A stretch of DNA of 64,000 bases, from the NCBI RefSeq assembly GCF_008831285.2, contig NC_045144.1:13319858-13383857 (forward strand). The letters are read 5' to 3'. Source of the stretch: Nymphaea colorata (taxonomy: Eukaryota > Streptophyta > Magnoliopsida > Nymphaeales > Nymphaeaceae). Below the pieces are notes generated by a model that saw only the letters and a list, made by a program, of their open reading frames with translations, did no database searches and was not told where the DNA came from. The translations under genes and the position numbers were made by a program. Shown here piece by piece: positions 1-64,000 of this stretch; position 1 is the first letter of the stretch; every line of letters begins with the position of its first letter.

Positions 1-330
1 CCATATTCAGATCTAAATTACAGATCTAGATCCAAAACAGATACTTAGATCCATATCTAAATATAAATTACATCTCTAGATCCAAGACAGATCCATAAAT
101 GCATATCCAGATATAAAATCTCAGCTCCGTATCAAAAAATAGGTCCCAAATCTAAATCCATATCCAAATTACAGCTCTGTATCCAAAATATATCCTTAGA
201 TACATATCCAAAACCAATTACTATTCTGAAAAAAAAACGGGTCAATATCCAATTCCTCATTCTAAAAAACCAGATCCAAAACATAATTTTAGATCCAGAC
301 CTATTTTTTGAAACCCAAGCTCGGGCTCGA
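1..330. repeat. GATCCA-rich degenerate short-repeat tract
   Basis: The tract is built from irregular 15-30-base units around GATCCA, ATCCAAAT and AGATCTA, alternating with TAAATTACA-like spacers. No convincing reading frame exists; the antisense frame through it is low-complexity. A similar tract lies at 21900-22400. It may be subterminal or internal repeat DNA of an unidentified transposon. The units are too diverged to fix a period by eye. Confidence 0.6.
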
Positions 331-789
331 CTGGTTAAAATTAAAACATATATATTTTTAATGTAAACTAATATATAAATATAATTAAACATAGTACAAT
401 ATTATAATTCTATATTAAAATTAATAAAAATAATATTAAAAACATATTATCGAGCTGCTTAGTGGTGCCCACTCGGGCCAGCCCAATGCATTTTTTTCCA
501 GCGTGAGCCCGAGCCCACGTCAGGCTGGTACTGGGTACCAATCGCGCACCCGGCCAGATGCCAGGCGTTTTCTAATCTTAACAAACATATCGTTGATTAA
601 CGAAGGCACGAACAGAGAGAGAGAGAAATACAGAGATTTAAAAGGTATTATTGGTACATTTAAAAGGTTAAAAATCCCATTTCGTAAAGGCAACATACGC
701 CACGCCTTCAATGCAAATCGTACACCAGCATTACATTAATTATCCCTAATCGTACACCAGCCTGGAGACATTAATTCTGGTCTTATATT
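310..789 (+). repeat. Dispersed repeat family R1, copy 1
   Basis: This stretch aligns along nearly its whole length with 20458-20931. Shared landmarks in order are AAACCCAAG-TCGGGCTCGACT, an AT-rich block with AAAATTAATAAAAATAAT, a GCCAGCCCAATGC-like block, GATGCCAGGC-TTTTCTAATC, a GAGAGAGAGAGAAATA run, and AATGCAAATCGTA-CACCAGC followed by ATTACATTAATT. Substitutions and small indels are scattered, so the copies are old. The block AATGCAAATCGTACACCA recurs at about 54170. No protein is encoded; a transposon origin is likely but the superfamily is unknown. Confidence 0.7.
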
Positions 790-2154
790 AACGACCGCCA
801 CCTTCTTCTCAATTCATTCAATAACACTCATATAACAATTAAATATGTCAAAACATTAATATATATATATATATATATATATAATTAGTTTTGTTATGTG
901 GATATGCCACTCACTTGCGAGTAGGACTGCGCAATGAACAAGGGACAAGATCTTCCACGTCTTTCACGTTTGGGGATGATGCGAACAACCAACAAGATTG
1001 TGAGCAGGTTCACGAACTTGAGTAACTTTTGGAGTCGATCGGACAACCGACAATTCATGAGCATGTTGACGAACTTGGTAGTTTACAAGGATATCCTAAA
1101 ACCAGGTATTTTTAAGGTGATTGAGAAAGAAATTATTTTTTCACCATCGGAGTTGCGAAATTCACCTTCAAACACTGTCAACGTTCAAAAAGCATGAGCT
1201 TCCCACACTTTTTTGAACGGCAAATTGTAGTTAGAGATTCCACCAGGGCCAGATGTATTTGGCTGAGAAACATTCACCATATATTTAAGGGGCATTTTAT
1301 ATGTAAATATATAAAAAATTGGAGTCAACCAATAAGTAAATAAGAAGATTTTATAAGGCTGTGTGGGCAATCGCCCACATGTCTCTGCCTCCGACTAGGT
1401 TTCAAATGGGCTGGATTTAGTTTTGAGGGTTTTGTGATTTTATATTATGCCGGAATTGATTATTACATTTAGCTGTTTTGAATAATGCACTTGCGAACTG
1501 AATTTATGCGAAGATAAACGTGTCAATTTTTTCCTGTCTTTAGCAAGTCACTGGCTTGCGTTTCTTAACACGCAGTTTTTTGTTCTAGGAATCATTAGCC
1601 GAAAACACATGTTAAAACTAGTATCAAAGGAAGTATCAATAAATTTAAAAACTAACATGAAAATGAGTAGAAGAAAGATAGTGGTTAATGAAAATTTGAA
1701 CTTATATTGATAACAACACAGTTTCACAAATGTGATTGATAACATCTAAAACGAGCTGAGAAAAAGATAAAACAATGTAAAAGAAAAAGAGAGAATCAAC
1801 TATGAAACCTTGAACAATTTATTCATACTGAACTCCTCATGACCCAAAAGAAGTAAAACAAAAAGCGAGAAAACGATCGAACTTAGTTAAGTAGTACAAA
1901 TCATACAAACATTTTGGTAGGCGAAGCCTGTACGGCTTGGAGTAAGAGAAACGGCACAGGGAACAGCAACGTGACTGGGACTGGGACACAAGAATGACAG
2001 ACGTGAGAGATCTTGTAGCCAATTACCAGTCAAGAAGAATCAAGCGAAGTATCATATTCTGCTAGCTTAACAACTCGAAATAGGATTTACGGAACGATGA
2101 CTTCTAACTGATGCTTCTGCAAAGGCATGCTGGAGTTGTCTTCATATGTTATGA
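790..2154. other. Intergenic DNA without a recognisable gene
   Basis: No frame here resembles a known protein. An (AT)n microsatellite lies at about 859-883. Around 1345-1400 the sequence GTGGGCAATCGCCCACATG forms a short palindrome next to CTCTGCCTCCG, a pattern often found at hAT-like ends, but I could not find a partner end. The last 150 bases are the 3' flank of LecRK pseudogene 1. Confidence 0.5.
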
Positions 2155-4131
2155 TCAGCCTGAGTGTCTGAAGTTGTTGATGACCTTATCTGAGGAAGGA
2201 TTTTGGTCCATGCCTATATCGTCTTGAATTACTGAATCCTTGTAATTTAGATATTCTTGTACCGAGGCATCGCCATTAAGAAACTGAGTCAATTGCCGCA
2301 TGCTTGGCCTTGATTCTGGCGCATTCTGTGAGCAGAGAACGCCAAGCTTCAGCACAAGCTCTGCTTCCTCCACCACATAGCAATTCTCGAGCTTCTTGTC
2401 CATAGCGTCCAGTATTCGTCCACCCTTCCACAGAGAGTCGACTAACTCAACCAGAATAATCTCCTCAGAGGGCCTCCCGGGCTCAAAAGGCCTCCTGCCA
2501 CAGGCCACCTCTAGGAGTAAGGCACCATAAGAATACACATCCGAACTCGTCGTGGACTTGTAGGTGCGGGAGAGCTCCGGCGCCATGTACCCAAAACTCC
2601 CAACGATGTGGGTTGTCTTTGGATTTGTCCCATGCTCATAGAGTCTGGCAAGCCCAAAATCACTCAGCCTGCCATTTAGATCACCATCCAACAACACGTT
2701 ACTTGCTTTAACATCTCTGTGCACAACCACTTGCTCCCATTCTTCATGAAGATACAGCAGGCCGGAAGCAATTCCCTTCAGAATATTGAACCTCTGTTCC
2801 CAACTGAGGCATCCCGCTTTCACATCAAAAAGGAAACCGTCTAGGCTCCCATTGGGCATCAATTCATAAACCAGGAGCAGGTCGTCTCCTCGTCTACACC
2901 AACCATGCAATTGGACCAGGTTTCTGTGTCTCATCCTCCCCAAGCTCGATACTTCTGCAACAAACTCCCTCATTCCCTGTCTTGATTCATGTGATACTTT
3001 CTTGACCGCAACCTCTATTCCGGTGCCTTGCAGCACACCTTTGTAGACACTGCCGAAACCTCCTTTGCCCAATTAATCCTTGAAACCCTTGGTTGCCCTG
3101 TAGAGTTCCTTGTACGAGAACCTATGTTGGTAGTCTATCTCCCATCCTTCTATCTTTTCGGATGTGAGCTTTCGCTTCCTACAGGCCAAATAAAAAATGC
3201 CAGCTGTGATCATGAGAAACGATAGAGCCACCGACGCTACGGAAATGTTCAAGAACAACTTAGAAGACTTCCACACAGGAGCTTCATCACTAATAGAGGG
3301 AAGGCTTGAAAGGTCCAGGTCTGGTTCGTCCATCTTGAAACTCCATCCCAAAATATAGTGCTTGCTAACCAGCCTTTGTGTACCAGAAGAGAAGCCAACA
3401 TACATGTGTTCGAGCAGAATAGAAGACAGGTCAATGGAATATGATATTAGCGAGCGGGTAGGCTTGAGTGGATGGGACACTGGAGCTATGGTGACATTCA
3501 GCTGCTTCACCTGTCCATCATATTCTATCCATGCCTGAATGGGCGTCAGGCTGTCTAGAACCACCACTTCCATTTGCCATAGTCTGTATAGTAAGCAGCC
3601 GATTCGGAGACACTGGATTGACATCGATGCCCACATGGTTTCCATCTATGTCATCCAAATCTGCTTGTTGAACTGTGTCGAATTCAACAACAAATATATG
3701 ATTGGTTGGGTGTCCGTTGTTCGACTCGTTGAAGAGGCCAAGGTAGGGCCCTCCAGTGGCATCGGAGAAGTTGGTGGAGGGCGAAACGACGAAGGCGAAG
3801 CCAAGGCCACCTGGCTCCTGGAACTCCGATTCGATTTCAAACACGAAATGAGTACTGAACGATTGGGTTGTCCTAGCAACGGGAGATTTTTTGAATTGAT
3901 GAATTGAAGGGTAGAGCGCATGGCCTTTGATGGCTGGATTTGTGCTATGATGACAGTTAGTCAGGCAAAGGGCCCCGTCTGAGTTACGGTTGCGGAGTCT
4001 GATAAGCTCAAGTCCGACTGCTGGAAGCGGTTTAAGACAAAGATGCTACTGAGTGCAGCCACAGGTGATCGGCAGATATGAGCAAGAATATGAAGGAAGA
4101 TCAGGAGAAACCTTGACAGCCGAAGCACCAT
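2155..4131 (-). pseudogene. L-type lectin receptor kinase pseudogene 1 (LecRK S.4/IV-like)
   Basis: LecRKs are plasma-membrane receptor kinases with an extracellular legume-lectin fold and a cytoplasmic Ser/Thr kinase. On the minus strand, Met at 4131 opens a hydrophobic signal peptide (LSRFLLIFLHILAHIC) and the lectin start FVLNRFQQSDLSLSD. A stop and frameshift follow at about 3955-3963. The lectin core resumes with GHALYP, TQSFSTHFVFEIE, GGLGFAFVVSPSTNF and VEFDTVQ, then shifts frame again near 3570-3600 into VVLDSLTPIQAWIEYDG, GFSSGTQ and YILGWSF. The transmembrane helix is near 3190-3250. An in-frame TAA at 3073-3075 separates KGFKD from [12 protein letters not shown]. The 305-codon kinase half is open and keeps the glycine loop, VAVKK lysine, HRDVKASN aspartate, DFG and GYMAPEL. 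LecRK genes are usually intronless, as here. Two frameshifts and one stop make a full-length receptor impossible. Family placement is from motif memory only. Confidence 0.93.
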
Positions 4132-4429
4132 GATAAGGAAGAGGGCTGAGAAACATGCACAAAAATTAGCAGCGCATTCGTTTCCACCGTTTTGCTCTTT
4201 CATGCATCGATAGAGGAGGGAGAAGACGCCAGGCCTGGGCATGGGGCCAGCCGTGGCCCTTTTACTGAACGCCATTAATGTCCATAATTTGTACCACGTC
4301 AGCACACTACCTGGCCCAGCTATTAAGAGGACGGGCCCCGCCAGGTATCGGGCATAGTCAACCACGTCCAAGGCCCGAACCGCCCCATTTTTTAACTGCT
4401 AAACAGAATGGGCTGGGCCGAGCCGAGCT

Positions 4430-5026
4430 TGTCACGACCCAATTTTTGACACCAAATTTTTTTTTTTTTCATTTCTATAATAACAGAAGCAACATTGGGT
4501 CATGACCAAAACATAAAGAAATCAGACACTGTTTTATTTCAATAAGAAAATACTTGGACCCAAACAACTAGAATAAACACAAGTTTCAAAACCGACACAA
4601 TGTCCAGATTGCCAATGCCCATCCATCACAAAGCCTGAGGTCGTCACTCTAAGAGCTAAAATCTATCATGAACTACCTGTAGAGTAGAAAAAACGGTCAG
4701 AATTTCTTTGAGTATGGAAAAATCTAGCTATAAATGAAACATGACCCAAAATAATATTTAATTTTTGTAAAACAAATGTCTTCAAATCTTAACACATATT
4801 ACAGTTACGATTCATTAACAGAAACAAGGTATTCAAAACCTCCAAAAATTATTCATAGACTTCCAACCGTGGTTCTCTGACAACGTCATGGTCATCGTGC
4901 CGAGCAACAACAGAAATCCCCGTAGGCACTCACGGGCAGAACAGAACATCTCTTCACCACATGATCTAACAGATCGAGGGTACCTACAGTGAAGCCTCCT
5001 GATATATCCCAGATCGCCACTACAGC
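4430..5026 (-). mobile_element. Ty3/Gypsy 3' LTR, outer part (split by hAT)
   Basis: The plus strand starts TGTCACGACCCAA. Read on the minus strand this is an LTR end of the form ...GGGTCGTGACA. The segment is interrupted by the hAT element at 5027 and continues at 10738-12731. Without the hAT the LTR is about 2.58 kb, beginning TGTAAGGCCC and ending TGACA on the minus strand, with standard TG...CA termini. The matching 5' LTR is not in the window, so the left boundary rests on the terminal motif and on position relative to the polypurine tract at 12732. Confidence 0.6.
5019..5026. repeat. Left 8-bp target-site duplication of the hAT element
   Basis: ACTACAGC here pairs with GCTGCAGC at 10738-10745. 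Six of eight positions match and both mismatches are A/G transitions. Eight bases is the hAT superfamily length. Confidence 0.65.
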
Positions 5027-5069
5027 CAGTGGCAGAGGGAGGGGGGGCCTGCCTGGGCCATGGCCCTAC

Positions 5070-7700
<2,631 letters not shown>

Positions 7701-7723
7701 TTTTGTGTTAGCTTATTGAGAAG

Positions 7724-10184
7724 ATGAAGAAAAATATTCATGATTATTTCAAAAACAAACAAGTTATTGATCAATTGAGAGAAAACCAAGAGGGAGAAAA
7801 CCAAGAGGGAGAAGACCAAAATGCTGGTTGTTATAGTCCAAAAGCTCTTGATGTTCTTCTTTTTGATTCAGATTCTCCACCTCTTAAGTATTCAAAAATT
7901 GAAACTATAGAAAGCATCGTGCATGATCAAGGGTTGCGATGTCCTATATGGGAGATACCAATAAATAAGAGGGATGAAGTTAGGCGAGCATATATCAACA
8001 ATGTGTCATATTAGCATAAGCTTCATAGATATCCAGTATCAGGTTCTTCAAGTCATCATTATAAATTTCAAGCTTCTTGGTTTCAAAGATTTCTATGGTT
8101 AGAATATTCTCCAAAGACAGATAGTGCATATTGTTTACCGTGTTATCTTTTCAGTACTCTACATTCGAATGACAGTCCATTTATTACTAAAGGATTCAGA
8201 GCTTCAAAGAGGGTAGGTGGTAGTGAGAAAACGTGCTTTTCGTAATCATGAAGGGACTAGTCAAAATTTGCCTCATAATATGAATGTGCGAGTATTTAAT
8301 GACTTAAGTCGTCAAAGCATACACATAGATAAAATGATTGAAAAGCAAAATTCAGAGCTTGTTTACAACAATCGCTTGAGATTAAAGGCATCTGTGGACG
8401 CAGTTTGTTGGCTGGCATTCGAAGCTTGTGCTTTTAGAGGCCATGATGAAAGTTCAAGTTCATTAAATCAAGGTAACTTTATTGAGCTTATTAAAATTTT
8501 AGCTAATTATAATGACAGAGTTGCACAAGTTGTTTTGGATAATACCCAAAAAAATGCTAAATATATATCACCAACAGTTCATAAAGAAATTTTATATGGT
8601 TTTGCAAGTAAAGTAAGAGCTAAAATTATAGAAGAAATTGGTGATGTTAAATATTGTATTATTATTGATGAAACTCGAGATGAGTCCAAGAGAGAGCAAA
8701 TGGCTATTGTTCTTAGATTTGTTAATAAGCAAGGTCAAGTTCAAGAACGATTTTTAGATGTTGTGCATGTGAGGAATACTACAACAATTACATTAAAGAA
8801 TGCAGTTTTCACTTTGTTGTCTCAACATAATCTTCGTATTCAAGATATATGGGGTCAAGGATATGATGGTGGTAGTCATAAGCGAGGTGAATGGAATGGA
8901 TTGCGAGCATTAATTTTGAATGAATGTCCTTATGCATATTATGTTCATTGTTTTGCTCATAGATTACAACTTGCACTTGTTGCAGCTTCAAGAAAAGTTG
9001 TTGATGTTCATAGTTTTTTTGAACAGTTGACATATGTAATTAATATTGTTAGTGCAAGTAGTAAACGCAATGATGAATTGCGCGAAGCTGAAGCAAACGA
9101 AATTGCATTTAGAATTGCTATAAATGAACTTCAAACAGCAAGATGACTTAATCAGATTGGATCACTACAGCAGTCTGGTGATACTAGATGAGGATCTCAT
9201 TTTTTGTCCATGTGCAGTTTGATAAAAATGTTTTATGCAGCATGTGTAGTATTGAAAAATTTAAGAGACAATGGATCAACATATCAAATACGGGGTGAAG
9301 GTAATTCAACTTACAAAATGTTAACATCATTTGACTTTGTATTTATTTTGCATTTGGTACAAGAAATTTTGGGACATAATGATTTTCTTTGTCAGGCATT
9401 GCAGACGGAAAGACAAGACATTCTAAATGCAATGGTTTTGGTTTGTAATTAAAAAAAGTTTCTATAAGAACTTAGAGAGACTGGTTTGGATTCATTTATA
9501 GATACTGTTGGAGCATTTTGTATGACACATGATATCCCTATTCCAGATATGGATGCTCAATATTTTGTAAGAGGATCACGTTCTCGTCGTGAACATAATT
9601 TCATTACAGTGAGACATCATTATCATGTTGATATTTTTATTGCTGCCATTGATTCTCAACTGGTAGAGTTGAATAGTAGATTTAATGAGAATTATATGAA
9701 AATACTTCGTTTGATATCGACATTCAACCCTAGAGATCAATATGAGTCGTTTAATGCACAAGATGCATAGACTCTTGCACAGAAGTTCTATCCTGAAGAT
9801 TTTCTAGACTCAGATTTTATGGGTTTAAATTATCAGTTGAGACATTACAAGAATGATATTTGTCGTCATCCAAGTTTTCAAAATTTGGGTACACTATCAG
9901 ATGTATGTGAAGTATTGATACGAAATAGAAAAAGTGAAGAATATCCTTATGTATATAGGTTGCTTAGTCTCATTCTAATATTTCATGTCTCTACTGCAAC
10001 CACAAAAAGAGCATTCTCTGCTATGAAACTTATTAAAACAAGGTTGCGTAACAAAATGGAGGATGAATTCTTTGCAGATTATCTACTTTTGTATATTGAG
10101 AAAGAAATTGCTCAAATGTTTGATTCATATGATATTATTGCCGCCTTTTATAAGATAACAAGTCGTAGAGCACAATTACAATAG
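7724..10184 (+). pseudogene. hAT transposase pseudogene (TTF zinc finger, DUF4371, hAT dimerisation)
   Basis: The product would cut and join transposon ends in the nucleus. The start at 7724 gives KKNIHDYFK, a usual opening for this group. A TAG at 8012 replaces a probable Trp codon before HKLHRYPV. Then come the TTF-type finger region (WFQRFLWLEYS, AYCLPCYLF) and a frameshift near 8235. The 309-codon frame 8217-9146 holds DUF4371 with YCIIIDETRDES, GQGYDGG and YYVHCFAHRLQLALV. Stops at 9144 and near 9189 follow (about where TRWxSHF is expected), then others at 9450 and 9768. The last frame (9819-10184) carries the dimerisation domain with YPYVYRLLSLIL, TKRAFSAMKLIKTRLRN and F-DYLLLYIE. The conserved order with at least five breaks marks an old, inactive copy. 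It is very AT-rich compared with the LTR around it. Confidence 0.92.
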
Positions 10185-10737
10185 GTAAAGTATTTTGTTG
10201 CATCATTTTTATGTTAATGTTTATTGGAGTTATTATGAAGTTGCAATAATAAATGATATATTTTTTATTTACATTTTATTGTGCAGGTGAATGAAAGATG
10301 ATATGGAACTATTTTCAATAAAAATAAAGGCAAAAACTGATTGTATTGTATAGAAAGAATGCAAAATTGCTTGTTTTAGGTAAGTAATATTTATTTTGGT
10401 TTTCTAGTTTGTAGATGTGTTTGTTTGCTATATTTTTTGTTGTGATATTTGTATGTCTACTTTATGTTCATACCTATGTCACTGTAATAGAAATAGAACA
10501 CCTTATTTGATTAGGACAGATCGTGTTTTGTGCTAATGAAACAAACAATTATTAAAATGTGTCGTAGGACATGTCGCGCTTCACGTTCATGACGTGGGTA
10601 ATTATATACGACACATGTTTACTTCTACTATACTGTGGTTTGCAAATATCTAAAGTGTGTATATATATATATAAAATGTATTACAGTTCGTTGGACCGTT
10701 CGGCCCGCCCTGAGAAAAAATCTTGGCTCCGCCCCTG

Positions 10738-10745
10738 GCTGCAGC
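10738..10745. repeat. Right 8-bp target-site duplication of the hAT element
   Basis: GCTGCAGC immediately follows the right hAT end (CTCCGCCCCTG) and pairs with ACTACAGC at 5019-5026. Confidence 0.65.
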
Positions 10746-12731
10746 AACATGGTCTCTCTAGGAACCTGGGGTGAGAGACCAGGAGACGCCTTGCTCTCCA
10801 ACATTAACAACAAAATCTCGGGCCCTTGTGCCTCCCAATACCCTGTGGGCCCTCAAGTGCAGGCAGAGGAGTGTTCGTCAACAGTGAGCGCAGGCGCACC
10901 ATTACCTCCCGAGACGAAACCAACCACTAGGCAAAACAAAGCTTGCACTCATATACACCATTGCACAGAGTCCACGTTTCGCCTTCGAATTTCAAATGTG
11001 AGGGTTTTTCATCACTAGACATCGTCTAGTACCTCTCACAGAAACCGCCCTCAGGCTCAATTTCCCAGACAAAAGCAACAAGTCATTTTCTAACTTAATT
11101 TAATGACAGTAAAGCAAAGCACATCACGTCTAGAAACCTCAAATAATAATATTATAGTCCTCATTTCAAAACGACAAATTTATATTTAAATTCTCAGAAC
11201 GTGGCTTTCCTCCTGTAATTGTTCTGAAATTGAATTCAGAACCGCCTTTCTGAAATTTAACACAACTAGAAGCATCAAAGAGCAGTAACACATAACTTTT
11301 CATTTTTAAATTATAAAACCCCCTTTTGGTAATTTTTAAGAACTTAGAGGGTACCAAAAGACAATTTCATATTAAATACCTGGTTTTTGCTGAAAATCAC
11401 TTTCGCAAGCCTCTTTTTGAAGAGGTTTTCAGCAAAAACGTTGCGGCATAAATTTATAAACATTATAACAATTTATCCAAATATTTTGCTAATTAGGTGG
11501 ACTAATTTTGAAAATTTCCAATTTTACTATAAATTTGGTCGAACCCTAGATTTTTCTCCTTTTCTCGCTAGTTTTTCTCTCTCCTCATGGAAGCACCTTC
11601 TTCTTCTTCTCGTTTGACCCACGGTGGAGCTTCCACCATCTTCAAGGAAAACGAACCAGAGAGGGAAAAACTGGACCAGAGGGAGATATCGTCTTCCTCC
11701 CGCAAGCTCCAATGCTCGGGTTCCACACCGCTGCTCACCGTCCAACCAAAGCCTCCAGTCGCTCTGACCAATGTCCTCAGCCGCCGCCTTTTCCTTCTCT
11801 CCTCTCGTTTTTCATCTCTGCCTTGTGACAAGGAGGAACTGGCGGGGAAAGAGGGACGACGGAAGGGTTGCTGTTTCCCCCAAATCACTTCTGTTGCAAC
11901 TCTCACGGTATTCCCTTCTCTAGGAGCTCTCCAGCAACGAGAAGATTGAAGAAAACGTCCCCACTGTCGGCATCCGTGTCTGAAAAAAAGGAAATCGAGG
12001 CTTCGTTCTTCACTGGAGGGGATGACTGAAAGGGGGTTTCCATCAAACCCTCTCGGTATAAACCGTACCCTTTGTTTTTTTTTGAGGTATTAGGTTAAGG
12101 ATGACAGTGAGGTCTTCCCTTTGAAATTCGTATAGTGATTTATGTGGCCAGACCATCAGTGAGGGTTCGGGTATACACCTTTCTTGTAGTTGGTTTAATT
12201 TCTCTAACGTATCAATTTTCTCACGGTTGGAATAATAAAAGAAAGTTTCAACACTCATCAAGGACTAACACGCTTCATACTTCAAATCAATATCTAGCAT
12301 GCTTACATCTAGACAATCAAAGATGCTAGAACGAAGAGTAAGAAGTATCGTTTTCACAGACAACACATCACCCGTCGATTCTCCTTTAGGCATAGATCCA
12401 CTATCATACATGCATATATCTGTCCATCAGAATTCAAACAGAAAATACAAGGCTACATGATCTATTCACAATTGCATATTCTCCATACCTGTCAAAAAAT
12501 CAGACTTCTGCAACTTTCTCCTTGTTTCTCTTTCGCAGCCCACTTTCCTTGATCTTCTCCAAGAATCGAAAACCCTTCTTCCTCTTTCTCTCTATTGCTG
12601 GACGTGCTCGTTTAGGGCTGCAGCACAATGATAATTTAATTGATGTAAAATGTGGTTAATATCTCCATCTTTTCCTCAAATGTCTCATTTAGATAAACTT
12701 GAGAGTTTTAAAAAGAAACCTGGGCCTTACA
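10738..12731 (-). mobile_element. Ty3/Gypsy 3' LTR, inner part
   Basis: This continues the LTR broken by the hAT. On the minus strand it begins TGTAAGGCCCAGG at 12731, directly after a polypurine tract. Open frames inside it, such as the 120-codon plus frame 11587-11949 and its antisense shadows, are low-complexity Ser/Glu/Arg-rich and resemble no protein I know. I read them as non-coding LTR sequence. A CCTCTTTTTGAAGAGG palindrome lies near 11409-11424. Confidence 0.6.
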
Positions 12732-12749
12732 TCCTTCTCCCCTAAAAAG
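12732..12749 (-). other. Polypurine tract of the Gypsy element
   Basis: On the minus strand TTTTTAGGGGAGAAGGA directly precedes the LTR start TGTAAGG, with GAGGACGATATTTC just before it. This is the usual arrangement at the 3' end of Ty3/Gypsy elements and fixes the inner LTR edge. Confidence 0.7.
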
Positions 12750-12787
12750 AAATATCGTCCTCGAAATTTAAACGTACCTTATTGAAA

Positions 12788-13366
12788 TAGTTGCGGGTAA
12801 CTCTTTCTCATGTCCTCTTATGGCTCCCACGTACATTCTTTAATCCATGATGTTGCCATTCCACTTGCACTAGTGGGATGGTCTTCTTTCGCAATGCATG
12901 CTCCTTTCGATCTATGATCCGCAGTGGTTTTTCTTCTGTTGTCATGTCTTCTTGCAAATCAACTTCTTTGTAGTCTATCACATGTGAAGGATCAGGTATA
13001 TACTTCCTTAACATCGACACGTGAAATACTTGATGAACATAACTATACTGCGGTTGAAGTGCAATTCGATATGCAACCTCTCCAACTTTTTCTAGAATAG
13101 CGAAGAGACCAATGTATCTTGGGCTCAATTTCCCCTTCTTTTTGAATCGAAAAACACTCTTGGTGGGTGATATCTTAACAAAAACATGGTTTCCTGCTTC
13201 AAAAGCTAGATCTCTTCTTCATTGGTCTGCATAACTCTTTTGTCGACTCTGAGTAGCTAAAAGTTTATTTCTAATCATGTTGACCTGATCACTGTAGTGT
13301 TGGATCACCAAAGGATCCTCAATCTTGATGTCTCTTACCTCAGAGGTGGGTTCAACTACCTTCTTA
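12788..13366 (-). pseudogene. Ty3/Gypsy integrase C-terminal fragment
   Basis: Integrase inserts retrotransposon DNA into the host genome; only its C-terminal part remains. Read from 13366 leftwards the motifs are VEPTSEVRDIKIEDPLVIQ, RQKSYADQ, a TGA stop where Arg is expected, RRDLAFEAG-HVFVKISP, then the 106-codon frame 13128-12808 with LSPRYIGLFAILEKVG, VAYRIALQP, HQVFHVSMLRKYIPDPSHV and LVQVEWQHHG. These are hallmarks of the Gypsy integrase tail. RT, RNase H and the catalytic integrase core are absent: upstream sequence changes abruptly at about 13370. The fragment is followed by the polypurine tract and LTR in correct order. Confidence 0.9.
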
Positions 13367-13370
13367 ACTC

Positions 13371-14716
13371 ACCTTGGAAACTTGCTTAAGACCTTGGGAC
13401 TTGTAAAATGAGTTAAATAGGCTTTAAAGGCTCTAATTGACCATTTTTCAGCCCATTTCCACGAGCTAGGTGGGCTGGGCTAGGTTTGGTCAACATGGGT
13501 TCAGACCTAGGTGACCATCTTGACCAAAATTTTGGACGAAAATGTCCTTGCACAGGGTTTTGCCCTTATTTTGTACTATTTATTTATTTTTTGTTTGAAA
13601 TCGAGCTTGTAAGGTTAAAACCTAGTTACTAAGCTCCAAATGCCATTGAATTATGATAATTCAACTTAAATTTTAATGAAATTCAAAAATTTTATCAAAT
13701 TTGGTTCGAAAAGGGTATTTTCGTCCAGAACTTGATTGAAAATGGATTTCAACTGAATCAAACTTTCACTTGAGAAATTCAATTTAAATTTGGTATTTGA
13801 TTCATGCATTTGACAAATTCAAATGTTTATTTACCTTTCATAAACCAATTTAGGCTTTTTAATCTCAAGTTGACCGCAGAAGAGCAAAATTATCCAAATT
13901 GATCAATTTCGACCAATGGACCAAAGTCAAAGCTCATTTGCCAGTAGTTTGACTTTATTTGAGGTAATTTGATAAATTTGGGTCAAGAAAGCTCTTAATT
14001 GAGCTAAATTGTACTTTGACTGAGTTTAGTCAAAGTGGGTTTGGTTCGGTCAAAGTCTATTTTCGTCCATTAATTGGATCATGAGACAGACTTACGTTTT
14101 GACCGTGTGGAGCCCGTGGTGACCGAACCTAGCTGGAATTGGCACCACATTTGAGTGCACCCAGGTCAAACCTACTTGGATTAAGTAGGTTAGGTGAGTT
14201 TGACCAGTCTAGTAATTGCTTCTTTGAAAATGATTTTTTTTCTTTAAGGAGGACCTGGTTAAAGAAGAGAGAGAGACATAAATGTCTCTCTTTTCCTAGG
14301 TTTCTCCTTTATTTCTTCTTGAAAATGACTTTTATTCAATTAATTTGAGAGAAAATATTTATTTATTATTTTTTTTGACATGGAGGGGGCGTGGCCCCTG
14401 GGGGGGCTCTTGACCACACGGGCTAGGTGGGGCCCACACGTGGTCCCACGTAGCATTCTAGACTGAATTAGATCCAATTCTTGGATCTAAGTCAAAATTT
14501 GCATTTTGCAATTGGATTTGGATTTCAAATGACATTTGCAATTGGATTTGGACTCGTAATCCTGCATTGGGATTTGTGTCTCGGGTTAAATTCACGATTT
14601 GAATCTAATTGTTCTTTAGATTCGAAATTGGCTTTGAAATTGCAAATTTTCACAATTCTTTTGTGAAATTTTCACATTGCTTCAATTTTTATGTGGAAAA
14701 ATTTGGGGTGTTAACA
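13371..14716. mobile_element. Probable LTR or retrotransposon remnant, unclassified
   Basis: Sequence character changes sharply where the Gypsy integrase ends. The block has repeated TTGACC/GGTCAA words, short near-repeats such as TTGAAATTCAAAAATTT and ATTGGATTTGGATTTC, a GC-rich patch at 14380-14460, and ends GGGGTGTTAACA. Read on the minus strand this gives TGTTAACACCCC, a common plant LTR terminus. No protein match is visible. It may be an LTR fragment that cut into the Gypsy element, but the other end is not defined. Confidence 0.35.
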
Positions 14717-15387
14717 ACAGTTTTTCTCTACCCAAGAATATTTATAACCAATATTCTTAATCATTACATAGTTACAATCAATTCACTTAAACATGGTCAC
14801 ACACTCTAAACATCTTTCATTTGGTTATGAACAATAACATAAACAAAGTCATAAAGGAGAATAAAATCAAAGACAACCATTAATGGAAGAAATGACTTCT
14901 CATTCAGTCTTTCTCTCTGATTGAGGTATAAGGAAAAAATGCAAAGAGGAGCTGATGCAAAAGAAAACAATGCAACAATATGAAGTCCAAAATCAAAAGA
15001 TAATAAAGTTATAATGGGCATCACATAGGTATAATTGTCGCTGGATGTACAAACCACATCCTTTCCTTGATTAAAAACCATAAGTTTAATATCTAAAAGT
15101 TTACATTTTAAGAGTTTTACATCAACAATCCATGCTATCATAAGTTTATCCGTGACTTCGCACCACGAAAGATATTACCTGCAAAAGATATACAATATTT
15201 AGTTCACAAATTACATAATCAAAATACTAAACACTACAAGTTGAAAAAACATTATCATGATAATCATGCATTGGATTAACTTTTTTCGTGAGAATTTTGC
15301 TCCACATTATGAGAACTGTAATACATATTAATTTGAGCACACTATTATGTTAGTATGTAAATTAAATTAGATTGAACTATGAACATC
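14717..15387. other. AT-rich sequence, no supported gene
   Basis: The only sizeable frame is 14806-15141 on the minus strand (111 codons), hydrophobic with stretches such as FDFILLYDFVYVIV. I recognise no domain, and AT-rich DNA makes such frames by chance. It lies downstream of the hAT transposase remnant and may be part of that transposon's 3' region. Confidence 0.35.
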
Positions 15388-16987
15388 TTACATTTTATAC
15401 GAGTTGTGTGCATCACGAATCCAACTTTGTGTACATATTAATGACTCATCATTTTCAAGAGTAGTTGAGCATCGATAATCATTAAGGATTCTTCTTGATA
15501 TACTCAATGCATATTCTGACGTAACTATAGATACAAGAATGACGACTACATATCGAGTCATCTTTGTTACAATTTTATATTTGTTTTTATTTGTCTTCCG
15601 CCATATCATCATACATATTTTTATACTCAGCATACAATTCATGAATGATGCTATCTATAACTTCATATTTTACCATTGCATCGGGTTTATCCAAATCGTC
15701 AAGCAAATACTTCAAGTATGACAACTTGAACCTAGGATCCAAGCAATTGCATATAGAATATTGTAGCCCTTGAAGTATTTATCAAAATTTTCTTGCATTT
15801 TGCATGTCAATGCCTTTGTATGTTCATTTGATGTTCCACGATGCCTATGCAAATGATGGTAAATTGATAAAATTTCTTCAAAAACAAGATTAGATGTTAC
15901 ATGCTATGTCACAATGGTACAAGTATGGGTGCGGGTACGGATACTGGTACGGCGTTTTATAAATTTTGATATGGTATGGTGAATATTGTATATTATTATA
16001 TATTTTTAATTGAAAAATTTAAAAAACCAAATGATATCATCACATTAAGACAATGTTCCTTTCATAAATCCATAGATAATCTTATAAATAAAATAAAATA
16101 AAATAAAACTTTTTAAGTTATAATATAGTTTGGATCTAATTCCGACCCCGAACCAGATCCAAACGTACCAAACCGTACTGGCATACCGGTACAGATACTC
16201 CACCAAAAGTGGCGTACCACTATGACATAGGTTACATGCTTAGTGGTAGAGAATAAATTTGTTACATTAAATCAGATGCATGAGACCACTCATCCTTAGA
16301 AGGCAAACATGCATGATTAGGATCACATGATGCCAAATACTGAAAGACATCTTTGAATAACAATGCATCTCTCAACATTATAAATGTAGAATTTCATTGA
16401 GAAGGAACATCATAGTTTAAACTTTTTTTATCATCCAAACCCATTGCCTTTACACATTGCTTAGAAGATATAGTCATTTTGGTGATTCCCTTACATATTT
16501 TACACTATTACAAATTTTTGAAATTGTATCATCCATGTCATTCATATAATCTTTAACCATGAGAATTATAATATGTGTTCCCCTTCCAATGAAAATAAAA
16601 TATTGTTTTTTCCTTCTATATTCCTTCTCATTAAACTTATTCTACTATCATTTAATGAATAGTTTTTACCAGTAACAAAAAAAAACTTCAATTGAATTTC
16701 CGACTTAGTAATAATGCAAACGGTAAAATGTTACATATACAACTTGCATTATTCTACTATCATTTTAAGTGGCTCGTACCATTGGAACTATGTTCACCTA
16801 ATCGTTCACCAAAATGGTTGCATTTTGCAAACTCTTTTCCCTTAAATTGTACTAATGTGAAATCATTCAATACTATTGAAGTTCTTTTTCTCTTGGATTC
16901 AACTTCCTTTTCAGTTGATGAAAAATATTCATTTTTCTCCATATTTGTCATTAGACGATATTCTTCATTACCAACTCTCGAAGACAT
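15388..16987 (-). pseudogene. BED-finger hAT transposase pseudogene (RICESLEEPER-like)
   Basis: On the minus strand the BED zinc finger is at 16980-16765: SKRKRTSIVLNDFTLV, then GKEFAKCNHFGERLGEHSSNGTSHLK with the Cys-Cys...His pattern mostly kept. After heavily broken sequence, 16405-16270 gives STFIMLRDALLFKDVFQYL and CLPSKDEWSHASDL. Further on, MQENFDKYFKGYNILYAIA leads, with a one-base shift, into LDPRFKLSYLKYLLDDLDK near 15750-15690. The C-terminal dimerisation part is IVTSEYALSISRRILNDYR and LICTQSWIRDAHNS (about 15545-15390). Most of the catalytic core between the BED finger and 16440 is missing, and a MITE interrupts the remainder. Ends of the element were not found. Confidence 0.88.
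15904..16230. mobile_element. 327-bp MITE inserted in the BED-hAT pseudogene
   Basis: The ends are inverted repeats: CTATGTCACAATGGTAC on the left and CTATGTCATAGTGGTAC on the opposite strand at the right (15 of 17 identical). It is flanked by GTTACATG direct repeats at 15896-15903 and 16231-16238; a following C extends the match to nine if the edge is read one base inward. The transposase frame is interrupted at this point. Eight bases suggests hAT mobilisation, nine would suggest Mutator. Subterminal GGTACGG motifs repeat near both ends. Confidence 0.85.
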
Positions 16988-17210
16988 AACTTACTATTTG
17001 AATGAAATCCAAACAATTTAAACACATGAAATGGTTCAATTCTTGAGCTGCAAAGAAGGTTAACAAGATTCATATGACATCACATATATGAAGTCATTCG
17101 GTAACTAAAAAGCTAATAATCATTGCAAGTGGCGATATACTACTAGCCAAAATATATAGTACTAGTTTTGTACAAGAATTAAAATTGCTCCATGAATAAA
17201 ACTTAGGTAC

Positions 17211-17300
17211 TCACACAACTTGCAGGTTTGAAGAACCTAAACTCTCAGGGATAGCTCTTGTTAACTGATTACCTGACAAGTCATTGCACAACATCGAACA
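17211..17300 (-). pseudogene. Leucine-rich-repeat fragment
   Basis: The minus strand reads NDLSGNQLTRAIPESLGSS followed by NLQV, one typical plant LRR unit (LxLSxNxLTxxIPxxLGxxxNL). It is isolated: flanking frames are not LRR-like. It has the same orientation as the larger LRR fragment at 19880-20217 and lies downstream of it, so both may come from one broken receptor gene. Confidence 0.55.
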
Positions 17301-17429
17301 AGACAAAAGTTCACAAAGTAGATTTTTACCTTTCAGCTGATTTATAAAGATCCAAATGCACATATAAAACAATTTCAGAAATAACAGTTTATCACTTTCA
17401 CGTGATAATATGTGCAGCTCCAAGTCTCC

Positions 17430-18390
17430 AAATGAACAATAAAAAATTGTTCCTTCACTCTTATGGGAACATTCGAGGACTTACACTTGTGCAAGGAGAG
17501 CGAACTCCTAGGCCTTGAGGTATGCTGCTAGTAAAGTTGTTCACCTCCTACAATCTGAAGCAGCAGCAAAAAGTATTTAAAGAACAATATTAGTAGGCCA
17601 TCCAACAAAAATATCCATTCAAGTGCTTCTCGCCTAAATTTTCGCTCCATTATAATCTCCTTCTTCTGTATCCCATACCCATGAGGTGCAAATATCATTG
17701 ACATGAGAATATCAAGAATATCCACTATTCAGTAGTCTAGTAATAACCAACACTTGCAAGTGACATAAAGTGTAACTTATATCTGTACTTGAATAAATAC
17801 ATGTTATTTTTCTACCTTTTTTAGGCTGACCTCTACCACGCAAGACGCATTAAAATCTTGGCCTTCAACCACAAACACTTAAAGTCTAAATTTCAATCAA
17901 CAGGTGGACAGAGCTCTTGCTAGTTATTGTTTCTCCACTTAAAGAAAGATATACACAAGAAGTGTGACATGCATAGGAAGCATGTCTCGGAAAGTGCTGA
18001 GAAAACTTTTAATTTTGAGACAGAATTGATACTTATGTATAGTCACCTCATTTGAAAGGGGAAGGAAAAACTACTTTTGTGAGCTTTGAGACCTTGATTC
18101 AACAAAAGTCCAATAGACCTGCAGAGAGAAAAAATGCATACAGTGAATATCCAATTTGCTCTAGTATAGCATTTACCAAAGAAACAGCTGGAATGAAAAT
18201 TTTCTCTCCAAGAGTATCAACACATGAAAATTTATTGGTTCAAACAAAATTCAATCATGTGCTTAAAACACAAACATTTCTAAAAAGAAAAAACCACAAG
18301 AGCCCAGTTGTTATTTAAGTGAATGGCTTATCATATGCAACTATATTGCTTAAAACCTTTTGAGGTTAAGCACCAAAGATTATATTTGCA
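17430..18390. other. No recognisable gene
   Basis: AT-rich sequence with only short frames. The minus-strand frame 17528-17725 is hydrophobic (LLDGLLILFFKYFLLLLQIV) and the plus-strand frame 18052-18318 is Lys/Thr/Ser-rich. Neither resembles a family I know. Confidence 0.4.
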
Positions 18391-18646
18391 CACAATCAGC
18401 AAGGTGACTACTGCTCTCTACGTTCAAATCCGAAGTCTTTCATATTGCTCTGTCCCATAATCTGAAGTCTTTCATATTGCGCTGGACTGCACAATCAGCA
18501 AGGTGACTACTGCTCTCTAAGTTGAAATCCTATACGGTACAAGGAACACCTCCTACAATGGCTGATGATCTCTGGTTTAAAATTAAGCCTCTTGCCAACA
18601 CCTCCTACAATGGCTGATGATCTCTGGTTTAAAATTAAGCCTCTTG
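18391..18646. repeat. Two local direct duplications
   Basis: First pair: a 30-base block starting CACAATCAGCAAGGTGACTA occurs at 18391-18420 and 18490-18519, and AAGTCTTTCATATTGC is also doubled between them. Second pair: a 50-base block starting AACACCTCCTACAATGGCTG occurs at 18545-18594 and again at 18597-18646, in near-perfect tandem. The near identity suggests recent slippage or unequal exchange. No coding function is evident. Confidence 0.85.
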
Positions 18647-18711
18647 GCTACTTTCTCAAAATTATCCTAGTAGTTTATAATTCCAACCATCGGAATCAAT
18701 CTTGATTTATG

Positions 18712-19057
18712 TCTTTCAAGTGCTGCCATTGCTTCCTCTCTTTTTTGTGGGTATTGCTTCCTCTCTTTTTGTGGGGACCATAGTTGCGCATGTCTCTTAA
18801 TTGACTACAAGTAGGAACATGAATGTATGATATGTTATTTACCAAATACTTTTGAATTGAGATAAATTAATGTAAAACATGAATCTTCATCTTAAGTTTC
18901 ATATGAGTTGTCGATTTTGTTTACTTCATACACAACAACTATCTCAAGTGTCTAATGTAATAAACGTTATCTAAGTAGAGGGAGGGAGGGACAGAGTACA
19001 AGAATGCTGAAGCCCATGACTCCAGCTACAGAGGAAGCAATGGCAGCACTTGAAAGA
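18712..19057. repeat. 28-bp perfect inverted repeat with 290-bp loop
   Basis: The arm 18712-18739 starts TCTTTCAAGTGCTGCC and the arm 19030-19057 is its exact reverse complement, containing GGCAGCACTTGAAAGA. The left arm is followed by an extra partial copy of ATTGCTTCCTCTCTTTT. The loop contains AT-rich sequence with no frame. This could be a MITE-like or snap-back structure; flanking target duplications were not found. Confidence 0.75.
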
Positions 19058-19059
19058 GG

Positions 19060-19879
19060 AAGGTTGCCTAGTGAGTAACTATCCATAAGCAGGTCCTACT
19101 GTAAGACCATATAAAAATGTGTCTGCATTGGGATTTGGGACAGCAAACCTAAACTAAGCACATTGTTCTTCTGAGATTACATTTCATTGAATAAGCAATC
19201 CCTATTGACACACAAACAAGGATGATTGTCCTCACGTAGACTATTATATTGTTGCAACCTGATAAAATGCAGGTTCGGTTCATCATCCCAGACTTTACCA
19301 TTGTAAAGTGGGAAACAATGTCCGATCTAACAGCACAAACAGATCAAAATTTACAGAATTTCTGAGATAATATCAGAATGTTGTTAAAATTTTCTTGCAA
19401 TATATGAAAAGGTTGCAATATCCCTCATTATTAGCTGGCCTAAATGCAGTAGTGTTGGATCTTTCAAAATATTGTAATGCTGTTACAAACTAAAGAAGAG
19501 AAATATAAAAAGAACAGCATGGTTGAACATATCAGGGGCGACAGGTACGACGTTTAATGCATTATAAAATGCACAAAACATGGAAGCACATTCAAAGTCC
19601 AACAGTAGCCACAATTTCTGCAACAAGACCACCACAGAACACAAAATGGTGCACCAATCTATTCAATCAGAACACTCAGCATGAGTGCACATATACAATG
19701 CATCATGCCCCTGCATCTAAACCAAAGAAGATATGCAATAAGAAGAAGCGAAAGATGATTGCACTGAAAATAAGAGTTCTACTTTGAGATTTTTAGATTG
19801 CAAACTAGCCGATATGAGTCTTAGCCACATAGCAAGAAAGCATTTCTTTAACGGTTGGCAAGACAAATCAAGGTAAACA
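19060..19879. other. No recognisable gene
   Basis: Non-coding sequence between the inverted repeat and the LRR fragment. The short plus-strand frame 19557-19787 (76 codons, His/Thr/Lys-rich) has no family resemblance. Confidence 0.4.
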
Positions 19880-20217
19880 ACATGGTGAAATTAAAAACAG
19901 AGGAATCCATAGTGCTGCGTGTACAAGGAGTCTGCCAATGTCACCTTTTGGAAAGGAGAACATATCTCGTTGGGGATCTCACCGGACATATGGTCATAGG
20001 ACAACACAAGATTATCCAGATGCTTGAGCTGCAATATTTTTCGCAATATCTCACCTGTGAGGTTGTTTGTTCCTAGATCCAAGGCCACCAAATTAATGCA
20101 GTCAAAGATCTTTTCAGGGATCTGGCCTACAAGTCGGTTTTGGTCAAGGATTTTCAGATCACCAATCACCGTAGGAATAGGGCCATTAAGGAGACTATTG
20201 TCTAATGACTCTCAACT
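19880..20217 (-). pseudogene. LRR receptor-kinase ectodomain fragment (EMS1/EXS-like)
   Basis: The minus strand from 20217 reads SLDNSLLNGPIPTVIGDLKIL, QNRLVGQIPEKIFDCINLV, ALDLGTNNLTGEI, KHLDNLVLSYDHMSGEIPNEI, then CSPFQKVTLADSLYTQHYGF and a stop near 19891. That is four consecutive 24-residue plant LRR units followed by a non-LRR island. The island (FQ-V-x-x-DS-x-x-TQHYG) resembles, from memory, the segment found in EMS1/EXS/MSP1-type LRR receptor kinases, where LRRs normally resume after it. Here the frame ends, and no transmembrane or kinase part follows downstream. It is a gene scrap, not a receptor. Confidence 0.75.
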
Positions 20218-20240
20218 CGCACAACTCTCTTTCTCTTTTC

Positions 20241-20457
20241 AATGAAAATAAAACCCTTGAAGATTTTGATTTGGAGTTTTCAACCTAACAGGTCCCAACG
20301 GGCCAAGTTAGGTAACCCGGCCCCAGCCCGTTATGATGTCGGGCTGGGCTGGGCTGGGCATAATGGGCAAAAACACGACGGGGTGAATCTTGTACCCGGT
20401 CCTAGGTCCATACCGGACAGGGTGCCGGGTACCCGTCGGCGGCCCAGGTCAACATCT
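20241..20457. other. GC-rich GGGCTGGGCTGG tract
   Basis: A short GC-rich tract with GGGCTGGGCTGGGCTGGGC at about 20340, followed by CCGGGTACCCGTCGGCGGCCC. Similar GGGCC-rich words occur at 4310-4430 and 460-560, beside the other R1 copy and the Gypsy LTR. It may be the terminal part of the R1 repeat family. No frame is credible. Confidence 0.4.
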
Positions 20458-20931
20458 GAAACCCAAGTTCGGGCTCGACTAGTTAAAATTTAAAAATATA
20501 TCTTTTTAATATAAAATAAAATATAAATATAATCAATCATAATACAATGGTATAGTTATATATTAAAATTAATAAAAATAATACTAAAAATATATTACCA
20601 AGCTGAATCAAGCTTAGTCGGTTCCACTCGAGTCAGCCCAATGCCTTTTTTTTTTCCTAGTATGAGCTCCAACCCAAGCCGTTCCAGTTGGGCACCAGGC
20701 CCGATGCCAGGCATTTTCTAATCTTAACAAATATATTGTTGATTAATGAAGGGACGAAGAGAGAGAGAGAAATAGTTTAAATTGGTACATTTATTTTACA
20801 ACTAAAATGGGTTACAAGTCATCCCATTTCATAAAGGTAACTTCATACGGCACACATTCAATGCAAATCGTAGCACCAGCATTACATTAATTCTTGTGAT
20901 AGCGTGGAGCCATTAATTCTGGTCTTATGTG
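20458..20931 (+). repeat. Dispersed repeat family R1, copy 2
   Basis: This aligns end to end with 310-789 in the same orientation, with the same order of landmarks: AAACCCAAGTTCGGGCTCGA, the TAAAATTAATAAAAATAATA block, CAGCCCAATGCC, GATGCCAGGCATTTTCTAAT, a GAGAGAGAGAGAAATA run, AATGCAAATCGTA-CACCAGC, and CCATTAATTCTGGTCTTAT at the end. Divergence is substantial. No coding capacity. Confidence 0.7.
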
Positions 20932-21899
20932 ACTATTTTCAATTTAACCACGTAGGGCTGTACAAGGAGCTGAGCCAACTACCCATCTATATACAAGTCA
21001 AGTTCGAGCTTACAAAGAAACTGGAAATGATAAATGAGTGCGTTCGAGTTTCAAAATCTCGACTCATTCATACTCACTCACAAATTGGTACTCTATATAA
21101 TATTGTCAAAACCGGTGCACTGTATCACCGGTTTTAACTTTTAAGGTAAAAGCAAATTTTCTCAAGTTACACGAGTCAACACTTACAAGTTAAATGAGTT
21201 CATGCTTATGCAAGTTAAAGCTAAACGAGTTAAATGAATTAAAGGAGTCGGAGTTCGAGCTCGAGTTTGCCACAATGAGCTTGATTCGAGTTTGTGCCGA
21301 GCTCGAGTCTTTTGAAGCGAGTCAGGCTCGAGTTGGCCAAGCTCGAGCTCGACTCGGCACGTGTGCCTATTTGCGAGACCAAGTCTTTTAGCCATACCTT
21401 AATTTTTAACTATGCCATGACATCTTCCTCTTGGTAAATATAGGCAAATTCTTATGAAATGGTTTCCTGTTACTTATGGTGTATAACTGGGTTTGTTATA
21501 AACATTTAAATTGTTTTCACATTTTATAAAAATATAGAACTTATTTGCACATTTAATATAATAAGTTCGATCAGGCAAGCAATTCTGGGTTTTGGAAATA
21601 ACATAATCACGATAATCGTAAGTTAGAAGTTTGAATAAAAAACTTCAGAATATATAACCTTGAGCATGTTGTTAGTGTTCCGCACACTTTAGCATCTGAC
21701 AGTAGGGAGCATTTAAGACGGGGCAGAGACTTACCCCCTTCCCCATCCAGCCGGGCCAGCGGCAACGGCATAGCATGTCAGAAACTGGTACTCTATATTT
21801 TTTTGCAAGTTTTCACTTGCCAATTGCAAATTTTTTGCTACCCCATAAAAAAGGATTCAGTTTACTGTTGTTCTGATATTTACTCAAGTTGCAAGACCA
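20932..21899. other. No gene; GAGCTCGAG-rich tract at 21240-21360
   Basis: The tract at 21240-21360 is packed with GAGCTCGAG and CGAGTT words on both strands, a pattern common in plant hAT-type repeats. It generates Leu/Glu-rich frames on both strands that are compositional artefacts. ACCGGTGCACTGTATCACCGGT near 21112-21133 is a short palindrome. The rest is AT-rich and anonymous. Confidence 0.45.
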
Positions 21900-22440
21900 A
21901 TTTGAACCTCAATCCATCCTTCATAGCCCCATATCCAGAATAGATTCAAATCCGACTCTCATGTCATTGTTTAGATCCAAACTATCAAATTCGTAGTCAA
22001 ATATAACTTTTGGATCCAATCAAGATCCATATATCACTTCTAGATCCATTTTGGATACAAACAATTAATTTCAACCCAAATCTGACCTTTAGATCCAATA
22101 TGCAACCAAATCTCACTTCCGGATCCAAACTATCAATTTCATCACAACCAAATCTAACTTCTGGATCCAATCTGGACGTAAGTCTCACTTTTATGTCCAT
22201 ATTGGATCCAAACTATCAATTTCATGTCCAAATCTAACTTCAAGATCCAATACAGATCCAAATCTCACTTCTGGATCTATTTCAGATCCAACCTATTAAT
22301 TTCAAATCCAAATCTAACTTTTGGATCCAATATAGATCCAAATATCTACATGCAGATCTAAAATCCAAAATCCAGAAGGAAAACCTGAAATCCAAATCCA
22401 AAATCTGATTCCAAATCTTCCATGCATGATCTCAATGTGT
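21900..22440 (+). repeat. GATCCAAA-rich degenerate tandem repeat
   Basis: Irregular units alternate GGATCCAAACTATCAATTTC with CCAAATCTAACTTCTGGATC, giving a composite period of roughly 60-100 bases repeated about five times with point differences. Open frames here, such as 22010-22237, simply translate the repeat (DPN-x-TFRS-like) on both strands. The tract resembles 1-330 in its GATCCA core. Confidence 0.75.
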
Positions 22441-22620
22441 CATTCACATTTTCCTAAATACCCTTCATTTTAACTTCAAAATAACCCTTGATTTTCAAAA
22501 TGCAAGGACTTTGCAGAACATCCCTGATTTTCAAAATGCAAGGAATTTGCAAAATACCCTTTATTTTCAGTTCAAAATGATTAACAAACCCTTGATTTAC
22601 CCAAATACCCTTGGTTTCCC
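22441..22620. repeat. Short tandem repeat of TGATTTTCAAAATGCAAGGA units
   Basis: The unit TTGATTTTCAAAATGCAAGG followed by ACTTTGCAGAACATCC is repeated with small differences at about 22483-22519 and 22522-22560, and weaker copies follow. This yields an Ile/Lys-rich antisense frame (ILKIRDVLQSPCILKIKG) that only reflects the repeat. Confidence 0.6.
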
Positions 22621-23537
22621 TCTGTTTTTTTCCAAAAGCACCCTTTGTTTTTTGCAAGAAAAATAAGTAAATAAATAAATAAATAATTTTAAAAATAACT
22701 TAGAGTGGCCACTTTTTCAACCACTGGGCCGTGCACTGGCCAGCAAGGTCGTGCTTGGCCATGTCAGGCTAGGCTAGGCCTTTATTTACTTAATCGAGAA
22801 TATTTGCATACACCATCCCTAATTTAGATTTAAGGATGATTAATCTTCTAACCGCAGTACTAACCTTGGTTTAAAGAATAGACAATCATCTCTTAAAGCA
22901 TAAAGTAAACATACATGCATTTAAGTTCCTTGTTGATGCACTGAGGGGTTTAGATTAGGGTTTGATGGAGAAAGGAAAGGTTGCAATTTCAGTGGAATCA
23001 CGCAACCGACGCTGCTGGTGTGCCCATTTCATGTAGTTTCATTTTGACTTATATTATGAATTTAAAAGTTAAATTTGGGCATGGTGTTAAACTTTTCTTT
23101 CCTCAAATACATGCAGATATCAGAAAATCAAATACAATAAAAGGTACATTAGATCTGAATCCAATCCATTGACATTTACACCGTAAACTTGTATTCATGC
23201 CATAGGTTCTTGGGATTAATTGGTGTTATTTTAATTAATTGTAAATTGACCAAAAATATGTAAAAATTTTGAGGAACGTAAAACTATACTTAAAAATTAA
23301 AAATTGTAATATTTTTATAAAATTAAAAATCGATGATCAGCAGCTAAAATAAACATGTTTGGCTCTGGATTCAATCCAAACTCTAGTTCAAAAAGTTTTA
23401 CCATGTCCAGGCAAGAGTGGAGCCAAACAGGTTCTAGTTAAAAGGCACTAAGTATAAAATTCTAAATTTTGGACGGGCATCAATAAAAATTCCTCGAAAA
23501 TGTCAATATAAAAATTTCGAGCCCGTGAGGACAATTG
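22621..23537. other. No recognisable gene
   Basis: AT-rich intergenic DNA. A partial copy (GATTAATCTTCTAACCGCAG and following bases) of the 94-bp repeat at 23538 occurs at 22838-22869. An (AAAT)n run lies near 22666-22686. Confidence 0.45.
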
Positions 23538-23727
23538 CCCACATGTAGCCACACCTGCCTCGAAAATTTAGATGATAAATTTCGGATTAATCTTCTAACC
23601 GCAGTACTAACCTTGGGATGTCCACATCGGACCCACATGTAGCCACACCTGACTCCAAAATTTAGATGATAAATTTCGGATTAATCTTCTAACCGCAGTA
23701 CTAACCTTGGGATGACCACATCGGACC
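23538..23727. repeat. 94-bp tandem duplication
   Basis: Two tandem copies start CCCACATGTAGCCACACCTG at 23538 and 23632 and run through AAATTTAGATGATAAATTTC and ATTAATCTTCTAACCGCAGT to CCACATCGGACC. They differ at only a few positions, so the duplication is young. The AAATTTAGATGATAAATTT centre is partly self-complementary. A third, partial copy is at 22838-22869. Confidence 0.85.
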
Positions 23728-25330
23728 TGAGCCAGTAACTCAAGCTTTTCTCATCCAAAAAATTATGGCTCCACCATTGCCTCAAACAGTGGTTAAGCTA
23801 GAAATTTTTTTCTATGAAGCACTGTTATAAAACTTCTTATTTTTAAAGGGGCACAACATCTATAAATAAGTAAATAATTGTAAGAACTATGCATGCAACG
23901 TGCACCTCCTTCCCTACCAATCGAGATCTTTCTTTTGTTAAACTTGTCCCAAAACTAGGCATGCTGGTCTCCTTTCCATTGTTTTCAAGGAAGGGTGTCA
24001 GCTGGAATTGAGCTGATTCTATTAAACTCTGCTTGTTTTCCAAATAAGAAATCGATGGAAGAAAGAAACACGCCATTCATGGCTGTCTCATGTTGTTTAA
24101 CTTCAATTTTCTGGTTTTCGAACCTTGGAACTTAGGAATTTTTCTGTTCGTAAGAGCGTAGGCTTCTTGGAAACTTGATTTGATGGCATGCCCAGCTGTG
24201 CTGCTCTTAATTTTTCAAAATTTTTATTTGGTCTGATTTCATGCTGCCCTGTTCGGCCCTTTTAATTTTTAAGAAAAATTAAAAAATGGAGCATCTTATT
24301 TATAGAAGCCTCTTTATTTTATTATATTATATTTTATTTTTTTTGTAAAACTGGTTAACTTCTTTGAGTTGGTCCATTCCAAAAATGTCAGAAGTGAATA
24401 GAGCGAGCTTGTTTAGGCGGCTGTTTTACTTTTACATACAAGGACAACCTAGATCAACTTTGATCTAGTAACGGGCGAATGTTAGGAACCAACCTAGGTT
24501 GGGGCTTGTTCTGGGGTTGCTTGGAGTTTTGGCTCAGCCTTAGTATGCCAATGTACCTCTTTCCTTGAGTTTTTGAAAGAGCTTTGGGAAGGAAGGTGGA
24601 GTGCGCTCTCCTCAATAGCTTCTTGGCTCATTTAAAAGGAGAGGATCAGCTCAGTTGGGGCTGATCTGAGTTGATTGACCATCAAGGCGCTTCAAGCCAA
24701 TTCTAGGATTTCCAATGTTTTAAAATTGGAATTTTAGTTTTTAGAGAGTCAATTTCTGATTTGACTTCAAAGTAATTTGAAAAAGTCATTGTTCTAGGGG
24801 AATCATTCCTATATTATTTTTCTTTGCTTAGTCTTCCTAGAATGGTTTTAAGGAAGGAAATAGAGGCGGAGGGTTGTGCCGACTAACTTTTAACTTTGCT
24901 TTGAAATAAAATTGAGAGAGGATTATTGTGAAAATTTTAGCTTTGAGGCCTTGATCTGGATTGATGTCAGAATTTTAGTTTTAGTTCTAGCTGGAACTTG
25001 AAATCTCATTCAAATTTGACAAAAATTCAGGTTTTGCAATTCATTATTCTATACTGAATTTGTAAGTGATCAGTAGTAGACTCGGTCTAGGATTACATTG
25101 AGTCAACATTGACTTGCACCCGAAATATTTCGTAAAATTTTTAAAAATTGTCATTCAGGAAAATTTGAAGTGTATACCTTTGCTGCTCAGCAAATTGAAT
25201 ACTGTTTAGCAGCAAAGGGATGCCTGCCAAATTTTTTACAAGTTGACTTGAAAGTTTGCTCTTTTGTAAAGAGTGATACCTAGGCCAGTGGTTTACTTAT
25301 ATAGTCCATTCCTCCATTTCACAGGAAACA
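23728..25330. other. No recognisable gene
   Basis: About 1.6 kb of anonymous AT-rich sequence. The minus-strand frame 23843-24076 (77 codons) has no family resemblance. Nothing else rises above background. Confidence 0.45.
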
Positions 25331-25499
25331 CTCAAAGGAATTGATATGGATTTAGAAAACTTTGTAATTGTATGAAGCTTCCGCACTTGATGTCTAAAGA
25401 ACTTAGTGCTTCATGCCTTCTGTCCCTAGGCAAGTGCTTTTTCTTTTGTTTTGTTTTTGCCTTATTGACTTTAACTTTTGAATTTTGATTTTCTTTTGA

Positions 25500-25612
25500 G
25501 CGACCCATTGCTCGAAATACTTCACCACCCCAAAAGCTCCTCTGAAATACCTCACCACCCCAAAAGCTCCTCTGAAATACCTCACCACCCCAAAATCTCC
25601 TCCAAAGTTCCA
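25500..25612. repeat. Three tandem 30-bp units
   Basis: The unit GAAATACCTCACCACCCCAA plus AAGCTCCTCT is repeated three times, the last slightly degenerate. Because the period is divisible by three, the minus strand reads a repeated FWGGEVFQRS decapeptide inside frame 25332-25616. There is no other sign of coding, so it is probably a non-coding minisatellite. Confidence 0.75.
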
Positions 25613-25880
25613 CCACTTTGGTGGTTTTATGTAGTTTGCTTTGTGCAACATCAATAAGTATAGATTAAAAGCCTTAATGGCAGCTGTGAGCTTGAATTGG
25701 CTGTGACCATAAGGTTCTTTTTGTATCCTTACATCCAAATAGAATGTAGTTCAGATAAAAAGGAGATTTCATTTTTGTAAGCCACAGATGTTAATCCAGA
25801 GGCGAGAGCTGTGATAACTATAGTTTGTAACCAGAGGGTGTTGGGCTATCCAATCCTAAAAGTTATAAGGTACCTTAGTA

Positions 25881-27405
25881 ATGTCAAGAATGGGATACGT
25901 AAGTGGAATGAAGAAAAATATTGGGATCTTAAGTGAGAGGGCCACAAAGATTTATGAGCAACTAGAGATAGTTCAGAAGATGGTGGAAGAAGGAGCTGAG
26001 GGGAGCATGGTGTATGAAAATAGAATCAGAAAGGAGCTTCAAAAGGCACTGAATTTGGGAAAATATATTGGCACAACAAATCTAAAGCCTGCTGGATCAA
26101 AGATTGTGTTTGGAACTCGAAGTACTTCCAGCAATTGCAAAGTTTAGGGAAAAGAAAAACCGGATTGAATCTCTTATTGTAGATGACCGACTTTTTGAAG
26201 AAGCTGAGGAGATTAGAGAGGTAGCTAGCAATTTTTTTGAGAACTTTCTTTCCAGTAGCAGATCAAGAGGAGGTTCTTTTGAGAGGCTGGAAGGAGGTGA
26301 GATGGTTTCGGAAGCAAAGAATAAACAACTATTAGAGCCTATATCTGTAGATGAGGTGAAAATGACTGTGATGAGTCTCGATGGTGAAGGTGCTGCAAGG
26401 CTAGATGGAGTACCTTATTACTTCAGCAGATGTGGGATTTGGTGGGTGTGGAAGTGAGTAGGAAATTATTTCCTTTTTAGAACTAGTAAACTGGTGGGGA
26501 GTATTAATCATATTTTCTTGATGCTACTCACAAAATTTCTGGGAGCCAAAAAGATTGAAGAATTTTGACCTATTGCCACGTCTAATACTGTTTAGAAAAT
26601 AATTACAAAAATAGTGGTATTAAGTATGCAATCAAATGCAATCAATACTTGTTCCTATTATTTCTGTGAACCCAATGAGCTTTTATTAAGAAAAGGTAAT
26701 CCATGACCAGGTTATTATGACAAATGAGCTAGTTGATTAGTTTAGCCGAAGCAATCAAGAGGTGCTTTGTTTGAAAATGGATATAGCTAAGGCTTATGAT
26801 AGTGTTTCATATGATTTTTTACAGGCTGGTCTATGTTTTCTAGACTTTCATCAAACATGGACAGGGTGAATAATGAAAAGTGTCAGGGAGGCATCATTAT
26901 TCGTCCTGATAAATGGTGTGGAAGGGAAGAGCATTAAATGTGGTAGGGGTCTAAGGCATGGGGACCCATTATCTCCTTACCTCTTCATAGTTGTCATGGA
27001 ATTGATTTTTAGGGACCTCAAAATGAAGGTGGAGGAGAAGAAGATATCGATCCCGACACTTCCTTGTAATTAGCTACATTTTGATGTTCAGTAGAAGCTC
27101 TAAGCAAACTGTTAAAGGCTTGAAATTTTTTATTGAAGAGATGGAAGTTAGAGTGGGGCTTAAAGTCAATAACTCCAAATTAAAAATAATCCCCATTAAT
27201 GTTCATGATGAAAAAGCCTGGCTGCTTAGAAGGGGATTAGGATCGGAACTGACAGATGTCCTCCCATGTACCTTGGCATTCCTTTGCTGGTGGGTAACTT
27301 AGGTGTGCAAGTTTGCAGGCTTCTTATAGAAAAATTTAGCAAGAGGTTTGTTGGCTGGCAAGCGAATCACTTGTCTTTTCGTGGCTGGTTGTGTTTAATT
27401 AAACG
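25881..27405 (+). pseudogene. L1-type LINE, 5' part of the RT region (interrupted)
   Basis: Non-LTR retrotransposon remnant. Frames in order: a linker between endonuclease and RT (RATKIYEQLEIVQKMVEEG, ENRIRKELQKAL), then NRIESLIVDDRLFEEAEEIR and VASNFFENF. RT motif A follows at about 26770-26815 (CLKMDIAKAYDSVSYDFL), motif B at 26943-26985 (GLRHGDPLSPYLFIVVMEL), then FSRSSKQTVKGLKFFIEE and GLKVNNSKLKI. The expected F/YADD catalytic motif between the last two blocks is missing or destroyed near 27065-27085. Many stops interrupt it. At about 27405 the frame (KRFVGWQANHLSF-like, then CLIK) is cut by the Copia cluster and resumes at 38587. Confidence 0.87.
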
Positions 27406-27406
27406 C

Positions 27407-27607
27407 AACCTCGGCTCGACTGCCTCCCAGACGACTTGATCTTCCATCATGGCTTGGACCCTAATCACCCAGATGGTGTAGTTGGTCACCGTGAGCAGCG
27501 GATATTGGAACGTCCCACTGGCGATCTTCCGCGCTGCCTCGTTTGTGATGATCGACATCAGCTTGAATCGAGGGAGCTTTGGCATACAACCTGGCTTTGA
27601 TACCAAA
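27407..27607 (-). pseudogene. Inverted PBS-gag start fragment of the Copia family
   Basis: The minus strand reads [36 protein letters not shown] and VIRVQAMMEDQVVWEAVEPR. This matches the gag start of copy B at 30330-30495, but inverted. The fragment ends at its primer-binding site, where TTTGGTATCAAAGCC (minus strand) abuts forward RT sequence at about 27600. No LTR lies at this end. Confidence 0.85.
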
Positions 27608-29050
27608 GCAATCAGACTCAAATGGGCGTTCAAATTGAAGAAAAACTCAGACGGGGAGGTGATCAAGCACAAGGCCAGATTAGTCGCGAAAGGCTATGTC
27701 CAGCGGCAAGGTATTGACTTCGAGGAGGTGTTTGGGCCAGTCGCCAGGCTTGACACCGTACGAGTCATCCTTGCCGTTGCAGCCAATTGTGGGTGGTAAG
27801 ACCATCACCTTGACGTCAAATCAGCATTCCTCAATGGCGAACTTGAGGAGGAGGTCTATGTAGCCCAGCTAGAAGGTTTTACGGTGAAGAACAAGGAGCA
27901 TATGGTGCTCAAACTAAGCAAGGCATTGTACGGTCTTCGACGAGCACCTTGTGCTTGGAACACGCGGCTGGATAGAAAACTGAAGCACCTTGGGTTCTCA
28001 AAGTGTGCTGGAACAAGCCACGTATACGAGGGGAAGAGACCACGCCGGCATCATCGTTGGAGTTTATGATGATGATCTAATTGTAATAGGGGAGGATTCG
28101 CAGGTGATCACTGCATTCAAGCAGCAGATGATGGCTGAGTTCGAGATGAGGAACCTCAGCCTGCTCACCTATTACCTTGGGATTGAGGTGGCACAAGGCG
28201 AGGATGGTATCCGGATCAAGTAGACAGCCTATGCCAAGAAGGTGTTAATGCAATTTGGTATGCTTGATTGTAATCCCACAAAACTTCCCAAGGAACCAAG
28301 GTCGCAGTTGCACTAGGATCCCGAAGGACAACCGGTGGATGCAACAGAGTATCGACGAGTTATCGGATGTCTAAGGTATCTTCTCCACACAAGACCAGAT
28401 CTTTCGTATGCCATCGGTGTAGCTAGTAGAATCATGGAGAAACCGACAGTGATGCACCACAAAGCAGAGAAGCAGATTTTGTGATAGTTAAAAGGCACAA
28501 TCAACTTCAGTCTTGTATGCACCAGAGCAAGGGGAGAAGAGGTGATTGTTGGGTTCATGGATAGTGACTTGGCGGGCGACGTCGATGACCGAAAAAACAC
28601 CAGTGGCAAGGCATTCTATGTAAATGAAAGCCTAGTCTCATGGAACTCGCAGAAGCAGAAGACCGTTGCTCTGTCTTCGTGCGAAGCTGAGTTCATGGCA
28701 GCAATTGCGGCAGCAATTGCGGCAGCATGTCAGGCACTCTGGCTCAGAGGACTACTAGCTGAGCTAGTTGGAAAAGAGCTGCAGGTGGTAAAGTTATATG
28801 TGGATAATAAGTCCGTAATCACATTAATTAAGAACCTAGTTTTTCATGGACGTAGCAAGCACATTGACACAAAGTTCACGTAGCAAACACATTGACACAA
28901 AGTTCCATTTCATACGCAAATGTGTTAAAAAATGACAAATTATTATGGATTTTGTGCGAACAGATGAGCAACAAGCTGATCTGTTGACGAAGGCGTTGCC
29001 GGTGACAAGTTTTGCAACAATGCGACAATTGCTAGGTGTTTGAAATCTCG
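27600..29050 (+). pseudogene. Copia remnant A: RT and RNase H
   Basis: Starts inside RT at [18 protein letters not shown], then [52 protein letters not shown] and VYDDDLIVIGEDSQ. The usual YVDD catalytic box reads YDDD here. RNase H follows with FMDSDLAGDVDDRKNTSGK, ALSSCEAEFMAA, LYVDNKSVITL and the degenerate tail to LTR1. Stops occur at 27797, 28221 and 28314 among others, and a 23-base stretch (around CACATTGACACAAAGTTC) is duplicated near 28858-28905. Gag, protease and integrase are absent. Confidence 0.88.
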
Positions 29051-29076
29051 AGCCACACCAGGATTTGGGGGGAGAA

Positions 29077-29668
29077 TATTGCTCTAACTCCTATTGTGGA
29101 GGAGTTCGTGGGAATGTGTGTAAGTGTGAGTGCATGAAGGAGCTCGTGGGTACGTGAGGTCCATCGGTTCCAAATCGTGGGTAGTTAAAGAAGAATGGAG
29201 AAATTGGTGGGAGTGAAAAGTGAAGACGTGAGGAAAACATGCGAATGTGTGTGCGGTTTCCAAGATCAAGGGTGATGGAGAAAGGAAATGGAGGAGATCA
29301 GGGGAGTGACCAGCGGTTACTAAGTTGAAGGCTGAAATGAAGGAGATCATGGAATGACCAGCGGTTATTAGCGTGAGGATCAAGTTTTTGTTTTTCAATA
29401 TATAGTTGTTAGAGAAAGTTCAATGAAGTACGCACAAAAGAACAAAGAATTTTTTTTTCCTTAAACCTCTTCCCTCTACCCGTGAAGTCCCCTCTCATTC
29501 TTTACTCTCTCCTACTGTCTCCTTACTCTCTCTCCCCTACCATGTACTCTCTACCCTGTCGCACTCTGCATCCATCTCCTTGGTATGTTGCAGCCTACGG
29601 TCACCTCTCCTCATTTTGCCGTTACCAAAAGGGAGGTGATTGAGTGTGAATCTAGGGAGGGCGCCAAT
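29077..29668 (+). repeat. Copia LTR1
   Basis: Begins TATTGCTCTAACTCC directly after GGGGGGAGAA, the polypurine tract of remnant A; other copies start TGTTGC. It ends GCGCCAA and is immediately followed by LTR2, so the final CA seen in LTR2 and LTR3 (GAACA, CCAACA) is missing. Compared with LTR2 it lacks part of a GAGGGCTGAAATGGAGGAGA repeat. About 592 bp. Confidence 0.9.
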
Positions 29669-30296
29669 GTTGCTCTAACTCCTATTGTGGAGGAGCTCGT
29701 GGGAACATGTGTAAGTGTGAGTGCATGAAGGAGCTTGTGGGTACGTGAGGTCCATCGGTTCCAAATCATGGGTAGTTAAAGAAGAATGGAGAAACTGGTG
29801 GGAGTGAAAAGTGGATACGTGAGGAGAACATGTGAATGTGTGTGCGGTTCCCAAGATCAAGGGTGATGGAGAAAATGGTGCGAGACTTGAGGGCTGAAAT
29901 GGAGGAGATCATGGGAGTGACTAGCGGTTACTAAGTTGAGGGCTGAAATGAAGGAGATCATGGAATGACCAGCGGTTATTAGCGTGAGGATCAAGTTTTT
30001 GTTTTTCTATATACAGTTGTTAGAGAAAGTTCAATGAAGTACGCCCAAAAGAAGAAAGAAATTTTTTTTCCTTAAACCTCTTCCCTCTACCCGTGAAGTC
30101 TCCTCTTGTTCTTTACTCTCTCTCCTGCCGTCTGCTTACTCTCTCTCTCCCCTATCGTGTACTCTCTACCCTATCACACTCTCCATCACTGTCCTTGGTG
30201 TGTTGCTTGGTGTGTTGCAGCCTACGGTCACCTCTCCTCATTTTGTCACTACCAAAAGGGAGGTGATTGAGTGTGAATCAAGGGAGTGCGCGAACA
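29669..30296 (+). repeat. Copia LTR2 (5' LTR of remnant B)
   Basis: Starts TGTTGCTCTAACTCC and ends GTGCGCGAACA, followed by the primer-binding site. Contains the pyrimidine-rich CTCTTTACTCTCTCTCC tract common to the three LTRs and two adjacent GAGGGCTGAAATG-AGGAGATCATGG-like units. About 628 bp. Confidence 0.92.
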
Positions 30297-30298
30297 TT

Positions 30299-30310
30299 TG
30301 GTATCAGAGC
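30299..30310 (+). other. Primer-binding site (initiator Met-tRNA type)
   Basis: TGGTATCAGAGC directly after LTR2 is complementary to the 3' end of plant initiator methionine tRNA and primes minus-strand DNA synthesis in most plant Copia elements. Confidence 0.9.
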
Positions 30311-30345
30311 CAGGTTGTTTGCCAAAGCTCCCTCGATTCAAGCCG

Positions 30346-33300
30346 ATGTCGATCATCACAAATGAAGTAGCGCGGGAGATCGCGAGTGGGGCGTTCCAAT
30401 ATCCGCTGCTCACGACGACCAAATACACCAGCTGTGTGATTAGGGTCCAGGCCATGATGGAAGATCAAGGCGTCTGGGAGGCAGTCGAGCCGACGGCCGG
30501 TGTGCCTGTCGACACAAGGAAGGACAAGAAGGCGAGGTCGCATCTTCTCCAAGCTCTCCCGAAGGATCTCTTAGTGCTGGTGGCAAAGAAGGCAACGGCG
30601 AAGGAGGTCTGGGACTGCGTCAAAACGAGATTCGTCGGGGCAGATCGCGTGAGGAACGCATGCTTGCAAACCTTGAAGATTGACTTTGATGCCATGAGAA
30701 TGCAGGAAGGAGAGACATTGGATTAGTATGCAGGCAGACTCACCGGCATGTCCGTCAAGTATGCCAACTTGTGGGGAACCCTAAGCGACGCCGCCCTAGT
30801 GAAGAAGCTGTTTGACACTGTTCCAAATCGATTTCTCAGCGTAATCGCAGGCATAGAGCAGTTTTGCGCACTCGACACTATGTTGTTTGAAGAGGTCGTG
30901 GGACGACTCAAGACCTACGAAGAATGCTCGCGTCCCTGAGCATTCGGTACCGGTGGCAACGGTGATGCTCAACTACTCACTTAGGCCGAGTGGGAGGCAC
31001 GACAGAAGAGAAGCAGCGGCGACCCATCATTGCCCCGAAAGGAAAGGACTCATGGGGAAGGAGCGATTCGCAGCTGAGGTGGACACAGACGCGGCAGAGG
31101 GCACGGGAGAGGCAGACGCGTCGACTTCCCACTCAATGACAGAGCAGGTGGCTCTGGGGCTTGTGGTCGTAACAAAAGCCACATCCGTTGCTACAATTGC
31201 AACGAATTGAGGCATTACGCGAACCAATGCAAGGCTCCCAAAAGGAAGGAGGAGGTGCATCTCACACAAGCCGACGACACTGAACCAGCCCTGCTGCTTG
31301 CAGAGTTGGAAGAAGTGGTGTCCGCAGCACTTGAACCACCAGAATGGCAAGATCGGCAGGATACCGTCCTGCTGATTGAGGAGCAGGTATGGCTGGAACT
31401 GTACGGGACCGAGGAGGGCATGAAAACTACCGATGTCTGGTACCTGGATAATGGCACCTGCAACCACATGACTGGAGACAAGGTCAAGTTTCAGGAGTTG
31501 GATGAGGCAATCACCGGCAAGGTGAAGTTCGGCGACGGCTCATCAGTGCAGATTATGGGTAAGGGTTCAATTCTATTTAGATGCAAAAATGATGATCAAT
31601 GGCTACTCCAGGAAGTATATTATATTCCAAGGCTTCGCAGCAACATCGTGAGTCTCGGGTAACTCACTGAGGCAGGCCACAAGGTGGTAATGGATGAGGA
31701 CGAACTGGAGGTGTTCGTCAAAAATCCATGGCAGCTGATCATGAAGGTGAGACGCACGCAAAAATCGTCTCTATTGTATCGTACTGCAGATTGCAAGGCC
31801 AGTGTGTCTCCTGGAAAACCTCGAGGATCCGCCATGGTTATGGCATGCTCGTCTCGACCATGTCAACTTTCAAGCAATGAAGATGCTTGTAAACAATAAG
31901 ATGGCAACCGGGGTACCGGCGATCACTCATCCCGCTCAGTTATACCAGAAATGTTGGGTGGCGAAGCAGACGAGATAGCCGTTCCCGTCAGCAGCCAACT
32001 ATCGAGTGAAGGAGCCAGTCGAACTCTTGCACGCTGATCTTTGCTGCCCGATCACGCCACCCACCCCTGCCGGTAATAGCTATTTCTTACTAATCGTTGA
32101 TGACTTCACACGTTGGATGTGGTTGTGCGTGATCAGAACAAAAGACCAGCCATACTCGACGTTTATGAGGACCAAGGCACTGGCCGAGAACGCGTGCGGG
32201 CACTCGTCAAGACGCTCTAGACCGATCGGGGAGGCGAGTTCCTCTCTCTCGAGTTCGCCAATGTGTGTGAACAGGCAAGCATTGCGCGGCACCTCACTGC
32301 GCCATACTCACCACAGCAAAACGGTGTGGTGGAGCGGAGGAACAGGACAGTGATGGTGATGGCAAGGTCCCTGCTCAAGAGCATGAGCATGCCGGGAAGA
32401 TTTTGGGGGGAGGCAGTACGATACGCAGTCTACCTGCTGAACCGCTTGCCTACGAAGGCCATGGGCGAGCGTACCCCGTATGAAGCTTGGAGTCGCAAGA
32501 AGCCTGATCTTGCACATCTTCAGTTATTTGGTTGCACAGCGCATGCCAACGTGACAACGCCACACCTAAAGAAGCTCGATTATCGCAGCCAGCCAATAGT
32601 TTATCTCGGCGTCAAGGATGGCTGCAAGGCGCATCGACTTTTCGATCCACAGCACGGGAGAATCAATGTAAGTCGTGACGTTAAATTTTACGAAAAATTG
32701 AAGTGGAATTGGAACATGGATGCAGGAGGCAGTGAATCGTCGAATTTCACTATTAAGGATGAATCCAACACTGAGTCAGCAGTTGACAACTCAGTTGCAA
32801 GCGGTCAAGCAGGAAGGTCATTATCCATGGAGCCAGGCAAACCAGCTTCTTCATCGACACCGATGGGTGGCGAAGCAACGCCAATGGCGACGCAGGCTAG
32901 AAGATTACTAGCTGATGAAACTGCCGTGGCCTCGGAGATGGAGGACAGTAATGACAAACCCATTTGGTATAGACATATTGATGATATCATGCGGTACGCT
33001 CGACGTGTCGAGCTTGATGATGAAGACATCGAAGAAGAGGTCATGCTTGCGGCAACGGAGGAGCCGTCGCGTTACTAAGAGGCAATCAGCCAACCGACAT
33101 GGGAGGAAGTCGTGGCGAAGGAGATTGAATCTATTGAGAAAAATTCGACCTGGACGCTGACAACCCTACCGGCCGGAACCAAAACAATCAGACTCAAATG
33201 GGTGTTCAAATTGAAGAAAAACTCAGACGGTGAGGTGATCAAGCACAGGGGCAAATTAGTCGCGAAAGGCTATGTCCAGCGGCAAGGGATTGACTTTGAG

Positions 33301-33905
33301 GAAGTGTTTGTGCCAGTCACCAGGCTCGACACCGTACGAGTCATCCTTGTCGTCGCAGCCAATCGTGGGTTGCCAGTCCATCACCTTGACATCAAATCGG
33401 CATTCCTCAATGGCAAACTTGAGGAGGAGGTCTATGTAGTCCAGCCATAAGGTTTTACCGTGAAGAACAAGGAGCATATGGTGCTCAAACTAGGCAAGGC
33501 ATTGTACGGTCTTCGACAAGCACCTCGTGCATGGAATACGCGGCTGGATTGAAGCCTGAAGCACCTTGGGTTCCCAAAGTGCGCGCTGGAACAAGCCATG
33601 TATACGAGGGGAAGAGACCGCGCCGGCATCATCGTTGGAGTTTATGTTGATGATCTAATTGTAACAGGGGAGGATTCACAGGCGATTGCTGCATTCAAGC
33701 AGCAGATGATGGCTAAGTTGGAGATGAGCGACCTCGGCCTGCTCACCTATTACCTTGGGATTGAGGTGGCACAAGGCGAAGACGGTATCCGGATCAAGCA
33801 AACAACCTATGCCAAGAAGGTGTTAATGATATTTGGTATGCTTGATTGTAATCCCACAAAACTTCCCATGAAACCAAGGTCGCAATTGCACAAGGATCCC
33901 GAAGG
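30346..33905 (+). pseudogene. Copia remnant B: gag, protease, integrase and partial RT
   Basis: Gag starts at 30346 with MSIITNEVAREIASGAFQYP; a TAG at 30724 replaces Gln in GETLDQYAG. Next come an incomplete zinc-knuckle region, the protease box WYLDNGTCNHMTGD near 31440, the integrase core with LLHADLCCPITPP, the catalytic glutamate region SPQQNGVVERRNRTV, and LFGCTAHANV. RT begins with [15 protein letters not shown] and [17 protein letters not shown] and keeps GVYVDDLIVTGEDSQ at about 33635. Stops fall at 30937, 31660, 32218, 33076 and elsewhere. The copy breaks off after KDPEGRPV at about 33905, where it is fused to gag of remnant C, so it lacks RNase H and a 3' LTR. Confidence 0.9.
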
Positions 33906-36900
33906 ACGGCCGGTGTGGCTGTCAACACGAGGAAGGACAAGAAGGCGAGGTCGCATCTTCTCCAAGCTCTCCCGGAGGATCTCCTAATGCAGGTGGCAAA
34001 GAAGGCGACGGCGAAAGAGGTCTGGGATTGCCTCAAAACGAGATTCGTCGGGGCAGATCGCGTGATGAATGCGTGCTTGTAAACCTTGAAGAGTGACTTT
34101 GATGCCATGAGAATGCAGGAAGGAGAGACATTGGATCAGTATGCGGGCAAACTCACCGGCATGTCCGTCAAGTATGCCAACTTGGGGGGAACCCTGAGCG
34201 ACGCCGCCCTAGTGAAGAAGCTGTTTGACACTGTTCCAAATCGGTTTCTCAGCGTAATCGCAGGCATAGAGCAGTTTTGCGACCTCGACACTATGTTCTT
34301 TGAAGAGGTCGTGGGACGACTCAAGACCTACGAAGAATGCTCGCGTCCCCGAGCATTCGGTACTGGTGATGCTCAACTACTTCTCACTTAGGCCTAGTGG
34401 GAGGCACGACAGAAGAGAAGCGGCGGCGACCCATCATTGCCCCGAAAGGAAAGGACTCATGGGGAAGGAGCGATTCGCAGGTGGGGTGGACGCAGACGCG
34501 GCAGAGGGCACGGGAGAGGCGGACGCATCGACTTCCCACTCAATGACAGAGCAGGTGGCTCTGGGGCTTGTGGTCGTAACAAAAGCCACATCCGTTGCTT
34601 CAATTGCAACGAATTGGGGCATTACGCGAACCAATGCAAGGCTCCCAAAAGGAAGGAGGAGGTGCATCTCACACAAGCCGACGACACTGAACCACCAGAA
34701 TGGCAAGATCAGCAGGATACCGTCCTGCTGATTGAGGAGCAGGTATGGCTGGAACTGCACGGGACCGAGCAGGGCATGAAAACTATCGATGTCTGGTACC
34801 TGGATAACGGTACCAGCAACCACATGACCGGAGACAAGGTCAAGTTTCAGGAGTTGGATGAGGCAATCACCGGCAAGGTGAAGTTCGGCGACGGCTCATC
34901 AGTGCAGATTATGGGTAAGGGTTCAATTCTATTTAGATGCAAAAATGATGATCAATGGCTGCTCCACGAAGTATATTATATTCCAAGGCTTCGCAGCAAC
35001 ATCGTGAGTCTCGGGTAACTCACTGAGGCAGGCCACAAGGTGTTTATGGATGAGGACGAACTGAAGGTGTTCGTCAAAAATCCATGGCAGCTGATCATGG
35101 AAGTGAGACGCACGCCAAATCGTCTCTATCGCATCGAGCTGCAGATTGCAAGGCCAGTGTGTCTCCTGGCAAACCTCGAGGATCCGGCATGGTTGTGGCA
35201 TGCTCATCTCGGCCATGTCAACTTTCAAGCAATGAAGATGCTTGTAAACAAGAAGATGGCAACTGGGTTACCACCGATCACTCATCCTGCTCAGTTATGC
35301 CGGGAGTGTTTGGTGGCGAAGCAGACGAGACAGCCGTTCCCACCAGCAGCCAACTATCAAGCAAAGGAGCCAGTCGAACTCTTGCAAGCTGATCTTTGCG
35401 GCCCGATCACGCCACCTACCCCTGCCGGTAATAGCTATTTCTTACTAATCGCTGGTGACTTCACTCGTTGGATGTGGTTGTTCTTGATCAGAACAAAAGA
35501 CCAGACATGCTCGGCGTTTATGAGAATCAAGGCGCTGGCCGAGAACACATGCGGGCATCGCGTCAAGACGCTCCGAACCGATCGGGAAGGCGAGTTCCTC
35601 TCTCTCGAGTTCACCAATGTGTGTGAACAGGCGGGCATTGTGCGGCACCTCACTGCGCCATACTCACCACAGCAAAACGGTGTGGTGGAGCGGAGGAACA
35701 GGACAGTGATGTCGATGGCTAGGTCCCTGCTCAAGAGCATGAACATGCTGTGAAGATTTTGGGGGGAGGCAGTACGACACGCAGTCTACCTACTGAACCA
35801 CTTGCCTACAAAGGCCATGGGCGAGCGCACCCTGTATGAAGCTTGGAGTCGTAGGAAGCCTGATCTTGCACATCTTCGGTTATTTGGTTGCACATTGAAT
35901 GCCAGGGTGATGACGGCACACCTGAAGAAGCTCGATGATTACAGCCAGCCAATGGTGTATCTCAGCATCGAGGACGGCTGCAAGGCGGATCGACTTTTCG
36001 ATCCACATAGTGGGAGAATCAATGTAAGTCGTGATGTTAAATTTGAAGAAAAATTGAAGTGGAATTGGAACATGGATGCATGAGGCTGTGAATCGTCGAA
36101 TTTCACTATTGAGGATGAATCGAACACTGAGTCAACAGTGGACAACTCAGTTGCAAGCAGACAAGCAGGAAGGTCATTATCCATGGAGCCAGGCTACCTG
36201 ACTTCTTCATCGACACCGATGGGTGGCGAAGCAATGCCAATGGTGGCACCGACTAGGAGATTGTTGGTGGACGAAACTGCCGTGGCCTTGGAGATGGAAG
36301 ACAGTAATGACAGACCCATTGAATATAGGTATATTGATGATATCATGCGGTACGCTCGGCGTGTTGAGCTTGATGATGAAGACGTCGAAGAAGAGGTCAT
36401 GCTTGCGGCAACAGAGGAGTCGTCGTGTTACCAAGAGGCAATCGGCGAACCGGCAATGGAGGAAGCCATGGCCAAGGAGATTGAATCTATTGAGAAAAAT
36501 TTGACCTAGACGCTGACAACCCTACTGGCCGGAACTAAAGCAATCGGCCTCAAATGGGTGTTCAAATTGAAGAAAAACTCAGATGGAGAGCTGATCAAGC
36601 ACAAGGTCAGATTTGTCGTGAAAGGCTATGTCCAGCGGCAAGGGATTGAGTTCGAGGAGGTGTTTGCGCCAATCGCCAGGCTCGACACCGTACGAGTCAT
36701 CCTTGCCGTCGCAGCCAATGATGGGTGGCAAGTCCATCACCTTGACGTCAAATTAGCATTCCTCAATGGCGAACATGAGGAGGAGGTCTATGTAGCCCAC
36801 CCAGAAGGTTTTAAAGTGAAGAACAAGGAGCATATGGTGCTCAAACTAAGCAAGGCATTGTACGGTCTTCAAAAAGCACCTCGTGCTTGGAACACGCTGC

Positions 36901-37960
36901 TGGATCGAAGCCTGAAGCACCTAGGGTTCTCAACGTGCGTGCTGGAGTAAGCCATGTACCTGAGGGGAAAAGATCACATCGACATCATCATTGGAGTTTA
37001 TGTTGATGATCTAATTGTAACAGGGGATGATTCGGAGGCGATTACTGCATTCAAGCAACATATGATGGCTGAGTTCGAGATGAGCAACCTCGGCCTGCTC
37101 ACCAATTACCTTGGGATTGAGGTGGCTCAAGGCGAAGACGGTATCCAGATGACGCAGACAGCCTATGCCAAGAAGGTGTTAATGCAATTTGGTATGCTTG
37201 ATTGTAATCCCACAAAACTTCCCATGGAACCAAGGTCGCAGTTGCACAAGGATCCCGATGGACAGTCGGTGGATGCAACAGAGTATCGACGAGTTATAGG
37301 ATGTCTGAGGTATCTTCTCCACACAAGTCCAGATCTTTCGTATGCCGTCGGTGTAGCTAGTAGATTCATGGAGAAATCGACAATGATGCACCACAAAGCA
37401 GTGAAGCAGATTTTGCGATATTTAAAAGACACAATCAACTTCGGTCTTGTATACACAGAGCAAGGGGAGAAGAGGTGATTGTTGGGTTTACGGATAATGA
37501 CTTGGCGGGCGACGTCGATGACCGGAAAAGCACCGGAGGCATGGCATTCTATGTAAATGAAAGCCTAGTCTCATGGCACTCGCAGAAGTAGAAGACCGTT
37601 GCTCTGTCTTCGTCCGAAGCTGAGTTCGTGGCAGCAACTGCGGCAGCATGTCAGGCCCTCTGGCTCAGAGGACTACTGGCTGAGCTAGTTGGAAAAGAGC
37701 CGCAGGTGGTAAAGTTATATGTGGATAATAAGTCCACAATCGCATTAATGAAGAACCTAGTTTTTCATGGACGTAGCAAACACATTGACACAAAGTTCCA
37801 TTTCATACGTGAATGTGTTGAAAAAGGACAAATTATTGTGGATTTTGTGCGAACAGATGAGCAACAAGCTGATCTGTTGATGAAGGCGTTGCCGGTGACA
37901 AGGTTGGCAACAATGCGACACTTGCTAGGTGTTCGAAATCTCGAGCCACACCAGGATTAG
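33906..37960 (+). pseudogene. Copia remnant C: most complete gag-pol copy
   Basis: Lacks the first 50 or so gag codons. Landmarks: gag KLTGMSVKYANLGGTLSD and VPNRFLSVIAGIEQF; zinc knuckle RCFNCNELGHYANQC; protease WYLDNGTSNHMTGD in the 193-codon frame 34437-35018; pre-integrase LWHAHLGHVNFQAMKML; integrase DDE blocks LLQADLCGP, LRTDREGEF and SPQQNGVVERRNRT; RT VHHLDVKLAFLNGEHEEEVY and GVYVDDLIVTGDDSE; RNase H LYVDNKSTIALMKNL, HGRSKHIDTKFHFI and TDEQQADLL. Breaks include stops at 34079, 35018, 35751, 36080, 36507, 36948, 37476 and 37589. It runs correctly into the polypurine tract and LTR3. Confidence 0.92.
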
Positions 37961-37969
37961 GGGGGAGAA

Positions 37970-38586
37970 TGTTGCTCTAACTCCTGTTGTGGAGGAGCTC
38001 ATGGGAACATGTGTAAGTGTGAGTGCGAGAAGGAGCTCATGGGTACGTGAGGTCCATCAGTTCCAAATCATGGGTAGTTAAAGAAGAATGGAGAAATTGG
38101 TGGGAGTGAAAAGTGGAGACGTGAGGAGAACATGTGAATGTGTGTGCAGTTCCCAAGATCATGGGTGATGGAGAAAATGGTGCGAGACTTGAGGGTTGAG
38201 ATGGAGGGGATCATGGGAGTGACCAGTGGTTACTAAGTTGAGGGCTGAAATGAAGGAGATCATGGAATGACCAGCAGTTATTAGCGTGAGGATCAAGTTT
38301 TTGTTTTTCTATATATAGTTGTTAGAGAAAGTTCAATGAAGTACGCCCAAAAGAAGAAAGAATTTTTTTTTCCTTAAACATCTTCCCTCTACCCGTGAAG
38401 TCCCCTCTCGTTCTTTACTCTCTCTCCTGCCGTCTCCTTACTGTCTCTCTCCCCTGCCGTGTACTCTCTGCCCTATTGCACTCTGCATCCCTCTCCTTGG
38501 TGTGTTGCAGCCTACGGTCACCTCTCCTCATTTTGCCTTTACCAAAAGGGAGGTGATTGAGTGTGAATCAAGGGAGTGCACCAACA
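37970..38586 (+). repeat. Copia LTR3 (3' LTR of remnant C)
   Basis: Starts TGTTGCTCTAACTCC after the polypurine tract GGGGGGAGAA and ends GTGCACCAACA, after which LINE coding sequence resumes. About 617 bp, closely similar to LTR2 but with private substitutions. Confidence 0.92.
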
Positions 38587-40110
38587 CACTCTAACCATCT
38601 TCTGGCCTCACGTCTTTATGCTGCCTAAACGAGTGATTAGTCACTTGGAGAGACCCATTATGCAGTTCTTGTGGGGACGTGAGCAAGATGGGAAGAAAAG
38701 AAGGCACATGGTGGCATGGAAGACCCAGTGTAGGCCAATTGATGAGGGGGGAGTAGGGTTGAAACTGCTTGCGCTATGGAACCAAATGTTCTTATCAGCA
38801 CCAATAGTACACATTGTAAATCACAGGGCAAAGCTATGGTGCTGGTTCCAAAGAAGATATATGGCATGCAGTAAAAGCCTTTGGACGGTTCCTAAACCTT
38901 GGAAGGGATTACGGGGCTGGATCAGCTTGGGGTTTAGCTGGCAACTCATTGAAGATAAAGTTCGTGGTTTGCCAGCTCAGGTACGAACATCAAGTTCTAG
39001 GTTGATATTTGGTGTGGCAGTATCTTAATGCATAGGCTTTGAGGGGAGAAATATGCTGTAATATGGAGGAACCTTATAGGGGGAGGGGTGGCTCAGGGCT
39101 GGGAATTGATTCTCCTTCAGAACCCACCTTATCTATTGGCACAGTAGGACTGAAATGGAGGACTGGTGGAGGAAGTAATTCAAAAGCGAGAGACATATGG
39201 GAGGGGTGTCGAGTGATGGATTCTAGGGAGAGATGGAGGAAAAAGATTTGGAAATTGGCTCTTGCCTGATCGAGCTGGTTTGTCTACCTTGCTTTGTGCA
39301 AATATACGAAACTCCCAAGATAAATGGAAGTGAATAGGTATAAGCATGGCCGACAGCTGTGTTTTGTGCAAAATGGCGGATGAAAGTGTCAGCCACATAT
39401 TCTTGAAGTGTAGAATTACAATGGGGGTATGAGAGTTTTTGGTGAAAAGTTTGGTAGATCTAGAATTCCTTGGTTGGGATTGATTGAACAGTTTAAATAG
39501 TGGCACAAAACCCAATTCCATGATAAATGGTTGACGAGACGCTGGAGGGTGGTTTTTCACATAGTAAGTTGGAGGGTATGGGCTGTTAGAAACTAGCTTC
39601 TATGTGACATGTGGGACGATGGAACAAGGAATAGAGTAATTAATTTTATATGAAAATAATGCGGGGCTGTTTTTTGGAGAATGAAATGGAATGAGGAAGA
39701 GAAGTTGCTTGTGGGGGTGTGGACGGCCTCTAACATGACTTGTGAAGTGGAGAAAAAATTGATGATGAGACCAGCTCACACATGGAGTCAATTGGAGTTG
39801 GAAAGCTGAATAGGAAGGTGGTTGTTGTGGCCACTTGGTAAAAAATGGTGAGGCGCTCTCTTCAGAAATTATCTTTGCAACAGATTCATGACCAAGCAGA
39901 ATTCCATATCTTGGAACGTGCCCTCACAAAGATGGATGTGATAGAGGGAGAGTTGATAGTGAAGTCCAATAATGCTTCATGGAAAAGAAGATTAAGGGCA
40001 CTTCTAGAGGGAGGAAGGAAGTGGCATGCCAGATGGAAAGAAATAAAACAATGCCAATGGAAAGGATGTATCAAGGAAGAGATTGCTCTCATTTCCAAAT
40101 GGTGGTTATT
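38587..40110 (+). pseudogene. LINE, 3' part: RT thumb and zf-RVT region
   Basis: Continues the LINE cut at 27405. The 150-codon frame 38576-39028 reads TIFWPHVFMLPKRVISHLER, MQFLWGREQDGKKRRHMVAW, DEGGVGLKLLALWNQMFL and MACSKSLWTVPKPWKGLRGW, the usual block after plant LINE RT. At about 39350-39410 CVLCKMADESVSHIFLKCR gives the CCHC zf-RVT motif. Later frames (39845-40294) are Lys/Arg-rich and not assignable. I found no poly(A) tail or target duplication. The right edge merges into the duplicated block at 40126. Confidence 0.82.
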
Positions 40111-40930
40111 CTTTGTCTACTCAGGATCACCATGTGCCATTCTTGTTAGATTCAAGTATGTTGACGGCATTTCTTCATCTAAGAGGTTACATATCCAGGG
40201 GCCCTCACATCTTTTGCAAGCCTGCACCGAGGCCTTCACCCATGCTGGATTCTCATTGTCTCTTCTTAGTATTGCCTCACATATCACATTGTAATACTAA
40301 GTTAACCCATCAGGCTCTAAATTATATCACTCGCTTCAGCCCTTAAGCATCAACTTCTTCCCTTTCAATCTTCCTCGTCCTAAAGATCCGACTCCAAGAT
40401 CTTGTATTCATGCTTGTCACATATTGCAACCATTTGCTTGGTTGTTTGCATGCTTCAGGATTACTTATTTTCTGTATTTTTTTGTTTTCTTATTATTATG
40501 TCATATTTCCACGATTATAATTCAGGATCTAGGCACAGTCTTGCATGCCACCACCTACAGCAGCTTTCAATATGTATCTAGTCTCCCATGAATTTTTATA
40601 TTCCAAACCTTTAGTACTTCTTTTGTTGGAAAAAGATAACCCTATTTTCGTAAGGTTCCGTTTTATGCTTTTTCCGTAGAACCAGAATTTAGCAGATATT
40701 ATCCAAGCTATAAAATCCAAATCTGGGGGCACATCTTCCAATAGCGGTGGTTGGAATAGAAAGCTATACGTGTGTAAAGTAAATCCTCAATTTTGAGCTG
40801 GACTCAAGGTCATTTGGTACGGTTCCAAGTTGAAACTCTAAAACCTATTTTCTGCAACTTTACAGATTTTGAGAACATGTTAAAATATAGATTTCCCCAG
40901 AATTTCCTAGATTTTTTTCCTTCACTCTAA

Positions 40931-41260
40931 CGCTATGTTTGGATGAAGAAAAAAAGAGGGGAAAGAATGGATGGAATGGAAAAGAAAAGAAAGGGAAGGA
41001 AAGGGAATGGGGAGGGAAATAAGAAGAAAAGAAAGGGAATGAACATTCATTCCTTTCCATTCCAATATCTTCATTTTTAGAGGGATTGAAATTACATTAA
41101 AAATCATTTTTTCCCCTTTCATTTCCTGTCATTTCATTTGCATCCAAACATAATTATTAGTTCTCACTTTTTTTTCCTTCCATATTAATTAGTAATCCTA
41201 ACACAAGAAAGACTTTATTTCTATTTCTTTCTCTCCCTCTCCCTCCATCCAAACAGGCTG
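40931..41260. mobile_element. 330-bp Tourist/Harbinger-like MITE
   Basis: Flanked by TAA at 40928-40930 and 41261-41263. Ends are CGCTATGTTTGGATGAAG and, on the opposite strand, CAGCCTGTTTGGATGGAGG, sharing TGTTTGGATG. Inside is a purine-rich arm (AAAGAAAAGAAAGGGAAGG) opposed by CATTCCTTTCC and CTTTCATTTCC pyrimidine stretches, so it could fold back. Non-coding. Confidence 0.65.
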
Positions 41261-41263
41261 TAA

Positions 41264-42480
41264 GACTTCAATCCTAAATCGATCATTTGGAACCTTAGTT
41301 AGGATATGTCTAGGCATACCAACTTTAATGCCATTTGCAGCCAATTAGCTTATACGATCAAGCCCAAACGGAAAGCCTATGCTATAGAAAAGTAGTTAAC
41401 TAATTTCCTGCATACTTCATTTATTCGATATAGCTTTTCATATTTGCATTAGGAATAGCATGTGTAACATGTTTAACATTCATAGTCCTGTTGCCGGTGA
41501 TGACAAATCTATCTCGGTGAAAAATGTCATTGGTACCACAGGTTAAGAACCTCTCCCGCTATAGATATTCTTTTAGGGCGCGAAATAGTTTGGTTTTTCA
41601 GTACAAAGAGTCATTCTCCAGTGCGAGCAGGAGGCATTTTACCTTTTCTATCGAGGGTTAACGCTTGTACATTTCTGCTCGTCGCCGTCGCAGCGATCAC
41701 CGTCTCGTGACTTCTTCCGGCACCTCGATCATTGGTAGTGGCAGTATTGTCATATAAAATATTGTAACTATTGGAAAATATTAAAATAGTTTGTATTGAG
41801 GTGGCCTAGCCGTGTCAGTCTATCCAGTTCATATGAAGAGCAATGTATCTAAAAATTGCATCCTTACGACACAGCTACCCTTTGAATTAATGACCTATCT
41901 GCCAACCGATGCCCATTTTACTTTGGTAATTAAAACCCCACTGCATTAAGTTTCTGAACCATTAATGAGTTAGAATCGTGAAGCCATTGTTTACATTATA
42001 CTGCTCTATGAATGGATTTTGTCATCCCTATACATATTAATGTTTTCTCAATGGTGCATTACCATTAGGTTGGTAGTTGAACTGAACTAACGGCGGCTCT
42101 ATATGTTCAAGTTTCGGTCATTTTTAGGAGCAAGGCAATGAAATGTTGGAAGATATATTGGTCCCTTCTAAATCAGTCTTAGACATCATCACTAAACACA
42201 TGTACGGTTATTATATAGAGAAAAATTTCTTGAGTAAAATACGACAAAGTTATATATCTCGGGAATATCTCTGGAAAATCACGGCAAATTTTTTAAAAAT
42301 TTAAAACATTTAATAAATCCGGAACATTATAAAAATAAATAAAAATAATAAAAAATATGAAAAAATGAGTATAATACATGTTTTTTTCACGTTTTTTATT
42401 TTTGGCATTTTTTCATGTTTTATACCGCTGAATGTGTTTTGGCGCATTATACCCTCCTTTTTCAAATAAGACGCATTTTC
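41264..42480. other. No recognisable gene
   Basis: Anonymous sequence. A GC-richer patch at 41640-41740 (CGTCGCCGTCGCAGCGATCA) stands out but is in no convincing frame in this copy. Poly-A/T runs lie at 42290-42420. Confidence 0.4.
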
Positions 42481-42514
42481 TGTGACAATGGGACTCTTAG
42501 ATAACCAAAGACAC

Positions 42515-43920
42515 TAATTATATTAAATGCAATCTACATCCACAAAATATGGATTCCATTAATTGTACTCAGTTGAAACAATAATAAAAGTGATATTACT
42601 TCCCTCGTTGTCATTGAGAGAGGAGAAAAAGGATTGCACTATGGATGCTGGTTGTAGATCAGCTGCACAACATTAAATTTCTTCCCTGTTTTCATGCATC
42701 AGAACCTAGCTCTGATACTATTCTTTTTCTTCTTGTCCTGTGTTATTTATTATACATGATATTTGGATCGTACTATCCTAGGACTTATGGGTTATTGGCC
42801 TACCATTCTTCCATTGCACAATTATGATTATATTACGAGCAATTCTAGCCATGTTCTGCAGGAAATTACTGACATATTGAAAACATTTGCCCATTAAAGA
42901 TTTAGGATCTATACATTGTTGTCTTAGCATCTAAGTGCAACTACATATTGGGGATCTCTTCTGAGTCAAAAGAAATACATCTCTAGTACTTCAGTTAAAG
43001 CTAATATGTCAAAATGCAAGTCAGTGGTGATGCCAACCATTTGGCCTTTTGCTCATCTGCCAAAACATGATGGTACTATTTTCCCTGTTTAGAACCTTTT
43101 ACTGCAATCTTGTTGGAGCTCTATAGTATGCCATTCTGACCCGACTAGATATAGGCTTTGCGGTCAATATTTATGAACCGACCGATGTTTACTAGATGCA
43201 TCTCAAACGCATCCTTCCATACCTTCAGGGCACTATTACACTTGGGCTGGGTGCCCAGATAGGTTTCGGTAACATACTGTGGCAACTAATGCCCGATTTA
43301 AAGCCATGGCAGGACCTGGGGGGGGGGATGTCTATGCTTAAAGAGCTTCATGTGTAGTTCTGTGACCCTCAATCTTAAGATGTGACAACCTACGGGCTAC
43401 TTATCTGGCAGTCAATCCAATTTTTCATGCACGCACAAAACATATCAAGATAAACTTTCATTTTGTTCGTGAGAAAGTGGGTCTGAAGGAAATGAAAATG
43501 GAGTTTGTTTCTTCCAAAGAGCGGCTCACTGATATTCTCACCAAAGCCCTGCTGGGACCTCGGTTTCATTGCTTGAAGAATGACCTCAAGCTAGTTAATA
43601 TCCAGGCTTAGCTAGAGGGGGCATGATAATGACCTGGATGTGATTGGTTTGAAGAAGAATAAAGATAATGAGAATATACCAGAGAAAATATCAGTCCATG
43701 CTAAATCATTTTTAGATTACAAAAGGAAATAAGGTGTTGACAATGTTAAATGCAAGTTAGATCCACAAAACATGGACCTTATTAACTGTTTCCAGTTGAA
43801 ACGATAATAAAAGTGATACTCTCCTCTCGTTATCAGTGAAAGAGGAGGGAAGCTTGCACCGTAGATGTAGGACGCACATCAGCTGAACCACGTTAAATTT
43901 GTTCCCTATGTTCTTGCGCT
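42515..43920 (+). repeat. Diverged LTR pair of a small Copia remnant
   Basis: Blocks 42515-42690 and 43737-43920 align in direct orientation (AATGCAA-CTAGATCCACAAA-like start, CAGTTGAAACAATAATAAAAGTGATA, GCTGCACAACATTAAATTT and variants). They bracket the Copia fragment 42895-43611. The right one follows the polypurine tract TAGAGGGGGCATGATAATG at 43611-43630. A reversed primer-site-like GCTCTGATACTA lies at 42711-42722. Divergence between the LTRs indicates an old insertion. The same pair occurs in the second block copy at about 49270-49450 and 50496-50680. Confidence 0.55.
42895..43611 (+). pseudogene. Copia remnant: end of RT plus RNase H
   Basis: Broken frames give SVKANMSKCKSVVMPT, HLPKHDGTIFPV, then from 43196 HLKRILPYLQGTITLGL. 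A continuous frame 43381-43611 reads CDNLRATYLAVNPIFHARTK, HIKINFHFVREKVGLKEMK, FVSSKERLTDILTKALLG and RFHCLKNDLKLVNIQA-stop, the complete C-terminal part of Copia RNase H. It ends directly at the polypurine tract. Gag, protease and integrase are absent. Confidence 0.85.
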
Positions 43921-43930
43921 TCCCCTTCTT

Positions 43931-44535
43931 GTGTGTTTGTTTATAGAAGGCACTTGTTAGATGATGTAGCTGACCAGCTGGGAAGAGACGAAGGTAAAAA
44001 ATCTCATTTTTGTATAGTCGGGACATCTTGATGCTAAGAGAGAGAGAGAGAGAATCTTTTCCGAACACCACATATAACGAGAATGCAGCGAAAGTCAGGG
44101 GCAGTTCGGGACCACAACACTCTTCATATTTTGGAAAAGAAAAAAAAGATACTTATATTTTTCAAATTTTTAATTTGACACATGTAAAGGTAACAAAAAT
44201 ATTTCGGCCCCTATAATAAAATTTAAAAGTGCTATCGGCCTCCCTTTCTCGAAAAAAGAATTTCTGACTCTAACTAGAAAAACCCATGGATGATATAAAA
44301 CAAAAGTGGGAGTCAGGTCAATGGATAGAAAATGGAGATCGACATCACAACATTAGACACATCTTTACGTACGGACACAGACATTTAACAACTGAAGCAG
44401 CATAAAAAGGAAAAACAAGAACAAAAAATGAAGCGACGGACAAGTCTTGTCACATAAACTGCATTATTTCTTGCATATATACCATATGACCCACAAAGTC
44501 AAGAACAGCCGTACCCTCCATACCAAGGGGCATCT
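43931..44535. other. No recognisable gene
   Basis: AT-rich anonymous DNA with an AGAGAGAGAGAGAGAG run at 44037-44054. The minus frame 43757-44071 lies across the LTR and this run and has no family resemblance. Confidence 0.4.
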
Positions 44536-44538
44536 TTA

Positions 44539-46672
44539 GGGGGGCGTTGATGCCCTGGAAATATACTGTTCACCTAGAAATATATTTCAAATTTTTAAAA
44601 AAAATTCAGCATAACAAACGCGGAAACTTTTTTTCAACCGTTAAGGTCGATTCTGGAAACATATTTCCGAAAACATCTTTCCACCCAGCGGGGTGAAAAG
44701 ATATTTCCTGGTTTTTTTTTTCTGCCTGTTAAGGCAGCGTCGTCGTCTTCCTCGCCTCATGCCCAGCACTGTCGTCGTCTTCCTGTCCTCATGCCAGCGT
44801 CGTCTTCCTCCAGCGGCTTGATTTGGGCATCTCCACACCAGCGCTTGATTGGGCATCTCCTCACCAGAGCAGCGTCTAGCAGCGGAAGGGGAAAGAGGAA
44901 GAAGGAGGAAGAACGAAGGGAAAGAGGAAGAAGAGGAAGAACGTAGGGGAAAGAGGAAGAACGAAGGGGAAAGAGGAAGAAAGAAGGGGAAGAGGAAGAA
45001 GGGAACGAAGGGGAAAGAGGAAGAAGGGAAGAAAGGGGAAAGAAGATATCACCAATCTCTCTCTCGCTTACACCGAGAGATTTGGGTATCCTCCTGCTAT
45101 CCGCCATCGCCATCTTCTATGCCATCCAAGTCTATTTCCCTCTTTCTCTCCTCCCTCTTGTTGTGTTCGCTGATCAATTTTTCTGTAATAGGGCTTTCTG
45201 GTTTTCCTTTCCCTTATCTTCTGGTTTTCTTTCCTTTCTTTCCCTCCTTCGTCTTGTGTGGGGTTCTCCCATTCTGTATCGGAAACAAGATTCTCGCTTC
45301 CCCACTCGTCTGTCAGCCTTCTTAGTTGCTTGCCGTCGTCAGTGTAGTTGTGCAAAGGGTTACAAATGAAAATGCATACGGAAACCATTCGACCTCGTTG
45401 GTTCTGAGGGACTATGTTCAATTTGGCATTTATTTATCTAAGAAAACAATTTTTGGTTCCGGGTGATGTTGTTCCCTTGTTTGAGATGAGCATGAGGAAA
45501 TCTGTGTGTTCCCTTGATTTTGCAAGCTTTTTTTGGATGATTTAGCATATCTCATTTCTTCCTTGATTCTGCATATCTAACTTCTCTGTGCATGTTGCAT
45601 TGCATCATTATCATTTGTCAATGTTCTATTTAAGTTTGCTTCATTTCTTCTATGTAATAATACCCCTTCTAGTCGTTACTCTGGAATTATTGATTTTTCT
45701 GTTCATATTCTGCACATGTATTGTACACTGTTCTTTCTATTCATCTCTTATTCTGACGTGTTACAAGATCACACAAGCAGACATGCTTCTGCAGCTACTT
45801 CATCAACTTGGAAAGCCAATCTGTGTTATTGGTAAGTGCAAAAAATCCTCTGACACTTGGGAGACAAAGTGCAAGGTGTGTTTGAGGGATTAATGACTTC
45901 TTTTGCATATGTAGAGAAGCAGCAACTATATAACATTGAGAGTCATGTTTTTTTTTTCTTATTTACATAACAAGACAGTAACATTGTGTTCATTGTGTTA
46001 CAGTTATCAATCAGTCCCTTGCCAGTTTCGTTGAGTAATTCTCTTTTGTGTAAAATAACATTATATTGCCCAATCTTTGATGTAAGTGTGTTTTCCCACA
46101 TTGGAATGATGGCCAAAGAAAGGGCTGCAGACAAGTTCACTATGGCTAGTATTTTTAGCTAGCTAAAATAAAGAGGATAGTGAAAGCTTAGGCAGATTCA
46201 TGTATCCATCTGTAGATAAACTGACTCACATGCATTCTTATTACAAATTAGAGTGTATTTTTGGTTCTAAGTTTGCTTTCCACTTTTGCTATTGTTTCAC
46301 TTGTAAAAAAAAATAGTAGCAGTCAAACAAGCAAAATAAACAATTTTATCTGCTCGTTTTGGTTAGAAGCAGTACACAAAAAATATTCCTGTCCTTTCAA
46401 TTCTTTTTGCTTTGTGTCTCTTGCTGGTAAAGATGTGAACCGTGCATTTTACTTGATCAATTGCCTACTTGATCAAAAGAAATTTGGAAATATATTTCTT
46501 TATCATCAAACACAGAAATATATTTCTGGAAATATATTTCTCAGTCATCACACAACATCAAAATGGGAATCAGAAAGATTTTTCTCATTCCTTTTTTCCA
46601 TAAAATAATTTCCAATATATTCCATTACAGATTTCCAGCCATCAAAAGAAGACTAGCAAACAAATGGTCCCC
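44539..46672. mobile_element. Putative non-autonomous Harbinger-like element (copy in left contig)
   Basis: Flanked by TTA at 44536-44538 and 46673-46675. The left end reads GGGGGGCGTTGATGCCCTGG; the right end on the opposite strand reads GGGGACCATTTGTTTGC, with an internal TTTTGATGGCTGGAAAT that mirrors the left end. AAATATATTTC words cluster near both ends. The inside holds a purine-rich GAAGGGGAAAGAGGAAGAA array (44880-45040) followed by TC-rich sequence. It has the look of a transcribed leader but contains no transposase frame. Frames in the array are low-complexity. Classification is tentative. Confidence 0.45.
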
Positions 46673-46812
46673 TTATAAGGTCCCTAAAAATTGAGGTACT
46701 TCCGATAACTATTCCTTAGCGAATTCTATGCGGATTGGTATATTTGTTGCATGACCAATGGTTTATTCATGAACAGGCTAACAAATTGGAGATCCCACCT
46801 CTTCAAAAATCA

Positions 46813-46912
46813 NNNNNNNNNNNNNNNNNNNNNNNNNNNNNNNNNNNNNNNNNNNNNNNNNNNNNNNNNNNNNNNNNNNNNNNNNNNNNNNNNNNNNNNN
46901 NNNNNNNNNNNN
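46813..46912. other. Assembly gap of exactly 100 N
   Basis: One hundred N characters, the usual placeholder for a scaffold join of unknown size. Translations crossing it are meaningless. Confidence 0.99.
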
Positions 46913-47705
46913 ATCACCATGTGCCATTCTTGTTAGATTCAAGTATGTTGACGGCATTTCTTCATCTAAGAGGTTCATATCCAGGGCCCTCACATCTTTT
47001 GCAAGCCTGCGCTGAGCCTTCACCCATGCTGGATCTCATTGTCTCTTCTTAGTATTGCCTCATATCGCATTGTAATACTAAGTTAACCCATCAGGCTCTA
47101 ATTATATCACTCGCTTCAGCCCTTAAGCATCAACTTCTTCCCTTTCAATCTTCCTCGTCCTAAAGATCTGACTCCAAGATCTTGTATTCATGCTTGTCAC
47201 ATATTGCAACCATTTGCTTGGTTGTTTGCATGCTTCAGGATTACTTATTTTCTGTATTTTTGTTTTCTTATTATTATGTCATATTTCCACGATTATAATT
47301 CAGGATCTAGGCACAGTCTTGCATGCCACCACCTACAGCAGCTTTCAATATGTATCTAGTCTCCCATAAATTTTTATATTCCAAACCTTTAGTACTCTTT
47401 TGTTGGAAAAAGATAACCCTATTTTCGTAAGGTTCCATTTTATGCTTTTTCCGTAGAACCAGAATTTAGCAGATATTATCCAAGCTACAAAATCCAAATC
47501 TGGGGCACATCTTCAATAGTGGTGGTTGGAATAGAAAGCTATACGTGTGTAAAGTAAATCCTCAATTTGGAGCCGGACTCAAGGTCATTTGGTATGATTC
47601 CAAGTCGAAACTCTAAAACCTATTTTCTGCAACTTTACAGATTTTGAGAACATGTTAAAATATAGATTTCCCGAGAATTTCCTAGATTTTTTTCCTTCAC
47701 TCTAA

Positions 47706-48019
47706 CGCTATGTTTGGATGAAGAAAAAAAGAGGGAAAGAATGGATGGAAAGGAAAAGAAAAGAAGGGAATGGGGAGGGAAATAAGAAGAAAAGAAAGGG
47801 AATGAACATTCATTCCTTTCCCTTCCAATATCTTCATTTTAGAGGGATTAAATTACATTAAAAATCATTTTTTCCCCTTTCATTTCCTGTCATTTCATTT
47901 GCATCCAAACATAATTATTAGTTCTCACTTTTTTTTCCTTCATATTAATTAGTAATCCTAACACAAGAAAGACTTTATTTCTATTTCTTTCTCTCCCTCC
48001 CCTCCATCCAAACAGGCTG
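47706..48019. mobile_element. Tourist/Harbinger-like MITE, second block copy
   Basis: Counterpart of 40931-41260, flanked by TAA at 47703-47705 and 48020-48022. It is 16 bases shorter because of deletions in the purine-rich arm, close to the contig start where sequence quality seems lower. Confidence 0.65.
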
Positions 48020-48022
48020 TAA

Positions 48023-49260
48023 GACTTCAATCCTAAATCGATCATTTGGAACCTTAGTTAGGATATGTCTAGGCATACCAACTTTAATGCCATTTGCAGC
48101 CAATTAGCTTATACGATCAAGCCCAAACGGAAAGCCTATGCTATAGAAAAGTAGTTAACTAATTTCCTGCATACTTCATTTATTCGATATAGCTTTTCAT
48201 ATTTGCATTAGGAATAGCATGTGTAACATGTTTAACATTCATAGTCCTGTTGCCGGTGATGACAAATCTATCTCGGTGAAAAATGTCATTGGTACCACAG
48301 GTTAAGAACCTCTCCCGCTATAGATATTCTTTTAGGGCGCGAAATAGTTTGGTTTTTCAGTACAAAGAGTCATTCTCCCAGTGCGAGCAGGAGGCATTTT
48401 ACCTTTTCTATCGAGGGTTAACGCTTGTACATTTCTGCTCGTCGCCGTCGCAGCGATCACCGTCTCGTGACTTCTTCCGGCACCTCGATCATTGGTAGTG
48501 GCAGTATTGTCATATAAAATATTGTAACTATTGGAAAATATTAAAATAGTTTGTATTGAGGTGGCCTAGCCGTGTCAGTCTATCCAGTTCATATGAAGAG
48601 CAATGTATCTAAAAATTGCATCCTTACGACACAGCTACCCTTTGAATTAATGACCTATCTGCCAACCGATGCCATTTTACTTTGGTAATTAAAACCCCAC
48701 TGCATTAAGTTTCTGAACCATTAATGAGTTAGAATCGTGAAGCCATTGTTTACTTATACTGCTCTATGAATGGATTTTGTCATCCCTATACATATTAATG
48801 TTTTCTCAATGGTGCATTACCATTAGGTTGGTAGTTGAACTGAACTAACGGCGGCTCTATATGTTCAAGTTTCGGTCATTTTTAGGAGCAAGGCAATGAA
48901 ATGTTGGAAGATATATTGGTCCCTTCTAAATCAGTCTTAGACATCATCACTAAACACATGTACGGTTATTATATAGAGAAAAATTTCTTGAGTAAAATAC
49001 GACAAAGTTATATATCTCGGGAATATCTCTGGAAAATCACGGCAAATTTTTTAAAAATTTAAAACATTTAATAAATCCGGAACATTATAAAAATAAATAA
49101 AAAATAATAAAAAATATGAAAAAATGAGTATAATACATGTTTTTTTCACGTTTTTTATTTTTGGCATTTTTTCATGTTTTATACCGCTGAATGTGTTTTG
49201 GCGCATTATACCCTCCTTTTTCAAATAAGACGCATTTTCTGTGACAATGGGACTCTTAGA
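48023..49260. other. No recognisable gene (second copy of 41264-42480)
   Basis: Counterpart of 41264-42480. One added C at about 48380 opens a 71-codon plus frame (48283-48498) that is broken in the other copy, showing how the small indels create or destroy frames. I do not regard it as a gene. Confidence 0.4.
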
Positions 49261-49653
49261 TAACCAAAGACACTAATTATATTAAATGCAATCTACATCC
49301 ACAAAATATGGATTCCATTAATTGTACTCAGTTGAAACAATAATAAAAGTGATATTACTTCCCTCGTTGTCATTGAGAGAGGAGAAAAAGGATTGCACTA
49401 TGGATGCTGGTTGTAGATCAGCTGCACAACATTAAATTTCTTCCCTGTTTTCATGCATCAGAACCTAGCTCTGATACTATTCTTTTTCTTCTTGTCCTGT
49501 GTTATTTATTATACATGATATTTGGATCGTACTATCCTAGGACTTATGGGTTATTGGCCTACCATTCTTCCATTGCACAATTATGATTATATTACGAGCA
49601 ATTCTAGCCATGTTCTGCAGGAAATTACTGACATATTGAAAACATTTGCCCAT

Positions 49654-50372
49654 TAAAGATTTAGGATCTATACATTGTTGTCTTAGCATCTAAGTGCAAC
49701 TACATATTGGGGATCTCTTCTGAGTCAAAAGAAATACATCTCTAGTACTTCAGTTAAAGCTAATATGTCAAAATGCAAGTCAGTGGTGATGCCAACCATT
49801 TGGCCTTTTGCTCATCTGCCAAAACATGATGGTACTATTTTCCCTGTTTAGAACCTTTTACTGCAATCTTGTTGGAGCTCTATAGTATGCCATTCTGACC
49901 CGACTAGATATAGGCTTTGCGGTCAATATTTATGAACCGACCGATGTTTACTAGATGCATCTCAAACGCATCCTTCCATACCTTCAGGGCACTATTACAC
50001 TTGGGCTGGGTGCCCAGATAGGTTTCGGTAACATACTGTGGCAACTAATGCCCGATTTAAAGCCATGGCAGGACCTGGGGGGGGGGGAATGTCTATGCTT
50101 AAAGAGCTTCATGTGTAGTTCTGTGACCCTCAATCTTAAGATGTGACAACCTACGGGCTACTTATCTGGCAGTCAATCCAATTTTTCATGCACGCACAAA
50201 ACATATCAAGATAAACTTTCATTTTGTTCGTGAGAAAGTGGGTCTGAAGGAAATGAAAATGGAGTTTGTTTCTTCCAAAGAGCGGCTCACTGATATTCTC
50301 ACCAAAGCCCTGCTGGGACCTCGGTTTCATTGCTTGAAGAATGACCTCAAGCTAGTTAATATCCAGGCTTAG
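49654..50372 (+). pseudogene. Copia RT/RNase H remnant, second block copy
   Basis: Counterpart of 42895-43611 with the same breaks. The frame 49955-50146 holds HLKRILPYLQGTITLGLGAQ; the RNase H tail with HARTKHIKINFHFVREKV ends at about 50372 before TAGAGGGGGCATG. A G-run is one or two bases longer than in copy 1, which is typical of sequencing or assembly noise. Confidence 0.85.
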
Positions 50373-51301
50373 CTAGAGGGGGCATGATAATGACCTGGAT
50401 GTGATTGGTTTGAAGAAGAATAAAGATAATGAGAATATACCAGAGAAAATATCAGTCCATGCTAAATCATTTTTAGATTACAAAAGGAAATAAGGTGTTG
50501 ACAATGTTAAATGCAAGTTAGATCCACAAAACATGGACCTTATTAACTGTTTCCAGTTGAAACGATAATAAAAGTGATACTCTCCTCTCGTTATCAGTGA
50601 AAGAGGAGGGAAGCTTGCACCGTAGATGTAGGACGCACATCAGCTGAACCACGTTAAATTTGTTCCCTATGTTCTTGCGCTTCCCCTTCTTGTGTGTTTG
50701 TTTATAGAAGGCACTTGTTAGATGATGTAGCTGACCAGCTGGGAAGAGACGAAGGTAAAAAATCTCATTTTTGTATAGTCGGGACATCTTGATGCTAAGA
50801 GAGAGAGAGAGAGAGAATCTTTTCCGAACACCACATATAACGAGAATGCAGCGAAAGTCAGGGGCAGTTCGGGACCACAACACTCTTCATATTTTGGAAA
50901 AGAAAAAAAAGATACTTATATTTTTCAAATTTTTAATTTGACACATGTAAAGGTAACAAAAATATTTCGGCCCCTATAATAAAATTTAAAAGTGCTATCG
51001 GCCTCCCTTTCTCGAAAAAAGAATTTCTGACTCTAACTAGAAAAACCCATGGATGATATAAAACAAAAGTGGGAGTCAGGTCAATGGATAGAAAATGGAG
51101 ATCGACATCACAACATTAGACACATCTTTACGTACGGACACAGACATTTAACAACTGAAGCAGCATAAAAAGGAAAAACAAGAACAAAAAATGAAGCGAC
51201 GGACAAGTCTTGTCACATAAACTGCATTATTTCTTGCATATATACCATATGACCCACAAAGTCAAGAACAGCCGTACCCTCCATACCAAGGGGCATCTTT
51301 A

Positions 51302-53465
51302 GGGGGGCGTTTGATGCCCTGGAAATATACTGTTCACCTAGAAATATATTTCAAATTTTTAAAAAAAAATTCAGCATAACAAACGCGGAAACTTTTTTTC
51401 AACCGTTAAGGTCGATTCTGGAAACATATTTCCGAAAACATCTTTCCACCCAGCGGGGTGAAAAGATATTTCCTGGTTTTTTTTTCTGCCTGTTAAGGCA
51501 GCGTCGTCGTCTTCCTCGCCTCATGCCAGCACTGTCGTCGTCTTCCTGTCCTCATGCCCAGCGTCGTCTTCCTCCAGCGGCTTGATTTGGGCATCTCCAC
51601 ACCAGCAGCTTGATTGGGCATCTCCTCACCAGAGCAGCGTCTAGCAGCGGAAGGGGAAAGAGGAAGAAGGAGGAAGAACGAAGGGGAAAGAGGAAGAAGG
51701 AGGAAGAACGTAGGGGAAAGAGGAAGAACGAAGGGGAAAGAGGAAGAAAGAAGGGGAAAGAGGAAGAAGGGAACGAAGGGGAAAGAGGAAGAAGGGAAGA
51801 AAGGGGAAAGAAGATATCACCAATCTCTCTCTCGCTTACAACCGAGAGATTTGGGTATCCTCCTGCTATCCGCCATCGCCATCTTCTATGCCATCCAAGT
51901 CTATTTCCCTCTTTCTCTTCCTCCCCTCTTGTTGTTGTTCGCTGATCAATTTTTCTGTAATAGGGCTTTCTGGTTTTCCTTTCCCTTATCTTCTGGTTTT
52001 CTTTCCTTTCTTTCCCTCCTTCGTCTTGTGTGGGGTTCTCCCATTCTGTATCGAAAACAAAGATTCTCGCTTCCCCACTCGTCTGTCAGCCTTCTTAGTT
52101 GCTTGCCGTCGTCAGTGTAGTTGCTGCAAAGGGTTACAAAATGAAAATGCATACGGCAAACCATTCCGACCTCGTTGGTTCTGAGGGACTATGTTCAATT
52201 TGGCATTTATTTATCTAAGAAAACAATTTTTGGTTCCGGGTGATGTTGTTCCCTTGTTTGAGATGAGCATGAGGAAATCTGTGTGTTCCCTTGATTTTGC
52301 AAGCTTTTTTTGGATGATTTAGCATATCTCATTTCTTCCCTTGATTCTGCATATCTAACTTCTCTGTGCATGTTGCATTGCATCATTATCATTTGTCAAT
52401 GTTCCTATTTAAGTTTGCTTCATTTCTTCTATGTAATAATACCCCTTCTAGTCGTTACTCTGGAATTATTGATTTTTCTGTTCATATTCTGCACATGTAT
52501 TGTACACTGTTCTTTCTATTCATCTCTTATTCTGACGTGTTACAAGATCACACAAGCAGACATGCTTCTGCAGCTACTTCATCAACTTGGAAAGCCAATC
52601 TGTGTTATTGGTAAAGTGCAAAAAATCCTCTGACACTTGGGAGACAAAAGTGCAAGGTGTGTTTGAGGGGATTAATGACTTCTTTTGCATATGTAGAGAA
52701 GCAGCAACTATATAACATTGAGAGTCATGTTTTTTTTTTCTTATTTACATTAACAAGACAGTAACATTGTGTTCATTGTGTTACAGTTATCAATCAGTCC
52801 CTTGCCAGTTTCGTTGAGTAATTCTCTTTTGTGTAAAATAACATTATATTGCCCAATCTTTGATGTAAGTGTGTTTTCCCACATTGGAATGATGGCCAAA
52901 GAAAGGGCTGCAGACAAGTTCACTATGGCTAGTTATTTTAGCTAGCTAAATAAAGAGGATAGTGAAAAGCTTAGGCAGATTCATGTATCCATCTTGTAGA
53001 TAAACTGACTCACATGCATTCTTATTACAAAATTAGAGTGTATTTTTGGTTCTAAGTTTGCTTTCCACTTTTGCTATTGTTTCACTTGTAAAAAAAAATA
53101 GTAGCAGTCAAACAAGCAAAATAAACAATTTTATCTGCTCGTCTTGGTTAGAAGCAGTACACAAAAAATATTCCTGTCCTTTCAATTCTTTTTGCTTTGT
53201 GTCTCTTGCTGGTAAAGATGTGAACCGTGCATTTTACTTGATCAATTGCCTACTTGATCAAAAGAAATTTGGAAATATATTTCTTTATCATCAAACACAG
53301 AAATATATTTCTGGAAATATATTTCTCAGTCATCACACATACATCAAAATGGGAATCAGAAAGATTTTTCTCATTCCTTTTTACCATAAAATATATTTCC
53401 AAAAATATATTTCCAATTACAGATTTCCAGGCCATCAAAAGAAGACTAGCAAACAAATGGTCCCC
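51302..53465. mobile_element. Putative non-autonomous Harbinger-like element (copy in right contig)
   Basis: Counterpart of 44539-46672 and probably the more accurate version, lying well inside its contig. Ends are GGGGGGCGTTTGATGCCCTG and, on the opposite strand, GGGGACCATTTGTTTGC with subterminal TTTTGATGGCCTGGAAAT; TTA flanks both sides (51299-51301, 53466-53468). The purine array at 51640-51815 and the downstream pyrimidine-rich block are followed by AT-rich sequence with intron-like character. No transposase recognisable. Confidence 0.45.
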
Positions 53466-53606
53466 TTATAAGGTCCCTAAAAATTGAGGTACTTCTGATA
53501 ACTATTCCTTAGCGAATTCTATGCGGATTGGTATATTTGTTGCATGACCAATGGTTTATTCATGAACAGGCTAACAAATTGGAGATCCCACCGCTTCAAA
53601 ACATCA

Positions 53607-54214
53607 GGTGTCTGCACCTTACCATGCATCATCCCTCCAAACAATCTTTTCAAAAGCAATTCATGTACAGAGGAAGTAAAGAAATGATAGACTTTGGCAA
53701 CTGATTAGAAGGCCAAATAAACCAAGAACAGTTGTGTAGGTGTGGTTTGTTATCATGGAAGAGAGAGACAGAGAGACAGAGAGAGATAGCGCTGGAGAGA
53801 TAAAGATTTAAAGAATATACTTTTTTTCGGAATATATAAGTTGGTAATGCGACTATTACTGTGGCATAATATTTTGGAATTAATTTGACTACCGGTGGAA
53901 ATCATCTTCCTAACTTTTTCTCATTCTACGGCAAGAACCTTCTCAATAATGAAGGAGAAATACAATTATAAATAATGAAGAAATCCTTACCACCGAAAAT
54001 CATGTCCACCATTTTCCTTCTTGTTTCTTTCTTCTCTCCCTTTCATCTTAAAATAAGGGAAATATTCTAGTTATCATCATTACCGTCGTACACACGTCAT
54101 AGTCATGTACGTAAGATAGAAGTTCAGCACAGGCAAAGAGGGAACGATGATTTCCAGTTGTCATTCAGTCAATGCAAATCGTACACCAAGGGTAAAGTCA
54201 TTCCTTTAGTACAA
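53607..54214. other. No gene; GAGAGACAGAGAGA microsatellite and R1 fragment
   Basis: Unique sequence right of the duplicated block. A GAGAGAGACAGAGAGACAGA run lies at about 53760-53790. Near 54165-54195 AATGCAAATCGTACACCA matches the R1 repeat family at 710 and 20860. No credible frame. Confidence 0.5.
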
Positions 54215-54217
54215 TAA

Positions 54218-55714
54218 GGCCCCATTTGATTGCAGAATTTAATGTCGTAAATTTTCCATGGAAAAGAATTCTGGAAAAAAATACAGGATGAAATTTTACC
54301 CTCTTCCAATTTGAGGCTCTGTTTGATTGTAGGGAAGTTTTTTGCAAGGTAAAATTAACTGTGTTTGATGCATAGGGCAGTTTTTTTGCAGGGTAAAATT
54401 AATTGAAAGCTGAAGTCACATATACCTAATGTTAACAACTTCTATTCCAGCTTTCTTTTCTCGAACATGGAAACAACAAGCATAAGTAACAATCTCCAAA
54501 TTTCAACATTTCAACAATATTTCTTTGTGTAATCTCCCAATGAAGTCTACCAACCAATTTAACTAATGCGGAACACTGCAAAATATGGGCCATATGGTCC
54601 TGCAACAATACTTTCTGCAGCAGAGACTCTTTTCACTTTAAACATCTCAACCACCAAGCAAATGATTGGTGTACATTTTCAGCTTTGATTCACCAAACAA
54701 GCAGTTACAGATTATAAACACTCAAGGACTGATGGAAGCACCCAACAATCAAGAAAACTGAAGGTAATCAGATGCTTCTTGAAAACAAATTAGTCATTAT
54801 TGCAGGTTTTCATGGATTAAAAAAACTTGCACATGCTATCAGTTTGAAGACGACATTCAGGTTTGTTGTGTCTAGACCGAGATACAGGTAGTGAAAGGCA
54901 AATTGAAAGGCATGTGACTAGTCGCATGATCGTCTATCGCATAATCAGCCAGAAGAAAATGGAAAAAGAAGAACAGTAATTGATTCATGAGAAATCAACT
55001 ATGGAACAATGGATTAACAGATGAAATGACAGAGAAATGAAGAAGAAAATAAAAATGGCCAGTTGGCAAAACAATCTTGCACAACCAAAATGGTAAAATA
55101 ATCAGGATCTTTTTCCTCTTTCTTCTGACTTCCTCTATTCAAACAACCACCAACCAAATAAACAAGCCAACAGGAAAGCTACAACCATGAACACCTTTTC
55201 CTTCTATGGCCGGCAGATTGGGGAAAGAGGTAGTAATGGGGACTCACCTGGAGACATGTAGCTTCTTTCAGCCACCCCTGAATAGAGAGAGAAGAGAAAG
55301 GGATTAGGGCATCCTATAGCAGAAACAGAGGGAGAGGGGGGAGAAGCAAGGCCACCTTATCCAGATTCCACATAGTGAGGAAGAGGGCTTTGACGAAGGG
55401 CGGAAGAGGCAAATCGACAGAAGGGAAGAGGGCTTCGACAGAGAGGCAAATCGCCGGCTTCAACACAGGGAGGAAGATGGCTTCGCAGAGAGGAAGGGGC
55501 GAGAAAGAGAGCGAGAGAGCCTAACGGCTCTCAAAATAATCTGCGGTAAAAAGTTTGACCTCTTGAGGTCGGACTTTTTTCCGCGTTAAATTTACCTCAA
55601 TTGTACACTTTTATCGGATGAAAATTTCCAGCGTTTTATGCACCATGGGATTTCCGTACACAAAAGTGAAATTTCACCCGCTCAACAGTATTTTCCCTTG
55701 CAATCAAATGGGCC
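54218..55714. mobile_element. Non-autonomous PIF/Harbinger-type element, 1.5 kb
   Basis: Left end GGCCCCATTTGATTGCAG; right end on the opposite strand GGCCCATTTGATTGCAAGG; they match with one indel. The flanks are TAA at 54215-54217 and 55715-55717, the Harbinger target duplication. The inside has a second TGTTTGATTGTAGGGAAG-like motif near the left end, AT-rich non-coding sequence, and a GAAGAGGGCTTTGACGAAGG-type purine-rich repeat at 55380-55520. No transposase or Myb-like frame is present, so it would need help from elsewhere. Confidence 0.85.
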
Positions 55715-55717
55715 TAA

Positions 55718-56639
55718 GTGGCCGTGGGGAGGAAGCTGGTGACAACAAATCCACATTAAATATTATTGTTTTTCATAGCCCTTTAATTTCTTCATTTAAT
55801 TCCATCTCCATTTCATCATCATTTTCAACGACAAGTCTATCAGGTACATTTTCATTTATTCGGTGAGATCTAGCCACGGAATCGGCTGCGTAGCCCCCAA
55901 TTATCATTTGACACGGCATGGACTAGTCTTCATTATTTTCTTTTCTGCCCACCCTAATTTCTTAAGGTGCATGACTAGTGACATACTATGCTACAAAGCT
56001 GCTGCACAGTGTCTCCGCCAGATGATTCTGTTTCAATGGATTTTGCAGTCGCCATTCATAAAATGAAAGGGCGATTGCATTCTCCTGTCGCCAGAATTCC
56101 AATTTGTTGTGGTGACTACGGAAGAAACATTATCTGTCACAGTTCTTCACCAATGGGCCACAATTTTAGACGTGGCCAATCAGTGTTTGCGTTGTACTGT
56201 AGGAATGACCTTCATTTCCCGTTCTGGCAAGGGAAATATTACATGAGGTGTTAGAAATGTACATTTATATGTTTGACATCTGACTAAGGTTTGAACATTA
56301 TAAACACATTACGTGGACCATGCCCAATGAGGGACGGTAGAGGGAAATAGCAATTGTGGGTCATTCTTGAAATGGAAATTAATGTTTTTATTTACTTTTG
56401 GGAATTGTCACCCTTAGTTTAGTTATGGTTTTTAGCCATTCCTCAAAATTTTCATTCGTGTTGTGCAAATTGTGCAAAATAAGAACCTTCTTATTAGCTC
56501 CAAAATTGTTAACTTGTTTGCACTATTTTTTTTTGGGTGAAGTTGAACCATCTTAATCGAGACAGAAATTACTTCTGCCACCCTAGCATATGCAATGAGC
56601 GTACACCAGGGTGGACCTTATTGACAACATCTATATTTA
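55718..56639. other. No recognisable gene
   Basis: Anonymous sequence. The plus-strand frame 55988-56254 (88 codons, Cys/His-rich) does not match a family I know and its upstream has no supporting features. Confidence 0.4.
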
Positions 56640-57200
56640 CTTTTATGTCCAAATATTGTATATGCATGTGTGCAAGATAACAAATATGTATGAAATAACA
56701 AACAAGTATAAGATAATTTTTTATAAGATAACAAAAGATTTATGAGATAATGAACGGAAAAATGTATGAGATAACACCAAACATAAGTATGAGATAATGT
56801 TTATGAGATAACAAAAAATTTATAAGATAATGAGATTTAACATACAAATGCATGAGATAATGTTAAACATAAGATAATTTTAATAAGATAATAAAATATT
56901 TATGAGGTAATGAGATAATGGACAAACGAATATATGAGATAACGCTAAACATAAGTATGAGATAATGTTTATGAGATAACAAAAAATTTATGAGAGAATA
57001 TAGCTTACAGATGCTTGAGATACTACTAAGTATAAGTATGAGATAATGTTTATAAGATAATAAAATATTTATGATATAATTAATGGATAAGTTTATGAGA
57101 TACTAAAATATTTATGATATAATGAATTGATAAATGAGATAACATTAAATATAAGTATGAGTTAATATTTATGAGATAATGAGATAACGCTATAAGTGAG
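56640..57200. repeat. ATGAGATAA-rich degenerate repeat array
   Basis: About 20 spaced copies of ATGAGATAA(C/T), with interspersed CATAAGTATGAGATAATGTT and AAAATATTTATGA blocks, giving a composite unit of roughly 90-120 bases repeated four or five times. Extremely AT-rich and stop-rich on the plus strand, so non-coding. Confidence 0.85.
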
Positions 57201-57501
57201 ACAAAAAAACAAAAACATTTTTTTTACTTATTAAAAGGGTATATTGGCCATAACGATATGTACATATGGACTGACAAATTTTACCTTTATCAAATCTCCA
57301 ATCTTCCTTTTGTCGTTTGCGTTTTTATCCATACAAAAAGTTTTTTTTTGTATTAATGGTAGACTTTTTTTGTCATAGTTAAAATGGCACATGAAATTCG
57401 ATACACGAAGGGGGCGTATATAACCAGCTTTGATTTTAATCTGCTTGTCCTAAAAATCATTAAGAGTGACCATTCAATTTCTCTAAATATATATACTTCA
57501 A

Positions 57502-57533
<32 letters not shown>

Positions 57534-57951
57534 GGAGCTTTAATTAAGCACTTCATATATATTTGACATTATTATCTATAGATATTTGATATTATATAAA
57601 ACGCAATGAGAAAAAGTAAAGATAAAACAATAAGCTGGGAAATGATGAGAGTGACTATGAAGGCTGGATCATTTTATTCACAACTCAACTGAACGATGGA
57701 TTTTAGGGAAGCACAGTGCTGCAGTTGTCAAATCTGGCGGGTAAAACCAGCATGCAGGGGAGTAGTGAAACAGTGCAGGCATTAGCTCCAAAATAGTTAA
57801 GGTAGAACATCTTTCAACGAAGAGGCTTGAAGAATCTCAAGCATAGTATCAAATTCTCCAAACTTCAATACGTGCAACAACATTTACTGATATGTGCATC
57901 TGATTGATGCCCCTCTGCAACGCCATGCTTGTTTGTCGGCATAATTTACGA
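57201..57951. other. No gene; (AT)n microsatellite
   Basis: AT-rich 3' flank of LecRK pseudogene 2 with (AT)n at about 57507-57533. Nothing else is recognisable. Confidence 0.5.
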
Positions 57952-58693
57952 GCCTGACTTTTCTGAGGTTGATGATACCTTTCTGGAGGAAGGATACTGC
58001 AGCATTAGATGGTCCATGCATGCATCTTCTTAATTAACCTGATCCTAGTAATTGAGATCATGTAGTGTGGCATTGCCATTATAAAAATTAGTCAATCGCC
58101 GCATGTTTGGCCTTGATTCAGGTGCAGTCCGTGAACGGAGCATGCCAAGCTTCAACACAAGCTCTTCTTCCTCCACAACATAGTTATTCCTTAGCCTTTT
58201 GTTCATGGCGTACAGCATTCATCCACCCTTCCACAACGAGCAGACCAACTTCACCAGATTAACCTCCTCACAAGGCCTCTCAGGATCAATGGGCCTCCTT
58301 TCACAGGCCACCTTCAGGAGCAAGACACCATAAGAGTAGACATCGGAGCTTGTTGTTGACTTGCTGGTGCAGGCAAGCTCTGGCACCATGTACTCTAAAC
58401 TCATACGCGGGTTGTTTTGGGGTTGGTTCCATGGTTATAGAGCCTGGCAAGCCCAAAATCCCCCAACCTACCATTTAGATCACCATCCAACAACATATTA
58501 CTGGCTTTAACATCTTTGCGCACAACCACTTTCTCCCACTCTTCGTGCAGGTACAACAGGCCAGAAGCAATTCCTTTAAGAATATTGAACCTCTATCCCA
58601 ACTGAGGCTTCTTATCCATGCATCAACAAGATAACTGTCCAGGCTCCCGTTTGGCATGAACTCACAAAACAGGAGTATTAGGAGTAGGAATCA
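57952..58693 (-). pseudogene. L-type lectin receptor kinase pseudogene 2, kinase half
   Basis: On the minus strand the sequence enters the kinase at LLFCEFMPNGSLDSYLVDA, homologous to [17 protein letters not shown] of LecRK pseudogene 1. It continues through the catalytic-loop region (read as broken [20 protein letters not shown]), [36 protein letters not shown] and LVKLVCSLWKGG, and ends near 57952. The HRD arginine position reads as Cys or Arg-Lys-like in the available frames, and frameshifts interrupt at about 58415 and 58590. The N-lobe with the glycine loop and catalytic lysine is missing, because the Copia LTR abuts at 58694. The upstream lectin half is at 62955-63690. Confidence 0.9.
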
Positions 58694-58943
58694 TGTGGGA
58701 ATGAACAAGGAGCAGTACCTTGGAGAAAGGGAGGAGAAAAATAGAGTAAAGAAACATAGACCAAGAAAATAATGACAGTTATATGCTCTTGTATACCCAG
58801 TATATATATATATATATATATACTGTGTAAACAAGAGCATATATACCAGGGTTTGTTACACATACAGCTGTATGATACATGTATAGCACAACTATAAAGC
58901 ACTTACATGCTGAGAAGTGTCTACATACAACATTCCTTACACA
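58694..58943 (-). repeat. Copia 3' LTR with adjacent polypurine tract
   Basis: On the minus strand AACTTGAGGGGG (58944-58955) precedes TGTGTAAGGAATG. This is the classic plant Copia tract and LTR start; TTCCCACA closes the LTR. A palindromic pair around the (TA)n run (ATATATGCTCTTGT and its partner ACAAGAGCATATA) can form a hairpin. Confidence 0.82.
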
Positions 58944-58948
58944 CCCCC

Positions 58949-61900
58949 TCAAGTTGGATCAAGAATGCAGAGACCCAAATTGTCTATTAGATTGTTGAAC
59001 ACTTCCTTGCTCACAGTTTTTGTTAATATATCAGCAAGTTGTTGTTTAGAACTTACATGTTGAGTATGGATGATGCCTAATTGTATCTTCTTTTTTATAA
59101 AGTGATAGTCTACTTCAATGTGTTTAGTCCTCTCGTGAATCACTGAGTTGTTGCCTATATGTATAGGTGTCTTGCTGTCACAAAAGAGAGTCATGGGAAA
59201 TTGAACTTTTACCCCCATATCTGTTAGTAGGTATTTAATCCATTGTAATAACACACAGTTAATATCATTGCTCTATATTCACTTTCTGCACTTGATCTTG
59301 CTACCACAGTTTGTTTCCTACTCTTTCAAGAGACTAAGTTATCTCCCACAAAGCAATAATAACTTGTGGTGGACTTACAGTCACTTAAATTGCCAGCCCA
59401 ATCTTAATCGGCACCCCCATATACATTCAAGTTGTTATTTCTTTTGAACATAATGCCTTTACCTCGAGTTTTATTTAAGTATTTTAAAACTCTAAACACA
59501 ACTTCTAGATGAGGCTGCCTAGGACAGTGCATGAACTTGTTTAACAGATTAACTGGATGAGTGATGTCAGGTCTGGTTGCTGTCAAGTATGTAAGCTTAC
59601 CAATCACACTTTGGTAGCTTTCTTTTTCTGTAACATATTTTCCCTCATCGACACCTAGTTTCAGGTTTAATTCCATGGGAGTATCTGCCACCTTAGGATT
59701 CAACATTTTTGTTCCTTAAGTATGTCCCATATGTATTTTTGCTGACATACAAATATTCCTTCTTATAGATGTGACACTTCCAAACCAAGGAAGTAGTTTA
59801 GGATTCCCATATCCTTTATTTCAAATTGTTTGTTCAGCATCTGCTTAGTTCTATCAACAAAATCTTTATCACTCTCTATAATTACTATGTCATCCACATA
59901 AACAGCTACCACAGTTGTTCGTCTATGTGTAACAGTAGAAAACATTTGAGTTATCAGCAGTACACATTAAAACCTCCCTCAATTAGCTTTGAGCTAGTAC
60001 CAAGCCCTAGGGGACTGCTTTAATCCATAGAGTGACTTTTTCAGTTTACATACCAAGGGTTGTTTGGAACCAATTTCAATTTTGAGTCCTTGAGTTAGCT
60101 CCATGTATAACCCCATGAAGAAAGGCATTATTCACATCCATTTGCTGTAACTTCCATCTTTTCACTGCAGCCATATAAAATAACACTCTCAAAGAACTCA
60201 TTTTCTCTAAAGGGGAAAATGTCTCGTATTCCCTATACTTGTGTGAATCCTTTTGCTACAAGTCTTGCCTTGCATCACTCCACTTTTTTCCTATTATTGC
60301 ACTTTATTTTGTTTGCCCACCTGCAACCGACTGGTATTTTGTTTTCTGAAAGTTGGACCAATTCCTAGGTTCCATTCTTTTCTAGTGCTGCAAGTTGTTC
60401 AAGCATGGCTCTGTGCCATTTCTTTTCACGTTTGGCTTCATTATAGCATGGAGGTTCTACCTCTATACTTGCCCCTAGCATGTTTGTACCTGAGATTGAT
60501 TTGCCACCAGTAACACTTTCTGCATTCTTCTTTGTAGCGTATAGGTGAAAATCGTTAAATCTTGCTGGTACCAATCTTACCCTTGTAGTTCTCCTCCGTC
60601 AGTCATGTTTCATGGTTTTCAAAACTAAATATGTTTTCCTTTCTGTGTTCTGCTTCTCTCTATGCCTCATTTAGTACCAAATCTTTTATGTCCACTTCTT
60701 CATTTTCATTTATAATGGGTAGTGGAACCCTAAACTACCCCCCTTATTGAAACCATCAACTTGTGGTTCAGAGTAGTGGCACTGATCTGTTATAAATTTA
60801 ATGTCCCTTGACACATGATGCCTTTTTGTCATCGGATCAAAACATCTATAGCCCTTTTTGTTATGTGAACCTCCCAAAAATATGCATTTTATAGCACATT
60901 TTTCTAGCTTGTTTTTAGCATGCTCTTGTAAATGTGCATAACATACCCAGCCAAACACTCTTAAATGCATGAGGGAGCTTGACTTATTATGTAAACTTCC
61001 AAATGGATTTTTTTCCTTTCAAATTCTTAGTTGCAGTTATGTTTATCAAATAACAAGCACAAGCAATTGCATCAGACCAAAACATAGCAGACACATTCAT
61101 CTCTGAAACATGATTGATCTAGCTATGTTGAGTAGTTGTCTATTTTTTCTCTTGCTGACTCCATTCTATTGGGGTGTACCTCTACATGATATTTGATGTA
61201 AGATCCCCTTTTCCTTACTATCACCGTCAAATTCTAAGTTGACATACTCACCCCCATTATCATACCTTAATTTTTTTTTGTGATATTGTGTACTTAGGAA
61301 CTGATAATATTCCATAGGAAGCTATAAACACAACACTCCTCTTTTTTTCAAGAAGTAGATCCAAGTTGCTCTAGCTTATCATCAATGAATGCCACAAAGT
61401 ACTTATATTCAGCATGGCCAATTACATGGGCTGGACCCCATGCATATGAGTGTATTAAGATTGAAACATGAATCAGATACACTTTCAGAGTTTGAGAAAT
61501 GCAGCTGAGTCATTTTGACCATTATACAGACCTTACAACTCTCTACCTTAGATCCTAATTGTGGAAACATGGTCATCATCACCTTATTTGATGGGTGTCC
61601 TAATCTCTCGTGCCACAGCTTCACTTCTTTTTGTAGTATTTTCTGCAGTAAATGCTATATGTGAGGCAACTTTATGGTGTACAAGCCATATTCTTCATTT
61701 CCCTCACCAATCTTCATCTAATGTTGGCAATATAGAAGAATCACCTTCTGTTCACGAAATATCACACAACACTTTAATTCTTATGCTAACTTGCTGATAG
61801 ACAGTAAATTTTCTGAGCACTTAGTAACATAAAGAACTTGAATGAGCATGTTAGTCTTTGTAAAACAAATTGATCTATGTCCTCAAACTGAAACTGTCGA

Positions 61901-62913
61901 ACCATCAGCAATCTGAACCGGGATTATTATTATGCATAATATCGAGTAATCTATGTGTGTTATTCATCATGTGATCAGTTGCCCCACTATCTAGCACCCA
62001 TTTCTCAGGATTCGAGTGTGCAATAAAAGAATGAGACATTAGGAAGTTATTTTGTCTGATTTAGAGTCTGTATTCATAGTAAGATTGGATTTTGTCACCT
62101 ATCTAAGGAGTTTTGTCAACTCTATAATATTGTCATCATGTTGGACATGCTACTGTCGAAAAAAGTGTTGGCTTCTCTCTCTCGTTCAGGTCTACTGTGT
62201 AGGTTCCAACACCTTGCCTTGGCGTGACTTGATTTCTTGCAGTAACTGCAACTGATTTGAGGCTTACCTATATCGAATGAAGATGAAGGCTTATTTTCTG
62301 CAATGAAAATTGCTTTGTCATTTTGTCTTAGAGTCAGATTTCCAGTCTTTATGTGAAATGCGACCCTCTCTTTATTTGCTAAAGGTGTCTCTTCTTTATC
62401 ACCTGATTCATTACTCATGACTTTCCTTCTTGTTTCCTCCTGGTGGACAATCGAGCACACATTGTTAAGAGAGGGAATGGGATACATCATCGGAATCTGG
62501 CTTCTAAGATTATCGAACTCTTGTCCAAAACTGGTTAGAAGTTTAAATACCATATCTTCTTTAGCTCTTCGCTTGAGTACATCTAAATCAGGAGTCAGTG
62601 GGCCATGCTGGGCCAACTCATCCCATATAGCCTTCAGTGAACTGAAATAAGGATGAAAAGCCTTTTCTCCTTTTGTGGGTTTAACAACATCTTGTTGAAG
62701 CTGACAAACATGTTCAAGGTTTTGCTGCTTGCCGTAAATCTCTACTAAAGAGTCGCAGATCTCGTTAGCAGAGTCTAGGAACAAGAATCCTTTAGCTATG
62801 CTTGAGTCCATAAAGTTCAACAACCAGGACATTACAATCCTTTCATTAACAACCCAGTCCTCATAGCTAGGGTCTGTTTTTTGAGGCATCTGGATTTTTC
62901 CATTGATGTAGTG
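58949..62913 (-). pseudogene. Copia gag-pol pseudogene
   Basis: Minus-strand domains in order. Gag: the open 255-codon frame 62889-62122 begins PQKTDPSYEDWVVNERIVMS and contains IYGKQQNLEHVCQLQQD; its frame extends to about 62913 (INGKIQM). Zinc knuckle: CSYCKKSSHAKARC. Protease: EKWVLDSGATDHMMNN near 62000. Pre-integrase: LWHERLGHPSNKVMMTMFP and CKVCIMVKM. Integrase tail: LRVFGWVCYAHLQEHAK and KCIFLGGSHNKKGYRCFDP. RT: VVAVYVDDIVIIESDKDF and MGILNYFLGLEVSH. RT/RNase H: YQSVIGKLTYLTATRPDI, then FCDSKTPIHIGNNSVIHERT, HIEVDYHFIKKKIQ and SSKQQLADILTKTVS. The integrase catalytic core is heavily damaged at 61000-61400. Stops and shifts throughout rule out activity. Confidence 0.92.
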
Positions 62914-62954
62914 TTCGCATCCCCAAAATTACTGCTATAAAAAAGTATAGGTAC

Positions 62955-63690
62955 ACTTCAAAGACTTCCACAGAGGAGTATGATCCTGAGAAATGGATGA
63001 AAGCCATGAGATGTCCAGTTCTGGTGCTCTTCTGTCCATCATGAAGCTCCATATCAAGACATAGTGCTTGCTCACTAGCATTTGTGTTCCAAAAGAGAAG
63101 CCAACAAACGTGTATTCATGTAGAGAACAGGGGATAGATCGATGTGATATGATATGAGCAAGCAGTTAGATTTGAGTGGGTTGACAACGGAGCTATGGTG
63201 ACATCAGATGATTGCCGTGGCCTTCATACTCAATCCATGGTTGGATGGGTGTTTTGATGTCCACAACCACCTTTTCATTCTTGCCAAGCTCTATGTAGGA
63301 AGCAACAGATGCCGAGGTACTGGAGTTCATGCTATTGATGTCGACACCACATGTTTTGTATTAGTATCATTCAAATATACTTGTTGAAATGTGTCAAATT
63401 CAACTGCAAATATATGATTTTTTGGGTTTCCATCGTTCGACCAATTGATGAGACGAGGAAGGGGCCTTCAACAGCATAGAAGTTGGTGGAGGTCTCCACG
63501 ACAAAGGTGAAACCATGGCCACCTGATTGCTGGATCTCGAACATGATTTCAAACACAGAGCAATGCTAAAGGATTGAGTTGTGTTGGTGGCATGAGCCTG
63601 CTTGAATTGCAGCATGTTCGGGAAAAATGCCTAGCCCTTGATGCCCAGATTGTATCTGTTAAACAAGATGTGATTGGAGAGCTCTTCAAT
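62955..63690 (-). pseudogene. L-type lectin receptor kinase pseudogene 2, lectin half
   Basis: On the minus strand from about 63690: ELSNHILFNRYNLGIKG, a TAG where GHAFFP expects His, AFFPNMLQFKQAH, TNTTQSFSIALC, then with frame changes FEIQQSGGHGFTFVVETSTN, a GPFLGLINW-like block, EFDTFQQVYLNDTNT, and after several breaks WSFMMDRRAPELDISWLSSI, SQDHTPLWKSLK. The last block aligns with WSFKMDEPDLDLSSLPSI and APVWKSSKL of LecRK pseudogene 1. Sequence then passes into Copia gag at about 62955; the transmembrane segment and kinase N-lobe (about 370 bases by comparison with copy 1) are missing. Decay is greater than in copy 1. Confidence 0.88.
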
Positions 63691-63714
63691 GATATTATCC
63701 TTCCTTCTTTGTAT

Positions 63715-63986
63715 TGAGATATCACCAACTCAGTACTTTATTTATGCTTTTTTTGTGTGTGTGGAGGATAACCTTTCTTTTCCTTTCTCTTACGTACTCG
63801 AGGTTGGTTTATTCTCCTTCTTCTTTATGGCTATATCTCTTGTCATTGTAAACTATAGAAGAAAAGACAAATGAAGAAGAGTCTCCCTTGGTCTCGTGGA
63901 TGTAGGCATTTATGCCAAATCATGCCAAGATTATGTGTTGATTGCTTGCTATGTGCATGGGTGTACTCTCTTCGTCTATTTCTTCA
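63715..63986 (+). repeat. End of a Copia LTR (plus orientation), continues beyond window
   Basis: The stretch ends TATTTCTTCA immediately before a primer-binding site, which fixes an LTR end at about 63986. The LTR start is uncertain; 63715 is only where lectin homology has faded. It contains a TTTTTTTGTGTGTGTGG run and a TC-rich part typical of plant LTRs. Confidence 0.5.
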
Positions 63987-64000
63987 TGGTATCAAAGCCA
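63987..64000 (+). other. Copia primer-binding site at the window edge
   Basis: TGGTATCAAAGCCA follows an LTR-like CA end. TGGTATCA-AGC is the initiator Met-tRNA primer site seen also at 30299 and, inverted, at 27593-27607. It predicts a plus-strand Copia element to the right of the window. Confidence 0.7.

Follow-up and report, generated by a model that had tools for sequence, protein, structure and literature searches.

One type of homotype false duplication, 'overlapping sequences at contig boundaries', is described as sequence of a single locus standing in tandem with a gap between the copies; in that account, which concerns vertebrates and bases diagnosis on reads and k-mers, the duplicated piece is often the size of a corrected read and consensus quality differs (PMC8081667, Nature 2021). 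Gaps between the copies are also described as a primary trait of false duplications (PMC9516828, Genome Biol. 2022). Here we analyse a locus of this appearance in a 64,000-nucleotide stretch of Nymphaea colorata DNA (hereafter the window; C7:13319858-13383857) from an assembly of 407.8 Mb in 783 contigs. Sequence comparison indicates that a 6.7-kb repeat around a 100-N gap is very probably an unmerged overlap between two contigs, and so an error of assembly instead of a genuine duplication. The case belongs to a known kind of artefact and is of low biological interest. If this reading is right, about 6.8 kb of the chromosome is false sequence, and the locus shows a check that needs no reads: whether paralogues are single-copy, and whether private deletions and paralogue bases lie at the gap-facing ends of the copies.

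Results

The window contains one run of N only, exactly 100 bases long (C7:13366670-13366769), and the sequences on its two sides are copies of each other (Table 1). A single BLASTN alignment of 40126-46812 with 46913-53606 covers 6727 columns at 98.573% identity, with 23 mismatches and 62 gap openings, and touches both gap edges, bearing out the claim of an earlier note on this DNA that the copies abut the gap on each side. When gaps are made cheap in a global alignment, 94 events are counted, of which 43 are substitutions and the rest gaps (30 in copy 1, 21 in copy 2). The middle (41101-44500) shows one substitution in 3396 aligned columns and eight gap events, so that the earlier description of this part as nearly identical was right, whereas 'identical' for the whole blocks was too strong at 98.6%. 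The same note had argued that a real tandem repeat would meet the gap edges by coincidence alone, which is wrong as stated: a unit longer than 6.7 kb suffices. With the end of the first unit and the start of the second hidden in the gap, the shared part is necessarily bounded by the gap edges. A longer tandem unit thus gives the same geometry, and geometry alone cannot tell contigs left unmerged where they overlap from a real duplication interrupted by a gap. Support for false duplication comes from evidence beyond that geometric argument.

Table 1 Features of the repeat and its flanks (window coordinates)
Feature	Position	Strand	Remarks
Left flank	39076..40125	+	joined to one block in both full paralogues
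Copy 1	40126..46812	+	right end of left contig, 6,687 bases; overlaps right contig (alignment)
Tail of copy 1	44546..46812	+	holds 22/23 of its private deletions; paralogue base at 4 clean sites after 46300
Scaffold gap	46813..46912	.	100 N; sole N run of window
Copy 2	46913..53606	+	left end of right contig, 6,694 bases; 98.6% to copy 1 (alignment)
Head of copy 2	46913..47822	+	close to 24.27-Mb paralogue; run of mostly single-base deletions
Right flank	53607..55329	+	joined to one block in both full paralogues

Elsewhere on C7, the left flank (39000-40100) has matches of 94-95% at 24.277, 22.701 and 24.057 Mb. The block is matched over its full length at two places, 24.050-24.057 Mb (96%) and 24.271-24.277 Mb (95%), and the right flank matches directly beside both of these (96-97%). 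The paralogous stretches L001 (24.05 Mb, 'p1') and L002 (24.27 Mb, 'p2') contain no N. Because the flank and block matches are contiguous and free of N, both full paralogues consist of the left flank, one block and the right flank. The lengths agree with a single block in the window as well: 39076-55300 less 6,794 bases measures 9,431 bases from flank to flank, and the paralogues measure 9,416 and 9,493. The single-copy state of two paralogues does not in itself prove a single copy at the window locus. Comparison of one paralogue with the other gives 71 substitutions with 11 gap events for the left stretch and 77 with 11 for the right stretch, and the right contig downstream of the block lies about 3% from each of them.

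When a piece of 1 kb from the block was searched against the genome (best 40 of 293 candidates), the window copies appeared at 100% and the 24.05- and 24.27-Mb paralogues at 98%. Among the matches listed, these were the four places covering most of the piece, the remainder being fragments, and no match above contig C15 appeared among the 41 rows. Counts from this search and from that with the whole block are lower bounds; the whole-block listing is incomplete, as the window's own two places are absent there and present with the 1-kb piece. A leftover haplotig elsewhere was considered and rejected, with none among the matches listed for the whole block (best 39 of 1945) or for the 1-kb piece (best 40 of 293).

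To polarise the differences, both copies were aligned with both paralogues. Private deletions are concentrated towards the gap from either side: 22 of 23 in copy 1 fall inside 44540-46812, its gap-facing third (binomial p 7.6e-10), and 14 of 19 in copy 2 inside 46913-48000, its gap-facing sixth (binomial p 4.6e-8), the other five lying away from the gap end. The earlier note had named both intervals beforehand, so these tests are reasonably fair, although single errors may not be independent. Private insertions number two in copy 1 and seven in copy 2, and none lies in the gap-facing part of either copy. The proposed pile-up of indels beside the gap in each contig is therefore seen for deletions but not for private insertions (0 of 9); the consensus is poorer at the contig ends as judged by private deletions, a trend that the nine insertions do not follow. 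Most single-base private deletions adjoin an identical base (16 of 20 in copy 1 and 14 of 17 in copy 2, against 51% of copy-1 bases). Deletions next to identical bases are a usual pattern of long-read error. Taken along their length, the two copies differ mainly in their gap-facing parts and in an indel-rich manner; in the left stretch of the paralogue pair, 71 substitutions stand against 11 gap events. Spread divergence with a natural substitution-to-indel ratio, as expected of a true tandem duplication, is not what is observed, although contig-end noise could mask such a spread.

Sites are called clean where none of the four sequences has a gap and where no gap difference between copy 1 and copy 2 occurs within five columns; the site counts below are of such columns only. 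Over 41101-44000, all 52 of 52 window-specific clean bases are common to both copies, and neither has a private base. The picture differs in 40126-41100, where 12 of 13 clean sites show the common paralogue base in copy 2. At two further sites each copy agrees with a different paralogue, and at both of them copy 2 agrees with the 24.27-Mb one. From the 24.27-Mb paralogue the head of copy 2 is separated by two substitutions in 911 columns and the corresponding part of copy 1 by 21 in 925, while the two copies differ from each other by 17 in 911. Substitutions between the copies lie mostly in this head, and there copy 2 mostly has the paralogue base. Because copy 2 resembles the 24.27-Mb paralogue over its first ~0.95 kb, reads may have been misassigned there, and the head is probably a low-quality or chimeric contig end. 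Its 17 substitutions are not explained by plain contig-end error; they need paralogue reads or a second haplotype.

At the opposite contig end, 44001-46300 contains 45 shared sites, five at which copy 1 alone differs, one at which both copies differ and two that are split. In the last part (46301-46812), four clean sites of copy 1 carry the paralogue base, none is shared with copy 2, and at three near an indel copy 1 stands alone, perhaps through an alignment slip there. In the comparison of the copy-1 tail with the 24.05-Mb paralogue, copy 1 shows seven substitutions and copy 2 six, so that copy 1 is no closer. The paralogue signal is strong in the head of copy 2 and weak in the tail of copy 1.

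The family contains a second gap. Another run of 100 N, at C7:22702408, cuts a fourth member (L003); self-comparison of L003, with 4.3 kb compared on the far side, gave no long copy across the gap among the 12 matches listed. Comparison of L003 (1-1608) together with L005 against L002 and L004 relates C7:22.69-22.70 to C7:24.277-24.287 Mb, inverted and 1.58 Mb apart. The last 7.3 kb of the 22.70-Mb contig before its gap has no substitution relative to the inverted 24.28-Mb copy, and the next 2 kb has 39. The inner part of this substitution-free stretch, at a distance of 6.08-7.34 kb from the gap, differs by 13 deletions of one base each, on the 24.28-Mb side, and there is one further indel column 1.4 kb from the gap. 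This contig end may be a second contig-end artefact or the product of a recent exchange. In L004, near C7 position 24286671, the 24.27-Mb member abruptly stops matching the others at a point with no N gap, while the match carries on in the window and in the remaining two members (rows >700 bits); the break is either a real boundary or a hidden misjoin.

Outside the repeat, Ty1/copia-type retrotransposon pieces, nested or tandem and 88-94% alike, occupy 27602-38586 of the window and contain integrase, reverse transcriptase and related domains. Protein-kinase and legume-lectin domains are found in neighbouring ORFs at 2155-4045 on the minus strand; they probably belong to a single lectin receptor kinase that the stop-to-stop reading divides among frames. 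The piece 2204-2877 is 79% alike to 58010-58675.

Discussion

The earlier reading of the locus as a false duplication is supported by four lines of evidence: single-block, N-free paralogues; the matching collapsed length; deletion pile-ups at opposite, gap-facing parts of the copies; and paralogue-type bases near the gap-facing ends. For the behaviour of the reads, the action of the scaffolder and the true copy number, we infer the following. Two contigs of one locus would have their ends inside a family of segmental duplications, with an overlap of about 6.7 kb; the assembler probably broke there because of close paralogues on the same chromosome, at 22.70 (gap-cut), 24.05 and 24.27 Mb. The contig ends would have been extended by noisy reads, some of them from a paralogue, and the scaffolder would then have ordered the contigs and inserted 100 N instead of merging them, so that one stretch was written twice. 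On the simplest reading, few and noisy reads went into finishing both contig ends, and paralogue reads entered the head of the right contig.

A second haplotype would offer another source for the divergent head. The two contigs would then represent the parental haplotypes of a single locus and overlap at the gap; this too would be an artefact, but of other cause, and we regard it as unlikely. The 17 substitutions in 911 columns between the copies in the head would fit, as would the paralogue-shared base at 12 of 13 clean head sites, expected of an allele retaining the ancestral base. However, the substitutions cease abruptly, with one in 3396 columns over 41101-44500, and the divergent head sits at the gap-facing end, where it is only two substitutions from the 24.27-Mb paralogue.

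It is also quite unlikely that the repeat is a real and very recent tandem duplication with a unit of more than 6.7 kb, the gap concealing where one unit finishes and the following one begins. Such an arrangement has the same gap-edge geometry, its contig ends could be noisy too, and the locus lies within a family that has duplicated. Against this, both full paralogues have one block, and the middle differs by a single substitution in 3396 columns, even though private changes are concentrated in the parts next to the gap. The unit-to-unit junction, which would fall in the gap, is not seen in the window. A more elaborate version, with recent tandem duplication (unit >6.7 kb) at the 13.36-Mb member and the 24.27-Mb paralogue as donor of a ~0.95-kb tract to the second copy through interlocus gene conversion, is very unlikely.

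Misjoining of a right contig from another family member is highly improbable despite the resemblance of the copy-2 head to the 24.27-Mb copy. An example of such a member is the 22.70-Mb copy, whose contig stops at its own gap, at a point that corresponds to window 40080 and lies 46 bases short of the homologous start of copy 2. We reject a misjoin for most of the right contig: beyond its first ~0.95 kb it is of window type, having 52 of 52 clean window-specific bases of 41101-44000 in common with copy 1, and downstream it is about 3% from both full paralogues.

An unmerged contig overlap remains the preferred reading. The earlier concern that every element would be counted twice is minor as far as tested: in a Pfam scan of eight of the 42 listed ORFs, the three inside the block and the one across its left edge gave no match at E 0.001. 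The stretch at the 22.70-Mb gap is maybe a similar artefact, and the assembly's copy counts for the family need checking.

Among described systems, the repeat resembles the false segmental duplications attributed to mis-assembly in that an apparent recent duplication would have been made by assembly, but that report, in its description of the cause, blames polymorphic haplotypes, a point of difference from the present case (PMC2864568, Genome Biol. 2010). The heterotype form, as described, likewise places two copies on a scaffold, often separated by a gap (PMC8081667, PMC9516828); it leads one to expect haplotype differences along the copies, whereas here the middle 3.4 kb has one substitution in 3396 columns. 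Sameness of locus would fit the 52 of 52 clean sites shared over 41101-44000, but the 0.9-kb head of copy 2 stands apart with its 17 substitutions in 911 columns. From the homotype form as set out in PMC8081667 the repeat differs in that a contig end also seems to carry paralogue bases, and in that it was classed here from paralogues and not from reads or k-mers. It shares with that form two copies on one scaffold, with 100 N between them, abutting both edges of the gap.
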